From assembly GCA_950295325.1 (NCBI GenBank), contig OX485803.1:19778001-19842000 (forward strand): a stretch of DNA of 64,000 nt. Reading direction: 5' to 3'. Below the pieces are notes generated by a model, which made no database searches, was not told the DNA's origin, and was given only the letters and a program-made list of their open reading frames with translations. The number at the start of each line of letters is the position of its first letter. The first letter of the stretch is position 1. Both the position numbers and the translations under genes were made by a program. Shown in pieces: positions 1 to 64,000 of this stretch. This stretch comes from Polytrichum commune (taxonomy: Eukaryota > Streptophyta > Polytrichopsida > Polytrichales > Polytrichaceae).

Positions 1-139
1 GTGGGAAATCTTTATGTCAGAGTAGATGTCCAAAGACATATCCTGCCGACAAGGTGTATGTCACGCAGAACATCATTGAGGACGTCAACATGAAGAACGA
101 CTTAGCCCAGCGTTATTAACAAAATGCCCTGTATGAATT

Positions 140-1934
140 TTAGCATAGGGTCTTGGTCGATGTTACCTGCTCCGGGTTGGCAATGTCTTTGGGCACATCC
201 GCAATGCCCTCAACCTCGGGCTGCCCTTCGTTGACCTCCTCCACGGCACACATATGCACATCCTCTGATTCGGGCTCTGCTACGTCCTCAGTTGCTTGTG
301 GATCAATAGATTTTTTACCCTCTTCGTCTAGGATATCCTCAATGATGGACTCTATAACGGTGTCATCGCTGTTGTGGACTCCTTCGTTGTTTGTGGCAGC
401 CTCGGTCGCAGCGTCTTCGGCGACGTCACAGGGAACATGAACCTCAGACGCCAATCACGTGTCCGCAACGGCCAAGGCGGTCACTAGTGCGGCGGGGACG
501 GGATGATGTGGCAACGTTGTGGGCTCTGCCATGGTGGACGTCAGAGTAGATGTATCCAAGATCTTCGCAGATGACGAAGGTTCTGTAATGTCCTCACCTA
601 CATTCGCGTGCTTCTTGCCTTGATTATGAAGAATCAAGTGCATCATATCCTCCAGGCGTTTATGGGACGCCGTCACGTTCTCCCCGAGGCGTGTGACGCT
701 GCCCTCCAGCTCTGACACACGAGTGCGCACCTCATCTATCTCGCGGCCATGATCTGGTTTCACCCTGCGTTTTTCCTCCTATAGGCGTTGGTATTCTTTG
801 GCGACTTCTGCGTTGACCTCAGCATCATACGGTGGCCGGCCTTTCAACATCGTCTGCAAAAACCGCAACTTTTATTTTTGATTACACGTGACAAAAAAGG
901 CTTGACTAGAACATGTGAACGCACCAAGTGCCACCAGAAGGCCAACCTCACATGAATGTATGCTCCAATGAATTCAAAAATTAAATGAACATCTTCCACT
1001 TCAAGCAAACACTACGCTGAGTCAGACGCAGCTCATCAAAAATGACGTCGTTCTTGATGGATGAGGTTACATATATGGACACAATTGATGTCAACACCAA
1101 CATCTGCTTCAACAAAACCTCGTTGGTTACTTACCAATCGTGACACGACTTCCCTTTCAATTGCTTTCATCTGAGCTGTGGTCGACCCTTTCCCTTTTGA
1201 GATAGTTCGCATGTGGTCAGACTTTACCTGCGCAGCCTCGGTACCGCGCATAGATACTAGTGTCTTCCAGTGCTCTGCATCCACGTCAGCTGGTTTGGCG
1301 GCATTGTTGTCAATAAGCTGATTTAGTCTCCAACGAGTGTTGATGAGGACCTTTGTGATGATTGGCCGTATCCACTTCTCGCAGATTTTGTCGCTATGCC
1401 CGCACAGCTGCCATTATGGTGTGCAAAGGATACCAACAACATCTCATTCTTAGAAACAATGATTGCTCATGCAGAAAGAGGGATTAAAATACAAACGCAT
1501 TGCCGTCACGGTGGATGTTCCAAGCGACGTCTTCGTGTCCCTGCACATGTTCCTAGCGATGACGGTCTGGACACAGATCTGAAGGACCAGCGTTAATGTT
1601 TAAAGAGACATGAGCCCAAGTACTTTGGCATAAATCATGTGCTACGCTTACCTGTGTACAAGCGGCGGAATAACCGCTTTCTCTCATGCCGTGGTTGGCC
1701 TTCCCACCCCGTCGTGGGATCCAAATCCTTGGCATACTTCTTGATATCGCTGGCGAGTACGGCCTTCATTGAGCCAAAAGGTTGTCCCTGTGCGTCCAGT
1801 TCCACTCGTTTCTTCATGCCCGTGCTCCTTGCTCCTTTTCGTGATGGTTTCCGCTGCGAGGTTTCCACCGCATCACTATTGCCTCCCTCAGAGTCTTCTG
1901 TGTCCGAATGTGTTGCGTAGCTTCGGCTGCACAC
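140..1934 (-). pseudogene. TNPA-like CACTA accessory protein, broken
   Basis: Three open blocks on the minus strand read as successive exons: 1934-1635, 1284-1036 and 763-140. The first contains GQPFGSMKAVLASDIKKYAK followed by a DPTTGWEGQP motif, resembling the plant Ptta/En/Spm (Transposase_24-like) C-terminal region that binds subterminal repeats of CACTA elements. The last block has a coiled-coil stretch (EIDEVRTRVSELEGSVTRLG) and an acidic tail, and is cut by an in-frame TGA at about 455-457, after which the same frame stays open to a stop near 140. The gene is divergent from the TNP2-like gene that starts just after 2 kb, a common CACTA arrangement. Exon borders are approximate. Confidence 0.6.
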
Positions 1935-2405
1935 ACCACATTCCCTGGATCATTACATCCTATCTGTGTGTAGATGATGTCTGAGATAGCGCCAGGGCAG
2001 CAACATACATTCAGGTGTTTTCCTTAGTCACCGACGATGGCGTTACCAAACGCCCCCTACCCAGTTGGACATCAACATAGACATCCTCGCGTCCATGCTG
2101 TCAAGTGTTGGACTTGTTTGTGACTCACTTAAACCAGCACGTGAACCCTACCCAGTTTACCCAAATCACTCATCCCTGGATCATTCGCTCTGCCTGCAAC
2201 GAACCTACACTACACGAAAACGTGAAGGTAGCCAACTGAAAACCAAGTAAACTCTGTTGGAAGTAAGAGGAAACATCGCCTGCAAAGCCAGATGCGTATG
2301 ACGGAAGGACATCCACAACGACGTCTGACGAGGTTTATGATGTTCTTGTTGGACATGGTACCCGGAGGTCTTTGAGGAGTTGGCGTTCACTGCGTTGGCT
2401 TTACA

Positions 2406-2805
2406 TTGATGGTACATGTCATGTGTCTTGTGCAGCATCTGCTAGAACGGCACATCCTCGATGTCATGCATTGTGAGAAAAATTTGTGCGAGAACATATT
2501 GAAGACTCTCTTGGGCATGAATGATAGTCCCGGAAGCAGGGTAGATGCTGAGGACATGGGCATCCGCCAAGAGATATGGTTGCAACCCCCCCCGGCGAGA
2601 ACGTGATGGGTACTATATGCCGCATCCTCCCTATGTATTCAGGGCAAATGAACGCACACAATTTGTGGGAATCGTCTCCAACATTCGGACACCCACAAAC
2701 TACGTTGGTAGCATTCACAAGCGACTTGCGGATGGCAAATTGCAGTACATGAAAACACACGATTACCACGTTCTGATGCAGCAGGCAAGCTTTCTCAAAT
2801 TCTAG
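2406..2805 (+). pseudogene. TNP2-like CACTA transposase fragment
   Basis: The reading shows HILDVMHCEKNLCENILKTL, the conserved LDVMHxEKNVCEN block of TNP2 transposases, and later YMKTHDYHVLMQQ, the usual KSHDYHVLMQ block. The two blocks are in different frames, so there is a frameshift near 2590, next to a run of C. Upstream catalytic parts of TNP2 were not recognised between 2 and 2.4 kb. The fragment is part of the transposase that cuts and joins CACTA ends in the nucleus; this copy is not functional. Confidence 0.8.
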
Positions 2806-3141
2806 TACGCCATCCTGTATCAATGCGGCTTAGTTGTGAAGGCAGACAACACTTGACGTCGTCCATGACGTCATACAAACGTGGTTGAGGTGAGGTCGTC
2901 CATGTAGACGTTCATCGGACAGTGCTCCAACAGCGATGCATGCTTATCGCTGTGTTTTGGGTGATGTCTGTCAGGAGGAGACACAATGTCAATCTGAACT
3001 ACAATGTGATGCATGATGCAGATTTTACCTTTGGCTATACGGAACGTACTAGACGAAAGCGTGCGCGTTGCTATAATTAAAATGAGCAGAGTTTTCCAAA
3101 GACTTTGCGCCAAAGAGGTGAGGGAAGGAGACGCATAGATT

Positions 3142-3579
3142 ATGATGTTGGACGTGGTGATGGCGACGTGTGTCTTGGAGAAAGAGTTTCCTCCGACATT
3201 TATGAACGTTATGACGCATCTTCCCGTGCATTTGGTGGAGCAATTGTTTACGTGCGGTCCAGTGCACTGTCGGTGGATGTATCCAATAGAACGATACATG
3301 AAAACATTGAAGGACTATGTGAGAACACTTGCACATCCGGAGGGCAGCATAGCGGAAGGTTATCAAATGGATGACACGCTAGGTTTTTGCACCGAGTACA
3401 TGCATCAGTACAGAGGATCAACACATCGGGTATGGGATGTTGAAGAAGACGCAATCATGAATGATGAGATTCTTCGTTGCAACGCACAACAAAAGCGGAA
3501 GATGTCCGATGAGTTCCGCGAGTATGCACATGCATTTGTTTTGGACAACGCCTCTTCCTTGGAGACTCACCGAGAATGA
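3142..3579 (+). pseudogene. DUF4218 region of CACTA transposase
   Basis: The 145-residue open frame contains MTHLPVHLVEQLFTCGPVHC, RWMYPIERYMKTLKDYVR and EGSIAEGYQMDDTLGFCTEY, hallmark strings of DUF4218, which follows the TNP2 domain in plant CACTA transposases. It lies about 340 bp after the TNP2 fragment on the same strand and about 220 bp before the DUF4216 region. The domain itself is well preserved, but its separation from the TNP2 block by frame changes argues for a decayed gene unless introns intervene. Confidence 0.85.
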
Positions 3580-3795
3580 GTGGAACCCCTGAACATGTGT
3601 CCATGCCTCCATGTTTTATATTCCCTGGCATGCTTTGGTCACCCTGAGGATGTGTTGGAGACGGTGTCCCTTGTGACACCGGTATTGACAGAGACCGTTG
3701 CATCTGATATACAAGTTGATGTGCAATTTTGTTACGTGTTCATTTTTATTGCTTATGAGGTGGAAACACAATCGCAATAACTTGACACTTGGTTA

Positions 3796-4644
3796 TTTGT
3801 AGGGAATACATGGCGGCTAGTAGAGCGCTGGAAAGAGAGGGAGGAATTTCGGCGCATGTTTCGCCGCCGCCATCCTTCCGTGGCAGTGCGCTACCCTTCG
3901 GAACTGCAGGATCTACCACGTTTTGCATCATGGCTAACGTCGCGACTGACTTTTCAACGCCAGGCAGGCGAACATGTCGACGATGATGTCCTCCAGTACG
4001 CGCAACCTCCCGAACGATATGCTATCTCACACCGGAAAATGTATGCATTTGGCATGCACTTCCGGGTCCGTAGAGCTGAGGGCGGCCTCGTCACGCGTGA
4101 TTCATGTGTTGTGGCCTCTTTCACACGGCAAGTACCGTGGGGCTTGCGAAATGGGGAACCCATAGAGACAACCGAGGAGTATGTGGGTTACATTGAGGAG
4201 ATTTTAGAGTTGGACTATAGAAACCATTGCACGACTGTGCTAGTATGCGATTGGGTCCGCACAAGCCAGGATTCTCGACATCCAAACATCGAACGGGATC
4301 GGTATGGCTTCACTGTTGCCAACTTCAACCGCATGGATGGCAAAGTGCACTCAAATTCTTTTGCATTTCCATTGCATTGTCAACAAGTCTTCTTTTCCAA
4401 CGACCCGACGAGGCCAGGATGGAAGGTTGTATGTCGAATGGACGTGAGGGGTAGACGGGGAAAACTACAAATCAACCACCCTATGCCAAACATAATAGAT
4501 GTGGGAAACGACACTGACTTCTTGGGTTTACAGCCACAGCTGGAAAACGTGGAGCCCACTAGGGAGCCTGCAACAGACGGCGGGGTGTACATCCCAGCAG
4601 CAGCAGACGATCGTGGGCCAAAAGACCATGAAGAAACACAGTGA
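3796..4644 (+). pseudogene. DUF4216 region of CACTA transposase
   Basis: A 262-residue open frame contains EEYVGYIEEILELDYRNHCT, VLVCDWVRTSQD, RYGFTVANFNRM and QQVFFSNDPTRPGWKVV, matching the pattern of DUF4216, the C-terminal domain of plant TNP2-type transposases (YYG..IEL.Y..CDWVD..YGFT.VNF..Q.FYV.DP..W.VV). It ends in an acidic tail with a stop at 4642-4644. This is the last coding part of the CACTA transposase; the following 870 bases up to the solo LTR show no gene. Confidence 0.85.
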
Positions 4645-5510
4645 AATGGCGACGACCCAAAGCACCTGAAGCAACGTCATAGCGCACGTGGCATCCAATG
4701 TACTGAAGAGTGTCACAACGCATGTCATGCAGGACAGGAACCCAATGTCAAAGCTGACGTCTACTCATGCGTCCACAGAAATGTCCACTACAGTTGACTG
4801 ATCAACGATGTACCAACAGATGACAATATGTTTCGCGCATTATTTTCAGCATGAGCGGGTGTTCATTTCACTATGTAATGTGGCCATGAGCCTCTGGATA
4901 AGAGCAAGAAAAGTTCCACGCATGTATTTTCGGGATTTTATGATGAATAAAGTGCCACATTTTTCAATGATTGGAAGATTCTTCGTGTATTTGAATTTAA
5001 ATTATAGGCCGCAAGCTCAAATGAACACATGAAAAGCTTATAAAATTAAAAACAATGTACGCCTACAATGTCGGTACTGCCACAAACACAAAAGGGAGTC
5101 GTGCCCTTCATGTCTTACATTGTTTACCGAAGATGTGGACATTATGGCAAAGACATAAAGACACTATAAACCTCAAAAGTCTTTGTTCTCTTGTTCACAA
5201 TCAGAAAATATTTCAATGGGTACGGGGATAATATGAAGCTAGCAAATCACCATATTCAGCGATTATGCGGACTTTATGTGGCATTCCCTAAATTGTTTAG
5301 GAAGAAGTTCCATTCCCATAGCTAACCGCACGTAGCTGCCCATTCCCCTACATTTTTTTTCCCGAGCAGCTCTGTAAGTCTGCCCATCGCGACCAGTGTG
5401 ACTATACATGCACAGAGGCTGACCTGTGGGGATGACGTGGCGTGCTTATGTTTCTCGCACACGTTGCCGGAGAACGTCTACATGATTGAAATGACATCCA
5501 ACAAAACATG
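4645..5510. other. CACTA non-coding interior
   Basis: No gene recognised. This stretch lies between the transposase stop and the nested solo LTR and is continuous with 7255-7427 once the solo LTR and one copy of its ACATG duplication are ignored. It probably holds the subterminal repeat region, but I could not define a repeat motif by eye. Confidence 0.5.
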
Positions 5511-7254
5511 TGTGAGCCCAAAAGGGTGCCCACATTTAGTCTTGGACCCTTGAAACGTTAGTTGATGCACTTTGAAGTAGCATGTTACTTCACAAAAATA
5601 TAAAAAGAGTGAAATGTTAGTCTTAGAAGTACCATGTTGTAAGAGGCTAGGATGTGAGTTGTTATTTTACCTTCGGAAGGATTTGAGTGAATGAGGATAG
5701 GTAAGGAGAACTTGGATTGAGTAGTTAGTGAGTAGGCTAGTACAAATGGATGGAGACAACCAAAGTGACTCAAGAGGCAAGTGCATTCGAATTGGGATGA
5801 ATGGAGGATCACATGGAGCGCACAAGTGGACCACCTCATCATGGCCACTTAATGGGGAAGGCCCAAGGAAGAATGCAAGGTGGAGGATAAGCAAATTCTC
5901 AAAGCACCAATCAAATCACGAGTTAAGCATCGTGGTTTGAATTAAGTGGTGAGCGACGATTTGGGAAAGTAAGGGGAGAAAGTTATGGCGGCGGAAAGCG
6001 AAGGAGGCTAAGTTTGGGTTGAAGCATCCCAAGTTTGGTAAAGTGTGGTAGGTAGAAAGCCAAGGCTAGTTAAATGTTCGAATTAGGATCCTTGTTGATC
6101 ATTTGAGGGAGGAAGGCTTAGAAGATAGGATTGGCGCCTACTAAGTAGGAGGAAATCTCAAGGGCTTATCGTGAGCCTTGAGGGTGCTCACCCCCTCAAG
6201 CTTACTATATAATCCCTCATTCTTCCCTCACTCATCCTCTTTTTCCTTTGTGCTCCAAGGCACCCCACGAGTTATAAGTGTGGGTGTGGGAAGCCATATT
6301 GGAGCACATGTGTGTGCTTAGTTTTTAGTTTGAGAGCCAAGGCTTGTTAGCCTTGAAGAGGGCTTGACCTCTTGGTAGAATTAGTGTTGACGTGAAGGAT
6401 TTTAAAGTTAATTCATGATTCCAATTTGTGGTACTTAAAGTTCATGTTTTGAATACACGTGGTTGCAAGTTCCATGTTTAAGAGTTGAGCACTTGATGTT
6501 GTGATGAGTGCAAAAATATACTTGTGTGGATTAGTTAGTCTTAGTGAAGTTAGGAAATTCTCTCTCCCCCTCTCCTCTCTAGGATTTTAGGATTTTAGGA
6601 TTAGAGAAGAATTGTGTGATTAGAAAGGGGTTGTTAGTAGAATTAGGGAAATTAGGTAGGAAGATTAGTTAAGGGCTTGAATAATTAGTGAGGTAGTTGG
6701 GGATTACAACTACAAAGTTGTGGGTTCATGAAGGAGCTGGGTTTGTTTAGTTAGAAAGAAAAGAGCTGGGTTTATGAAGGACCTGGGTTTGTTTAGTTAG
6801 AAGCTAAGGAGCTGGGTTCATGAAGGAGCTGGGTTTATGAAGGAGCTAGGTTTATGTAATTAGAAAATAAAGAGATGGGGTCATGAAGGAGCTTAGTAGA
6901 TAGCCTACCTAATTAGCTCATAGACAAGTAGTTAGTTACATTATGCTAGTTAGTGTTATGTGTGGCTTTCACAAGTAAATGTATTTGAGATTGACTATAG
7001 AGAATAGTGTTTTTTTTAACACTTGCATCCTCTCTTTAAAAATAAACCACGTGCACAAATTAATGGAGAATGTGGAGCACTCTCGCGATGGCAAGACAAA
7101 GGAAGCAAAGACCAAAGTTAAATCCAAGACCACTTGAAGGGTGAACCTTGCACTATGGACTCATCCAAGTCCAAATCCAATACCGCGGAGGAATGTGAGC
7201 CCAAACCCACTACTCGGACTACGGACGCTTAAGGGTGGGGGGTTTGGCCTCACA
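5511..7254 (+). mobile_element. Solo LTR, relative of the 25-55 kb gypsy LTR
   Basis: The block begins TGTGAGCCCAAAAGGGTGCC and ends GGTTTGGCCTCACA, and is flanked on both sides by ACATG (5506-5510 and 7255-7259), a 5-bp target duplication. Its two ends match the ends of the LTRs at 25092-26559 and 53854-55337 read on the minus strand, but the middle is different and the total is 1744 bp rather than about 1.48 kb. It contains a TATATAA promoter-like motif near 6206 and short tandem GGAGCTGGGTTTATGAA-type repeats at 6720-6900. No coding sequence is present, so this is the product of LTR-LTR recombination. Confidence 0.85.
6204..6213 (+). promoter_or_regulatory. TATA box of solo LTR
   Basis: ACTATATAATCC lies about 690 bp into the solo LTR, downstream of a CCCCCTCAAGC stretch, as expected for the U3/R border of an LTR promoter. 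Confidence 0.45.
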
Positions 7255-7432
7255 ACATGCCCATCCTTCACAACATCTACATGTCGTGAATAATTATGTT
7301 ACATGTTTCCCGCAACATCCATTTAAATTTACAATACTGAGCGCGTTTTTTGCCGGACACAATGACATCTGTGAAAACAAAACCCGTTTACCTAAAACGA
7401 CCCCAAAAACGCAAGTTTCTTATAGTGACATT

Positions 7433-7454
7433 GCCACGGGTGAACACCCGTGGG
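7433..7454. repeat. Family 1 palindrome (copy A, 3' flank)
   Basis: Arms CCACGGGTG and CACCCGTGG around AA. It lies 5 bp from the CACTA end and corresponds to 50643-50664 in copy B. Confidence 0.9.
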
Positions 7455-7696
7455 ACAATGCCAGACGTTCACTGTGGTTGGAAATAGTCGGGTATTCTCT
7501 AACACCGCAGTGTCGCAAAGTAGTAGAATCCCAGTGAGATACATTCATGACCATGACATGTTTGCATGAAGAAAATCCACAAAACCAAAATAAGTTTCAA
7601 ATGAAGTTGAAAGGCAACAAAGTTTCAGATCCACTTATTTCAAATACAATGTACCAATAGTGCAAATGTGCACTATAGGCGGCCCCAATAGGGAAT

Positions 7697-8479
7697 CTAC
7701 ATTGACATCTGAGCCTCTGGAACCATACGGGCAGAAATCAGTATTTTATGTCTAGCTAATGATTGCTTATAAATCTGAGAGCTTGGCAGCTCTAGATTGA
7801 AGGGTCCCTGTCCTGATGGATAAAGGTTGCTCCCCACAAAATCTGGCACATACTGTTGAGAACTCAAGAGCCTTTGCAGGTAACTATGCAGAGTATCCAA
7901 GCTTTGGGTTGACATAAATGGGGGAGGGTTAATGTAGCTCCCAGGAGGGTTTGGGATGCATTTGTAAGGGGAGTCATCAACAAGTAATGTAGTTCTATGA
8001 CTGGGTTGCTTCGTATGCGGTATTGGATGCGTCCGGCTCTACTCAAAAAATGCGCACAGATCTTTCATGAAGAAGCTTGAATCAACATTCATAGGACTAG
8101 GAAGAATTTATCCTCTCTCATCCTTCAGAGTGTGACACAATTCTTGCTTAAACACATACTCTGGATGTCTACAACCATTGAAGAAGTGCCGGACAATTGG
8201 CTGAAGATTCTTCATAAGCTTTGACGACTAGATGACAACATGGAAGTTTGCAAGAACAAAACGCAGAAAGCGTCCCAGTCCTCTCCTAGGTATGAGGGCA
8301 CTATATGGGAGAAAGAGTGGAGCCAACTCCCTAGTTATCTGAGGGCTATGTTGTGATTCAAGAGTCTTCCTGGTGTTGACATTGTCGTACTTTGTTGACC
8401 TCACCAGGATCCCGTTCACATCCAGCACTAACCATATCTTCTCTCTCCGATGGACAACAGTGGTTGGAGAGGTGAAGAT
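7697..8479 (-). pseudogene. Family 1 copy A: FCP1/NIF-like HAD exon, broken
   Basis: This is the inverted counterpart of 49618-50400 and has the same length (783 bp), splice acceptor and stop. It encodes an FCP1/NLI-interacting-factor-like HAD domain with LDVNGILVRST as motif I and LLVDDSPYKC as motif III/IV. Compared with copy B, three in-frame stops are seen: TAG at about 8230-8228 and TAG at 8041-8039 (both tryptophan in copy B) and TAA at 8110-8108 (glutamine in B). All three are C-to-T or G-to-A type changes. The exon is therefore dead in this copy. Copy A continues on the minus strand to the N-terminal exon at 18309. Confidence 0.85.
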
Positions 8480-8739
8480 CTGGCGATGACAAAATTGAAA
8501 GTCATTGTAAAGGATTTCTATCTAAGGAAACAGTAGATTCTACATGATTTTTATCGAATGAAACGACACGTTGGGTAGACATGAGTATGCAAGATAAAAG
8601 AATGCCTGCACATTTATTGATTAGTTTTGCGAGCTCGGGTAGAATATCGTACTGAAGGTGGTATTCCGGCAGTAGCTGTATGACCTGTAACCACATGCAC
8701 ACACGACTTATGAGATCCACACGCTCAAACCCATATTCT

Positions 8740-8761
8740 CCCACGGGTGAACACCCGTGGG
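8740..8761. repeat. Family 1 palindrome (copy A, intron before HAD exon)
   Basis: Perfect arms CCCACGGGTG and CACCCGTGGG with AA centre; counterpart of 49336-49357. A shortened relative, CCCACGGGTGGGACC, lies at 8843-8857 where copy B has a full palindrome (49233-49254). Confidence 0.9.
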
Positions 8762-8888
8762 CACAATATCAAAAATCCTTTATATAAATATTACTCGAGA
8801 GATAACAAATTGTATGGAAATTAAAAAGTATAAACAGGTGGTCCCACGGGTGGGACCAATTGCATTCAAATAACACTATATATGATAC

Positions 8889-8979
8889 CTTGAGCTTGGC
8901 TTAGGGGGGGATCCCCATCATGTGCAGGGTCGTCATGAGAACTCGGTGGAATGACATTCCGTTCTGCCGCAACCAACAC
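8889..8979 (-). pseudogene. Family 1 copy A: small exon
   Basis: A 91-bp exon read as VLVAAERNVIPPSSHDD and onward, bounded by an intact TTTGCAACAG acceptor and an AAG/GTATCA donor. In copy B the same acceptor reads CAT instead of CAG. Between this exon and the HAD exon both copies keep an 80-residue open frame (8744-8502 here, 49353-49595 in B; VIQLLPEYHLQYDI), which probably contains another exon whose borders I could not settle. Confidence 0.55.
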
Positions 8980-9064
8980 CTGTTGCAAAGACACTTTTAG
9001 AAATCTTGACGACTTTGCTTCCAAGATGAACACAATATTGAATTGGGAAGGGAGTATGTATTAC

Positions 9065-10826
9065 CATTTCGGACGATGCCGGTTGACCCTCAGCAAAACG
9101 ATCGACATGAGGGCTTGAGGACTCCGCAACTGCAACATTGACTTCCCTCCTTGGAGACTCTGGCACTCCACTAATGTCAATGATCTCCAACATCGAGTCC
9201 ACAACACTACCGGCTTGAACGGCCGAGGACCCCGCGAATTGACCTCGTTCTTCACGATGTTTGGGAGCTTCGAATGTTGTCCATCTCTTTCTCATTTTTT
9301 TTAATGCAGCGGCATGAAGAATATGTTTCACCTTCACTGCTTCACAAAACGCTGGTGTGGAGAGATAAGCGAACATCTTGTGATAGTCGTACGACTTGTA
9401 CAAATGCGCAAGATTCAATCGCACGTTCTCGGGCACATCTACCAAATATTTGTCCACAAATGGGGCAAAATGCACCTTGTCCTTCCCATCCGATTCCTTG
9501 CCCATGTCAGGTCTCCCAGCAAACACCGGGTGAGGGTCATTAACAAAGTTGAGTTTCACTCTGTTGTACCCGGGCTTCCCATAATCTTCATCTTCGGAAT
9601 CATCTGTCATGTAGTCAGCAAACGTCCCCCGAACCCGATGTGGAACTCGATCTCTCACCTTCACCCTCACGTCTAGTTCTACGCATCTTTCGGGCACATC
9701 GTCATCACTATCCAAGCATATGACTTCGGTTCGAATAACCTCCTCTGCTTCATTGGATGGTGCCATTACAGTAGGCTCTTCTGCAACCACAACATTAGGG
9801 GAATCACGGTTTTGATCGCCCATGGCCTAGCACCTCGAGAACGGCAACGGCAACGTCCTCCACAGGTGAGATGACGTTCAAATCTGTGTTTGTCCCTTCA
9901 ACATGCACAGCTTCAGACATGATTGCATCCCGCGGAACATCCTCCACATCCGCTACTTGGCCAGATTCAACCTTGCGATAAAGACCAGAATGCTCCATTG
10001 CCTCCGAAGACTGCGAGTGATCTCCAACTCTAGGGGGACGTAGAGATGACCTTCCCCTTCGAGGAGCTTTCATTTTCTTCCTTGCAGTCGGTTTTGCTCC
10101 AGACCTTGCAGCAGGATTAGCTAACTGCGGACGCTCATCCTCCTTAGATTCTTCCGTAGGTTGAACATCTAGTTCTTGACTTCGTCTAGATGTATCAAAG
10201 GGTACAAACCCGCGGCCGGGTGTAGATGGGATCCCAAACGAGAAAGATCCCACAGGGTGATGGACATTGTGCTTGGCTTGTGGACGACCAACTTCCTCTA
10301 AGTTGGAAGCATCCTCTTGCCGCTCCTCCTCACCCTCCCCCTCCCCCACGGGTGAACACCCGTGGGGAACCTACTCCGGGGACATGGCCTCCGCAGACGC
10401 CTCCGCCATGGCCGACGCCTTGAAATTGAAGGCCTCCTCCTCCTCCTCTGCCATGGCCTCTGCCAGTGCATCGTCCATGACCACCTCCTCTTCCTCTTCC
10501 TCTTCCTCTTCGTCGGCCTCTTCCTCTTCCTCTGCAGACTCCCCTAGGACAGCAACTAGGTCATCTTCCTCCTCCACGTCTTCCTCCTCCTCCTCTTCCT
10601 CTTCTACCTCCTCTTCATGTGTGTCATTCGCACGCTTTCTTCCAATCTTGCGCTCAATGATGGAATCCACATCGATATGCCCTTCTTCCTCTTCTATATC
10701 CTGGGCAGCGACTTTTCCTTCTTCATTCCACCTTTGTATGCTCCAGTCAACTGCGGAAACCATTTTCGTCTTTGCCACCTCTAGCATCTCTACCGGCACA
10801 ATATTCACCACCTTCATACCCAAGGC
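9065..10826 (-). pseudogene. Family 1 copy A: methyltransferase-tail and acidic exon
   Basis: The exon begins after TTTTTGCAG with ALGMKVVNIVPAEMLEVAKT, which reads like the strand/helix that follows motif I in N6/N4 DNA methyltransferases (LGR..xGVExDxxY..A). It continues into a long Glu-rich low-complexity stretch (translated region around 10440-10690) and then a conserved segment with YMTDDSEDEDYGKPGYNRVK and LVDVPENVRLNLAHLYKSYD. An in-frame TAG at 10373-10371 replaces CAG of copy B, just before the palindrome that lies inside the exon. A further frame discontinuity lies near 9810, where copy B reads through. Counterpart of 47249-49021. Confidence 0.75.
10345..10366. repeat. Family 1 palindrome inside coding exon (copy A)
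   Basis: CCCACGGGTG arm, AA centre, CACCCGTGGG arm. It lies within the acidic exon and is shared with copy B at 47727-47748. Confidence 0.9.
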
Positions 10827-11006
10827 CTGCAAAAACCAAGGAATGAGAAAAAAACTTCTCAATCAAATTAGTCTATATCCAAAAGCGAAAAGAAAATCAA
10901 TAAACCAATAGTCCCAACTTGTTGATTGTCAACCAACTAATTGTCAGGAAAGCTATCAAGCAGGTGGCTATCAACCAGGTGGATATAAAGCACATGGATG
11001 TCTAGG

Positions 11007-11028
11007 CCCACGGGTGTTCACCCGTGGG
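11007..11028. repeat. Family 1 palindrome (copy A, intron in methyltransferase motif)
   Basis: Perfect palindrome in the intron between VAH and ALGMK; extended to 26 bp by GG/CC. Counterpart of 47047-47068. Confidence 0.9.
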
Positions 11029-11133
11029 CCTCCCAACCTGGTTTATGGTTAGATTATCCAATACACCATCCAAACCAATGATAATACTCGGAAATTCAAG
11101 AACCACTTAGGGGAAAAGATGCTCATTACTTAC

Positions 11134-12426
11134 ATGTGCCACTTTGTGCGCCTTATTGCCTCTAGAAATATTGAGGAAAAAAGACCCCTCAAGACATGAA
11201 GGCTTGATGATATCTATGTAGGTCTGCATCCTCAACTCCCCCTTGAATAAAGACTTGGCCTCCTCATTGGAATACGCCCTTTTCACTGAATAACGTTTAT
11301 ATCGCCCCGGGTCATGGACGTCCAACATCTTCCGGCCTCCACAGAGCCGCACAGCCACCTCCAAGCTTGATTCGCCCCTATTGGGAAAAATGCAGGTTGT
11401 AACCCGAAGAGCATTTGATTCGAAGAAGCAATCGCGAGATGCAATTTTCTCCTCTTTAGTGCCATAGTATAAGGCGTCACAAAATCTGACGTTGCTCGGC
11501 AGGTGCGTCTTCAGTACATTGTGAATGAAATGCCGATCCGGATATTCGGAAATCACAGTCCACAATTGGGGGGAGTTTAAAATGCCTGGGAAATCACGAC
11601 GAAGACCTTACAGAGTGGAATCCATAGACTCCTTCACACGCCCCCAAGTGTCTATTCCCGCCTGGAATCCGGGGAGAAACCTTGTGTCCATGTACGCGTA
11701 CGGGACTGGTGCAAGCACTGTCCCACCACTGAACTTGTAGTTATTGTCAATAGACAACACGACATGCTCTGGTGTAACCTCGGTGTTATGCGTACCTAAT
11801 ATGTTCCTCACTTATTCTTTAAACCGGTCATGAATAGGTATTATTTTCCTTGCGGGGTTCATAGCGCCAAGAAGGTACTCCGCTCCAAGCAAGTCTACAA
11901 GTTGTTCTCGCTGGAATTTACCAAAATTATTCGCATACTTCCATACTCTCCAACAATCACGATCAATGGTCTCTTTCTGATCAACGTGAACAATGTACAA
12001 TGGAATCGGGTTTAGACACTGTGCCATGGCGATATAAATTTCATTCTTCTTCTTTCTATTCACCGCCCATTTGCGCACAGTCTTCAAGGTATGTCGAGGG
12101 TGCTCCTCTCCATCTCTGGTGGTGAGGATTTGATCCGCTGCCATGTCGAGCTCCATCTCTGTCAAGCCCCGAAATTGCTTCAGGTCGTTCTTGACCACCT
12201 TCTTCGACTTAAACCCCTTTGTCTTTTTCATAAGAGCTTCGGTCTTCGGGTCTACATAGTCACCATTCTCGTAATCCTTGAATATCCGCTCTCACTTCCT
12301 CCATATGTCATCGCTCAATACATGCAAGACGTGCTCCATGATCAGGTTGTTCTCCTTCTCCACGCGGAACGTCCATATGACGCACGTAATGAATGTCTGT
12401 ATCAAACACCGGCAATGTATCAATCT
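11134..12426 (-). pseudogene. Family 1 copy A: methyltransferase-like exon
   Basis: The exon runs from a TTTCATAG acceptor (exon base 12426) to a GTAAGT donor (exon end 11134). It encodes helical linker sequence (VDPKT, MKKTKGFKSKKVV, LTEMELDMAADQILTTRDG) and ends with ELRMQTYIDIIKPSCLEG and FFLNISRGNKAH, which by position parallels the motif-I end of family 2 (FNVFGGSKPIYAG). Stops against copy B: TGA at 12294-12292 (TGG in B) and TAA at 11814-11812 (GGA in B). Copy A is intact where copy B has a stop (FQREQLVDLLG here). The putative activity is DNA methylation, but no intact DPPY-type motif was found. Confidence 0.65.
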
Positions 12427-12478
12427 CTATGAAAAAACCTCCATGTATTTCTATCAATCACCAACAACATGATAGTCG

Positions 12479-12500
12479 CCCACGGGTGAACACCCGTGAG
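12479..12500. repeat. Family 1 palindrome (copy A, intron after ParB exon)
   Basis: CCCACGGGTG arm, AA centre, CACCCGTGAG arm with one mismatch. It lies in the intron 12427-12545; counterpart of 45574-45595. Confidence 0.9.
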
Positions 12501-12545
12501 AGTCACACAAATGAGAAATTCAAAAGTCACAGGTTTGAAATATAC

Positions 12546-13572
12546 CTTCCACTTCTTAAAAGCTTCCGTGTTGTTGGACTTCTCGCGTACAGTTCGGTCA
12601 GGTCTTCCTCGCCTAATCCAAGTCTTCCTAACGTGCTGAATGCACTCCGTAAATGATGGAAAGTGCTTCCTGTATTCACTATCCAGGTTCAGAACGCCAG
12701 AAAGGTGGAACAGAGGGTCATCATCACCTTCAGGGGCCCAGACCACATTACAAGGCCATTTCGAGAAAAACCTCTTCACCTCATCTGTGCTGCTGGGGTC
12801 ATTCACATACTCCAGACAGGCTGCTAACGTGTGCTGTCCATTTACCACGTGGAATGATTTGTCTTTCACCTCCTCAAAATTGAACGGTTTAGTTCGCCTA
12901 TCCGAAGGAACGATTGTTAAGAAGTTGGGATGAATCTTCGGAATGAAGGCATAGTTGAATAACCATGTCTTGATTTCCTTCAAATACGCCTCGGATATGG
13001 GTCAGTAATTATACCCTGCATCTCCCCGCTCTATATTGTAAATACTAACATATCCATTCACGTCTTCTCCGAATATCCACACCCTTTGGTACTTGTTCTT
13101 GAACAACTTCATATCCATCAACATGTCTCCAACCGATTTGTCTGGAGGCCCATGCATTGATCGGTTGGGAATCTTCTCGGGGGGGTAGTCATTGGTTGGA
13201 GTAGCAATATACGTGCGAACAAATGATAGGGTATTTTAAAAACATGGGGGCAAAAATTTATAATTGGACTTCAGAGTAATATAGGGTATCAAAAATGACA
13301 TTGGACATCTTTAAAGTACTATAGGGTATGGAATAATAGGTAATTTGGAATTATAAGTAATGCAAGCCATTTTTCTATTAACCCAAAGTAGAAATTTGCA
13401 TAATGATAGCATGTGAAAAAAAAAAATTGAAAGTAATACCCCCCTATAAAATAGTGGTTGTTCGCACCTATATCCTTAACTTTTTAACACACTGCCCCCC
13501 CGAGGGAATCTTCTCGAGTTCAAAAAATGGACTATCCTCGGATGTTTTCTTCTTGCCTCTCTTGGAGACAAC
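12546..13572 (-). pseudogene. Family 1 copy A: ParB-like exon, interrupted
   Basis: This encodes the ParB/Srx-like region: an ISEAHLKEIKTWLF helix, then FHVVNGQHTLAACLEYVND, which matches the (G/D)xxHRxxA motif of ParB-type domains, then the KTWIRRGRPDRTVREK basic segment, ending at a FKKWK/GT donor at 12545. It is interrupted by a MITE (13176-13504) and, at 13573, by the 4.1-kb element; the coding sequence resumes at 17694. An in-frame TGA at 13004-13002 replaces CGA of copy B. Family members in bacteria with ParB plus DNA methyltransferase fusions are well known; the plant context is unusual. Confidence 0.75.
13176..13504 (-). mobile_element. G-tract MITE (non-autonomous TIR element)
   Basis: A 329-bp block has terminal inverted repeats CTCGGGGGGG and CCCCCCCGAG and is flanked by the 8-bp direct repeat GGAATCTT (13168-13175 and 13505-13512). 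Copy B at 44900-44915 shows the empty site with one GGAATCTT equivalent (AAGATTCC on its strand). A second full copy, in opposite orientation, is at 59423-59778. The 8-bp duplication fits hAT-like (or P/Merlin-like) transposition. It has no coding capacity. Confidence 0.85.
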
Positions 13573-14000
13573 TGTGGGAGTCCAAATTCGACGGAAAGAC
13601 GGAAATACAGAAATACGGATTCAATTTCCGTATTTTACCTTGCTTATCTGAGGATAATAGGGTTTATTAGGACAAAATTAATGGTACTAGGAAATAGAGT
13701 AGTCTAACCCCGCCTTGTGCGGTAAAACGACTCTAAATAAGTACTATGACCGGTCCGTCAAATAGGATGGGCGGACCATGTAATCATGGTCCAAACCCTT
13801 GGTCCGGACCAAGTGACGGACGCGCCAAGATTACCCAACGGCCCGGAAGTGGCGGTTACAACGGGCCTTATGGCGGTTGGGGGAAAAGAGAGCCGTTGGT
13901 GAAAATGTTAGTAAAACCGTTGGTGGGAACCGCCGGAAAACGGTTGGTAACCGTTTTCCGTTAAACCGAACGGTAACAGGGGAAGGAAGAGGGAGGAAGG

Positions 14001-14010
14001 ATATTTAAGG
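14001..14010 (+). promoter_or_regulatory. TATA-like box of gag-like gene
   Basis: ATATTTAAGG lies about 230 bp before the ATG at 14240, in an otherwise GC-rich leader. Confidence 0.4.
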
Positions 14011-14239
14011 GTCCCTTCCTTCTCCCTCACACTCTTTTCTGGAAAAAGGCAACCTGTTGAGAGAACGAGTGGTGAGGTGTTCCTTCTTTCGAGCCGCCAG
14101 CAGTTGGATTGCTGGGACTCAACACTTTTCAGTCACCGGCAGTGGGCTTGCCGGGACTTTGTGGCACTTAGACGGAAGAGAAGGACTCCGGAAGAGAGAG
14201 AGAGAGGTTGCAAGCCAAAAAAGGTGAGAGGAGAGGAAA

Positions 14240-16312
14240 ATGCCGGAAGCACGGGAAGAGGATCAGCGGGAACCCATCCCGATTCCGCTGAAAGCCCTCA
14301 CCCCTGCAATTCCGAGGGAGGATAGAGAGCTGCAGGAGCTCGCGGAGGATCTCAGGGTCATGGGTTGTGCAGGATTGCTCTCCAAACCCTGGAATCTCAG
14401 AGCGGAAGATACCCTCCGCGAGTTTAAATTCGAGAGGGGAAATCAGTGGCTAGGCACAAAGAGGAGGGATCCGGAACATTGGACTCCGGATACGTGGAAC
14501 AGGGTCTACGGGTTTCCCAGGGGAATCACGGAGGGGTGGGCCGGCCGCCGCGACGGCCTGTTCGCCGGGAAATTCAGAGGGGACGCGGATCCAAAGGACG
14601 GGTTTCACCCAGGGAACTGCCGGAATATTAGGGAGCGGAGAGTGCTAGAGTTTCTCCTGCCCATTCTCAATCCGGACAAGCCGAAGCGGATTAGCCTCAC
14701 CATGGCTAACACTCTGTTTGGTGCAATGTCCGGAGTCCGGCCGGTGAATTGGGGCCTGATCATCCAGGAGATAGTCGGACGGGCCCTCCCCCATATTGGC
14801 CAGAAACCCTCCTTCCTCTCCCCCTTCATTTTGCACCTCTACCAGCATTTCGACTGCATCACGGCAGAGGAGGAGGACCTGCTCACAATAGCGGCGGATG
14901 AGGTCACCTACAAGCTGCTCCCGGAAGCCGGAGACGTCGAGACGGAGACCTCCAGCGACCCTATTCTTCCGGAAGCACCTCCCTCGTCACCCGGAAGCCC
15001 GCCACCAACCGTCTCGAGGCCACTCTCTCCCCCTCCCCCGCACCAACATCCGGAAGCCGGACCCAGCCGGGAGACCCCATGGCGAAATGTGGACCTATCC
15101 GCTTGGGACTTCCCGGAGAATCCATTCAAGCGGTTCCAGGAGGGGATGGAGGACCTCAAGACCCAGTACTACCGACTGGAGCACATCGTCAAGGGGGCGA
15201 ACCATGCTCTGGACGACTGCGGACCCGGAAACATTCTCCGGGAATTGGCAAAGAGGGCGGACCGGAAGGAGCTGGAGCAGGCCAAGATGGAGAACGCCCA
15301 CCTCACCGCACATGTAGCGGCTATGACCCAGGAGCTGAGTCAGAAGAGTGAGGAGATCCGGAAGTATCATGCGGAGCAGGCAGTGCTCTTCAGCCGGATC
15401 CGGGAGCTGGTGGGTCATCCGGCGGAGATCGTGAACAAGGCACATCTCTACGACCGGATGATGGAGTCAGGAGAACCGGCTTCCGCCAGGCAGACCCTCC
15501 CCATCCTCGTGAAGTATTCACGGACGATGAAGGATCTCCTGGCGGAAATCCAGAGGGTGGTCCCGCCAAGCGGAACACCGCGGAGAGTGCTCTATCCGGG
15601 TCCGCCAGGGTCACCAACCGGAACCCTCTACGAGGTGGTTGGTGAAGTAGCCCTGGTTCAGAATCCGCCGGCCTCTGCAGGACCCAGCCAGCAAGGAGGC
15701 GGCTCTCGGCCTGGTCATTCCGGAGGGGCTCCGGAAAGGGTCCATTCTCCCCAGGTGAGGCGGAAGAGCACCGGGTCGGTCCGATCCGGAAGGGGCCAGT
15801 CCCCTGTTCCGCGGAACTCGGATAGGTCCCGGACTCCGGATAGGGCTCGGACGCCGATCCGGCACCAGACTTCCGATCGGGAGGCCACTCCGAGTAGGGG
15901 CAAGGCTCCTATGACCCACGCCTCGCCATCGTCTCCACGGGACTGCCAAGTGGTGAGTCCATTTCCTCCGCCACACTCGAGAGCGGCCTCCAACAGGGAT
16001 CCGCGGACGGCTTCACTCTCGGGTGGACGGAATCCGGAGCAGGGCACCGGAAGCGATCCTTCTCCAGTCCGAAGCATCCGGATGGGGACAGCTTCCGGAA
16101 CCCCAGGGACAGTCTCCGGGACACCAGGGACCGCTACCCCACGGACCGAGAGGGCAGCGGATTCAGAGGACGAGGTTGCTCCGTCTCCGAACATGAGGAG
16201 GATGCTCACGCGGCTACAGAAGGCGTCGCCGGCCGGGGGCTCATCCGCCGTCAGCGGATTAGGGAGTCACTCAAAGGAGGGATCGGCTCCGAAGAAGCAC
16301 CGGTCTTCTTAA
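14240..16312 (+). CDS. Gag-like / plant transposon protein, 690 aa
   Basis: A single uninterrupted 690-residue frame. Residues about 130-225 (RRVLEFLLPILNPDKPK, RPVNWGLIIQEIVGRALPHI) resemble the plant transposon-protein/gag-like domain that in many LTR elements reads R..L.F....P..N...V...RA.L...I..G..ID.G..I. Residues about 345-400 (ADRKELEQAKMENAHLTAHV) form a coiled coil. From about 465 on the protein is Pro/Ser/Arg-rich and disordered, with repeated RSRTPDRARTP motifs. No protease, reverse transcriptase or integrase is encoded in the element, so mobility would need proteins from elsewhere. The start is the first ATG in frame and is followed by a charged N-terminus. The frame is intact, suggesting recent insertion. 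Confidence 0.7.
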   Translation: MPEAREEDQREPIPIPLKALTPAIPREDRELQELAEDLRVMGCAGLLSKPWNLRAEDTLREFKFERGNQWLGTKRRDPEHWTPDTWNRVYGFPRGITEGWAGRRDGLFAGKFRGDADPKDGFHPGNCRNIRERRVLEFLLPILNPDKPKRISLTMANTLFGAMSGVRPVNWGLIIQEIVGRALPHIGQKPSFLSPFILHLYQHFDCITAEEEDLLTIAADEVTYKLLPEAGDVETETSSDPILPEAPPSSPGSPPPTVSRPLSPPPPHQHPEAGPSRETPWRNVDLSAWDFPENPFKRFQEGMEDLKTQYYRLEHIVKGANHALDDCGPGNILRELAKRADRKELEQAKMENAHLTAHVAAMTQELSQKSEEIRKYHAEQAVLFSRIRELVGHPAEIVNKAHLYDRMMESGEPASARQTLPILVKYSRTMKDLLAEIQRVVPPSGTPRRVLYPGPPGSPTGTLYEVVGEVALVQNPPASAGPSQQGGGSRPGHSGGAPERVHSPQVRRKSTGSVRSGRGQSPVPRNSDRSRTPDRARTPIRHQTSDREATPSRGKAPMTHASPSSPRDCQVVSPFPPPHSRAASNRDPRTASLSGGRNPEQGTGSDPSPVRSIRMGTASGTPGTVSGTPGTATPRTERAADSEDEVAPSPNMRRMLTRLQKASPAGGSSAVSGLGSHSKEGSAPKKHRSS

Positions 16313-16379
16313 TTAGGGGAGTGGCTAGATCGATTAGGCAGAAGGGAGGTAGGCAGGTAGGACTTAGGAGTTTTTGAAG

Positions 16380-16602
16380 ACGATTAATAAAATTTTCCTT
16401 TGGTAGTGTCAGCGGAAAACCCGGATCTGGATCCGAGAAATCCGGGAGACCGGGGGTAGTTAGGGTTTTCTTGAGCGGCGGCCGCTTGGGCCGCCGCCCT
16501 CAGTTTAGGGATTTTTGAACCTCTACTTAAGGCTGAATAAGGAGCTTGGGGGGGGTTCCTTCTCCATTGTTGTATTGTGGTTACTCCTACCCTGAATAAA
16601 TG
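16380..16602 (+). terminator. Polyadenylation signals of gag-like gene
   Basis: AATAAAA at about 16387 and TGAATAAATG at about 16594 lie 70-280 bp after the stop codon, after which no further reading frame follows. Confidence 0.4.
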
Positions 16603-16689
16603 TCTTTGCTTCTCACCCCTTGACTTCTCTTGATTGATGTGTGTGTGAATGACCCGGAGATCGTTAGTGGAAGAGAAAGGGAGGGCATG

Positions 16690-17240
16690 AAGGATAGGAG
16701 TTCCGGATAGGACATGAGAGAGGAGACCCGGATCAGATCCGGTTACCGCCTTGTAGATCCTCTCTGAGTGTAGTGGGAGGGAAACTAATCCGGTAGGTTG
16801 GGTAACGTCTAGGTGGGATAGCCGCTGGGAAGATTGGGTGAGATCCGGAAGGAATCTGGACTTATGCCAATCTGATCTTCTGAAGAGGTCCCACCGTCCT
16901 TAGACGGACCTGCCCGGATTAGTGGTACGGATCGCCTATTTATCTCAGATTGAGTAGAATCCAAGGTAAAGGTAGCCGGACAGATCCGTCGGACGGAGAA
17001 GGAGAGGTCCGGATCAGTAAGGATTCCGATAGGAGGCCACCTCCGGAGTGCAGTAGGAAGAGATCCTCATTGTTCCGAATGCCTGGGTAACGTCCATGTG
17101 AGATAGCCGTCGTTAGGACTGGGCAAGATCCGGAAGGTGCCGGACTTACGCCATCCGACCTTCTGAAGAGGTCTCACAGTCTTTGGACGGGGTAATCCGG
17201 AAAGTGGTACGGGTCACCTACTCATCCCGTCGAGTTAGAT
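16690..17240 (+). repeat. Diverged direct repeat, CCGGA-rich
   Basis: Two units of about 280 bp share GGTAACGTC, GATAGCCG, AGATCCGGAAGG, CTTCTGAAGAGGTC and AGTGGTACGG in the same order (about 16690-16960 and 17000-17230). The whole element is unusually rich in CCGGA/TCCGG. These could be the remains of structured 3' sequences. Confidence 0.55.
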
Positions 17241-17693
17241 CTCCGGTTGGAATCCGGACTCCTCTGGCCACTTTGGTCCCAAGAAACAAACCAGATCTCT
17301 CTGCGTGACCTGCCAGGACGGACCTGATCAATCCGGATTGGTTGTGAGGGAGTTTCCGGATTCTAACCTTATCAAGGACGTCTTCACCGGAAGAAACCAA
17401 TTATTCTAGAGGGTAGACGTAAAGGGGTGGGTAAGTATTATAAAGAGGACCTAGAAATAACATCCGGAGAGGTACCCTCCGAAAAAAGGCTAAGAATGTC
17501 ACCAAAGACCAAATATCCGGAAATTAGGATTTCCGGAAATTTGGCTAAGGAAGAAGAAATAAGCAGGTACGGAGAGTTTTAGACCTCCTACACTTCACAG
17601 AATCCCTGGACGATACTAAGGTCACCCGGAAATATCCGGATTTGGCACAAAAACCCGCCAATCCGGAACTTTTGGTGTTTGTGGGTTCCCACA

Positions 17694-18309
17694 ACAACAT
17701 CCTGGCCGGGAGTGTCTTCGACAATCAGTGGTTGTCCTTCATCGGGTCTCGTCTTCTTCCTAGACGAGGTGGCACGGACATCAGCAGGATCCTTCCTCTT
17801 GCCATCGCGGATTTCCTTCTTCTTCAAAGATGCTTCCAACCTTGCCGCCTTTGCCTCCTCAACTATAACCTTCACTCGTGCTAGAGCAGACTTGTAGTCA
17901 TGCTCGATCATTACTGATCTCTCCTCCACGGTTTTCGTGTGCACATTGGTCTCGCAATATTTTATACAATAGGTGAGGAATTCACCGTTCAATAAGCAGA
18001 TGTTCTTTCCCTCATTGTTGAGCTCTTCATTCACATCCGCATATGAGAAAGTCTCCAAGAGTGCTGCAACCTTGAAGTCCTTCTTCCGTTCAGACGACTT
18101 GCACATTATCAATACCCGGCTCCCATCCGCTTGAATATCCAGTACATGTTTTGCTTTCATGTATTTTCTCCATGTGGAATTAAGCCCAGTCTTCGTGTAC
18201 AGCGAAAGTACCGTTGTCTCTCGGAAACCACTGTACTGCATGAACCATTGCAAATCTGGGCCCAAAACTTCGACATTGTAATTCACTCGTCTGCCCACGC
18301 CTCCAGATA
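17694..18309 (-). pseudogene. Family 1 copy A: N-terminal exon
   Basis: The exon starts after the acceptor CTTTTGCAG (exon base 18309) and encodes a region with GPDLQWFMQYSGFRETTV, a charged helical segment (YKSALARVKVIVEEAKAARL) and a nuclear-localisation-like basic stretch (LKKKEIRDGKRKD, SSRKKTRPDEG). It ends in PLIVEDTPGQDVV, which continues in copy B as SKRGKKK, so this exon and 13572-12546 were one exon before the 4.1-kb insertion. Copy B lacks this part because it is truncated at 44801. Function of this part is unknown; it is upstream of the ParB-like domain. Confidence 0.7.
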
Positions 18310-18614
18310 CTGCAAAAGACAATGCACGTGTTAGTACTCAGCATAGCCCAATATTATCACGGATTCTATAACTCATATAATATTGGCATGCACATAGGTA
18401 TTGTGGTTATACCTTTACGAGTTGTTTGCTTAGTTCTTGCCATCTCAATTCAAATGAGAGAACACTTCGACACCTCTATGTACCTAAATGAAACACCAAC
18501 TATCTATCACATGTTTATGTCTAAAACCTTCAAAAGACATACCAAATTTGTCTATATAAAAAAATCCAAAAGACATTTATCAAACAAAAAATCCCAACCA
18601 GATGAGTGCAAAGG

Positions 18615-18873
18615 CCCACGGGTGAACACCCATGGGCACTCCTAACCAGGTGGGTGTAAGGCCCCACGGGTGTTCACCCGTGAGCCTCCCCACGAGGTTA
18701 GTGCCAGGGCTCACGGGTGTTCACTCGTGGGCCTCTCCACCTAGTGAGTGCAAAGGCCCACGGGTGAACACCCGTGGGCACTCCCAACCAGGTGGTTGTA
18801 ATGGCCCACGGGTGTTCACCCGTGGGCCTGTCCACCTGGTGACTGCAAAGGCCCACGGGTGAACACCCGTGAG
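18615..18873. repeat. Tandem array of six family 1 palindromes
   Basis: Palindromes start at 18615, 18663, 18710, 18757, 18805 and 18852, a period of 47-48 bp. Each has CCCACGGGTG-type arms around AA or TT; spacers of about 25 bp are related to each other (CCACCTGGTGAGTGCAAA type). The array lies upstream of the N-terminal exon of copy A, in the position where family 2 has its own array (40368-40485). Confidence 0.9.
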
Positions 18874-18959
18874 AAATGCTGACTGAGAAAAAAATGTTTC
18901 TCCGGTGAGTACCACTTTCAGCCTCATATTAATGAGACTTCATACATTAATATAACGAC

Positions 18960-19500
18960 CCTGAATAAAAGACTAGGTCAAAAGCAACAATTGTTTCTAA
19001 AGAAAAAAAGAAAAATGTTTTTTTAACCCAAATTAGAATAATTTAAGAAATTTAATAATTTTAGTGTATTTTCTTTAGAAAACTTTAAATTTAATGAATT
19101 TTTACTGAAAATGTTTAAATAATTAAAATAAAATTCTTGATTTTCCCATACATAGAAGAAAAGAGTGTTATTAAAATATTTTTCAGAAATCTTATCATTT
19201 TCCATAAATCTTAATGGGTAATTTTCTATAAAAAATGGACAACTTTTGTATAGTTTGTAATTGTTTTGAAAAGTCTGATTTTTTTTGCTTTGTTTTTTTA
19301 TCGAAGATTTAAAATAATGGCTTTTTGATTTTGAGTAAGTTTTCTGGTTTGCGCTTTGCGAAGCGGGGCACAGGCATAAGAAATCTAGGGCACAGCTGCC
19401 TGCGGCCCTTATCTGATTAGGGCACCACTCTCTACTTATTAGAATACAAGGCGCAGCGAAATATTTTTCTTTTTTTCGGCCAAAATTATATTCCATGGTT
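18960..19500. other. AT-rich island between palindrome arrays
   Basis: About 350 bp of very AT-rich sequence followed by GCGCTTTGCGAAGCGGGGCA and CGGCCAAAATTATATTCC. A minus-strand frame reads lysine/asparagine/phenylalanine-rich protein of organellar flavour (ENYPLRFMENDKISEKYFNN), so an organelle-DNA insertion is possible, but I do not recognise the gene. Confidence 0.25.
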
Positions 19501-19525
19501 GTAAGAACGCAGATGAGGGGAGAGG

Positions 19526-19689
19526 CCCACGGGTGTTCACCCGTGGGCCTCTCCACCTGGTGAGTGCAAAGGCCCACGGGTGAACACCCGTGGGCACTTT
19601 GAACCAGATGAGGGGAGAGGCCCACGGGTGTTCACCCATGGGCCTCTCCACCTGGTGAGTGCAAAGGCCCACGGGTGAACACCCGTGGG
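19526..19689. repeat. Tandem array of four family 1 palindromes
   Basis: Palindromes start at 19526, 19573, 19621 and 19668 (period 47-48). The array is two near-perfect 95-bp units, each with one TT-centred and one AA-centred palindrome and the spacer CTCCACCTGGTGAGTGCAAA. Confidence 0.9.
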
Positions 19690-20835
19690 CACTTCAAAAT
19701 AACCAGTTTGAAATAACCCCTTTCACACTAACAGCCAAACTGGGAACTATGTTATGGAAACTCACCAGGATTCTTTGGTGGGACCATGGAGAATGTTCTT
19801 CAATATCAATGTGGGTTCCTGCACAAAACAAAACACAAGAGCATGTGTTTCAAAATATGCCTACATGTGCAATACATTCATACTCTCAAACATCTAAACA
19901 TGTAAATTTTGGTCTCACATTCTTATGAATATAGCCTCCACATGTCATTCTTCTTGCATTATGGTTTGAGCATTCTTCTCACATTTCAAACCCTAATGCA
20001 TCAAAGATTCAAGCAATTCTTCAAACAATTATGAAATTCTAGCAATTCAAACCCTAATGCATCAGAGATTGAGCATCAAATGCACAATCTCAGACAACAC
20101 ATTCCAGACATTCATCATTTATCTCTGATTCACCACATACAACAACTTATAGCCTCAAGCATTACAATGCAAGCAAGAGCATGAATGAAATTGAAAGAGA
20201 TTGCAAAAGAATGAAAGAGAGTGCAAAACATTGAAAGAGAATGCAAGATTGAAAGAGTTCATATACTTAAAAGATTGTGGATTCTCAACACCTCATGATT
20301 TGAACTTCCTTCTACTTGCTTCCTTGTCTCCTTACTCTTCTCCACATCTCACCACTACCACATTCTAGATTGAGCAAGAAACAACTCTCCTTGCCAAGAA
20401 ACTAACACATCTTCTAAGAGACTACAACCTGAATCTATTCCAGGGTTTTCTTGAGAAGAGGAGCAAGACAAGGAGTAGAAGGAAGAGAATTAAGAGAAGA
20501 AAAGCAAGTGCAGAATTGAGGGAGTAGAGGTTTGCAACTACATTCCAGAAAAATGGAGAGTGGTGAAGGAAACAGAGGAAGAATTGGGAGAAGAGAATGA
20601 GAGAGAGGGAGAGAGAGGGTGCTAAATGTTGCCATAATGACGAGCGGGTGGAAGTAACATGACACATAATGCCTCATTAGTACGAAGGGACATGACGGAG
20701 GAAATCTCGGGACGTGAAGAGATATGCGATTTGGCGGCTAAAGTACGTTTTGAGGAGGGGATGGGCGGTATGATGGTATTAGGAGGTAGCGATAAAAAAT
20801 TATTGGTACTTTGTAAGGTTCGCCCTATTGGTATG
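19690..20835. other. Upstream region of family 1 copy A, no gene recognised
   Basis: The sequence holds GA-rich and TTCAAACCCTAATGCATCA-type short repeats (about 19985-20070) and a purine-rich stretch at 20440-20620. On the minus strand this would be the 5' leader of copy A. No promoter or first exon could be fixed. Confidence 0.35.
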
Positions 20836-21300
20836 ATAATTATTAGCACTTAGTAAGATATCTAAGTATTAGTGAGATAATTATTAGTAATTAGTAAGAT
20901 ATCTAAGTATTAGTAAGACAATTTTTAGTAATTAGTAAGATAACTACGTATTAGTAAGATAATTATCAGTACTTAGTAAGATAACTCATATTAGTAAGTT
21001 AATTATTAGTACTTATTAAGATAACTCATATTAGTATGATTGATATTATTTTTATTGTTAGTAAATTGTCATATTCACTCTATTGTTAATATTAGTAATA
21101 TTAGTAAAAATGATTTATAGTAATTAATAGTAATTACCAGTAATAGTAACTAATAGTAACTAATAGTGAATGCTAGTGCTTCATAGTTCATTATAGTCAT
21201 TAATAATGTTTAATAGTGATTAATAATTATGAATTACTAATGGGTGACTAGTAGTGATTAATAATAATAATAATAATCACTTTCAATCGATAAATGGTAA
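20836..21300. repeat. TTAGTAAGATA-type tandem repeats
   Basis: Repeated units with ATTAGTAAGATAACT and ACTTAGTAAGATATC spread over about 200 bp, fading into TAGTAATTA-rich sequence and an (AAT)n run near 21263. Confidence 0.7.
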
Positions 21301-23334
21301 TAGTATTGATAATGCTTAAAATAGATTTATATTATAACATAGATTCCATACTTTAACATTCTACTCTTTAACATAGATTCCTATTATAACATACCAAAGT
21401 CAATTGCACATTCTCATAATATGCGTGTAAGATGCTCAATCGCGCTTGACATCAAGCATAGCTATGATTTCCAATTCCTTATTGATGAAGTCGTGAGCAT
21501 CCATAATAGGCCCACTTTCACCATAGCCCATGAACTCAAGTTCGATTGTTCTCTTGTTTTCTCTTGGACTATGAACCATTTGAGTTCCAACAATTCAAAA
21601 TTTTAAATATAACATATATTATGGCAAAGAAAATAACGGCATGACATAAGAAGCCATGGATAATTATAAAGCATCAAAGTTGCTGGCCATTAGAAACCAT
21701 CACACATAATACTTGCCGCGCATAATGGGTACATGCCCACCTCCCATACCCAATAAACCCTACTGGATAGGTAAATACTACTAGGAATTAACATATATCG
21801 TTTAACATAAAAAATATTTAGGCAATTTTAGCATAAATCTCTTTGTGGCTTTGCCCTCACCCCCATGCATTGAGAATCACTTCATAACTTGGTTTTAAAG
21901 TCATAATTCTCCTAGCGTTTATTCTTGTAATTGTCTCTTAAGTTATATTATTACTAGATTCATTATGTGCTCTTCATTGGCTAAGATTTTTGATGTTCAT
22001 AGTTGACATCTAATATGAACACACATGCTTGCGAAAACACAAATTCAAGAATGACCTTCTCAAAGGCACTAGAGTTATCATTTATCCCACTCAAATTTTT
22101 GATTGGGGGTTGGTTGTTTTGCATGCAACACATATGGACTTAGCCAAAATTAGCGGTCAACTAAATAGAAAGGACTTTGGAAACTAACATATTGAAGTAC
22201 AAGGTGATATGCAAGGCCGCGGGAGACATCGGAATCGAAATCATATTGAAAGGATGACAAAGGAGGTAGCCAACGAGTGGGCCACATCAAGCACCACATG
22301 AATCTCGAGCAATATTAAGATTGCATCTCCATAACCATACCTCATCAATTAAAGGGAATTCTAAATGATGGCATAAGATTTACGGAAATGAGAACTTGAA
22401 TAGGAAATGGGTCAAACACTTCAATGAATGAATTCATGTAAATCATGTGTACTCTATGAATTGAATGGTTTGTGGAATCTCGTAAAGATACTTTAGCGAG
22501 GAGTAGGTTTGGAATACATAAAGTCTTGAGACTCTTTCAAATTGAAATATTGAAATATTGAATAAAGGAAGAATAATAAATAGGTCATTCAATCCATGAA
22601 AGAGATAAATATAACTCTATAAGTTATTAGAGATGAGAATGATTTACATGCATGAACACTTAGCTTTGACATTAATGTTTTAGGGAACATCAACTTGAAT
22701 TCTAAAGGCACTGACTCACTTAAGAATTATTGGACAAGGATATCATATTGACATTGGAAATTAGTAAATATATGATCATAGATCCTCAACATAGTTCACA
22801 TGCCAAACCATACCCCATTGTATGCCAAACTATCTCTTCATATGCGAACGCTACATGAGGTATAACTTAGAGCCATGTCATGATGATGGATGAGTTCATC
22901 CATTGACCTTCTCATGTTAGCAACTTGTGATGCAACATTGTCATGGATGATTGCTATATTGTCTACTGTGATATAGTGATAACGTACATGTTCATATTAA
23001 ACGGTTTTCTTTATTCCCACTACATTCCCAAGGGTAAGATACTTAAGCTCACTATTGGCAAGTGTCATGTGTTTCATTTTAATATTTAAGAGGAATACAT
23101 CCTTAAGCATACTAATGGCATGTCATGTCAAGATATTAATAAGTGCACTCAAACACCCAGTGTCATGTGACGACACTTACGGTGTTGTTGTTAATCTGCA
23201 ATATAACATAACATACCCTTCAAAATAGGGGTTTCCATTATTGTGGGTTTTTCATCTGCATATTTGGATGAAAATCCAATGTAAGGCAAGGAAAGTACAA
23301 TAATATTACAGTGGGCCACACTAAAAATGAACAA

Positions 23335-23480
23335 CAGGACTTAGAATAATATAAGGTATCAAAAATGGCAATGGACATCTTTAAAGTACTATAGGGTATG
23401 GAAGAATATGTAATTTGGAATTATATGAAATGCAAGGTTTTTTTCTATTAACCCAAGGTTGAAAATGCTAATGAAATAAA
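23335..23480 (+). repeat. G-tract MITE remnant
   Basis: It shares GAATAATAT, GGTATCAAAAATGGC, GGACATCTTTAAAGTACTAT and TCTATTAACCCAA with the MITE at 13176-13504, but lacks the G-tract end and instead runs into telomere-like repeats. Confidence 0.7.
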
Positions 23481-23483
23481 TAA

Positions 23484-23507
23484 CCCTAAACCCTAAACCC
23501 TAAACCC
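23484..23507 (+). repeat. Interstitial telomere-like repeat
   Basis: Three CCCTAAA heptamers plus CCC, directly after the MITE remnant and ATAAATAA. Confidence 0.9.
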
Positions 23508-23629
23508 ATTAGTGTGGTAGTCCACTTAGTGTTGGACCTTCTTAGTTGCTCGCCATCTATTTGTGTCCTACTCATATGCAATTAGGAGTCTAGTAACAAC
23601 TAATTCTCTTTTATCGCGCATCCATGTGC

Positions 23630-23840
23630 AAACAACCACTATTTTATATGGGGTTATTACTTTCAAATTTTTTCTTCACATGCTTTGATTATGTAGTTTT
23701 CTTAGTTGGGTTAGTAGAAAAGGGCCTTGCATTAATTATAAATCCAAATAATCGATTTGTTCCATACCCTATAGTACTTTAATGATGCCCAGTGTCATTT
23801 TTGACACCCCATATTATATTTGCTTTAACATGGGCGGACG
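23630..23840 (-). repeat. G-tract MITE remnant, opposite orientation
   Basis: It contains CAACCACTATTTTATA, TGGGTTAGTAGAAAA and CCATACCCTATAGTACTTTA in the same order as the copy at 59423-59778. Ends are eroded. Confidence 0.7.
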
Positions 23841-24242
23841 TTAAATACCCCCTCACGAACTTTTGGAGGTATCAAATCCGGGTTGGGGCAATCTTGTAGA
23901 GAAAATTTCTAAACCCGACCAAAAATTGCATTCTTGAAGGCCGCTTGACTACAAATCCCATATTGAGTGCACTAAAATCCGCTTGACTTACCATTTAAAA
24001 TTATATTTGTCATTCTAATGATAGATTAGTGCAAGTGTTTATAAGAGAATAAGGTATAAATAAATGATATGTTATTTGGAATTAGACTCGTGGGACAACG
24101 TTATGGATGGGGTATACTCAGAAAATCATAAGTTTCTGACTATAGCCTATCTGAATTATTTAATAATTTATCCTCATCACATATTGTATTATGTTTAAAA
24201 TCACATAGTGTATATTAGTTACTTTAAAATAAAAATAATTAT

Positions 24243-24300
24243 ATGATACTAATACTAATACTAATACTAATACTAATAATAACAATACTAATACTAATAT
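24243..24300 (+). repeat. ACTAAT microsatellite
   Basis: About eight ATACTA/ACTAAT units. Confidence 0.8.
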
Positions 24301-25091
24301 TGAATTGAGTTTTTTAGTTCACCAATTTATCATAAGGTGATATATATTATTTTGCCATATTACAAATGTTTGAACAATCACACATGTGCAAAATAAATGA
24401 ATTATGAACAAAAAAATGTCTATGACAACACTTCATAATTATATATTGCACACATTGATATCTTACGATATTTATCAAAATAACCATGTGAAATTCAAAG
24501 CCACATCATGACCTTGGAAACATCTCATGGGAGGTTAGAAAATAGGCTTAGAGCATCCAAGGCCACATCATTGCCCCTTGCCAACTAATTAATATTTATA
24601 AAATAACTATGAGGGAGAAAATAGGTCTTACATGCCAACTCGGAGGTATTTCACTAAAGTAAGCTCCATCCGAGCTTCTTGATGGACTCATCCGATTTTT
24701 GTTACCGGATGACTTTACTTGAGTGCCACGAATCCCCGGCCCTTTCAAGTGGGCTTGTACGGTTAAGGTATTTGTTGACTTTCATATTTACGGCCTCGAA
24801 TGTCCTTTCCAAAGTGCACATCTAAAGGTACTCATGTAAGTATAACCATGCTATCACATAGAGCCTTATTATAACCTAACATAGTCAATCGCACACTCTC
24901 AAAATATGCTTGTCATTGTAGGGTCGATAGTGCACATGGATTGACAACCTAAGTACCAAAGTACTAAATTTGAGCAACAACAAATCCCACATGGATGCAA
25001 CATCTATGGCTACACGGTCCAAAATTGAGCTTTTATATTCTCCTTAAAGGTGATTTCAAAAATACTTTATGGCAAGTCCACAAGTCGTACC

Positions 25092-26559
25092 TGTGAGGCC
25101 AAACCCACCACCCTTAAGCGTCCTAGTCCGGGTGATGGTGTTGAGAATCACATGTATTGTTTGTATCGAAAGAATGATCTCTTTGCATCCAAAGGCGTTC
25201 ATGTCATTTTGAATCACTTTGTTTATTAGTGGTAGCCTCTTGGCTTTGGGCCGCGTTGGCCTTCTCAAGAGTCCAACCGGCGGCCTTGGCAACACAAGCT
25301 CTCAAGGATATTCCCCTTTGGCCTTTGATTATCCTCTTCGTTACTTGAACCTTGCTAGAGTCTTCCGCTTTCTCCGTCGGCCTAACCTCCTTTGTCTCGC
25401 CAATGTGGATGTCCTCCGCTTTCTCCATTAATAATGCAAGTGATTGATTTTTACCAAAGAGGACGTAAGTGTTAAAAAACACTACCTCAATGGTTACTCA
25501 AAAATACAATTGCCTTAAAGGCCACACGTGAATCTTAACTAGCTTAATGAGCCTAATTACTTATCTATCACTAATCACAACCTAATGTTGTTTCTGCCTC
25601 ATGTGCCAATACCCACTTTCGGATTAGTTTGCTAATCACCTAGTCCACCCTTGGCCGATCGATTACCCGGTCTCGGTGCAGCCTGGTACCCGGTCTCGGT
25701 GCAGCCGGTTACCCGGCGGCCTGACCAACTTCGGCTGCCCAGCAGCTTAGCCTTTTTCGGCTCAGATTTAGACACAATCTAACCCGGACCTCCTAGCAAG
25801 GTCCTCAACCCACACTAATCAAGGGCATACTAACCACACCTTAAGTCACACTATAATGTGCACCCTTAACTACTAATCGGATGTTTGTTTCTAATTTCTT
25901 TTTGTGTTTTTTTGGCTACTCAACTAACATTACTCCCTAACCTTACTAAGACTAACTAATCCACACACGTGGCTTTCAAGCTCTAAGAGCTAGCCCCCTT
26001 TAGAACACTTGAGAGAGAGAGCTTAACTAATTAACTTCACTAAAAACTAATAACCCACACACGTGGCTCAAGCTCTTAAGAGCTTGCTCCCTTGAGAGCG
26101 CTTGATGGAGAGAGAGGTAAATGAGAGAAAAAACACCTTAAGTAGCAAAGAGGGAGAGAGGGAGAGAGGGAGAGAGGGAGAGAGGGAGAGAGAGGTGAGG
26201 ATAGGGTGAGAGGATTAGCACCTCCAATCACAATCCCTTAACCTTCTCCTCCAAAGTAGGGACTAATCCCCATCCACCAAGCTTCCTTCTTCCTAAACTA
26301 ACAAGGTGGATCCAAAAGTGGGCATTTAACCCGCGGAGCTCACTTTGCCTCACCTTACCCCCTACTCACATAATCAAGGCATCCTGTTATTGAAATCAAA
26401 CCTTGAAATAACCACTCAACACATTCTAATGCCTAAACTTAAATCCACACCACACTTCACTCTTTTTATGTTTTGTGAATAATCATAACACATCAAAGTC
26501 AAACTAAAATTGGTTTCGAAGAGTTAATCACCACATGTGGGCACCATTTTGGGCTCACA
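25092..26559 (-). repeat. Gypsy 3' LTR
   Basis: On the minus strand it begins TGTGAGCCCAAAATGG and ends GGTTTGGCCTCACA. It contains a GGGAGAGA microsatellite (about 26148-26193). Against the other LTR I noticed about six substitutions, and the 16-bp length difference equals two 8-bp microsatellite units. Coding-looking frames inside the LTR occur identically in both copies and are not genes. Confidence 0.95.
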
Positions 26560-26619
26560 TAATTGGCGGCCATCGGGGGGTGGATCCAAAATCGTTTGCT
26601 TCGAAGGTAAATGCCGAAT

Positions 26620-27016
26620 TCACGCCCGGTATTGCTTACAACGACTTCCCGAGGTCCGCGTCGGAAAGAATTCGCCATTCAAGGTTTCTAATTGGAGTGA
26701 GTTGTTGGAGAATACCTCGTTCACTAGGTAATTGCCTAACCACACCGCATCAAATTTTCTAGGGAACTCAAGTTTTCGCGCGTCTTGTATCATTACCATC
26801 ATTCCCGGTTGTAGTGCCTTTTTCTTATGTCTTTTGTCGAAGATAATTTTTCTTCGACGTTGAATTGCCTCGATGTGTTGAGCCGCCGTTCGCTTACGCT
26901 CGTCAAGCTCTTCCAAGTCGGTGAGCCTATTTCATAAGGATTGTTTTTCGGTAAGTCACGAATCAATGGCCACCCTAAGTGACTCCACCTCATACTCAAT
27001 CGGAAGCGTGGCCTCC
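26620..27016 (-). pseudogene. Gypsy integrase C-terminal end
   Basis: The frame on the minus strand reads (A)TLPIEYEVESLRVAIDS, a stop, and then ELDERKRTAAQHIEAIQRRR, FDKRHKKKALQPGMMVM, DARKLEFPRKFDAVWLGNYL, ending with QLETLNGEFFPTRTSGSRC and a stop 61 bp before the LTR. This is the tail of Ty3/gypsy integrases (linker helix plus the GPY/F-like module with the F..VWLG.Y motif). It continues the catalytic core that ends at 29839, separated by the 2.8-kb insertion. An internal stop (a glycine/arginine codon position near 26940) shows decay. Confidence 0.85.
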
Positions 27017-29838
27017 TGTGGTACTTTTGGGCCACCCCCTTTCGAGGGAGCCTAAAAGTATCACACAAGCCCTTCGGTGAAGGTGGCCTGCATTTGCAGG
27101 CGCCCAAGCCGAACCCGGATGATAGGTGTATAACGTGAGTAGTTAGATTTTTAAGGGAGATTAAATATGCGTCGTAGTACCTCCGGAGGTTAGGCCTTAG
27201 TTTTTTACTAGTGTGGCTTTAAACTCCACTAACCAATTTCATATCTAGTTCTAACCTTAACCTACAACCTATTCTACGCGCAGACGCACCAGCCTTGAAA
27301 CCAAGGCAATCCTAATTTGTGAATTGGGATGGTTCTGATACACCCAACCGGGTGTGACTCATACCACCCTAACTCAACGAACGGAATAACGACAATTTGA
27401 TGGACCATTCAATTCTTCTTATTTCTTTATTTAGTTCTATTTAGTTTTCTAAGCGGAGGAACTTGGCCTAAGTCCCACCCTTCACACAAATTCCTTCTTA
27501 ATTACTTACTTTTGTTTGCACGTCCTAACTTACTACATTAATATATTAGGCATCACCCCTTACTTCGGGTCTTTTGCCAACAAGGGTTTACGATTTATTT
27601 TGTATGTTTTGATTGTTAAATGTGTTTACACTGGATAGACCACGAAATGCAACTCAATGGGACCAGGGTGACGGGCGACCTGTAGGTTCAACCTGTTGCG
27701 CAATCTTCATAAATTGGGGCCATTACTCCCAATCTATGGGGCCAACAACATAATAGTGGATTCGCGGGTCATTAACCCCACCTTTCCACCAACAACATTC
27801 AGAGTGGTCGTGTCGGTGATTAATCCGACTTACCACACACGAAACTTGCTAATAAATGAAGCTACTACCACAAAACATACCAAGGGCCCCGAAAACAATG
27901 GAATTGGGTACTCCCTTGGCGGTCAAGTGGTCAAGCCACTTGACCTTACGAGATAGGTGAGTGGGTTTAGAGATGCGTACCTTAGCCGTGCTCCCTCCGA
28001 TCCTAAATGGAAGGCTTAAGGTTAGTTAATTTACCTCAATTTTCCTCGGTTGATTTGGGCTTGATGTAGGCCGAGCCGCTACCTCCTTCCTTGCTCCACT
28101 TTCCGAGCGACGACCTTGCCTCCTTCTTTGTAACTAGTTTGGTAGTAAGCGTACCTTAGTTAACAATTAAAATATAAAGTGTTATTCTGCCCTGTAATTT
28201 AATCCTAAGCATAATATTTATACTTAGTGCACCAAATTATCTTTCCAATGATCTAAAAATCACTCTAATCGGATAAGAAATGCAAAAGTTATGAGGGTTG
28301 GAAGTGTGAGGTCGATTCAACCGACCCTTCCAACCCACCTATCTACCTTCTAACTTCAAAAATTCATAGCACATTCCTTACTACTTGGATCTAGGCTTTC
28401 CTTATACCATTGGAAAGCTATGAACAAGCTCTAACTAGAAAAATTATGACATCAACAGGTTAAGCTAATAGAAATTCAACGGACTCCTTGTAACACAGCA
28501 GTCAATCAAGAAGGCTTAAACTATGTATCTCGCCTTCAACAATTCATATCTAATTCAAATCTTAGTCAAATCAAACGTTCTATATGACCCTGGAGAGATA
28601 TTAAAAATATGTGATTAGAAAGGTAAGCCGAAGTGAACCCAGCAGGTCCTCTGTAATGCAGCAGTCAACCAAAAGTTCTCAAACTATGTGTCCCATCTTG
28701 CACAATTCATATCTAATTCAAATCATGCTCAAATCAAATGTTCTAAGCCATTTTGGAAAGCTACACAAAAGTTCTACTTGGGAAAAATATAATTTCTTGG
28801 AATTAAAATTCCTATTGGGCTCGCAGGTCTGATCCAGCAGCCGCTACCCACAAGACCACCCAGTTTTTCTACTCCATCTTTGAAAATCCATAACTAATTG
28901 TCATCTCAACCAAATCACAAATGGGAAACGGCTATGGATAGCTATATGAAATCTCTCTAAGACAAAAATGATAAGTATCTTGTTCTAGCTTTTGAACTAA
29001 GCCTTCAGGGCATTGGCAGATGAGGTCTATAATGCCTCTATTCAAAACTCTACCATCCAACCTACCTCTTACAAAAGAAGGAATAATTTTGTTGGTGTGT
29101 TAATAAACACACAACCTAACTAGGAGAGAGAGAGTAGAGGAGGTTCTCAAGCCTTTCTTTTAGACCATTGAGAATACATGCTAAAGGATTTTTTCCTAAC
29201 TACATTGAAGCAGGGCTTCGCCCAAAAACTAGAGAAAGAGAAAGAGCTACAAGGTGGAAGGAGGGGTTTTTAAACCCTCTCACAAAAGGGTTGGACCCCT
29301 CCTCCACCGGATCCATTTTTCAAACCCTTTCCCGAAATTTTGGCTCGGGGGTTTTCCCGGTTGAGGTTGCCACCCTCTCGCCGAGGTGGCTCCGACAAAA
29401 AACCTTTAGAAATCTTTCTAATTTTTCCGCCATCGAGTTGGCAAGGGGGCAAGTGGGCAAGTATCCCCCTTGCTTTTTTTTTTTTTTTCTTCAAAATTCT
29501 TCACGCCGATTTTATCTTCTTACGTAAAACACCTCCAACAGTCTTGTGTGCCTCACACTAACTAATAAACTAACACTTGCTTAGCTAGCATCTACTAACA
29601 TTTGCTTAATAACTAGCATCTACTAATATTTGCTTAGCTAGTTGTTTTTACTAGCTAGCACATTTTTTCTACTTTGCTATCTTCTAGCACTACTTAGTTT
29701 CATTTTGACCTTCCTTCTTCTAGGCTAAATGCTAAATGAACTAATTTTTCCTAAATTCCCTATCAATTCTAACTTTTAATGCTAACATTCTAACTAAAAG
29801 TGATCCCGCAGAGTGGTGGACCACTCAAAGGGTTCACA
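27017..29838. mobile_element. Solo-LTR-like insertion in gypsy integrase
   Basis: The 2822-bp block starts TGTGGTACTTTTGGG and ends GGGTTCACA, with CCTCC on both sides (27012-27016 and 29839-29843), a 5-bp duplication of the integrase codons for leucine-glutamate. There is no coding sequence for gag or pol. Ends are TG..CA as in LTRs. It contains diverged direct repeats of about 180 bp at 28360-28900 (AATTCATATCTAATTCAAAT). Either a solo LTR of a large family or a short non-autonomous LTR element. Confidence 0.8.
28360..28900 (+). repeat. Diverged tandem repeats in solo-LTR-like insertion
   Basis: Units of about 170-190 bp share CAATTCATATCTAATTCAAATC, GTAA.GCAGCAGTCAA and TTGGAAAGCTA.  No gene. 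Confidence 0.6.
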
Positions 29839-30127
29839 CCTCCAAACCATATACCAATGAAAAAGGTGTAGCGTGGGTAGTCACCTTGTATGTTGTCCGG
29901 TATGCCCATAGTGCCGCTGTTAATTTCGTATCCCAATCCCTTTTGGAGTCCAAAACCGTTTTGCGTAGGATACTTACCAAGATGCCATTGACTCGCTCCG
30001 TTTGACCATTGGTTTGGGGGTGATAAGGGATAGTCTTGCAGTGGTCGATTTTAAACTTGTCGGTCATTTCTCGAATTAAAGAATTCAAAAAATGCTTACC
30101 CCGATCGCTCACAAGTATTTTCGGCAC
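29834..30127 (-). pseudogene. Gypsy integrase core, second half
   Basis: The frame reads PKILVSDRGKHFLNSLIREM (second catalytic Asp), YHPQTNGQTERVNGILVSIL (catalytic Glu) and ALWAYRTTYKVTTHATPFSL, the conserved end of the rve core. It is one frame away from the pol frame that ends at 30109, so a frameshift lies near 30120. The frame is then cut at VYGLE by the solo-LTR-like insertion. Confidence 0.9.
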
Positions 30128-33081
30128 CCCGAGATTATGTTTTCGTACATAAAGGTAGCCGCGTGTTCCGCCGTATCGGTCTTCACCGCCTTAGCCTCCG
30201 CCCATTTAGTAAGATATTCGGTCGCAACCACAATATACTTCATCCCTTTCGAAGAATGGGGGTGGACCTCGCCCACGTAGTCGATGCCCCATTTTTCGAA
30301 CGGAACTAGCGGCAACAACACGTGGAGCGGCATCTCCATTCGGAGGTCGTTCCGAGCATAACGTTGGCAAGCGTCGCACTTCCTCACGTAGTCGTGCGCA
30401 TCCTTAAATAGTGTGGGCCAAAAGTAGCCCGCCCTAAGGATTTTTTGTCCAGTAAGTTGGCCCAAGAAGTGTCCGCCGCACGCGCTATCGTGGCACGCTA
30501 TTAGAATGTCTTCAACCTCCGTTTCGGACATGCATCTTCGTAGTAACCCGTTGGCACCTCTCCTAAACAACCTATGACCTACGATAACAAATTGCCTACT
30601 ATTAACCCTCACCTTTCTTCGCTCTTCTTTCGTCCAATCGCCGGGCAACTTGTGGGTTGTTAGAAATTCCACAATGCCCGCGTACCACTCCGGTGTTGAG
30701 GTAACTAAGAAAAGACCATCATCCACTAGCCTATCGTCCACCGGGTTCTCTCCTAGGCTATCCGTCAATCTTGACAAGTGGTCCGCTTGCAAATGCATGC
30801 GACCGGGCTTGTATTCCACCGTATAATCAAATTCACTTAGCAACAAAACCCACCTAGCTAGCCTACCACTTAGCTCCGCTTTGTTAACTAGATACTTAAT
30901 GGCCATATGATCAACGAAGAAGACTACCGGATTACACAACAAGTAGTGTCTAAACTTCTTCACCGAGAATATCATCGCTAGGCATTCGCGTTCCGTGGTT
31001 GAGTAATTCCGCTTGGCCGGCGTCAATTGCTTACTCGCGTAAGCGATTGGTTGATCCTTCTCCATTTCTCCCGTTGGTTGACAAAGCGCGCTTCCCACGG
31101 CCACATTGCTCGCGTCACAATAAACATGAAAAGGTTTGTTCCAATCGGGTGGCCTCAAAATGGGATAAGAGCTCAACTTGTCCCGTAATTCTTCAAAGGC
31201 TTTTTGACACGCCTCCGTCCACTCAAACTTGACATCATTTTTGAGCAAGTGTGTGATAGGCACCGCTATCTTCGAGAAGTTCGGAATGAGCTCTCGATAC
31301 CAACCCACATGCCCTAGTAACTTTGAAATCCCTTTGGAGTTAGTCGGAGTTGCTAACTCACTTATAGCTACAATCTTGTTCGGATCCGGCTCCCGCCCCT
31401 TTGAACTAACGACATAGCCTAGTAACACTCCTTTATTGACCCCCAAGAAGGTTTTGTCCGGGTTTAGGGCCAACCTCATTTTCCTACACCTAACTAACGA
31501 CCCTCTAACACAATGCAAGTGTTCACCCACGTCGCTTTGAGTGCTAAAGTCGTCAATGAATACGGTCATGGACTTATACAATAAGTCGGTAAAAATATAT
31601 ATTACTAACCGTTGGAAAGTTCCCGGGGCGTTACACAACCCGAAGGGCATGACGACCCACACAAACGTGCCCCAAGGTGTTGTGAATGCGGTTTTGTGGA
31701 CGTCTTGGAGTGCTATTGAAATTTGATTATACCCCGCATATCCGTCCATAAAAGTATACCTAGCGTGTCCTCCGACTTCCTCTAATAACGTTGTTATAAA
31801 AGGTAAAGGAAAATGATCCTTTTGAGTATAAGCATTTAACTTCCGGTAATCCACACATACTCTTAACTTCCCGTTCTTTTTCTTCACCAAAACCATCGGC
31901 GACACCCAATCCGTAATCTCGACCGGTTTAAAGAAACTGGCGTTCAACAATCGTTCTAATTCCGCCTTAACCAACAATTGAAGTTGCGGGTTCATTCTTC
32001 TTTCCTTTTGTCGAATCGGTCTCGCTCCTGGAATCAACGGTATACGGTGCTCCACCATCTCTCGCGGAATTCCCTTAAGCTCATCGTAGGACCAAGCAAA
32101 CGTATCGCTAAACTCTTCAACTAAGTCGCTATATTTCTTAACCTCTTCCTCATCTAGGTTAGACCCCATTTTTATTTGGCGGATCTTTCCATTCTTCATC
32201 TTCACGTCCACGTGCCGCCAATCTCCCTCCGATACGTGAGTTTGTTCGTCCTTGTTCCTATACCAATCCGCCGGCACGTTCGGGTAGTCTTTGATATCGT
32301 GCCCCACAATAATATCCGTCGATGTTGTCTTAAAATGTAATGGTTCCTCTAACTTAGAGGCCTCCAAAATAGCTTCGTCGTCTTGCGTACCATCCACGTG
32401 TATCGCATTAATTTCACCCTCGTCTACACTATCTACCCAAGGAGTTAACCCTCCTAAAATCCACTCTTCTTCGGTAAGAACCTCACACGGTTCCAATGAC
32501 AAGTAATCCTCACCTCTAGAACTAAGTCTTTCGTCACTCAAGCATAGGTGGTGAGACATGGTCAAAATATCACACTCCGACTCGGGATACTCTTTTAACC
32601 ATTTGACGTATTCACCATCATCTTTATGGTGGTAAAACTTAGGACCTAAGCTTCCCGAACTTGGACTTACAATTGTGCTTTGACCTTCGGGTTGAACAAC
32701 TCCCACTAAAGCCTCATCAAGGTTATCCTTAACCTTATCCTCAACTACCTCCTCCGATGGTAGATACAATTCTTTCTTCATCCAACTTCCTAGTGACCCA
32801 ATCGACACTACGACTCTATTGTCCTTAGGACCATAAGTGATGGATGGCTTCGCCCCTCCCCAATTTACTATGGCATCCGACATTCTCAACCAAGGCCTTC
32901 CCAACAATATGGGGAATGTATTCTTGTTAGAATGCATCTTAATCACATGGAACGTGACCAAATACTCTTCTCCGCCGGTTGTCATTCTACAATCCTTAAT
33001 AACACTATATTCGTTAAATTGAGACTTTTTGGGCATTTTGAGACATTCACATAAATAAGAACAAGGATAAATGGAACACAT
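30109..33081 (-). pseudogene. Gypsy pol: protease end, RT, RNase H, integrase
   Basis: A 990-residue frame. Residues about 57-75 (PILLGRPWLRMSDAIVNWG) are the C-terminal end of a retropepsin. Reverse transcriptase covers about 375-555 with LRVCVDYRKLN, MPFGLCNAPGTFQR and the active site FIDD at about 508 (YVDD/YIDD variant). RNase H covers about 650-770 (VYCDASNVAVGSAL, TTERECLAMIF). The integrase zinc finger (GGHFLGQLTGQKIL, CDACQRYA) and first catalytic Asp (KWGIDYVGEV) follow. It makes cDNA from element RNA and inserts it into the genome. The protein is broken by a frameshift near 30120, and the N-terminal protease active site is absent because sequence past about 33.09 kb is foreign. Confidence 0.93.
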
Positions 33082-33129
33082 ATTGGAGAAAGTTGTAAGA
33101 TGCGAACACTTTGTGTCGGGTGTTTAGAA

Positions 33130-33430
33130 CAAGAACCCCATTAATAACTCATATTTGGGATTGTTTAGGGTGAGCAATCCAAACCTTAGGCCAAGTTGAA
33201 GGGGAAATCTTAAAACATTCATATTATCGCACACGAAATATGAGATCTTGTATGAATATGGTTTAGGTAGGGCACTCCAAACCCTTAGACCATATTGAAG
33301 GGGAAATATATGAACCAATATAATATAACATACAAAATATTCCAAACTCATATTTGTGATGGTTTAGTTAGGGCAATCCAAACCTTGGACCATATTGAAG
33401 GGGAAATCATGTGACACTTATATTATTGCA
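33130..33430 (+). repeat. Three tandem repeats of about 105 bp
   Basis: Each unit holds TTTAG.TAGGGCAATCCAAACC, TTAGACCATATTGAAGGGGA and AAATAT.. with variation (about 33139-33240, 33241-33350, 33351-33430). They lie exactly at the gypsy/family 2 border. Confidence 0.65.
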
Positions 33431-33548
33431 AAAAAAACATACAAAGCATGGCATGTAAAATACATAGCATGCTAACACCACACATCCATTGGATAGTGCG
33501 ACCCAAAATGATGTTGCCTATGGCCCAAAACCCTACGCCTACTATGGC

Positions 33549-33836
33549 CTATCTAGCCTCCGAGATTGCCTCTTTTTCTTTTGCCTCTTTTTCTTTTGCT
33601 GCGGCTTCTTTTGCTCGCATTGCTTCAACATTCCTGAAAATCTCCGCCCCGCGACTATAGCCATTCTTGGGGTGACCGCCATCAATAACACATTTTGGAT
33701 TCCGTCGGCCGCCCGAATTATACGACGAAGAATTCGAATACGATGAAGTGGACTGTCTTGCATTTCTGGTCATGGAGTAGAAACGCTCCAACTCGACGGA
33801 CGCACTAGCCCGCATAGGTCTACGGGTGGGAGCAAC
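33549..33836 (-). CDS. Family 2: 3' coiled-coil exon
   Basis: After the acceptor GTTGCAG the frame reads VAPTRRPMRASASVELERFY, a Ser/Tyr-rich stretch, GGHPKNGYSRGAEIFRNVEA and an alanine/lysine/glutamate coiled coil (MRAKEAAAKEKEAKEKEAIS) to a stop at 33549. The counterpart in family 1 copy B is 51083-51469, which ends in a similar EEKKRLEEVKRKQ coiled coil. Whether it belongs to the same transcript as the HAD exon or is a separate small gene is not settled, because the HAD exon has its own stop. Confidence 0.5.
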   Translation of the reverse strand, partial: VAPTRRPMRASASVELERFYSMTRNARQSTSSYSNSSSYNSGGRRNPKCVIDGGHPKNGYSRGAEIFRNVEAMRAKEAAAKEKEAKEKEAISEAR

Positions 33837-33966
33837 CTGCAACGCGTCAATGCAAGACCACATGTGTTAGTTTAGAAAGGAAGACCCAAACGTGTCACAC
33901 GTTCATTTTTTAAGTGCAAAATGATTGTAATGCGCGGTTAACCATGTTTGGGGGGGGGGGGGTCAC

Positions 33967-34320
33967 CTTGTCACCGGGGGCGTTCCCGTCGGAGTTGGCG
34001 AGGAGGGGCAAGGCGTCCCGCAAAGGAATAGGAAGGGTTCCACTCTTCGTTGGCCGTGCGTCCATCCGTAGCCGCCGTTGAGGTGTAATACTGCCGCCGG
34101 GCCGAGAGGGGGACGTCCGGACGCATTTGCGATCTATGCCCTTGAGCGGCGACGGGGACGGAGATCTCCGTAAGATCTGCTTGGGTGGGGGGCTATCGAC
34201 GACGCCGGCGTCAAGAGGCTCCTTGGAGTAGTCAATGGTTGACGCGGCGTCGTAAACGGTCTCGTAGAAGAAGCTCCCCAAGTTTGACTCGCTGACGATC
34301 TCAATCGAAGGCTCCAAACG
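33967..34320 (-). CDS. Family 2: Pro/Ser-rich exon
   Basis: The exon starts after GCGCCAG with RLEPSIEIVSESNLGSFFYE and holds SPPPKQILRRSPSPSPLKGI and PSRPGGSITPQRRLRMDARP, ending at GACAAG/GTGACC. Both splice sites are good. It links the HAD exon and the coiled-coil exon, with a run of G just inside the following intron (33947-33962). Phospho-serine/proline-rich; function unknown. Confidence 0.45.
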
Positions 34321-34433
34321 CTGGCGCAAAAAAGGAAACGAAATAAAACCCAAGGGAGGAGGATTTGATAGAGCGCGTGAAAATCAAGATACATATGAAG
34401 CATATATTACACAAAGTGGGCGGGCGCATACAC

Positions 34434-34456
34434 ACACACACACACACACACACACG
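34434..34456 (+). repeat. (CA)n microsatellite
   Basis: About eleven CA dinucleotides in the intron after the HAD exon. Confidence 0.9.
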
Positions 34457-34463
34457 TACTGCC

Positions 34464-35276
34464 TCAAATGAGCTTGTTAAATTTTGCGTGAGAGAACAAC
34501 TCTCTGTACAAATGGTCTCGTGGATCCAAGTATCTCTCGCCTATCGGATTATTCCTAACAAAATTGTTTACAGGTAGTCCGCTTCCCCTGAGCGCCTGCA
34601 GGTATTTACTAAGGTCTAACAAAAATCGGTCCCGGACCTTCTCGACCGTCCACGTAGGGCAAACTATCAAGTTGGCCGTCGGGTTCAACATGTTCTTTGC
34701 GGCGCTGTCGTCCACCATGAGCGTGTTCTCCCGGGTGGGATGGACGTCGTAGGGGACACCTATCAAGGACGGTCGCTGGTCCCAAAAAATGGGCTTCAAG
34801 ACCTTGAGGTATTGGGGGGAAGTGGGGTTGTTTGGTTTTTTGACAATTTTGCCGTCCGGTGTGTACAATATTCTACAGGCTTCCTGTGCTAGGACCATGC
34901 AGGGGAGCTCGATGCCCTTGAAGATGAACTCCACGACTGCATTGGTGTTCTCGGCCTTCATGGAGCTCCACACGACCACCCACCATCGTTGTTGGGCGAT
35001 CTGGAGGAAGGTCCGAAGCCATGGGCGGAGGTGAACTAGCTTGCTCTTTATGAACGTGGGTGGCCCGTCGTAATTCGCGTCCTCGGGCTTGCAAAAGGGC
35101 ACCGTGGGGGTCCTCGGGCAATGAACGCATTGGACGAGGACCCCGTTGAGGTCTAACACCAGGAACCGGGTCTTAGGCGGCAAAGGTGGAGCGGGTAAAA
35201 TGGGGGGGACCATCGCGCTACCTTCCTCGCTTCTTGGAGAGGCCCGGCGGGGAGCCGCGACGCTATGCTCTGATCC
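34464..35276 (-). CDS. Family 2: FCP1/NIF-like HAD exon
   Basis: After the acceptor CTCCACAG the frame runs in phase through MVPPILPAPPLPPKTRFLVL to DLNGVLVQ (HAD motif I), WWVVVWSSMKAENTN (motif II region, as in hhhWSS of FCP1/SCP), and ENTLMVDDSAAKNMLNP (motif III/IV). This is the fold of the FCP1/NLI-interacting-factor phosphatases that act on the RNA polymerase II C-terminal tail. Canonical members have DxDx(T/V); here the second Asp is Asn (DLN), as also seen in a plant DLNG subfamily, so phosphatase activity is doubtful. The stop at 34464-34466 is 4 bp from a strong donor-like GTACGTG. Confidence 0.8.
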   Translation of the reverse strand, partial: GSEHSVAAPRRASPRSEEGSAMVPPILPAPPLPPKTRFLVLDLNGVLVQCVHCPRTPTVPFCKPEDANYDGPPTFIKSKLVHLRPWLRTFLQIAQQRWWVVVWSSMKAENTNAVVEFIFKGIELPCMVLAQEACRILYTPDGKIVKKPNNPTSPQYLKVLKPIFWDQRPSLIGVPYDVHPTRENTLMVDDSAAKNMLNPTANLIVCPTWTVEKVRDRFLLDLSKYLQALRGSGLPVNNFVRNNPIGERYLDPRDHLYRELFSHAKFNKLI

Positions 35277-35702
35277 CTGTGGAGACGAGCGACATAAGGC
35301 GGGGGAAGACTATCTCATGCTATGTCCACTTAAAGTGAATACAATATTTTCTGTGAAAAATACAAGAACCACTATGCATAGGCGGCCATACAAATCCAAG
35401 AGGGGGCAAGAGGACAAAATATATATTTGAACACGAAAACAAACATATGAGCACAAAATAATAATTTTATTGTTTGCAATGCTCTATGTACAAAATGTCT
35501 AGGGGTGCGAAGCCGCGTTGAACGATCCGTTCAAACTATCCTAATTGAACATCTACAAAATTGTGTGCACGCCTCCAAGTTCGAGTAATCGTCGCGAAGA
35601 GGGGGGGGGGGCTGAAGGGATGCGAGAGCGGATGGACGGGGTGGGGGCAGTTCCTCCTAGCTAGGGGGGACACGACCACGGCAACAAGACAATAGACCAG
35701 GA

Positions 35703-35724
35703 GTTTGGGTCGAGCGACCCAAAC
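35703..35724. repeat. Family 2 palindrome (intron before HAD exon)
   Basis: Arms GTTTGGGTCG and CGACCCAAAC around AG. It lies in the intron between exon 3 and the HAD exon, the same place as 49233-49357 in family 1. Confidence 0.92.
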
Positions 35725-35746
35725 TGAGGAGGTCTCAGTGTATTAC

Positions 35747-37232
35747 CTCTCCCTGGTCATGCCTGGACGCCATGGAAGCCTCCACCGCCTCCGCTTGTCG
35801 TTCTCTCTCGCCACCGCCTTCTCCGACGAGGTCAGCACCCCTATCCTGCAAGTGCTCAGTGTCAAGACCTTGTCCTAACCCAACCTCCGCATGTGCATCA
35901 TGCATAGGTTCATCGATTGGGATAGGAGTAGAAGTATCACCAGGCCCTTGAGGACCTTCAACATCAGGCATGGGTGTGTCTCTTTCAGACCCATGCTGGT
36001 CCATTGAAGACTGAGCGGTCACGGGGTTTGGGTCGGCCGACCCAAACTCTCCTGCACCATGAGATTGGCCTTGTTGCACTGTAAGGGGGGGCGGGTTTGG
36101 GTTGGACGACCCAAACATGTGGGGGTCGTCCTCTTGATGAGGCGGGGGCATCACCAGGGGCGGCCGAAGTGGTGGGGGGGTCAGAGGTCTAGAAGACCCG
36201 GGAAGGCGCCATATATTGGGGTCATCCGCTTGTTGAACCGGCGGATACGGACGGACGTGGGGGGGAACCATGTGCTGAAAGCTGAAGGAGGATTGCGGCA
36301 CGGGTTGCGGAGGAATGTTTTGGGAAGGGAAGCCGGGGGGCAAGTGTGGAAATGAGCCCGGGGGAGCCACCACCAAACCCTGCGCCCACATGCCTTGAAT
36401 CACTTGCGTGATCAAGTCCGCGCTAGATGGAGGTTGGGCCAATGCCCGCAGTCACTCTTGCTCCAATAAGAGAGCCCTTAGCTGTGCCACTTCATTCCGC
36501 ATTGAGGGTTCTTCAGCAGCGGCCTTTTGCAAGCAGACGCGTTGTTCTTCGTCCCTTAACCTCTTCTCGTTGGCTTCTTGCACGGTGAGGACTTCCGGCT
36601 TCACCTTCACCATCCCTGCGAAGGCACCTGGAGAGGGAGGGTCCGACCTGAGCCGTTTGGCGAGCTCCATGTCGTCCTCGTCTTCGCTGCTAATGGCAAT
36701 TGTCTCCTGGATGGCATAGTCGCCATAGAGTTTCTTGCCTTTTAGTTTCCTCCTCTCCCTGAACGCGGCAGTCGCGTCCCTGGAGTACATGTCGCGGGCA
36801 TCATCAACCGTCAGGACGGGCACCAACTTACTTTGTGGAGTTGCTGCCCGCATTGCCTTCTTTCGTTGAGGGGCTTCGGATTCCTGCGTGTAACCCGTTG
36901 CTCCTTCTTCGACCTCCCCTTCGACCTTCTGGTCCTCTTGTTCCTCTTGTTCCTCCTCCTCCTCCGCCTTGTCACCTGGCCCCCGAGATGAGGTACCCGG
37001 ATGCAATCCGACGAGTGGTTCAGGTGCTCCAACTGGAGCCCTCGTGGCAAATTCTGCAGGGTTGACACGCCTTGCCATATCCATCGGGTTTTCACCCCCC
37101 TCTACAATCTCCTCAACGTAGCTCCCCGGGATCCAATCGAGGATGTCCATCTTCTTGGCTAGGGATTTTTGGGTTTTGTAAAATTGAAGATCATTGTCCT
37201 CTATATAGGAGTACATCTTCAAACCCAACATC
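35747..37232 (-). pseudogene. Family 2: methyltransferase-tail and acidic/Pro-rich exon
   Basis: The exon starts after AATGTGCAG with MLGLKMYSYIEDNDLQFYKT, which in the joined protein follows FGGSKPIYAGM, so the pair resembles (F.GSGTT..AA..LGR..xGxExD) of N6/N4 DNA methyltransferases. Then comes a basic/acidic linker (EEEEEQEEQEDQKVEGEVEE), a coiled coil (KRLRDEEQRVCLQKAAAEEP), and a Pro/Gln-rich tail. An in-frame TGA at 36454-36452 (probable CGA ancestor) breaks it; the frame continues beyond as LRALAQPPSSADLITQVI. The donor CCAGGGAG/GTAATACAC at 35747 resembles the family 1 donor at the same place. Confidence 0.65.
36026..36116. repeat. Two family 2 palindromes inside coding exon
   Basis: Copies at 36026-36047 (centre GC) and 36095-36116 (centre GA, one arm mismatch) lie in the Pro-rich coding part, reading FGSADPNP and FGSSNPNP. 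Family 1 likewise has a palindrome in the equivalent exon. Confidence 0.9.
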
Positions 37233-37326
37233 TGCACATTCCAAAAACAACTTGGATCAGAGATATGCTCATTAAATTACACCAAGAACAAGAAAAAAAA
37301 ACAATAAGAGAAAACCAATACAAAAG

Positions 37327-37384
37327 GTTTGGGTCGGTCGACCCAAACCATCACTGCGTCAAGTTTGGGTCGCTCGACCCAAAC
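37327..37384. repeat. Two family 2 palindromes (intron in methyltransferase motif)
   Basis: Copies at 37327-37348 (centre GT) and 37363-37384 (centre CT) lie in the intron between PIYAGM and MLGLK, the same intron that holds a family 1 palindrome in copies A and B. Confidence 0.95.
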
Positions 37385-37413
37385 TATAAACCAACTATTT
37401 TGAAGTTACTTAC

Positions 37414-38755
37414 CATGCCAGCATAGATAGGTTTGGAACCCCCGAAGACGTTGAAAATAGAATCCCCTCTTCTTGTCAGGGCCCTCAATATCCGTAAGTA
37501 GAACTCCATCCGCAGCTCATCGGCAGTATAGTTCGCGTACTTGGCCTCGTCGTAGAGGCTCTTGCTGGCACCCAACCCCTCTGGTACTTGGAAGAGTTTT
37601 TCCATCCGGTTTATGGGGTGGTTGTCGACCTTCAGCAAGTTCGCTTTGTACACAAAGTACAAACACAATACGTCGACAAGCTTTGTTTTTTTGTCCTTCA
37701 ACGTCGAGTAAGACCCCTCCGCCGGTGCAACAATGTAATGAGATTTAGAGACAGCATAATCAGGTTGCAATTTCCTCGCAATCTCATATACCTGCTCCGC
37801 CCTCCTATCCTCGACTATCCACAACCAAATGTCGACCTCCCTAAATTTGGGACTTGCATAGTCGACGAACTTTGATAGGAAGGGCTCATAGAAGGGGGTG
37901 CTCATAGTACCCTCAAACGAACTTCCAGGAATGTTCCTGAAGTCTATCATTCCAAAGGGGAATCGATCCCCAGCATTCGTCCTTATCGTCTTGCGAGCCT
38001 CAACGCCAGGCCACCCCTGGATTTTTAGAGGCTCCAGGGTGACAAGGTTGAAATGCGCGTCCCCCTCAAAACTGACAATTCTCTTCTCCTTTATGAAATT
38101 CGAGAAGACACGTGCTGTGTGATCGGGAAGCGCCCGATTCTTCCCACCTTTCACCAGCTTGGACTGTAGGAAGTCTTCCCCCGCTTCCCTGATGAGAGCC
38201 GCCATAGATGCACTTGTGAACTTGTACTCCGCCTTGAACGCTCTCCAGTTTGCGTCGTGGACCTCCCCATCCACAAAAATGTTCATTTCGGGGACTATCT
38301 TGTGCAACTCTTGGACGATGGTGTTCTTCTTCTTCTTATTCTCCGTCCATTCCTTCATGGTGTAGCATGAAGGAACGAATGATTTAGGCTTGGAGAAGAC
38401 TATCTTTGGGTGCGCCCAACATTTCTTTGCCGTGGGCTCGACGTGCAGGATGTGCATGGCCGCCTTCCCCATGTCTGTCTCCGAAAGCCCTTGGAGTTAT
38501 CGAAAGAATTCTCTCATCAAAGGCTTGAGCTGCTTGAAACGTGCGGTCGAGTTGAAAAGCAGGCCTGTGTCGGGATCCATCAGGTCCCCCGTCTCGTGCT
38601 TCTCGAACACGTTCTTCCACTTCAACCAGACATGGTCGGATGCTGTTATCAAATAAATTTCTCCTCGCAACTCGTTATATTTCTTTTGCTTGTGACTCGC
38701 ATTGTCAATGGAGGAGAACTTATTGATCATTTGGTACTTGAAGTACTGCACATAA
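37414..38755 (-). pseudogene. Family 2: methyltransferase-like exon
   Basis: The exon runs from TTATGTGCAG (38755) to the GTAAGT donor (exon end 37414). It encodes DHVWLKWKNVFEKHETGDLM and LMDPDTGLLF, aligned with DIWRKWERIFKDYESGDYV and VDPKTGALM of family 1, then FREVDIWLWIVEDRRAEQVY, and ends LRALTRRGDSIFNVFGGSKP IYAGM, split by an intron before LGLK. Its order (middle domain, then motif-I-like F.GS at the C-terminal side) fits the permuted beta-class adenine/cytosine-N4 methyltransferases. No clear DPPY motif is seen. An in-frame TAA at 38499-38497 (CAA or similar before) interrupts the exon; the same frame continues as LQGLSETDMGKAAMHIL. Confidence 0.6.
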
Positions 38756-38772
38756 ACATGGAAACGCATGTT

Positions 38773-38773
<1 letters not shown>

Positions 38774-38808
<35 letters not shown>
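38774..38808 (+). repeat. (TA)n microsatellite
   Basis: About seventeen TA units inside the intron that also holds a palindrome. Confidence 0.9.
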
Positions 38809-38812
<4 letters not shown>

Positions 38813-38864
38813 GTTGGTTGGACATACGCTTATGTGGAAATTGTGAATATTAACCCCTATAAGA

Positions 38865-38886
38865 GTTTGGGTCGATCGACCCAAAC
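38865..38886. repeat. Family 2 palindrome (intron after ParB exon)
   Basis: Perfect arms around AT, 9 bp inside the intron from the donor at 38895. Same intron position as 45574-45595 and 12479-12500 in family 1. Confidence 0.95.
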
Positions 38887-38895
38887 CATACTCAC

Positions 38896-40215
38896 CTCCC
38901 ACTTTGGATTCTTGTCCTTCGCATTCTCCCTCTCCTTTGGAGGCCTGCCGTAGAACTCCCACACCTCGCGTGACACCATTATGTTGCGAATCCAAGAAGC
39001 TTGGTATGCCCGTTTCTTGTTCCCCATATTGAAGTAGCGGGAAATGTCGCTGAGTCTGGTTTCGTCATCTGACCACACCACCAAGGCCTTCCACACCTTC
39101 AACTTCTCTTTCTGGTGATTGGGATCATCCCACTCGGTCATAAGTTGGATTTTCTTTGACGCTTCCACGCTGTGCTGACTGTCAATTAGCCAAAAATCGC
39201 CTTTCTCAATTGACTGCCACATATCTGGGGTGGGCATTCGTTTGTGCCCCTGGGGCATGACTACGATAGTTTGCCTATCGTCTTTGAATTGCTCGCTCAC
39301 TATCTGGGCGATTATCCAATCAACATAGGCATCTTCCTTTGCCCGAACACACTTTTCAGGCGGTGCTAAGTGGCACTGAGCAATATTGACGTCAAACTTG
39401 AAATCCCCACCCATGAAGAAACAATGAGAGCACTTGGTCATGAAATTGTTCACGATCTTTTGGATTTCAGTTGCATCAACCTCATGCCCAGGCTTTGGCA
39501 TGCGCAGCTCCGGGGAAACTGGCTCATCAGTCATAACTGATAACGATTCTCGAGCCCTTTTTGAAGGCGTTGTCTGTCGACTGTTTGAGGGCGTCGGTGT
39601 CTCACTATCAGCCGGTGTTGTAGTTCTTCGTGAGTCAGCTGGAACAGCCCGCGGCTTCCTCACTGCTTGAGGTCTCGACGAGCCTGCGCCTTCTTCGGTT
39701 GTGGCCTTCCTCCTCACCGGTTGTTGTGATTTGGATTTGCTCTGTTGAGCCTTGTTTAAGGCATTGATTGTGTGTTTGAGCTTCGTAAACCTGGTTGCCA
39801 CCTTCGTGTTTGAAATGCTTGCATCTATGAAGATAGACTCGGGTTTAATAACGTCTGGCTCAACGCAAGAGTCCTTAACATACAAGGGATCAAACGGCTC
39901 GGAGAATTGATGCATGAACATATGTGCAGTCTGCATTGCAGAATTCTCGAGAATGACGTCGACATAGTCACCTAGAGCCTGGACTGACGCCACCTCCCAC
40001 CCCGACAGAGTTGCCCATGTGTTTTGATCCACTGTCCCAACTTTGACCACAAAGAGGATTTTGAACTGCGATGCCTTAACAACTTGGAGGGACCACACAA
40101 TGACGAGCCCGTCCTTAGGCACGTAAGACTCATCTTCAGGAGTTTCGTGTTCCTGCCATACCACATCTGGTGCCAGCATGAACCATCTTTCTCCAGGTCT
40201 CTTTTTTGGGGCCAT
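38896..40215 (-). CDS. Family 2: N-terminal and ParB-like exon
   Basis: The exon begins exactly at an ATG (40215) preceded by the acceptor CTCTCTTGCAG, so a 5' untranslated exon must lie upstream. Domains in order: N-terminal region (residues about 1-130), Ser/Thr/Arg-rich linker with basic patches (about 165-240), then a ParB-like domain with DRQTIVVMPQGHKRMPTPDM and FWLIDSQHSVEASKKI, matching VNGQHT in family 1 and the G/DxxHRxxA motif of ParB/Srx folds. It ends at NPKWE/GTGAG, the same intron position as FKKWK/GT in family 1. No stop interrupts this 440-residue exon. Likely nuclear DNA-binding protein; sites may be the family 2 palindromes. Confidence 0.75.
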
Positions 40216-40240
40216 CTGCAAGAGAGTCATACCACAATTA

Positions 40241-40485
40241 GTTTCGGTCGGGCGACTCAAACTATTAAAATTTTAAAATGCTTATGTCTAATAAATGTCA
40301 ATAATATATGGGGTTTGGAATTAGCTTGATCGTTTAATATGAATTTTGAATTAGTTGGTATCTTGGGTTTGGGTCGCTCGACCCAAACCAGGTCTTAGGT
40401 TTTGGTCGCTCGACCCAAACCATGTTTTCGGTTTGGGTCGCTCGACCCAAACCAGGTGTTGTGTTTGGGTCGCTCGACCCAAACC
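40241..40485. repeat. Family 2 palindromes, tandem array with exact 32-bp period
   Basis: Copies start at 40368, 40400, 40432 and 40464: a period of exactly 32 bp (22-bp palindrome plus 10-bp linker, linkers CAGGTCTTAG, CATGTTTTCG, CAGGTGTTGT), all with CT centres. A decayed copy (arms GTTTCGGTCG/CGACTCAAAC) lies at 40241-40262, 25 bp upstream of the splice acceptor. The array lies in the 5' leader intron of the family 2 gene. Confidence 0.95.
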
Positions 40486-40870
40486 AGTTTCCGTACATTC
40501 AAACAACAAAAATTAGTTGTATATTATATGTATTTTCAAGTAATTATTGTTCTTTCAATTTTTGATCGCTAATGATACGGTGCTTATTATAAATGTTTAT
40601 TAAATAATTCTTATATTATAATAAGATAGTATGCAATGCTTATGATAATCATAAGAAAAATATATTTATGCACGAAGGAAATTACCTGTTCTTGCAAGCT
40701 TTACAAGAAGTTGTTCTTGCAAGCTTTATAAGAAGTTTTTATTGCAATCTACTGTTGCAATTTGAATCTAAGACGTAGTTGTGCTCTAATTCCAGAAGCA
40801 CTGAAGACTCTGATGAATCTTAGAGCGCTGTACAGACTCTTTGAAATACACATTCAATCTCACAACATTC
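40486..40870. other. AT-rich leader of family 2 gene
   Basis: No gene recognised. A short duplication of CTTGCAAGCTTTA.AAGAAGTT lies at 40691-40738. On the minus strand this is upstream of the family 2 start codon. Confidence 0.4.
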
Positions 40871-41405
40871 TGAATCTATAGCTATCAAGACTCTTAACAT
40901 CATAAGGTCTCCAAACTCTGAATCTCACATACTCAGAACCCTCTCCACTCTGTTGCTAATTCCTTCTAGCTATGACAATCCGAAGCCCCTAAATCCTCAA
41001 CAGTCAACACTCTGAATCTCCGACCTTCAACACTCTAAACTCTCAAACCTTCATGCTATTAACACTCTGAAGCTCCTCAACACTCAACACTCTGAATCTC
41101 CGACCCTCAACACCCTAAACTCTCAAACCTTCAAGCTATTAACACTCTGAAGCTCCTAAATCCTCAACACTCAACACTCTGAGTTTCCAACCCTCAACAC
41201 CCTAAACTCTCAAACCTTGAAGCTATTAACACTCTGAAGCTCCTAAAGCCTCAACATTCAAGACTCTGAATCTCTCACCCTCAACACCATAAACTCTTAA
41301 ACCTTCAAGCTATTGACACTCCGAAGCTCCTAAACCCTCAACACTATGAATCTCACAACGCTCAACACTCTGAAACCCACAAACTATCAATACTCTGAAA
41401 GGTAA
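40871..41405. repeat. Minisatellite of about 85-90 bp
   Basis: Four to five units share AACACTCTGAA, TCTCCGACCCTCAACACCCT, AAACTCTCAAACCTTCAAGC and TATTAACACTCTGAAGCTCC. It lies upstream of the family 2 gene. Confidence 0.85.
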
Positions 41406-44400
41406 AACAAATAGAGTAATCTCAAATGATTCTATAACATCTATGCCACGAAACTACAAAAACAGAATGTGGAACTGAGCTTACTGTCACGCTCTAGCAA
41501 GAGAAAGGAGGGAGGAAGAGAGTGTGAAGGAACGCGTCGGTTCGTGGAGGCGGCGCTTCCAAGAGCAGCGCGGAGTTGCACTTGGCGCGGAAAGGAGAAA
41601 AAGACCCGAAAAGGGCAACCTTTCGGGTTTTGTTCTCCTCGGGAAAAGGCCCCACAACACGGCTTTAGGGCGCCCATCGGATTAGGGCACCCGCGCAAAT
41701 AGGGTTACGGGGCAACCCTAATCCCTAAACCCTTACCGCACTACCGTATCGGCATTTAATTTTTTCCGAAAAAAGTACATAGCCTAAGGTATTGCACAGT
41801 TTTTTCAAATTTTCAAGGTAGTTGAAGTTATTGTCTCTTAAGCCGTTTAGGGACTTTAGATAAAGAACACAATTCATTTGACATTCAACTATGTCATCTT
41901 AGTTGAACATCTTTCCCAACTCCGATTTTCAATGTATTGCATTGAATGGTCCTTAATTGGAATGCTCAAAGGCAATTATACGGTTTAATATTATAAGTAT
42001 GATAACCATTTACATGGTTTGATAATATGAATACATATTGTAATTCCTATGTTGGTTAATGTTGGAGGACAAGGCTATAGCCTATCATAGATCCCTTAAT
42101 AAGTAGCATTACACTAACTCAATTACACAAGTTTATGTATTGTCAATGATTGTAATAAGGAATTAGGCAAAATGTATTGACAACTTGTCATAGTTTTTTT
42201 TGTCAAAAACAAAAAAAATGGTTGTTTGATATATATCATGAAACATTAATATATTTATATGGAAGTTGATATTTAAAGTAAACACGAGAAGCATAATGAT
42301 TACAAATGGAATCCCTACACCCCCATGAGTTCAACATCATTTGAAGCCATTCAAGTAAACACTTTATTGGTCAATGGTCGCTCCACATACATTAAACAAC
42401 ATATATTAGGGTTTAGGGTTTAGGGTTTAGGGTGAGTTGACATAGGTAAAGCAAGTTCAAATAAAAACAATAAATTGGGACTTGTTGCACCACAAACCAT
42501 AAATGATTGGCACATATGTCAAATGACGGGGCCTCATGGCTTGTAAATTTAAATACAAATGTTTTTAGTCATGACAACATTTTAATTAAAGGATGTGGAA
42601 TATGGTTGTGTGGATGCTTAGGGTTTAAACTCACTAAAGCGAACATGTGATCTAGTGGTCATAATGAGGTCATCCTTAGTACGTGGAGACTAATAACAAG
42701 GTTATAGTACATACAATCTTTATCATGTGAATATGTTATTTGAAATAATTACACATTATATACTAATGAAAGGTACATTTGATTTTGTGAATGTTAATTA
42801 TGAGGACATACATTCCCAACTTTATATGTTTTGCTCATAAACATTGCTAAAATTGAAATGTCTTTGAGGATAGGTTCAAACATCCTTGGAAACATGAACT
42901 AGAATGTGACATTTGTGCTTGAAATTTCATTAATGACTTCCACAAAGGATATATGTAGGTGCTAGCTGCTCATATTACTCTAGATGAGCTTTTTTTTTTT
43001 GCACAAAGAAGTAAACGAAGGGTGGGCAATGATAGTCATATAGTATCTTTAGTGTTTTTTAGCACTCACCACATTTGTAGTTAATGTTTCGTGTTTTTTA
43101 ATACTCACCATAGTAGTAATGCATATTGAGGCACTAGTTTTTTGATTCTTTTGATTTCAGTGGTTACAATTTTGCTAAGCTCGTTTGTTTTATGTTGCTT
43201 TCTAGTTTGGTTCAAATATGCTTATGTACATCACATATGTCCACGCCAAACCCTAAACCCTAAAACCTTTAATGTCCATATGAGCAAATGCCCAAGTTAT
43301 ATAAGTACTATAGCATGCCAAGAATTAGGCTACATTTTGACTTAGAATAGCCTATGGGGTACTCGAAATGAAGACCAAGTAGTTTTTTCTACTAAAAGGG
43401 TCTCTTAAAATCATATTGAGTACATAAATAGCCCCTAAACAAATACTTGGTTAACGCACATGATTGGTCACAATTGCATGCTTGAGAATGGAGTAACGTT
43501 GTGTGCACACTTTACAAATGACATATTGTGAGCTTTATTAATTTTTTTCATTTGCACAATGTCATGTTTGTTTTTTGTTGTTAATATCATATACGTCGTC
43601 TTCTGATGGTCTGAATAGCTACTTTAACTGTTGTATTTAGTGACTTTTACCATATGGATTAAACGATGTTGCCACATTTTTGTCTAAATATTTGTTAAAA
43701 TATATTATAATGTTTGAGTTCAAGTACAGTAATATCTTGAAACATAATTTATTATGTTCCTTAGATGGATCAAAGGGAAGTTGTTGGGAATGATTTTGTA
43801 AATCACATATCTGATATTCATATCCTTTAATGCACTTGTTAAAATACATCCCGCTACTACCCTTCCTACCAATGGTGGAAGTCATATTCACTTAAAAAAA
43901 TAAAAAACCGCTAATTTTTCTCAAATAGTGACAATACATATTTATTCTACACAGAAAATATGTCAACTCAAGTAACTTCATGGTTGGGGCACCGAAGAGC
44001 AGGGAATAAAATTAAAGGGCTATTACCCTTATTTTGGGGTCAAGCCCTTCACATTCCCTTCAAAATATTTTGCAACCCTTCAAAAAGGAAGGGGTAATTT
44101 TCTGTAAACCCTTCAAAATGAACGGCAAAGAAAAGTAACCGGTCCCTAATAATACTTTGTGCCATGCTAATTGCTACATACAAACAGACAACATCTTCAA
44201 AAAAGCAGCCGCCCCATCAATGATGGTGGGCTGGTGGCATTGTAACAAACCATTCAAATTTATTCCATGCCGAGCCGCCACGCTAAGTACACATTTTCTA
44301 TTATAAACACTAGGCGGGAAAGTATGTCAGAAGGTTTCAATTACCGGCTAAAGGGGAATCAAGCGGGAAAGGTATCCAAGAGGAAGCAAGGGAGCGGATG

Positions 44401-44629
44401 CGGACAGTATAAAGGGCCAGCCTCCCCGAAAAGTCGGTCTTTTTTGCTCATCTCCCGCTCCAAAAATTGTAGCAAACTCTCTCACTTGGAGCTCTATTGC
44501 AAGGTTAGAGCATGCTCATAGTCATGAGCAAGCAATCACAACATCCATCCACGACTGTTATTTCCGTACTAAGCCTATATTTAGTAGTCACTATATTCAC
44601 GCCTCATTATACGGCGGAATTTACGGATA
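41406..44629. other. AT-rich stretch without recognisable genes
   Basis: No gene supported. It holds a telomere-like run (42408-42432), a degenerate one (43250-43266) and a GC-richer block at 41480-41740 with GA-rich sequence that could be a family 2 upstream region. On the right it leads into family 2 palindromes at 44630. Confidence 0.5.
42408..42432 (-). repeat. Interstitial telomere-like repeat
   Basis: AGGGTTT repeated about three and a half times, the opposite strand orientation to 23484-23507. Confidence 0.9.
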
Positions 44630-44800
44630 GTTTGGGTTGACCGACCCAAACCTATCCCCACAGGGGGCAGGTACTTGGGTTGACTTAGAGCCCACCTCCC
44701 CTACATAGTTTGGGTCGGTCGACCCAAACCCTTTCCCACATATTGCAGGTATTAGGGTGGACTCGGAGTCCATCCCCCCCTACAAGGTTTGGGTCGGTCG
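44630..44800. repeat. Family 2 palindrome array ending in a half site
   Basis: Full copies at 44630-44651 and 44708-44729, then GTTTGGGTCGGTCG at 44787-44800, whose right arm is replaced by family 1 sequence. Unit length is 78-79 bp with related spacers (CCCCACAGGGGGCAGGTA and CCCACATATTGCAGGTAT). This is the border between family 2 and family 1 DNA. Confidence 0.9.
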
Positions 44801-45528
44801 GACAACCACTGATTGTCCAAGACACTGACGGCCAGGATGTTGTCTCCAAGAGAGGCAAGAAGAAAACACCCGAGGATAGTCCATTTCTTGAACTCGAGAA
44901 GATTCCCAAGCGATCAATGCATGGGCCTCCAGACAAATCGGTTGGAGACAGGTTGATGGATATGGAGTTGTTCAAGAACAAGTACCAAAGGGTGTGGATA
45001 TTCGGTGAAGGCGTGAATGGCTATGTCAATATTGACAATATAGAGCGGGGAGATGCAGGGTATAATTGCCGACCCATATCCGAGGCGCATTTAAAGGAGA
45101 TCAAGACATGGTTATTCAACTATGCCTTCATTCCGAAGATTCATCCCAACTTCTTGACAATCGTTCCTTCGGATAGGCGAACTAAACCATTCAATTTTGA
45201 GGAGGTGAAGGACAAATCGTTCCACGTGGTAAATGGACAGCACACGTTAGCAGCCTGTCTCGAGTATGTGAATGACCCTAGCAGCACAGATGAGGTGAAG
45301 AGGTTTTTCTCGAAATGGCCTTGTAATGTGGTCTGGGCCCCTGAAGGTGATGACGACCCTCTGTTCCACCTCTCTGGTGTTCTGAACCTGGATAGTGAGT
45401 ACAGAAAGCACTTTCCGTCATTTACGGAGTGCATTCAGCACGCTAGGAAGACCTGGATTAGGCGAGGAAGACCTGACCGAACTGTACGCGAGAAGGCCAG
45501 CAACACGGAAGCTTTTAAGAAGTGGAAG
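44801..45528 (+). pseudogene. Family 1 copy B: ParB-like exon, 5'-truncated
   Basis: Homology to copy A begins at GGACAACCACTGATTGTC, so the N-terminal exon is lost. The exon encodes SKRGKKKTPEDSPFLELEKI, YQRVWIFGEGVNGYVNIDNI, the helix ISEAHLKEIKTWLF and FHVVNGQHTLAACLEYVND with the ParB-type G-x-x-H motif, then a KTWIRRGRPDRTVREK basic segment. It ends at AAGTGGAAG/GTATTT (45528), phase 0. ParB-family domains bind palindromes (parS) and, in canonical members, CTP through a GERRxRA motif that is modified here. No stop interrupts this exon; the MITE and 4.1-kb insertions of copy A are absent, showing their empty sites. Confidence 0.8.
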
Positions 45529-45573
45529 GTATTTTTCAAACTTGTGACTTTTGAATTTCTCATTTCTGTGACT

Positions 45574-45595
45574 CCCACGGGTGTTCACCCGTGGG
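45574..45595. repeat. Family 1 palindrome (copy B, intron after ParB exon)
   Basis: Perfect arms with TT centre in the intron 45529-45648. Confidence 0.95.
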
Positions 45596-45648
45596 CGACT
45601 ATCATGTTGTTGGTGATTGCTAGAAATACATGGAGGTTTTTTTCATAG

Positions 45649-46941
45649 AGATTGATACATTGCCGGTGTTTGATACATGCATTTATTACGTGCGTCATGT
45701 GGACGTTCCGCGTGGAGAAGGAGACCAACCTGATCATGGAGCACGTCTTGCCTGTATTGAGCGATGACATATGGAGGAAGTGGGAGCGGATATTCAAGGA
45801 TTACGAGAGTGGTGACTATGTAGACCCGAAGACCGGAGCTCTTATGAAAGAGACAAAGGGGTTTAAGTCGAAAAAGGTGGTCAAGAACGACCTGAAACAA
45901 TTTCGGGGCTTGACAGAGATGGAGCTCGACATGGCAGCGCATCAAATCCTCACCACCAGAGATGGAGAGGAGCACCCTCGACATACCTTGAAGACTGTGC
46001 GCGATTGGGCGATGAACAGGAAAAAGAAGAATGAAACTTATATCGCGATGGCACAGTGTCTAGACCCGACTCCATTGTACATTGTCCACATCGATCAGAA
46101 AGAGACCATTGATCGTGATTGTTGGAGAGTATGGAAGTATGCGAATAAGTTTGGTAAATTCCAGCGATAACGACTTGTAGACTTGCTTGGAGCGGAATAC
46201 CTTCTTGGCGCTATGAACCCCACAAGGAAGAGAGTACCTATTCCGGACCGGTTTAAAGAAGGAGTGAGGAACATTTTAGGTACACATAACACCGAGGTTA
46301 CACCCGAGCATGTCGTGTTGTCTATTGACAACAACTACAAGATCAGTAGTGGGACAGTGCTTGCACCAGTCCTGCACGCGTACATGGACACAAGGTTTCT
46401 CCCCGGAGTCCAGGCGGGAAAAGACACTGGGAGGCGTGTGAAGGAGTGTATGAATTCCACTCTGCAAGGTCTTCGTCGTGATTTCCCAGGCATTTTAAAC
46501 TCCCCCCAATTGTGGACTGTGATTTCCGAATATCCGGATCGGCATTTCATTCACAATGTACTGAAGACGCACCTGCCGAGCAACGTCAGATTTTGTGACG
46601 CCTTATACTATGGCACTAAAGAGGAGAAAATTGCATCTCGCGATTGCTTCTTCGAATCAAATGCTCTTCGGGTTACAACCTGCATTTTTCCCAATAGGGG
46701 CGAATCAAGCTTGGAGGTGGCTGTGCGGCTCTGTGGAGGCCGGAAGATGTTGGACGTCCATGACCCGGGGCGATATAAACGTTATTCAGTGAAAAGGGCG
46801 TATTCCAATGAGGAGGCCAAGTCTTTATTCAAGGGGGAGTTGAGGATGCAGACCTACATAGATATCATCAAGCCTTCATGTCTTGAGGGGTCTTTTTTCC
46901 TCAATATTTCTAGAGGCAATAAGGCGCACAAAGTGGCACAT
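45649..46941 (+). pseudogene. Family 1 copy B: methyltransferase-like exon
   Basis: Acceptor TTTCATAG, donor CAT/GTAAGT. It encodes EHVLPVLSDDIWRKWERIFK, VDPKTGALMKETKGFKSKKV, YIAMAQCLDPTPLYIVHIDQ and, at the end, KGELRMQTYIDIIKPSCLEG and FFLNISRGNKAHKVAH, matching family 2 KYANYTADELRMEFYLRILR and FNVFGGSKPIYAGM by order. A TAA at 46168-46170 interrupts it where copy A has GAA (FQREQLVDL). Apart from this the exon is open. By position this is the middle and motif-I part of a permuted DNA methyltransferase fold; catalytic residues are not evident. Confidence 0.65.
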
Positions 46942-47046
46942 GTAAGTAATGAGCATCTTTTCCCCTAAGTGGTTCTTGAATTTCCGAGTATTATCATTGG
47001 TTTGGATGGTGTATTGGATAATCTAACCATAAACCAGGTTGGGAGG

Positions 47047-47068
47047 CCCACGGGTGAACACCCGTGGG
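47047..47068. repeat. Family 1 palindrome (copy B, intron in methyltransferase motif)
   Basis: Perfect palindrome, AA centre, extended by GG/CC, in the intron 46942-47248. Confidence 0.95.
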
Positions 47069-47248
47069 CCTAGACATCCATGTGCTTTATATCCACCTGG
47101 TTGATAGCCACCTGCTTGATAGCTTTCCTGACAATTAGTTGGTTGACAATCAACAAGTTGGGACTATTGGTTTATTGATTTTCTTTTCGCTTTTGGATAT
47201 AGACTAATTTGATTGAGAAGTTTTTTTCTCATTCCTTGGTTTTTGCAG

Positions 47249-49021
47249 GCCTTGGGTATGAAGGTGGTGAATATTGTGCCGGCAGAGATGCTAGAGGTGG
47301 CGAAGACGAAGATGATTGCCGCAGTTGACTGGAGCATACAAAGGTGGAATGAGGAAGGAAAATTCGCTGCCCAGAATTTGGAAGAGGAAGAAGGTCGTAT
47401 CGATGTGGATTCCATCATTGAGCGCGAGATTGGAAGAAAACGTGCGAATGACATAAATGAAGAGGACGTAGAAGAGGAGGAGGAGGAAGAGGTGGAGGAG
47501 GAAGATGACCCAGTTGTTGTCCTAGGGGAGTCTGCGGAGGAAGAGGAAGTGGCCGACGAAGAGGAAGAGGAAGAGGAAGAGGAAGAAGAGGAAGAGGTGG
47601 TCATGGACGACGCACTGGCGGAGGCCATGGCTGAGGTCATGGCAGAGGTGGAGGAGGAGGCCTTCAATTACAAGGCGTCAGCCATGGCGGAGGCCTCTTT
47701 GGAGGCCATGTCCCCGGAGCAGGTTCCCCACGGGTGTTCACCCGTGGGGGAGGGGGAGGGGGAGGGTGAGGAGGAGCGGCAAGAGGATGCTTCCAACTTA
47801 GAGGAAGTTGGTCGTCCACAAGCCGAGCACAGTGTCCATCACCCTGTGGGATCTTTCTCGTCTGGGATCCCATCACCCGGCCGCGGGTTTGCACAATTTG
47901 ACACATCTAGACGAAGTCAAGAACAACTAGATGTTCAACCTATGGAAGAATATGAGGAGGATGAGCGTCCGCAGTCAGCTAATCCTGCTGCAAGGTCTGC
48001 ATCGAAACCGACTGCAAGAAAGAAAATGAAAGCTCCTCGAAAGGGAAGGTCATCTCTACGTCCTGCTAGAGTTGGAGATCACTCGCGGTCTTCGGAGGCA
48101 ACGGAGCATTCTGGTCTTTATCGCGAGGTTGAATCTGGCCAAGCGGATGTTCCGCGGGATGCAATCATGTCTGAAGCTGTGCATGTTGAAGGGACAAACA
48201 CAGATTTGAACGTCAGCTCACCTGTTGAGGACGTTGCCGCTGCCGTTCTCGAGGTGCTAGGACATGGGCGATCAAATCGTGATTCACCTGGTGTTGTGGT
48301 TGCAGAAGAGCCTACTGTAGCGGCACCATCCAATGAAGCAGAGGAGGTTATTCGAACCGAAGTCATATGCTTGGATAGTGATGACGATGTGCCCGAAAGA
48401 TGCGTAGAACTAGACGTGAGGGTGAAGGTGAGAGATCGAGTTCCACATCGGGTTCGGGGGACGTTTGCTGACTACATGACGGATGATTCCGAGGATGAGG
48501 ATTATGGGAAGCCTGGGTACAACAGAGTGAAACTCAACTTTGTTGATGACCCTCAACCGGTGTTTGTTGGGAGACCTGACATGGGCAAGGAATCGGATGG
48601 GAAGGACAAGGTGCATTTTGCCCCATTTGTGGACAAATACTTGGTAGATGTGCCCGAGAACGTGCGATTGAATCTTGCGCATTTGTACAAGTCGTACGAC
48701 TATCACAAGATGTTCGCTTATCTCTCCACACCAGCGTTTTGTGAAGCAGTGAAGGTGAAACATATTCTTCATGCCGCTGCATTAAAGAAAATGAGAAAGA
48801 GATGGACAGCGTTCGAAGCTCCCAAACATCGTGATGAACGAGGTCAATTCGCGGGGTCCTCGGCCGCTCAAGCCGGCAGTGTTGTGGACTCTACGTTGGA
48901 GATCATTGACATTACTGGAGTGCCAGAGTCTCCAAGGAGGGAAGTCGATGTTGCAGTTGCGGAGTCCTCAAGCCCTCATGTCGAACGTGTTGCTGAGGGT
49001 CAACCGGCATCGTCCGAAATG
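47249..49021 (+). CDS. Family 1 copy B: methyltransferase-tail and acidic exon
   Basis: The exon begins after TTTTTGCAG with ALGMKVVNIVPAEMLEVAKT and is open for 591 codons to GAAATG/GTAATA. A run of Glu-rich sequence (about residues 60-140) includes the palindrome-encoded PHGCSPVG. Basic AT-hook-like patches (ARKKMKAPRKGRSSLRP) follow, then a conserved C-terminal part with YMTDDSEDEDYGKPGYNRVK and VPENVRLNLAHLYKSYDYHK. This is the intact version of the broken exon in copy A. Probably nuclear; the acidic segment could recruit chromatin or polymerase partners, but that is inference. Confidence 0.7.
47727..47748. repeat. Family 1 palindrome inside coding exon (copy B)
   Basis: Perfect palindrome, TT centre, followed by a run of GGGGGAGGGGGAGG. 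It is translated as part of the acidic region. Confidence 0.95.
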
Positions 49022-49107
49022 GTAATACATACTCCCTTTCCAATGCTATATTGTGTTTGGCGGTGGAAGCAAACTCGTCAAGATTTCTAAAAGTGTCTTT
49101 GCAACAT

Positions 49108-49198
49108 GTGTTGGTTGCGGCAGAACGGGATGTCATTCCACCGAGTTCTCATGACGACCCTGCACATGGTGGGGATCCCCCCCTAAGCCAAGCTCAAG
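49108..49198 (+). pseudogene. Family 1 copy B: small exon with lost acceptor
   Basis: The same 91-bp exon as 8979-8889 in copy A (VLVAAERDVIPPSSHDDPAH), with donor CAAG/GTATCA kept, but the acceptor dinucleotide AG changed to AT (GCAACAT). Splicing in this copy would skip or misuse the exon. Confidence 0.5.
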
Positions 49199-49232
49199 GT
49201 ATCATATATAGTGTTATTTGAATGCAATTGGT

Positions 49233-49357
49233 CCCACGGGTGAACACCTGTGGGACCACCTGTTTATACTTTTCAATTTCCATACAAATTGTTATCTCTC
49301 GAGTAATATTTATATAAGGGACTTTTGATATTGTGCCCACGGGTGTTCACCCGTGGG
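49233..49357. repeat. Two family 1 palindromes (copy B, introns before HAD exon)
   Basis: Copies at 49233-49254 (one mismatch) and 49336-49357 (perfect). Confidence 0.93.
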
Positions 49358-49617
49358 AGAATATGGGTTTGAGCGTGTGGATCTCATAAGTCATGTGTGC
49401 ATGTGGTCACAGGTCATACAGCCACTGCCGGAATACCACCTTCGGTACGATATTTTCCTCGATCTCGCAAAACTAATCCATAAATGTGGAGGCATTCTTT
49501 TATCTTGCATACTCATGTGTACCCAACGTGTTGTTTCATTCGATAAAAATCATGTAGAATATACTTTTTCCTTAGATAGAAATTCTTTACAATGACTTTC
49601 AATTTTGTCATCGCCAG

Positions 49618-50400
49618 ATCCTCACCTCTCCAACCACTGTTGTCCATCGGAGAGAGAAGATATGGTTAGTGCTGGATGTGAACGGGATCCTGGTGAGGTC
49701 GACAAAGTGCGACAATGTCAACACCAGGAAGACTCTTGAATCACAACATAGCCCTCAGATAACTGGGGAGTTGGCTCCACTCTTTCTCCCATATAGTGCC
49801 CTCATACCTAGGAGAGGACTGGGACGCTTTCTGCGTTTTGTTCTCTCAAACTTCCATGTTGTCATCTGGTCGTCGAAGCTTATGAAGAATCTTCAGCCAA
49901 TTGTCCGGCACTTCTTCAATGGTTGTAGACATCCAGAGTATGTGTTTGGGCAAGAATTGTGTCACACTCTGAAGGATGAGAGAGGACAAGTTCTTCCTAG
50001 TCCTATGAATGTTGATTCAAGCTTCTTCATGAAAGATCTGTGCGCATTTTTTGAGTGGAGCCGGACGCATCCAGTGCCGCATACGAAGCAACCCAGTCAT
50101 AGGACTACATTACTTGTTGATGACTCCCCTTACAAATGCATCCCAAACCCTCCTGGGAGCTACATTAACCCTGTACCATTTATGTCAAACCAAAGCTTGG
50201 ATACTCTGCATAGTTACCTGCAAAGGCTCTTGAGTTCTCAACAGTATGTGCCAGATTTTGTGGGGAGCAACCCTTATCCATCAGGACAGGGACCCTTCAA
50301 TCTAGAGCTGCCAAGTTCTCTGATTTATAAGCAATCATTAGTTAGACATAAAATACTGACTTCTGCCCGTATGGTTCCAGAGGCTCAGATGTTAATGTAG
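49618..50400 (+). CDS. Family 1 copy B: FCP1/NIF-like HAD exon
   Basis: After the acceptor CATCGCCAG the frame reads ILTSPTTVVHRREKIWLVLD into VNGILVRST. HAD motif I is DVN rather than DxD, followed by RRGLGRFLRFVLSNFHVVIW and SSKLMKNLQPIV (the WSS motif) and TTLLVDDSPYKCIPNP (motif III/IV). It is the FCP1/SCP-type fold that in active members removes phosphate from the RNA polymerase II tail. The exon is open to TAG at 50398-50400, the same stop as in copy A. The residue that normally acts as general acid is Asn, so a binding rather than catalytic role is likely. Confidence 0.85.
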   Translation: MLTSPTTVVHRREKIWLVLDVNGILVRSTKCDNVNTRKTLESQHSPQITGELAPLFLPYSALIPRRGLGRFLRFVLSNFHVVIWSSKLMKNLQPIVRHFFNGCRHPEYVFGQELCHTLKDERGQVLPSPMNVDSSFFMKDLCAFFEWSRTHPVPHTKQPSHRTTLLVDDSPYKCIPNPPGSYINPVPFMSNQSLDTLHSYLQRLLSSQQYVPDFVGSNPYPSGQGPFNLELPSSLIYKQSLVRHKILTSARMVPEAQMLM

Positions 50401-50642
50401 ATTCCCTATTGGGGCCGCCTATAGTGCACATTTGCACTATCGGTACATTGTATTTGAAATGAGTGGATCTGAAACTTTGTTGCCTTTCAACTTCATTTGA
50501 AACTTGTTTTGGTTTTGTGGATTTTCTTCATGCAAACATGTCATGGTCATGAATGTATCTCACTGGGAGTCTACTACTTTGCAACACTGCGGTGTTAGAG
50601 AATACCCGACTATTTCCGACCACAGTGAATGTCTGGCATTGT

Positions 50643-50664
50643 CCCACGGGTGTTCACCCGTGGC
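50643..50664. repeat. Family 1 palindrome (copy B, after HAD exon)
   Basis: It lies 242 bp after the HAD stop; counterpart of 7433-7454. Confidence 0.95.
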
Positions 50665-51082
50665 AATGTGGTAGTTGATTCAATGAATGTATCAGGCCAC
50701 TTGGATAATGTTAGTTGTGTTTTTGGGAATTATGGTTGTCATAGCGAATTTTAATATGTAGGACTTAGTCGGCTATAATTCATATGTTTTGAACATGTTC
50801 ATCTTTACTAAAGGGCAACGGACGGGCTCCTCTTGCACATAATGTCCTTCTTCCATGGACTCTTATGTTATTGTATCCTAACATCATTCCCCATTCCAAA
50901 CGCAACCTAAGAACTATATTGCCAGTCTACCATGTCGACAACGTCCTCCGGATGCTAACGCCGACTTCGCCGAAGTGACATCTCCATGCCCTAAGGTAAT
51001 TCATTTTCCACATGAATCCCAATTTTTTTAGTTGTGTTTCATCCCAGGGATTCTAATATCAATTTGTCGTTTGTTGTGGTAG

Positions 51083-51469
51083 ACACATATGCTCCAAACA
51101 CACTATGTTGCGCTCGCGGTTGCGGTGGCTGTTCCGGTCGCGGTTGAGGAGGCTGTTCCGGTCGATGTTGCGGGTCCGGTCACACGCGCTCGGGTGAAGA
51201 GACACCTTTCTCTCCAAACCACTCACCCCAATGAGCCCACGGGCTCGGGAAATAGTTCTGGATGTTGGAGGTGTAGTTCACCCAATACCACCTCATCCAT
51301 GTCTGATTACGTGGCTGCAAGGGTGAAACAACTTCGAGAAGCTACAGTTTTGATGGAGGAGAAAAAACGGCTTGAAGAAGTCAAGCGCAAGCAATGTACT
51401 ATAGCTCAAAGACAACCTCATGACAAGATGTTGAAAATGATTAAGGATTCATACTCCTCTTGTAGATAG
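51083..51469 (+). CDS. Family 1 copy B: 3' coiled-coil exon
   Basis: After TTGTGGTAG the frame reads a Val/Ala/Pro repeat region (VAVAVPVAVEEAVPVDVAGP), TRARVKRHLSL, a Ser/Thr-rich part and a coiled coil (LREATVLMEEKKRLEEVKRK) to a stop at 51467-51469. A palindrome follows 25 bp later. Counterpart of the family 2 exon 33836-33549. Its link to the HAD exon is not established, since that exon ends in a stop. Confidence 0.45.
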   Translation, partial: THMLQTHYVALAVAVAVPVAVEEAVPVDVAGPVTRARVKRHLSLQTTHPNEPTGSGNSSGCWRCSSPNTTSSMSDYVAARVKQLREATVLMEEKKRLEEVKRKQCTIAQRQPHDKMLKMIKDSYSSCR

Positions 51470-51493
51470 CCGGACCTTTATAGTGATAGATTT

Positions 51494-51515
51494 TCCACGG
51501 GTGTTCACCCGTGGA
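51494..51515. repeat. Family 1 palindrome (copy B, 3' end)
   Basis: TCCACGGGTG arm, TT centre, CACCCGTGGA arm. Complementary changes at the outer position keep the dyad symmetry. Confidence 0.93.
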
Positions 51516-51676
51516 TACAACAATTCATATACTTTGTTCACATTTTTTGTGCCCACTGTGGCATCTATGATTCAATCAAATGATTTTTTGACCCTCATTT
51601 GTGTAGTCGGATATGACATGTAGACCTTCCTTCATGTGTTATGGATCTTGCATCGTGTGTTGCATGGCGTTGATTG

Positions 51677-52048
51677 GTCACGGGCGTTCACTCGTGGTTA
51701 GATGTATTTGTATTCTCTGAGTAGTATTAAGTGCCCATGATAGCTTTTATGATTAGACCCATTATATTTGCATACAGTTGTTGATATGCGCATGGTTGTT
51801 CCTTAGTGGTATCGACTTATGTTGTATTATGGATATACTAGGCTCATCTGTTGCGGGGTGTTGGTTGGTCACGAGTGAACACCCGTGGTGACAACTGGGC
51901 TAAGTTTTTATGTGGGCTAGAATAAGCATTATTTTAGCTTATATATATACACCAATGTGCATGAAATAGTGCCCTAGTCTATGTTGATGACCTTCCTCTT
52001 GTTCTAAACCTTGTCAATGATGGCAATTCACGGATATTTACTCGTGAA
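51677..52048. repeat. Three decayed family 1 palindromes
   Basis: Degenerate copies at 51677-51698, 51868-51889 and about 52027-52048 continue the series with about 170-190 bp spacing between HAD-gene 3' end and the gypsy gag border. Confidence 0.75.
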
Positions 52049-52111
52049 CCACGTTCCCAATGCACGTTCCCATTGGTACGAATTGTCTCATAATGGCCCA
52101 ATTGGCTCATT

Positions 52112-52897
52112 TTAGTTAATATCCCCATAATAATGTTTTAGTGTGTCGTTGTTAAGCATGGTACCCACGAACCGCGTACACACTAAATCAAATATTCTAA
52201 TATAAGCCGAAATCTCTTCCTCCCTACCTTGCTTCAATGAAGCTAACGCTCTCAAGGCCGTGCTTTGACCAACTTCCAGACGGAACTCGTTTAAGAACTC
52301 TCTTTGTAGTTGATCCCAACCTCTAAAATGACCTTCGGCATGATCCCTATACCACTCATAGGCCTCGCCCTCTAAGGTGGTGGGAAACCACACTAACCAA
52401 TAATCCGGATTCGTCACGAGGGAGCTAGCCAACCTCTCCATATACCTCTCCATGTACCTTGAAGGATCCTCATTCTTAGTTCCATAAAACTTAGGAAGGT
52501 GGGACGGTATATCCACCACTTGTAAGTTTTGTGGAACTACAATGGATAAGCCTCTCGGCCTAATCAATGGATCAATAGGCGGTATAGGAGGTATAGGTGG
52601 CGGATCCATCCCTCGATCCCCATCCATAGTGATCGGTGAACTATCTAACAATCCCCTATCAACTCCTATCGGAAACTCCTCCCTAGGTGTATAATTTTCC
52701 GACGAAGGTTCACCACTCAACTTGGAGGGAGTGATCTCTTCTTCAAGTTGAGCTCCTAATTCTAATGTATCTAAAAATGATCTAGTTCTAGGTTCAACAT
52801 TTAAGCAACTCTCTATTCTAACATCATCTTGTTCTAATCTATCACTAATTCTAGAGGATCGCCTCTTTCGCGTAGATTTTTCTAATCCTACTATCAA
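52112..52897 (-). pseudogene. Gypsy gag, C-terminally truncated
   Basis: A 261-residue frame with the capsid-like Retrotrans_gag pattern: LPKFYGTKNEDPSRYMERYM, WFPTTLEGEAYEWYRDHAEG, FRGWDQLQREFLNEFRLEVG and SLKQGREEEISAYIRIFDLV. It forms the particle in which reverse transcription occurs. The gag homology stops after NNDTLKHYY at about 52125, where foreign sequence starts; the nucleocapsid zinc knuckle is missing. A short internal duplication YMERYMER is seen. It is downstream of the LTR 53854-55337 by about 0.95 kb of leader. Confidence 0.88.
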
Positions 52898-53853
52898 GCT
52901 TGGTTTTTGAGAACGTGTCTTACCTTACATTCTATGAGCATCGATCAACCCTTACTTGACCCAAGCACAATCCTCACATTTCCCCTCTTAATCTTTCCAC
53001 TTATCTTGGTGTAAATAATTAAAAATTATGGAGGTGAGGAACAAGAACCTGCAAGCCAACTTAGGTGAACAATCCCAAACAGGGGATATGCATGTTCATG
53101 CCCATTCTCGGTCAAGTCGGAGCATCACCTCCGTTCTTTCCTTCGAATGAGCACTCACCACAATACCGATAGTAAGGGGCTGACCGTCGCCATACATCAT
53201 ATCGAAAACCAAGGTATTACCCTTAAGTTTCCAATATAATGCTATGACTAAGGAATTACCCTCTACGTCGGATAACGACAATGACGAATACAAAAATCGT
53301 TCCTTAATTACTTAAAGATTCAATTGGAAGAAAGTGCTCGTACCTTAAGCTATCGCTTCCCCCTGCAAGTTAGCACTCCCCTCAATCGCGGTTCAATCGT
53401 GATATAACCATTACCAAAGCCTAACTAATAATTCTAATTATGTCATCACTTACAAGCCCCGAGACTTGGAGACTCACCCCGAGGTGAGTGTCAAAGTCGA
53501 AAGTCCTAAATTAATTATCCATCTAAAAATTTAATTAGCTACCGATCTTAGGTTCCTTTTGATCTTTTTATCAAAATTCCAAGAGGGTGGCGAACGCACC
53601 TTCGCCGTGCTCCTTCCTCAAGAATGAAATTGTATAAATCACAATGCAATTCATTCCAAGGAAATAATTGAGAATACAACTACTCTAATAAATTCAATTA
53701 TAAAACCCAAGAGAGGATACTTACCGAGCCTCGAGTGCTCCTTCCTCTCTCTCAAGTTTGTATCTCCACATCTCTTACTTGCCTTCAAGTCTTCTAGTTG
53801 CCTCCAAGTCTTCTAACTACTACCCGCTTCACTCCCGGCGGACGCACCGTTTA
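52898..53853 (-). other. Gypsy 5' leader
   Basis: No gene. On the minus strand the LTR end GGCCTCACA is followed by TAAACGGTGCGTCCGCCGGG, the place of the primer binding site; I could not assign the primer tRNA. Confidence 0.6.
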
Positions 53854-55337
53854 TGTGAGGCCAAACCCACCACCCTTAAGCGTCCTAGTCCGGGTGATGG
53901 TGTTGAGAATCACATGTATTGTTTGTATCGAAAGAATGATCTCTTTGCATCCAAAGGCGTTCATGTCATTTTGAATCACTTTGTTTATTAGTGGTAGCCT
54001 CTTGGCTTTGGGCCGCGTTGGCCTTCTCAAGAGTCCAACCGGCGGCCTTGGCAACACAAGCTCTCAAGGATATTCCCCTTTGGCCTTTGATTATCCTCTT
54101 CGTTACTTGAACCTTGCTAGAGTCTTCCGCTTTCTCCGTCGGCCTAACCTCCTTTGTCTCGCCAATGTGGATGTCCTCCGCTTTCTCCATTAATAATGCA
54201 AGTGATTGATTTTTACCAAAGAGGACGTAAGTGTTAAAAAACACTACCTCAATGGTTACTCAAAAATACAATTGCCTTAAAGGCCACACGTGAATCTTAA
54301 CTAGCTTAATGAGCCTAATTACTTATCTATCACTAATCACAACCGAATGTTGTTTCTGCCTCATGTGCCAATACCCACTTTCGGATTAGTTTGCTAATCA
54401 CCTAGTCCACCCTTGGCCGATCGATTACCCGGTCTCGGTGCAGCCTGGTACCCGGTCTCGGTGCAGCCGGTTACCTGGCGGCCTGGCCAACTTCGGCTGC
54501 CCAGCAGCTTAGCCTCTTTCGGCTCAGATTTAGACACAATCTAACCCGGACCTCCTAGCAAGGTCCTCAACCCACACTAATCAAGGGCATACTAACCACA
54601 CCTTAAGTCACACTATAATGTGCACCCTTAACTACTAATCGGATGTTTGTTTCTAATTTCTTTTTGTGTTTTTTTGGCTACTCAACTAACATTACTCCCT
54701 AACCTTACTAAGACTAACTAATCCACACACGTGGCTTTCAAGCTCTAAGAGCTAGCCCCCTTTAGAACACTTGAGAGAGAGAGCTTAACTAATTAACTTC
54801 ACTAAAAACTAATAACCCACACACGTGGCTCAAGCTCTTAAGAGCTTGCTCCCTTGAGAGCGCTTGATGGAGAGAGAGGTAAATGAGAGAAAAAACACCT
54901 TAAGTAGCAAAGAGGGAGAGAGGGAGAGAGGGAGAGAGGGAGAGAGGGAGAGAGGGAGAGAGGGAGAGAGAGGTGAGGATAGGGTGAGAGGATTAGCACC
55001 TCCAATCACAATCCCTTAACCTTCTCCTCCAAAGTAGGGACTAATCCCCATCCACCAAGCTTCCTTCTTCCTAAACTAACAAGGTGGATCCAAAAGTGGG
55101 CATTTAACCCGCGGAGCTCACCTTGCCTCACCTTACCCCCTACTCACATAATCAAGGCATCATGTTATTGAAATCAAACCTTGAAATAACCACTCAACAC
55201 ATTCTAATGCCTAAACTTAAATCCACACCACACTTCACTCTTTTTATGTTTTGTGAATAATCATAACACATCAAAGTCAAACTAAAATTGGTTTCGAAGA
55301 GTTAATCACCACATGTGGGCACCATTTTGGGCTCACA
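53854..55337 (-). repeat. Gypsy 5' LTR
   Basis: Partner of 25092-26559. It has two more GGGAGAGA units (about 54909-54970), which explains its 16-bp greater length. Confidence 0.95.
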
Positions 55338-57384
55338 GTACCCATGGATTGGAGCATGACATTATGGAAAGGTTACTTAAAGGTTACTCAAAGGTATTTG
55401 ACCCCAATTTTAAAGAGTAGTTTAATAATCTCTAAATAGAAATCTCTAGTCCTATTGTTACCAATGCTTTCGACTTCCCCTCCCTTGGTCTCCCTCCCCT
55501 CAGTAGATGTTGTATTGAATCATCCCATGATACCTACCTATGGTGCAACAATTAGAGTTTATTGCATTGAGTACTGACTGTTGTTTTGAGAGCTCACATG
55601 CTACATAACTAAATAAATTCATTTTTTAATTTTAGCAATTAGTTAACAAAGACAATTAGTTAACAAAGATAATAAATTCATGTTTTTTTTTTTTTTTCCC
55701 AATGCGGGTCACGGGGGCTTATGAGTGGGGCTATGTGCGTACATGCACATGAAGGATTTACAGGGGCATGGGCATATGGTTTGCATGGGTGTATGTGGTT
55801 GGGTTCATGCAAGATATGAACCCAAAATGATTCATACGGACTGGTGTAATAGGTCAGGATGGCACATGCCCAAACTAATAAGGTATGTGGGGCTCATTGA
55901 TAGTTGTAGTTTGAGGAGGGAAACTTGACTAGCTCTATATTCTAGCACATGGAAATTGATTTTCATTTGAGCGGAGAAACCTTGGTTTTTATATACATTG
56001 TTAGTGTGAACCATAATTTGTTGTATTTACATTGAGAGTTCATGATGCCATGTTCTTACTATTCAAACCTTGCCCAAGTTTTCTTAATTTATGGAGATTT
56101 TGTTTTTCATTTTTCTAGCATCCCATGATTAAAAATCAATCAGTCTAGTCAATCAACAACTAAAGTGCGTCAGTACAAGGATGGCCACGTTTCAACTTGT
56201 GTTTTGGGCAACGAGCCGAATCTGCTACCCCCCCCCCCCCAACCACCACTGCCACTCCACATGGGAGTGCTCAGTCCAAAAGATGCTTGAAGATACCGGC
56301 AAAACCTTCACCAACGTCAGAGAATTCTATTTTGTTTCACCAGAACGATTGGTACATGAAAGTGTGCCCTAACTTGGGCTAGACTAATTTGGGGTCAATT
56401 AAACTAAATAGGGTTTCCAATAAACTTTGAAAAATAACCTCCTTACTACATACTAGTTTAAAGTTTCATTGTTGGATGAATGAGAGTAATATGCTCGTAT
56501 GCGATAATCCCATTTCGTTGGCCAAAAAAACATTGATATGTATATAGGGCCTCACATTAGAAGCCCAAGCCCTTGAGGATGTAAATGCTATCACAAATTC
56601 CCCATGCGTAGGCAAAGCCTATCAATCCGAGGGCAAAGACAAAAAAACCTGCTCACATACAAGCACACCCAACATTCATCCAAAAACATTTTATTTAAAA
56701 ATTCAATTGGTTTGACACCATAATTAGCTTCAAAGTTACGGAATTAGTCTAAACCAAGGGGGTTTAGTTTTATATTTTCTGTTGGATCGATGAGAGGTAC
56801 TCTTGAATGTGAGGTTTTTCTCCACATATGGAAGAGCACATCCTGAAAAGGGGAAGAAATTTTTTTTAGGAAAAATTGAGTATGTTTGCTCTATAATGTA
56901 CATGAGTCTGGGGGTGGTGGGGGGGGGGGGCTCATTATAGGGCTTATTTCCTTTTGGAAGCCGGGCTATGTTGGGTGTGACTATCTATTTGGGGCATCCA
57001 AGTTTGGAAGAGGGGGTTCACATTGCAACCATTGTATCTCATTGCATCTATTAAGGGGTTGTATGTGTTTGTTTTGTATTGTTGTTTCAATGTATGTGTT
57101 GTGGCATAAGGTTTAGGTTAAGGAGTATATGTCCTCTAGCTGCATTGGGAGTTCCAATCACACACGTGGTATCCAAACTAAGTCTACCCAAACATGTGCA
57201 TTATCCAAGGACATGTCAAATGATTGGAGTCGCGTTTTTCTATAGCCTTGTCGATCGGTCAGCCTTAAGCCATCATTTCAACATGGGATCTCAAAACGGT
57301 CATCCAAAGGGGATAAGTGGTGGGCCCATAAGTATATAGCGTAAAACCTAGGAAGTGCAGCTAGAAATGTAGTGGACAGATACC

Positions 57385-57600
57385 GGGGGGGGGGGGGGGG
57401 GTTGTGATGTATTGGAGTAGAAATATACGTGTGAAAAATTGAGAGGGTATATGGGGACGTAAAATGAACAAAATGATTTAGAATAATATAGGGTGTCAAA
57501 AATGGCGTTGGACATCTTTAAAGTACTATAGGGTTTGAAATAATAGGTAACTTGGAAATATAAGTAATGCAAGGCCCTATCCTACTAACCCAGTGCTGAA
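57385..57600 (+). repeat. G-tract MITE copy, 3'-variant
   Basis: It starts with a long G run and shares TTGGAGTAG.AATATACGTG, GGACATCTTTAAAGTACTAT and CTAACCCA with 13176-13504, then ends in the AAATAAATAA + telomere-like tail found at 23465-23507. Confidence 0.75.
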
Positions 57601-57620
57601 AATGCTAAGGAAATAAATAA

Positions 57621-57643
57621 CCCTAAACCCTAAACCCTAAACC
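57621..57643 (+). repeat. Interstitial telomere-like repeat
   Basis: Three CCCTAAA heptamers attached to the MITE copy. Confidence 0.9.
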
Positions 57644-57734
57644 GGTTTATAAATGGATCAACATCTCTAGCGTAGTGCTATAAATTTGATGATTTTCCCC
57701 AGTGTAAATAGGGCATTGACGCCCGAGTTGGCCA

Positions 57735-57792
57735 CATATATATATATATGTATATGTATATATATATGTATATATATATATACATACATACA
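57735..57792 (+). repeat. TA-rich microsatellite
   Basis: TATATATGTATATG-type runs. Confidence 0.85.
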
Positions 57793-57934
57793 TATAGACA
57801 CACACACACATATTTGTGGCAAAGGAACTCTATGGTATGTTGCTACATGTCCAACATCATGATTGATAAGAATGACAAGTGATGCTAAAAGATGAAAAAT
57901 GGGTTGTGCAAATCAAAGAGGTGCCATGAAAATG

Positions 57935-57941
<7 letters not shown>

Positions 57942-57981
<40 letters not shown>
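57942..57981 (+). repeat. (CT)n microsatellite
   Basis: About nineteen CT units. Confidence 0.95.
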
Positions 57982-57983
<2 letters not shown>

Positions 57984-58259
57984 GTGGCATTTTGCATGTT
58001 TCAGTTAGTACATGCAAATTCATTTTGTAACATGTGGCGCTTTCAAGTCAAAGATGGATTAACCCTAGGCTTGAGCTATTGGGACAAGGGTCGAATTGTC
58101 AAATTGTGTATAATGCCATAGTAGGAGTCTAGGTAGGTATTGAGTCATCACATCTTATATGATACTATTAATGGGGGTGGGCGAGGCAAGGTTGAGGCAA
58201 GTTGACAAGGCCGGGCATGGTCACAAATCATTGGTGCTAAGGTTGAGGTCACATGAGAA

Positions 58260-58470
58260 AGTTATTAAATGGGCATCTTGGATAACTTAACTTGATAAAA
58301 CCACCACAAGCCATTGTGAACTGTTGATGATGAGGTTGAGGTTGTTTGGGAAGAGTGTTCAACAGTCATCTTGGATAACTTAACTTGAAAAAACTGCCGT
58401 GAACCATCGGGGTTGAGGTTGAGTTTGAAGTTAAGGTTGAGATTGTTTGGGAAAGGTGGTCCACTTAACT
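58260..58470 (+). repeat. Tandem duplication of about 110 bp
   Basis: Two units share ATCTTGGATAACTTAACTTG, AAAA.C..CC, GAGGTTGAGGTTGTTTGGGAA. Confidence 0.75.
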
Positions 58471-59422
58471 TCATAATTATAAATTCAAGGTTTTATGTTT
58501 TGATGTAATAATTCTCAATGGTCATCTTTGATAACTTAAGTACATGATTGTGACCTTAGGGTTTTGATGTTTAATGTTTCAAAGTCATGAACAAAACCAA
58601 GAGGTTTATAAAGGAAAGTGACACATACTCCTTTGGTAAGATGAATCCACAAAAGTGCAAACTCAAATTCATGATTTAACAAAGCAATTTAGCGATAGGT
58701 TCTACCAATTTCATTGGAAATATGAACCAAGTTCATTATTTAAACAACCAATTTCAGTACATGTTGTGAACAATTTCATGATTTGGTACCCATATTCAAA
58801 ACTTCACAAAATCAATTTTAGGAAATGCATAACTCTATTTCACAAAGAACATTACATCATGTATAGGATTATCCTAAACAAATTGCTCCCTATTCTGCAC
58901 AACTATACACTACACTCCAAAAACGTTATGCGCTTTGCTCACGCTACCAACACTCTTCCCATAATCAAACCCCCAACTACACTACACTCTCAAACCCATG
59001 AGATTACGCACTCCAACTATGTTGGGTATGAGTTGTTTGCTTTGATGTACAATAATCGAAGACCAAAGGAAAAATGACATTGCTTGCTTCTAACTTCAAG
59101 GTAGTGTAATGAAGACCAAAGAAAATTTGACATCAAGGCTAGAGGCTTCCAAGTAAATACAAAACAATGAGAAGGCAAAGAATGCGAAATGAGGCGGCGA
59201 GAATTTGAGAAATAAAAAAACCATAAAGTTTGAACTTGATATGGAAGATTCACAAAGTTGCTAAAGATAAATGTCCACTATCATGAAATTGAGGTGTGCC
59301 ACATGTCAAGTCGGTTAAGAAGAATGATTATGGGGATACAACAAAACATTTGCTCATGAAATACAACATTGGACAATGGGGTGGAGCGAGGCAAGTTGAC
59401 GAGGCTAGGAAAGTAGAAGTAT

Positions 59423-59778
59423 CTCGGGGGGGGGGGGGGGGCAGTGTGTTAAAAAGTTAAGGATATAGGTGTGAACAACCACTATTTTATAGGGGGGGGG
59501 GTATTACTTTCAATTCTCTTATTTTTCTCACAATGATGCTATCATTATGTAAATTTCTACTTTGGGTTAATAGAAAAATGGCTTGCATTACTTATAATTC
59601 CAAATTACCTATTATTCCATACCCTATAGTACTTTAAAGATGTCCAGTATCATGGTTGATACCCTATATTACTCTTAACTCCATTTATAATTTTTAGCCC
59701 CCATATTTTTAAAATACCCTATCATTTGTTCGCACGTATATTGCTACTCCAACCAATGACTACCCCCCCCCCCCCGAG
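59423..59778 (+). mobile_element. G-tract MITE, complete copy
   Basis: A 356-bp copy with ends CTCGGGGGG and CCCCCCGAG, flanked by the 8-bp duplication AGAAGTAT (59415-59422 and 59779-59786). It is in the opposite orientation to 13176-13504, with the same internal sequence. Confidence 0.9.
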
Positions 59779-60900
59779 AGAAGTATATGAAACTTTTCCG
59801 AAGTTGCAACACAATGGGCCACAATGCTAGTTGCTCTAAAAGGAGCAGGCTAGTGTTGAGCTTCAAACCTCGAATTTGGGAGCCCTTATTCCCAAATTAG
59901 ACTGCAAACATGAAAGTTAATAGTAGCTTTGACCGGGTTATCCTTGCACCTTGCCCACAAAATAGGCATCCTATTCACAATTATAAAGTATAAAAGAACT
60001 ATAACTCTGGTGAGAGAAGCCCATGTGGTTGTTAACTCTTGCGGATGAAACAATACCTAACCTTCATACTATTCATTTTGCAAGGGTGCCCATCATAAGT
60101 GGTGGATAATTCCTACATTCCCCACACTATGGGTGATCACCTAAGTGATGAGTATGTATGGTAGGCACCAAGACATTGTATTGGCATTTGTTTGTGCTAT
60201 CCGTTTGAGTTATGTTGGGCCACCTTTTGCATGGGATAAAGTGCTTCTTAAATTACATGTGATGACCTTGACTCCCCCTTGACTACAAAATACAACCTCA
60301 AGATTGTGATAATGTGGGACCGCAAGTGACATGCTACACTTTGTTTTTAACAACTACATAGTCACCATTAAATTTAAAAGTTGGCAACTCCACGACCCTA
60401 TTTGTGTTAGAGGTTCTATTCACTTGCTTCTCCCTTGCTTGTCATTTGTCACCATCACAATGTGGCACACAATGGACCTGTTATGTGTGCACATGTCCTT
60501 AATTGTCATGCGTCAACGGAAGAATTGTGCAACTCTACCAATTTCCCCTCGTCGTAGGTTACTTACACATGATCCTTGTGCTTGTAATCAACTATATTAT
60601 TGTTTGGCTTATGTAATTTTGGCATGAGTATGCTCGGTAGTGGTATGAGGTGTATGCAAAGGTTACACAATGATCATTGGTACCGCAAAGACTCTCGTTC
60701 GCCTTGTAACAAATTTTCACTCCATGTACATACGATGTAGAACCCCACTACCGAAGGTCATCATTATTCAATATGAGGAAGGTTAGTACGTGATTAGCTA
60801 ATAGCGATAGGAATTGGAGGGAATGACGTCTATGTACTTACGAATTTGGAGGGAATGCCTTGTACTTCCTCATGTGAAGTTGACGGCCATGCTCACGACC

Positions 60901-60910
60901 TATATAAAGG
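60901..60910 (+). promoter_or_regulatory. TATA box
   Basis: TATATAAAGG, a strong plant-type TATA box, 78 bp before an ATG at 60979 whose frame (MESVPHMSEE) meets GAG/GTTGGT, a possible donor. The palindromes at 61098 onward would then lie in the first intron, as in the family 1 and 2 genes. Confidence 0.45.
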
Positions 60911-60978
60911 CCACCATTTGGAGGGTCATTTCTTTCTCCTCATTTGAGTCCATCCCCCTTCACCCTTGAGGAGCAACC

Positions 60979-61008
60979 ATGGAGAGCGTGCCTCACATGA
61001 GTGAAGAG
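60979..61008 (+). CDS. Possible first exon of a third palindrome gene
   Basis: A short frame MESVPHMSEE after the TATA box. Supported only by promoter spacing, a plausible donor and the palindromes downstream; no matching coding exon was found between 61 and 64 kb. Confidence 0.2.
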
Positions 61009-61097
61009 GTTGGTTGTATAACCCTAATGTGCATCCACTTTCCCACAGGTGCACCCGTGACAACACTCTGGCCGTACCCCTCCTATACGGCCAGTTT

Positions 61098-61296
61098 GCC
61101 ACGGGTGTTCACCCGTGGGAGCTTATGGTTTTTATTTCAGTTATCCTAGCATATGTTAGAATAGAAGTTACCCATATGCTCATGTGTGTAACAAACTTTC
61201 TAGTAGTAGATGTCAGCATGGTAGCCTCCCACGGGTGAACACCCGTGGGAGAATCCGGCACCAACATGGAAGCCCCCACGGGTGTTCACCCGTGGC
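61098..61296. repeat. Family 1 palindromes, isolated cluster
   Basis: Copies at 61098-61119, 61228-61249 and 61275-61296, plus a damaged half copy near 61042. The two TT-centred copies each start a diverged unit of about 110-180 bp (TTATTTCAGTTAT..CATATGTTAGAATAG and TTTTAGTTCTCC..CATATGTGTGG), so this is a tandem duplication. Confidence 0.85.
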
Positions 61297-61789
61297 AGCT
61301 CATGATTTGTATTTTAGTTCTCCCTACATATGTGTGGTTATAAGATAGCCATATATCATGTGTGTGACATACTCAATAGTTGTAGATGCAATTATGCTTA
61401 TTTGTAAATTTCTTGCTGAGTATGTGAAATATGTTGTCAATGGGTAATTGGTACATATTATTACGAGTTGGGAGTTTCGTGATGCATTATGATATATGAT
61501 GACGATGATATTCGTTAAACTGGAATGTTGACACTATCCTGAATGGCAACTATTTCGCTAGCACTTGGGCCAGCAGATGTGACACCTACATGCATAGTAA
61601 TAATTGTACACAAGTAAGTGTTAGGGGTGATAGTTTTGGTGTTTGGGCTTTGTGGAAACTGGTAATAAGGGTCATTCTCCCAATGGGGATATGATAAGTA
61701 ACACATACTTCACTTGAGTTGTGCGAAGTGAGGTGTAGAGCTCACCCCTATATGAATGTAAATATTCTGCTGAGATGTCAATGTTGTCC

Positions 61790-61811
61790 CCCACGGGTGA
61801 ACACCCGTGAG
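61790..61811. repeat. Family 1 palindrome, single
   Basis: CCCACGGGTG arm, AA centre, CACCCGTGAG arm. Confidence 0.93.
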
Positions 61812-63044
61812 CTTCTGGTCAATGTGTGTTGACATACTTTGATATCGATGTTCAGATTCCAGATAGATAGAAATAGATAGAAACTCCAGTCCCTTTTTAG
61901 CAAGGGGTCGGCGTGAATAAAGTGTCCGTTCGTAATGCCAATGACCCGATGCCCACTGGACAAAGGGACATTGGGACAATACTACTCTCCCCTTTCGAGG
62001 ATGGACACTATAGTGACACACTATACTAGTTCCTAGCTAGCCACTAGTGCCTTGAAGATACCGGACATGGTATCCCCCCAAAGGGCTTTGAGGTACCCAT
62101 ACAACAAGGTGTCACGTGAGGTGACATCGGGGGCTAAGTTACGTCAATTTAGGAGTAAATGGACTCCATTAGGAGTCCATGTGTGTTGGGATGAGTAACG
62201 GACTCCATTGGGAGTCCTAGTTAGTTGTTCATCCACTCCATGGATGAACTCCACATAGGATTGGGGTTGTATGGAGAGGAAGGCCTCTTGACTTGCCATT
62301 GTTGTCAAGTCAAGTCTTGTGAGTGTGTTTTGAGAGAGAGAGAGAGCTTGTTGTTGCTTTCTCATGGCTATGGTGTAGTAGATTATGAGTAAATCCTTTG
62401 CATTCTTTCTCCACCACTTGCACTCTTGGATTCTCCCTTCGTGGAGTGAGAGATAGCTTGACTCTTGTGTGTGAATTTTAGAGTTTCTTAAGCTTTGTAA
62501 GGAGACATTTTAGTTTCTTAAGCTTGGAGAGAGAAACCCTCATACTTGACAACAATTGCTCAAATTTTTCATTTTTTGGTTGTATTTCTGAGCCAGAATG
62601 GCCCAGTAATGAGAGCAAATGAGTGATACAAGTGTTTGAAAGCTTAGTTTGTCATTTCTTGCAACCCTCAAGAAGATTTTGAGAGAAATCTTCCCATTTT
62701 TCTTTTGTTGTCTCTTTGTGTTTTCTTCAAGTGTTGATGGTTGAATCTTGAGATTCCATTTGGTCTTAAGATTCTCAAGTCACATCATTCTTGCTTGCAA
62801 TTTGTAAAAGCAAAGTTTAATTTTTTTTTAAATTTACAAACAAACACAAACCAAACTTAAAATCCGAATTTTTTTTAATTTTTTTTTTGAGCTCCGGAGC
62901 TCCACGGACACTCTTGGAGCTCTTGGAGCTCCAATTCTGAACCCCGGGGGCGGCAAAATCCCGGGGCGGGGGCGGGCGGGCGGTAGCCAAGCCCAGGTGG
63001 CGGGCGGCGCCAGCCTGGCCCCCCCTTGTTTCAAGGTAAGCCTC

Positions 63045-63210
63045 CCCCTTAAGGTTAATTAAGTTAGTTATTTAATTAGGTTAGTTAACTTAATTAGTTA
63101 ATTAAGTTAGTTAAGTTAGTTAATTTAGTTAATTAGTTTAAGTTAATTAAGTTAGTTAATTAAATTAATTAGCTTAATTAAATTAGGTTCATTAATTTAA
63201 GTTAATTAAG
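63045..63210 (+). repeat. GTTAATTAA-type simple repeat
   Basis: Many TTAAGTTAGTTAATTA units, then a T run at 63211-63229. Confidence 0.9.
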
Positions 63211-63334
63211 TTTTTTTTTTTTTTTTTTTGGTTTTTTGGTTTAATTAAAAAAAATTATTTTATTTTATTTTTCACATTTTTACTTTCACCTTTCAAACTT
63301 GGCATCCAATTCTCACAAACTTTGAGGTTCAAAT

Positions 63335-63620
63335 TTGGGGGCATACTAGCTCCGATTGGAGTGAAATTTGAGCCTATCTTGTGTGAAATTTGCCAAGGAA
63401 TCCAATGGTGTAATTGGATTGTTGATTGGAATTCAAAATCATTGCTGAAATTATTAATTTCAACGCTGATTTTTGTTTTTGGGAGCAAATTAACTCCGAT
63501 TGGAGTGAAATTTGAGCCTAATTTGTGTGAAATCTTCCTAGGAGTCCATTGGTGCACTTAGTTTGATGATTGGAGTCCATAATCACCTTGGAAATGAGCA
63601 TTTTCAACGCTGATTTTTAA
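63335..63620 (+). repeat. Tandem duplication of about 155 bp
   Basis: Two units share ACTCCGATTGGAGTGAAATT, TGAGCCTA.. TTGTGTGAAATC and TTTCAACGCTGATTTTT. Confidence 0.8.
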
Positions 63621-63773
63621 TTTTAATTACCAATCTCAAACCTTTGCACAATTTTGGAATTCTGGAGGCATATACATTTGGCATTTGGCAAGGGATTGCC
63701 ATTTAGATAGCCCGCAACAGGTGCAGGTTGCCATTACCTTGTAGATAGTTGCAGGTAATCAAGTGATTATTTT

Positions 63774-64000
63774 ATGGTGCAAACTAGGAGCCGATATTAT
63801 CGATCTCCATCACCAAATTACTTGGAGGACGTGCATACCACAAATCTTGAGCCAGAGGTAGATACCAACGAGGCTTTTGAGCCTATTTCGGCTTTGGACA
63901 CTACTAGTAGGCTTCGGATTTGGAGTGTCGGCACGTTCGACGAAATGGAGGACGATCGCCACAATTCAGTGCGTGATCGGTTTTCAGGTCGAGCTGGGGG
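63774..64000 (+). CDS. Gypsy-like gag start, cut by window end
   Basis: ATG at 63774 opens MVQTRSRYYRSPSPNYLEDV and stays open to base 64000. MVQTRS starts are common in gag proteins of plant Ty3/gypsy elements. The rest is acidic and contains no domain within the visible 75 residues. It suggests a retrotransposon on the plus strand continuing to the right. Confidence 0.5.
   Translation, partial: MVQTRSRYYRSPSPNYLEDVHTTNLEPEVDTNEAFEPISALDTTSRLRIWSVGTFDEMEDDRHNSVRDRFSGRAG

Follow-up and report, generated by a model that had tools for sequence, protein, structure and literature searches.

The window, a stretch of 64,000 nt, holds members of two gene families, here called f1 and f2, which encode an accessory protein with ParB-like, degenerate DNA-methyltransferase-like and HAD phosphatase-like domains. 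According to the gene models both families have four exons and phase-0 introns. The f2 gene lies on the reverse strand: exon 1 (38896-40215) encodes an N-terminal beta domain and the ParB-like domain, exon 2 (37414-38745) the methyltransferase-like part, exon 3 (35747-37231) an acidic, proline-rich part and exon 4 (34464-35276) the HAD/NIF phosphatase-like domain (Pfam PF03031, E 3.8e-16). On the forward strand the f1B gene consists of a 5'-truncated ParB-like exon 1 (44802-45528), a methyltransferase-like exon 2 (45649-46941), an acidic exon 3 (47249-49021) and a HAD/NIF-like exon 4 (49618-50400; PF03031, E 5e-11). The f1 and f2 genes are collinear but distant, with 31% identity in exon 4 and 22% over 121 residues in exon 1. 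Both f2 and f1B are decayed in the window, since they carry in-frame stops (TAA in exon 2 and TGA in exon 3 of f2, TAA in exon 2 of f1B). A duplicate of f1B, named f1A (reverse strand, 7428-13572), forms one unit with it in an inverted duplication of 94.8% identity; the two are therefore not independent and count once. The window gave no match to Rfam at the gathering threshold, and no tRNA.

Palindromes at corresponding places of both gene families

The initial annotation had claimed two families of 22-bp palindromes of 10-2-10 design in this DNA, and the observation is confirmed as real. The family 1 palindrome reads CCCACGGGTG-(AA/TT)-CACCCGTGGG, and the family 2 palindrome GTTTGGGTCG-NN-CGACCCAAAC with a variable centre. 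Exact, non-simple 10-2-10 palindromes number 24 in the window; among 40 Markov-1 controls 37 contained none and three contained one each. The 24 comprise 13 of family 1, 9 of family 2, one family 1 variant (51494) and one other (63087). Allowing up to one change from the consensus, the window has 24 family 1 and 12 family 2 sites. Eight control stretches of 10 kb gave altogether a single exact palindrome, of no family met elsewhere.

The second claim, that sites of both families stand at equivalent gene positions, holds for introns 1 to 3 and exon 3. Palindrome scans placed a site in intron 1 at 45574-45595 in f1B and at 38865-38886 (intron base 10) in f2. Intron 2 has one f1 site (47047-47068) and two f2 sites (37327 and 37363, together 37327-37384), and exon 3 contains one f1 site (47727-47748) and two f2 sites (36026-36047, and 36095-36116 with one change). 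Intron 3, before the HAD exon, holds two f1 sites (49233, with one change, and 49336, spanning 49233-49357) and one f2 site (35703-35724). In f1A the sites start at 7433, 8740, 10345, 11007 and 12479. An additional family 1 site lies 3' of the HAD exon (50643-50664 in f1B, with one change; 7433 in f1A), just before the homology to f1A stops at 50669, and family 1 sites are also found further out at 51494 and 61098-61790.

For the upstream arrays the claim needs a correction. An f2 array of four sites with a 32-bp period (40367-40484) precedes the f2 ParB-like gene, but the family 1 array belongs to f1A, where two arrays (18615-19689) lie upstream of exon 1 (17693-18286), and not to f1B, whose 5' end is cut at about 44802. 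Upstream of f1B stands instead a second f2 array (44630-44802) with a period of 78-79 bp, consisting of sites at 44630 and 44708 and a half-site at 44787.

The family 2 element is a TIR transposon

Three complete copies of the f2 element were found at C1:610757-628840 (18,084 bp, target site duplication (TSD) AAGT), C1:1174918-1193533 (18,616 bp, CCTT) and C1:2112817-2129768 (16,952 bp, ATAA). The element is thus a DNA transposon of 17.0-18.6 kb with 28-bp terminal inverted repeats (TIRs) and, in all three copies, 4-bp TSDs. The TIR, AACACTATATTCGTTAAATTGAGACTTT, is perfect at both ends of copies e606 and e2113; in e1171 the two ends differ from each other by three mismatches. In each copy the ParB-like gene and a DUF7869 gene are transcribed divergently, and f2 arrays precede both; the f2 ParB-like gene is an accessory gene of a TIR transposon. 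The partner gene was assigned to PF25273 (DUF7869) by a Pfam match of 2e-41 in the one copy scanned, and the other copies are 93-96% identical to it over most of the gene. Its product is probably the transposase. DUF7869 gave no literature match among open-licence papers (without preprints).

MULE-type elements have 9-bp TSDs, and with its 4-bp TSD and DUF7869 partner gene the f2 element does not class as a MULE, in contrast to VANDAL elements. The TSD of Sola1 elements is 4 bp long, in agreement with f2; the partner gene of f2 is PF25273 DUF7869.

In the window the f2 element terminates on its HAD side at 33001 with a TIR on the forward strand (33001-33028), recognized by the same 28 bases as in the complete copies and lying inside a Ty3/gypsy polyprotein ORF with gypsy domains. 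At the other end, 44277-44731 matches copy e606 at the nucleotide level and the second f2 array takes the position of the DUF7869-side array; the DUF7869 half is absent because f1B sequence starts inside this array, at 44802. For f1, comparison of two zone pairs revealed no TIR. A weak DUF4216 match and gypsy domains were seen among the repeats of the window, by which the genome is probably plant-like.

The location of the sites bears on whether the DUF7869 protein could be their reader, in transposition or its regulation. One of the two arrays stands directly upstream of the DUF7869 gene in all three complete copies, but every listed site is at least 2.6 kb away from either end, and sites line the other gene. 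Transposase end-binding sites are usually subterminal; the palindromes were set aside as end sites, being too far from the element ends, and we regard a DUF7869 reader as unlikely. The palindromes are very probably recognition sites of the element's own lineage, as the comparisons below suggest.

Sites are conserved within diverged introns

The places of the f2 sites were compared between the window copy and the three complete copies. In all four the first intron 1 site starts at intron base 9-10, the exon 3 sites start at 1116-1120 and 1185-1189, and the intron 3 site lies at intron base 22-23. Exons 1, 2 and 4 lack f2 sites in all four; the range used for exon 4 of the window was overwide, from a match to the HAD exon of f1A, and still contained none.

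Among three copies the intron sites were 91-100% identical in eight of nine comparisons and 78% in the ninth, whereas the remaining intron sequence was 21-66% identical. By intron, sites against the rest gave 95-100% against 21-36% in intron 1, 94-98% against 31-47% in intron 2 and 91-96% against 61-66% in intron 3. The exception concerns intron 1 of e606 and e2113, whose site numbers differ. Exon 1 was 75-77% identical between the same copies.

Own-lineage palindromes among the relatives

Protein searches yielded 18 f2 relatives, 52 f1 relatives and 49 matches from an alignment, with lgn, jgi, ena and a few ncbi entries as sources. None was confirmed in IMG/VR viral contigs or GTDB genomes, and IMG/VR lacked the f2 palindrome. 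Since the ORFs of many relatives read on into the intron, their residues constrain the intron DNA. A three-frame motif search of such read-through ORFs recovered f2 motifs in 12 of the 18 f2 relatives and in none of the 52 f1 relatives; f1 motifs occurred in 7 of 52 f1 and in 0 of 18 f2 relatives. Most ORFs with no motif stop shortly past the exon.

Codon-compatible 10-2-10 palindromes in the tails numbered 46 in a first set (3-11 in 20 shuffles) and 22 in a second (0-8 in 30 shuffles), a few plainly spurious fits being included in both counts; the tail pattern of the first set missed some ORFs (e.g. P0062, P0064), which are absent from the counts. A compatible f2-type site was present in 11 of 11 f2 intron 1 tails. 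For f2 intron 2 the figure was 8 of 9 in the first set, the exception being 8 residues long, and 11 of 18 tails of at least 8 residues in the second; of the latter misses P0082 (18 residues) had only spurious fits, and the others were 9-12 residues long. Among f1 tails of at least 20 residues, a compatible f1-type site was found in 6 of 7 from intron 1 in the first set and in 0 of 6 from intron 2. Because the window site lies 106 bases into intron 2, only P0028 among these six is long enough, and its tail shows a near match, LTGEHPW.

Changes in both arms are visible in the residues of P0011 (GTTTGGGCCG, at two sites) and P0009 (GTTTCGGTCG). For GTTTCGGGCG the left arm was seen in P0015 and P0087 and the right arm in P0012, three sequences that we read as one putative clade; for CCCACGGGCG the right arm was seen in P0019. 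The head of P0032, judged by eye and unscored, fits both arms with ACGGGCG apart from an outer-end mismatch. In others, e.g. P0008 and P0018, one arm is codon-silent, so that the change is only compatible. P0008 has variant sites next to canonical ones.

A third lineage and its palindrome in the same genome

Four members of the 49 alignment-based matches form a third lineage, f3, with 35-39% identity to the f2 relative P0013. The tails of P0107, P0110 and P0111 fit one palindrome, (C/T)ATTTACGAACG-NN-CGTTCGTAAAT(G/A); the fourth member, P0104, has no palindrome in its 17-residue tail. The f3 palindrome was deduced solely from translated intron tails before the genome was searched. Its core, TTTACGAACG-NN-CGTTCGTAAA, has 2,909 exact sites in the genome of the window (408 Mb) and none in the control; the f2 palindrome has 9,231, again with none in the control. 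No f3-like site exists in the window. Clustering was judged among the matches listed, about the first hundred of the 9,231 f2 and of the 2,909 f3 sites, on contig C1.

At the f3 locus L031, an exon with 35% identity to f2 exon 1 is directly preceded by an array of ten f3 sites. Intron 1 carries an f3 site at its start, and part of exon 2 is 75% identical to P0111. Palindromes with up to one mismatched pair included none of f1 or f2 type at this locus. The f3 copy is disrupted by insertions, which carry palindromes of other kinds.

The f3 copy also informs the idea that the palindromes act as RNA hairpins near 5' splice sites and govern how the accessory transcript is spliced or how stable it is. 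The intron 1 site lies within 10 bases of the intron start in f3, similar to its place in the four f2 copies, but the f1 site is 45 bases into the intron, arrays are found outside the coding region upstream of both genes, and the pair beside the 2-base centre is kept, a pair that a 2-base hairpin loop could do without. We consider such a role improbable.

Sites without a gene of the three lineages

The loci L010, L015, L016 and L017 contain no f1, f2 or f3 exons. In L015, L016 and L002, f2-type sites with a 32-bp period occur alongside CCCTGTGCGT palindromes, and L016 and L017 have f2 sites between ORFs of further genes. These ORFs gave no Pfam match, and we take the genes to be MULE/SWIM-like. 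L016 and L015 have another gene with a GNHR motif, by which it looks ParB-like. Hence f2-type sites are put to use, or carried along, in elements of more than one type, and the occurrence of f2 sites and CCCTGTGCGT palindromes without an f1, f2 or f3 exon in L015 and L016 means that the pairing of site and gene is not strictly 1:1.

Co-evolution of a DNA-binding protein with its own sites had been proposed initially, with the expectation that each gene lineage carries its own palindrome and that changes affect both arms. Three lineages with three palindromes in conserved places, together with the two-arm changes of P0011 and P0009, support this in part; the expectation of one palindrome per gene failed in its strict form, as f2 sites also occur where an f1, f2 or f3 gene is missing.

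Those stretches, the large tandem arrays and the thousands of exact f2 and f3 sites would also suit selfish palindromic repeats, which spread or are homogenised by conversion and have no protein reader. Three gene lineages, however, keep equal places with different sequences, and the sites, with free centre and both arms kept, stay far more similar than their surroundings in eight of nine comparisons, so that we give this reading little credence. A host DNA-binding factor that reads the palindromes for silencing or activation is hardly to be expected either: clustered sites can recruit such factors, but three unlike sequences at equal places would demand three factors that track element lineage.

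The ParB-like protein as putative reader

The N-terminal ParB fold was identified in the accessory protein; by sequence profile, 32 members gave no ParB match in Pfam, nor was one obtained among PDB sequences. The usual ParB CTP-binding box bears an Arg, which is absent here (DGQHS in f2 and the f3 copy, NGQHT in f1). Q347 and H348 do not vary among 32 sequences, whose consensus is without Arg at this place. For the methyltransferase part, a relative gave weak matches to the DNA-methyltransferase fold, the model being too weak to assign it. The ParB-like fold and the palindromic target arrays are shared with bacterial ParB-parS; the lack of the CTP-box Arg and a target in a eukaryotic transposon are differences, and parS is shorter than the 22-bp site.

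We think it likely that the ParB-like protein reads the palindromes. In this view a homodimer encoded by the element, most likely of the ParB-like protein, would bind those 10-2-10 dyads that belong to its own lineage; once bound, it would keep the promoters and body of the element active against host silencing. Protein and sites would change together, which would make the lineages orthogonal. Anti-silencing or activation could well be the effect of the reader on its element. The whole explanation, own-site recognition in large TIR transposons by a ParB-like reader with VANC-like anti-silencing, is one that we hold with moderate confidence. More tentatively, a prokaryote-type ParB-methyltransferase protein may have been made into a lineage-specific self-recognition system of transposons with palindromic addresses and orthogonal protein-site pairs, the pairs evolving through changes in both arms; spreading of the protein from its sites, in the manner of a ParB clamp, might mark whole elements.

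VANC, a protein of Arabidopsis VANDAL elements, binds short motifs that recur, within its own family of elements, in introns and upstream regions, and it removes methylation; the motif tandem repeats differ between related elements, and the protein evolves with the motif (PMC5735166; for anti-silencing see also PMC10398659). As far as these accounts go, both systems have tandem motif arrays that lie in introns and upstream regions and vary from one related element to the next, and VANC-like self-recognition with a ParB-like reader appears most likely by analogy. The VANC21 motif has 9 bases (YAGTATTAY) in place of a 22-bp dyad, the ParB/methyltransferase/HAD architecture and the element type differ, and the protein-DNA link is one that we infer here.

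In the giant element Sola1-1_Ec32 of Ectocarpus a ParB-like/DNA-methyltransferase gene and the transposase are encoded on opposite strands, and the ParB-like protein was suggested to bind the element that encodes it and to modify it (PMC12477816). For green and red algae the same paper cites Iyer 2011 and Petroll 2025. A large DNA transposon with a ParB-like and methyltransferase-like protein encoded opposite the transposase, in f2 the probable one, is common to both cases. The available part of that paper mentions no sites, palindromes or HAD domain for Sola1-1_Ec32, in contrast to the own-lineage palindromes described here. Of the open-licence papers listed as matches (without preprints), none dealt in its title or opening abstract lines with palindromic own-sites of ParB-methyltransferase transposon proteins. 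While ParB-methyltransferase accessory genes of giant transposons and their suggested own-element binding are known, with no sites named in the available text (PMC12477816), candidate sites, in thousands of copies and three lineages with different sequences, are supplied here. With them, recognition of an element by its own protein could be tested directly in binding assays in vitro, and they offer a putative natural set of specificity-switched protein-DNA pairs.

CpG content and CpG changes

CpG change rates gave no clear sign of low methylation. The ratio of CpG to other transitions came to 1.13 in the f2 gene and to 0.85 between e606 and the window, against 1.81 (p 0.06) at the DUF7869 end and 1.71 (p 0.003) in f1; the remaining repeat pairs had too few changes for a ratio. 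The excess in f1 would speak against a methylation-free f1. Observed/expected CpG was 0.87 in the f2 gene, 0.35-0.63 in eight control stretches and 1.13 in a gypsy stretch. Within 140 f2 sites, 7 changes fell on the 4 CpG positions and 26 on the 16 others.

The sequence of f1B, one of the two inverted copies of the family-1 gene in the window, begins at 44802. Because this start lies within one of the family-2 palindromes that make up the second f2 array (44630-44802), which occupies the place of the DUF7869-side array, the junction suggests recombination or insertion at that array. A variant of the family-1 palindrome with the outermost base altered on both arms (TCCACGGGTG...CACCCGTGGA) was found at 51494 and at position 4470 of another stretch, L030; these two sites look like flanks of the f1A/f1B duplicate. 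Exon 1 of f1A carries an insertion of ~4 kb (13573-17692), within which lies an ORF of 694 aa (14228-16309).

Elsewhere in the window, a further family-1 palindrome array was located at 61042-61811; it has no neighbouring f1 gene, either within the window or over the following 8 kb. The repeat pair 25092-26559 / 53854-55337 is young (98.5% identical).

Outside the window, CCCTGTGCGT palindromes occur alongside f2-type arrays in L016 (1255-7029) and also in L002 and L015, possibly representing a second element type. In L016 the arrays and palindromes together surround two genes, one whose GNHR motif is ParB-like and one that is MULE/SWIM-like. An additional palindrome family, GGTGTCTCGG-NN, forms an array in L015 (131-1926) with a period of ~139 bp.
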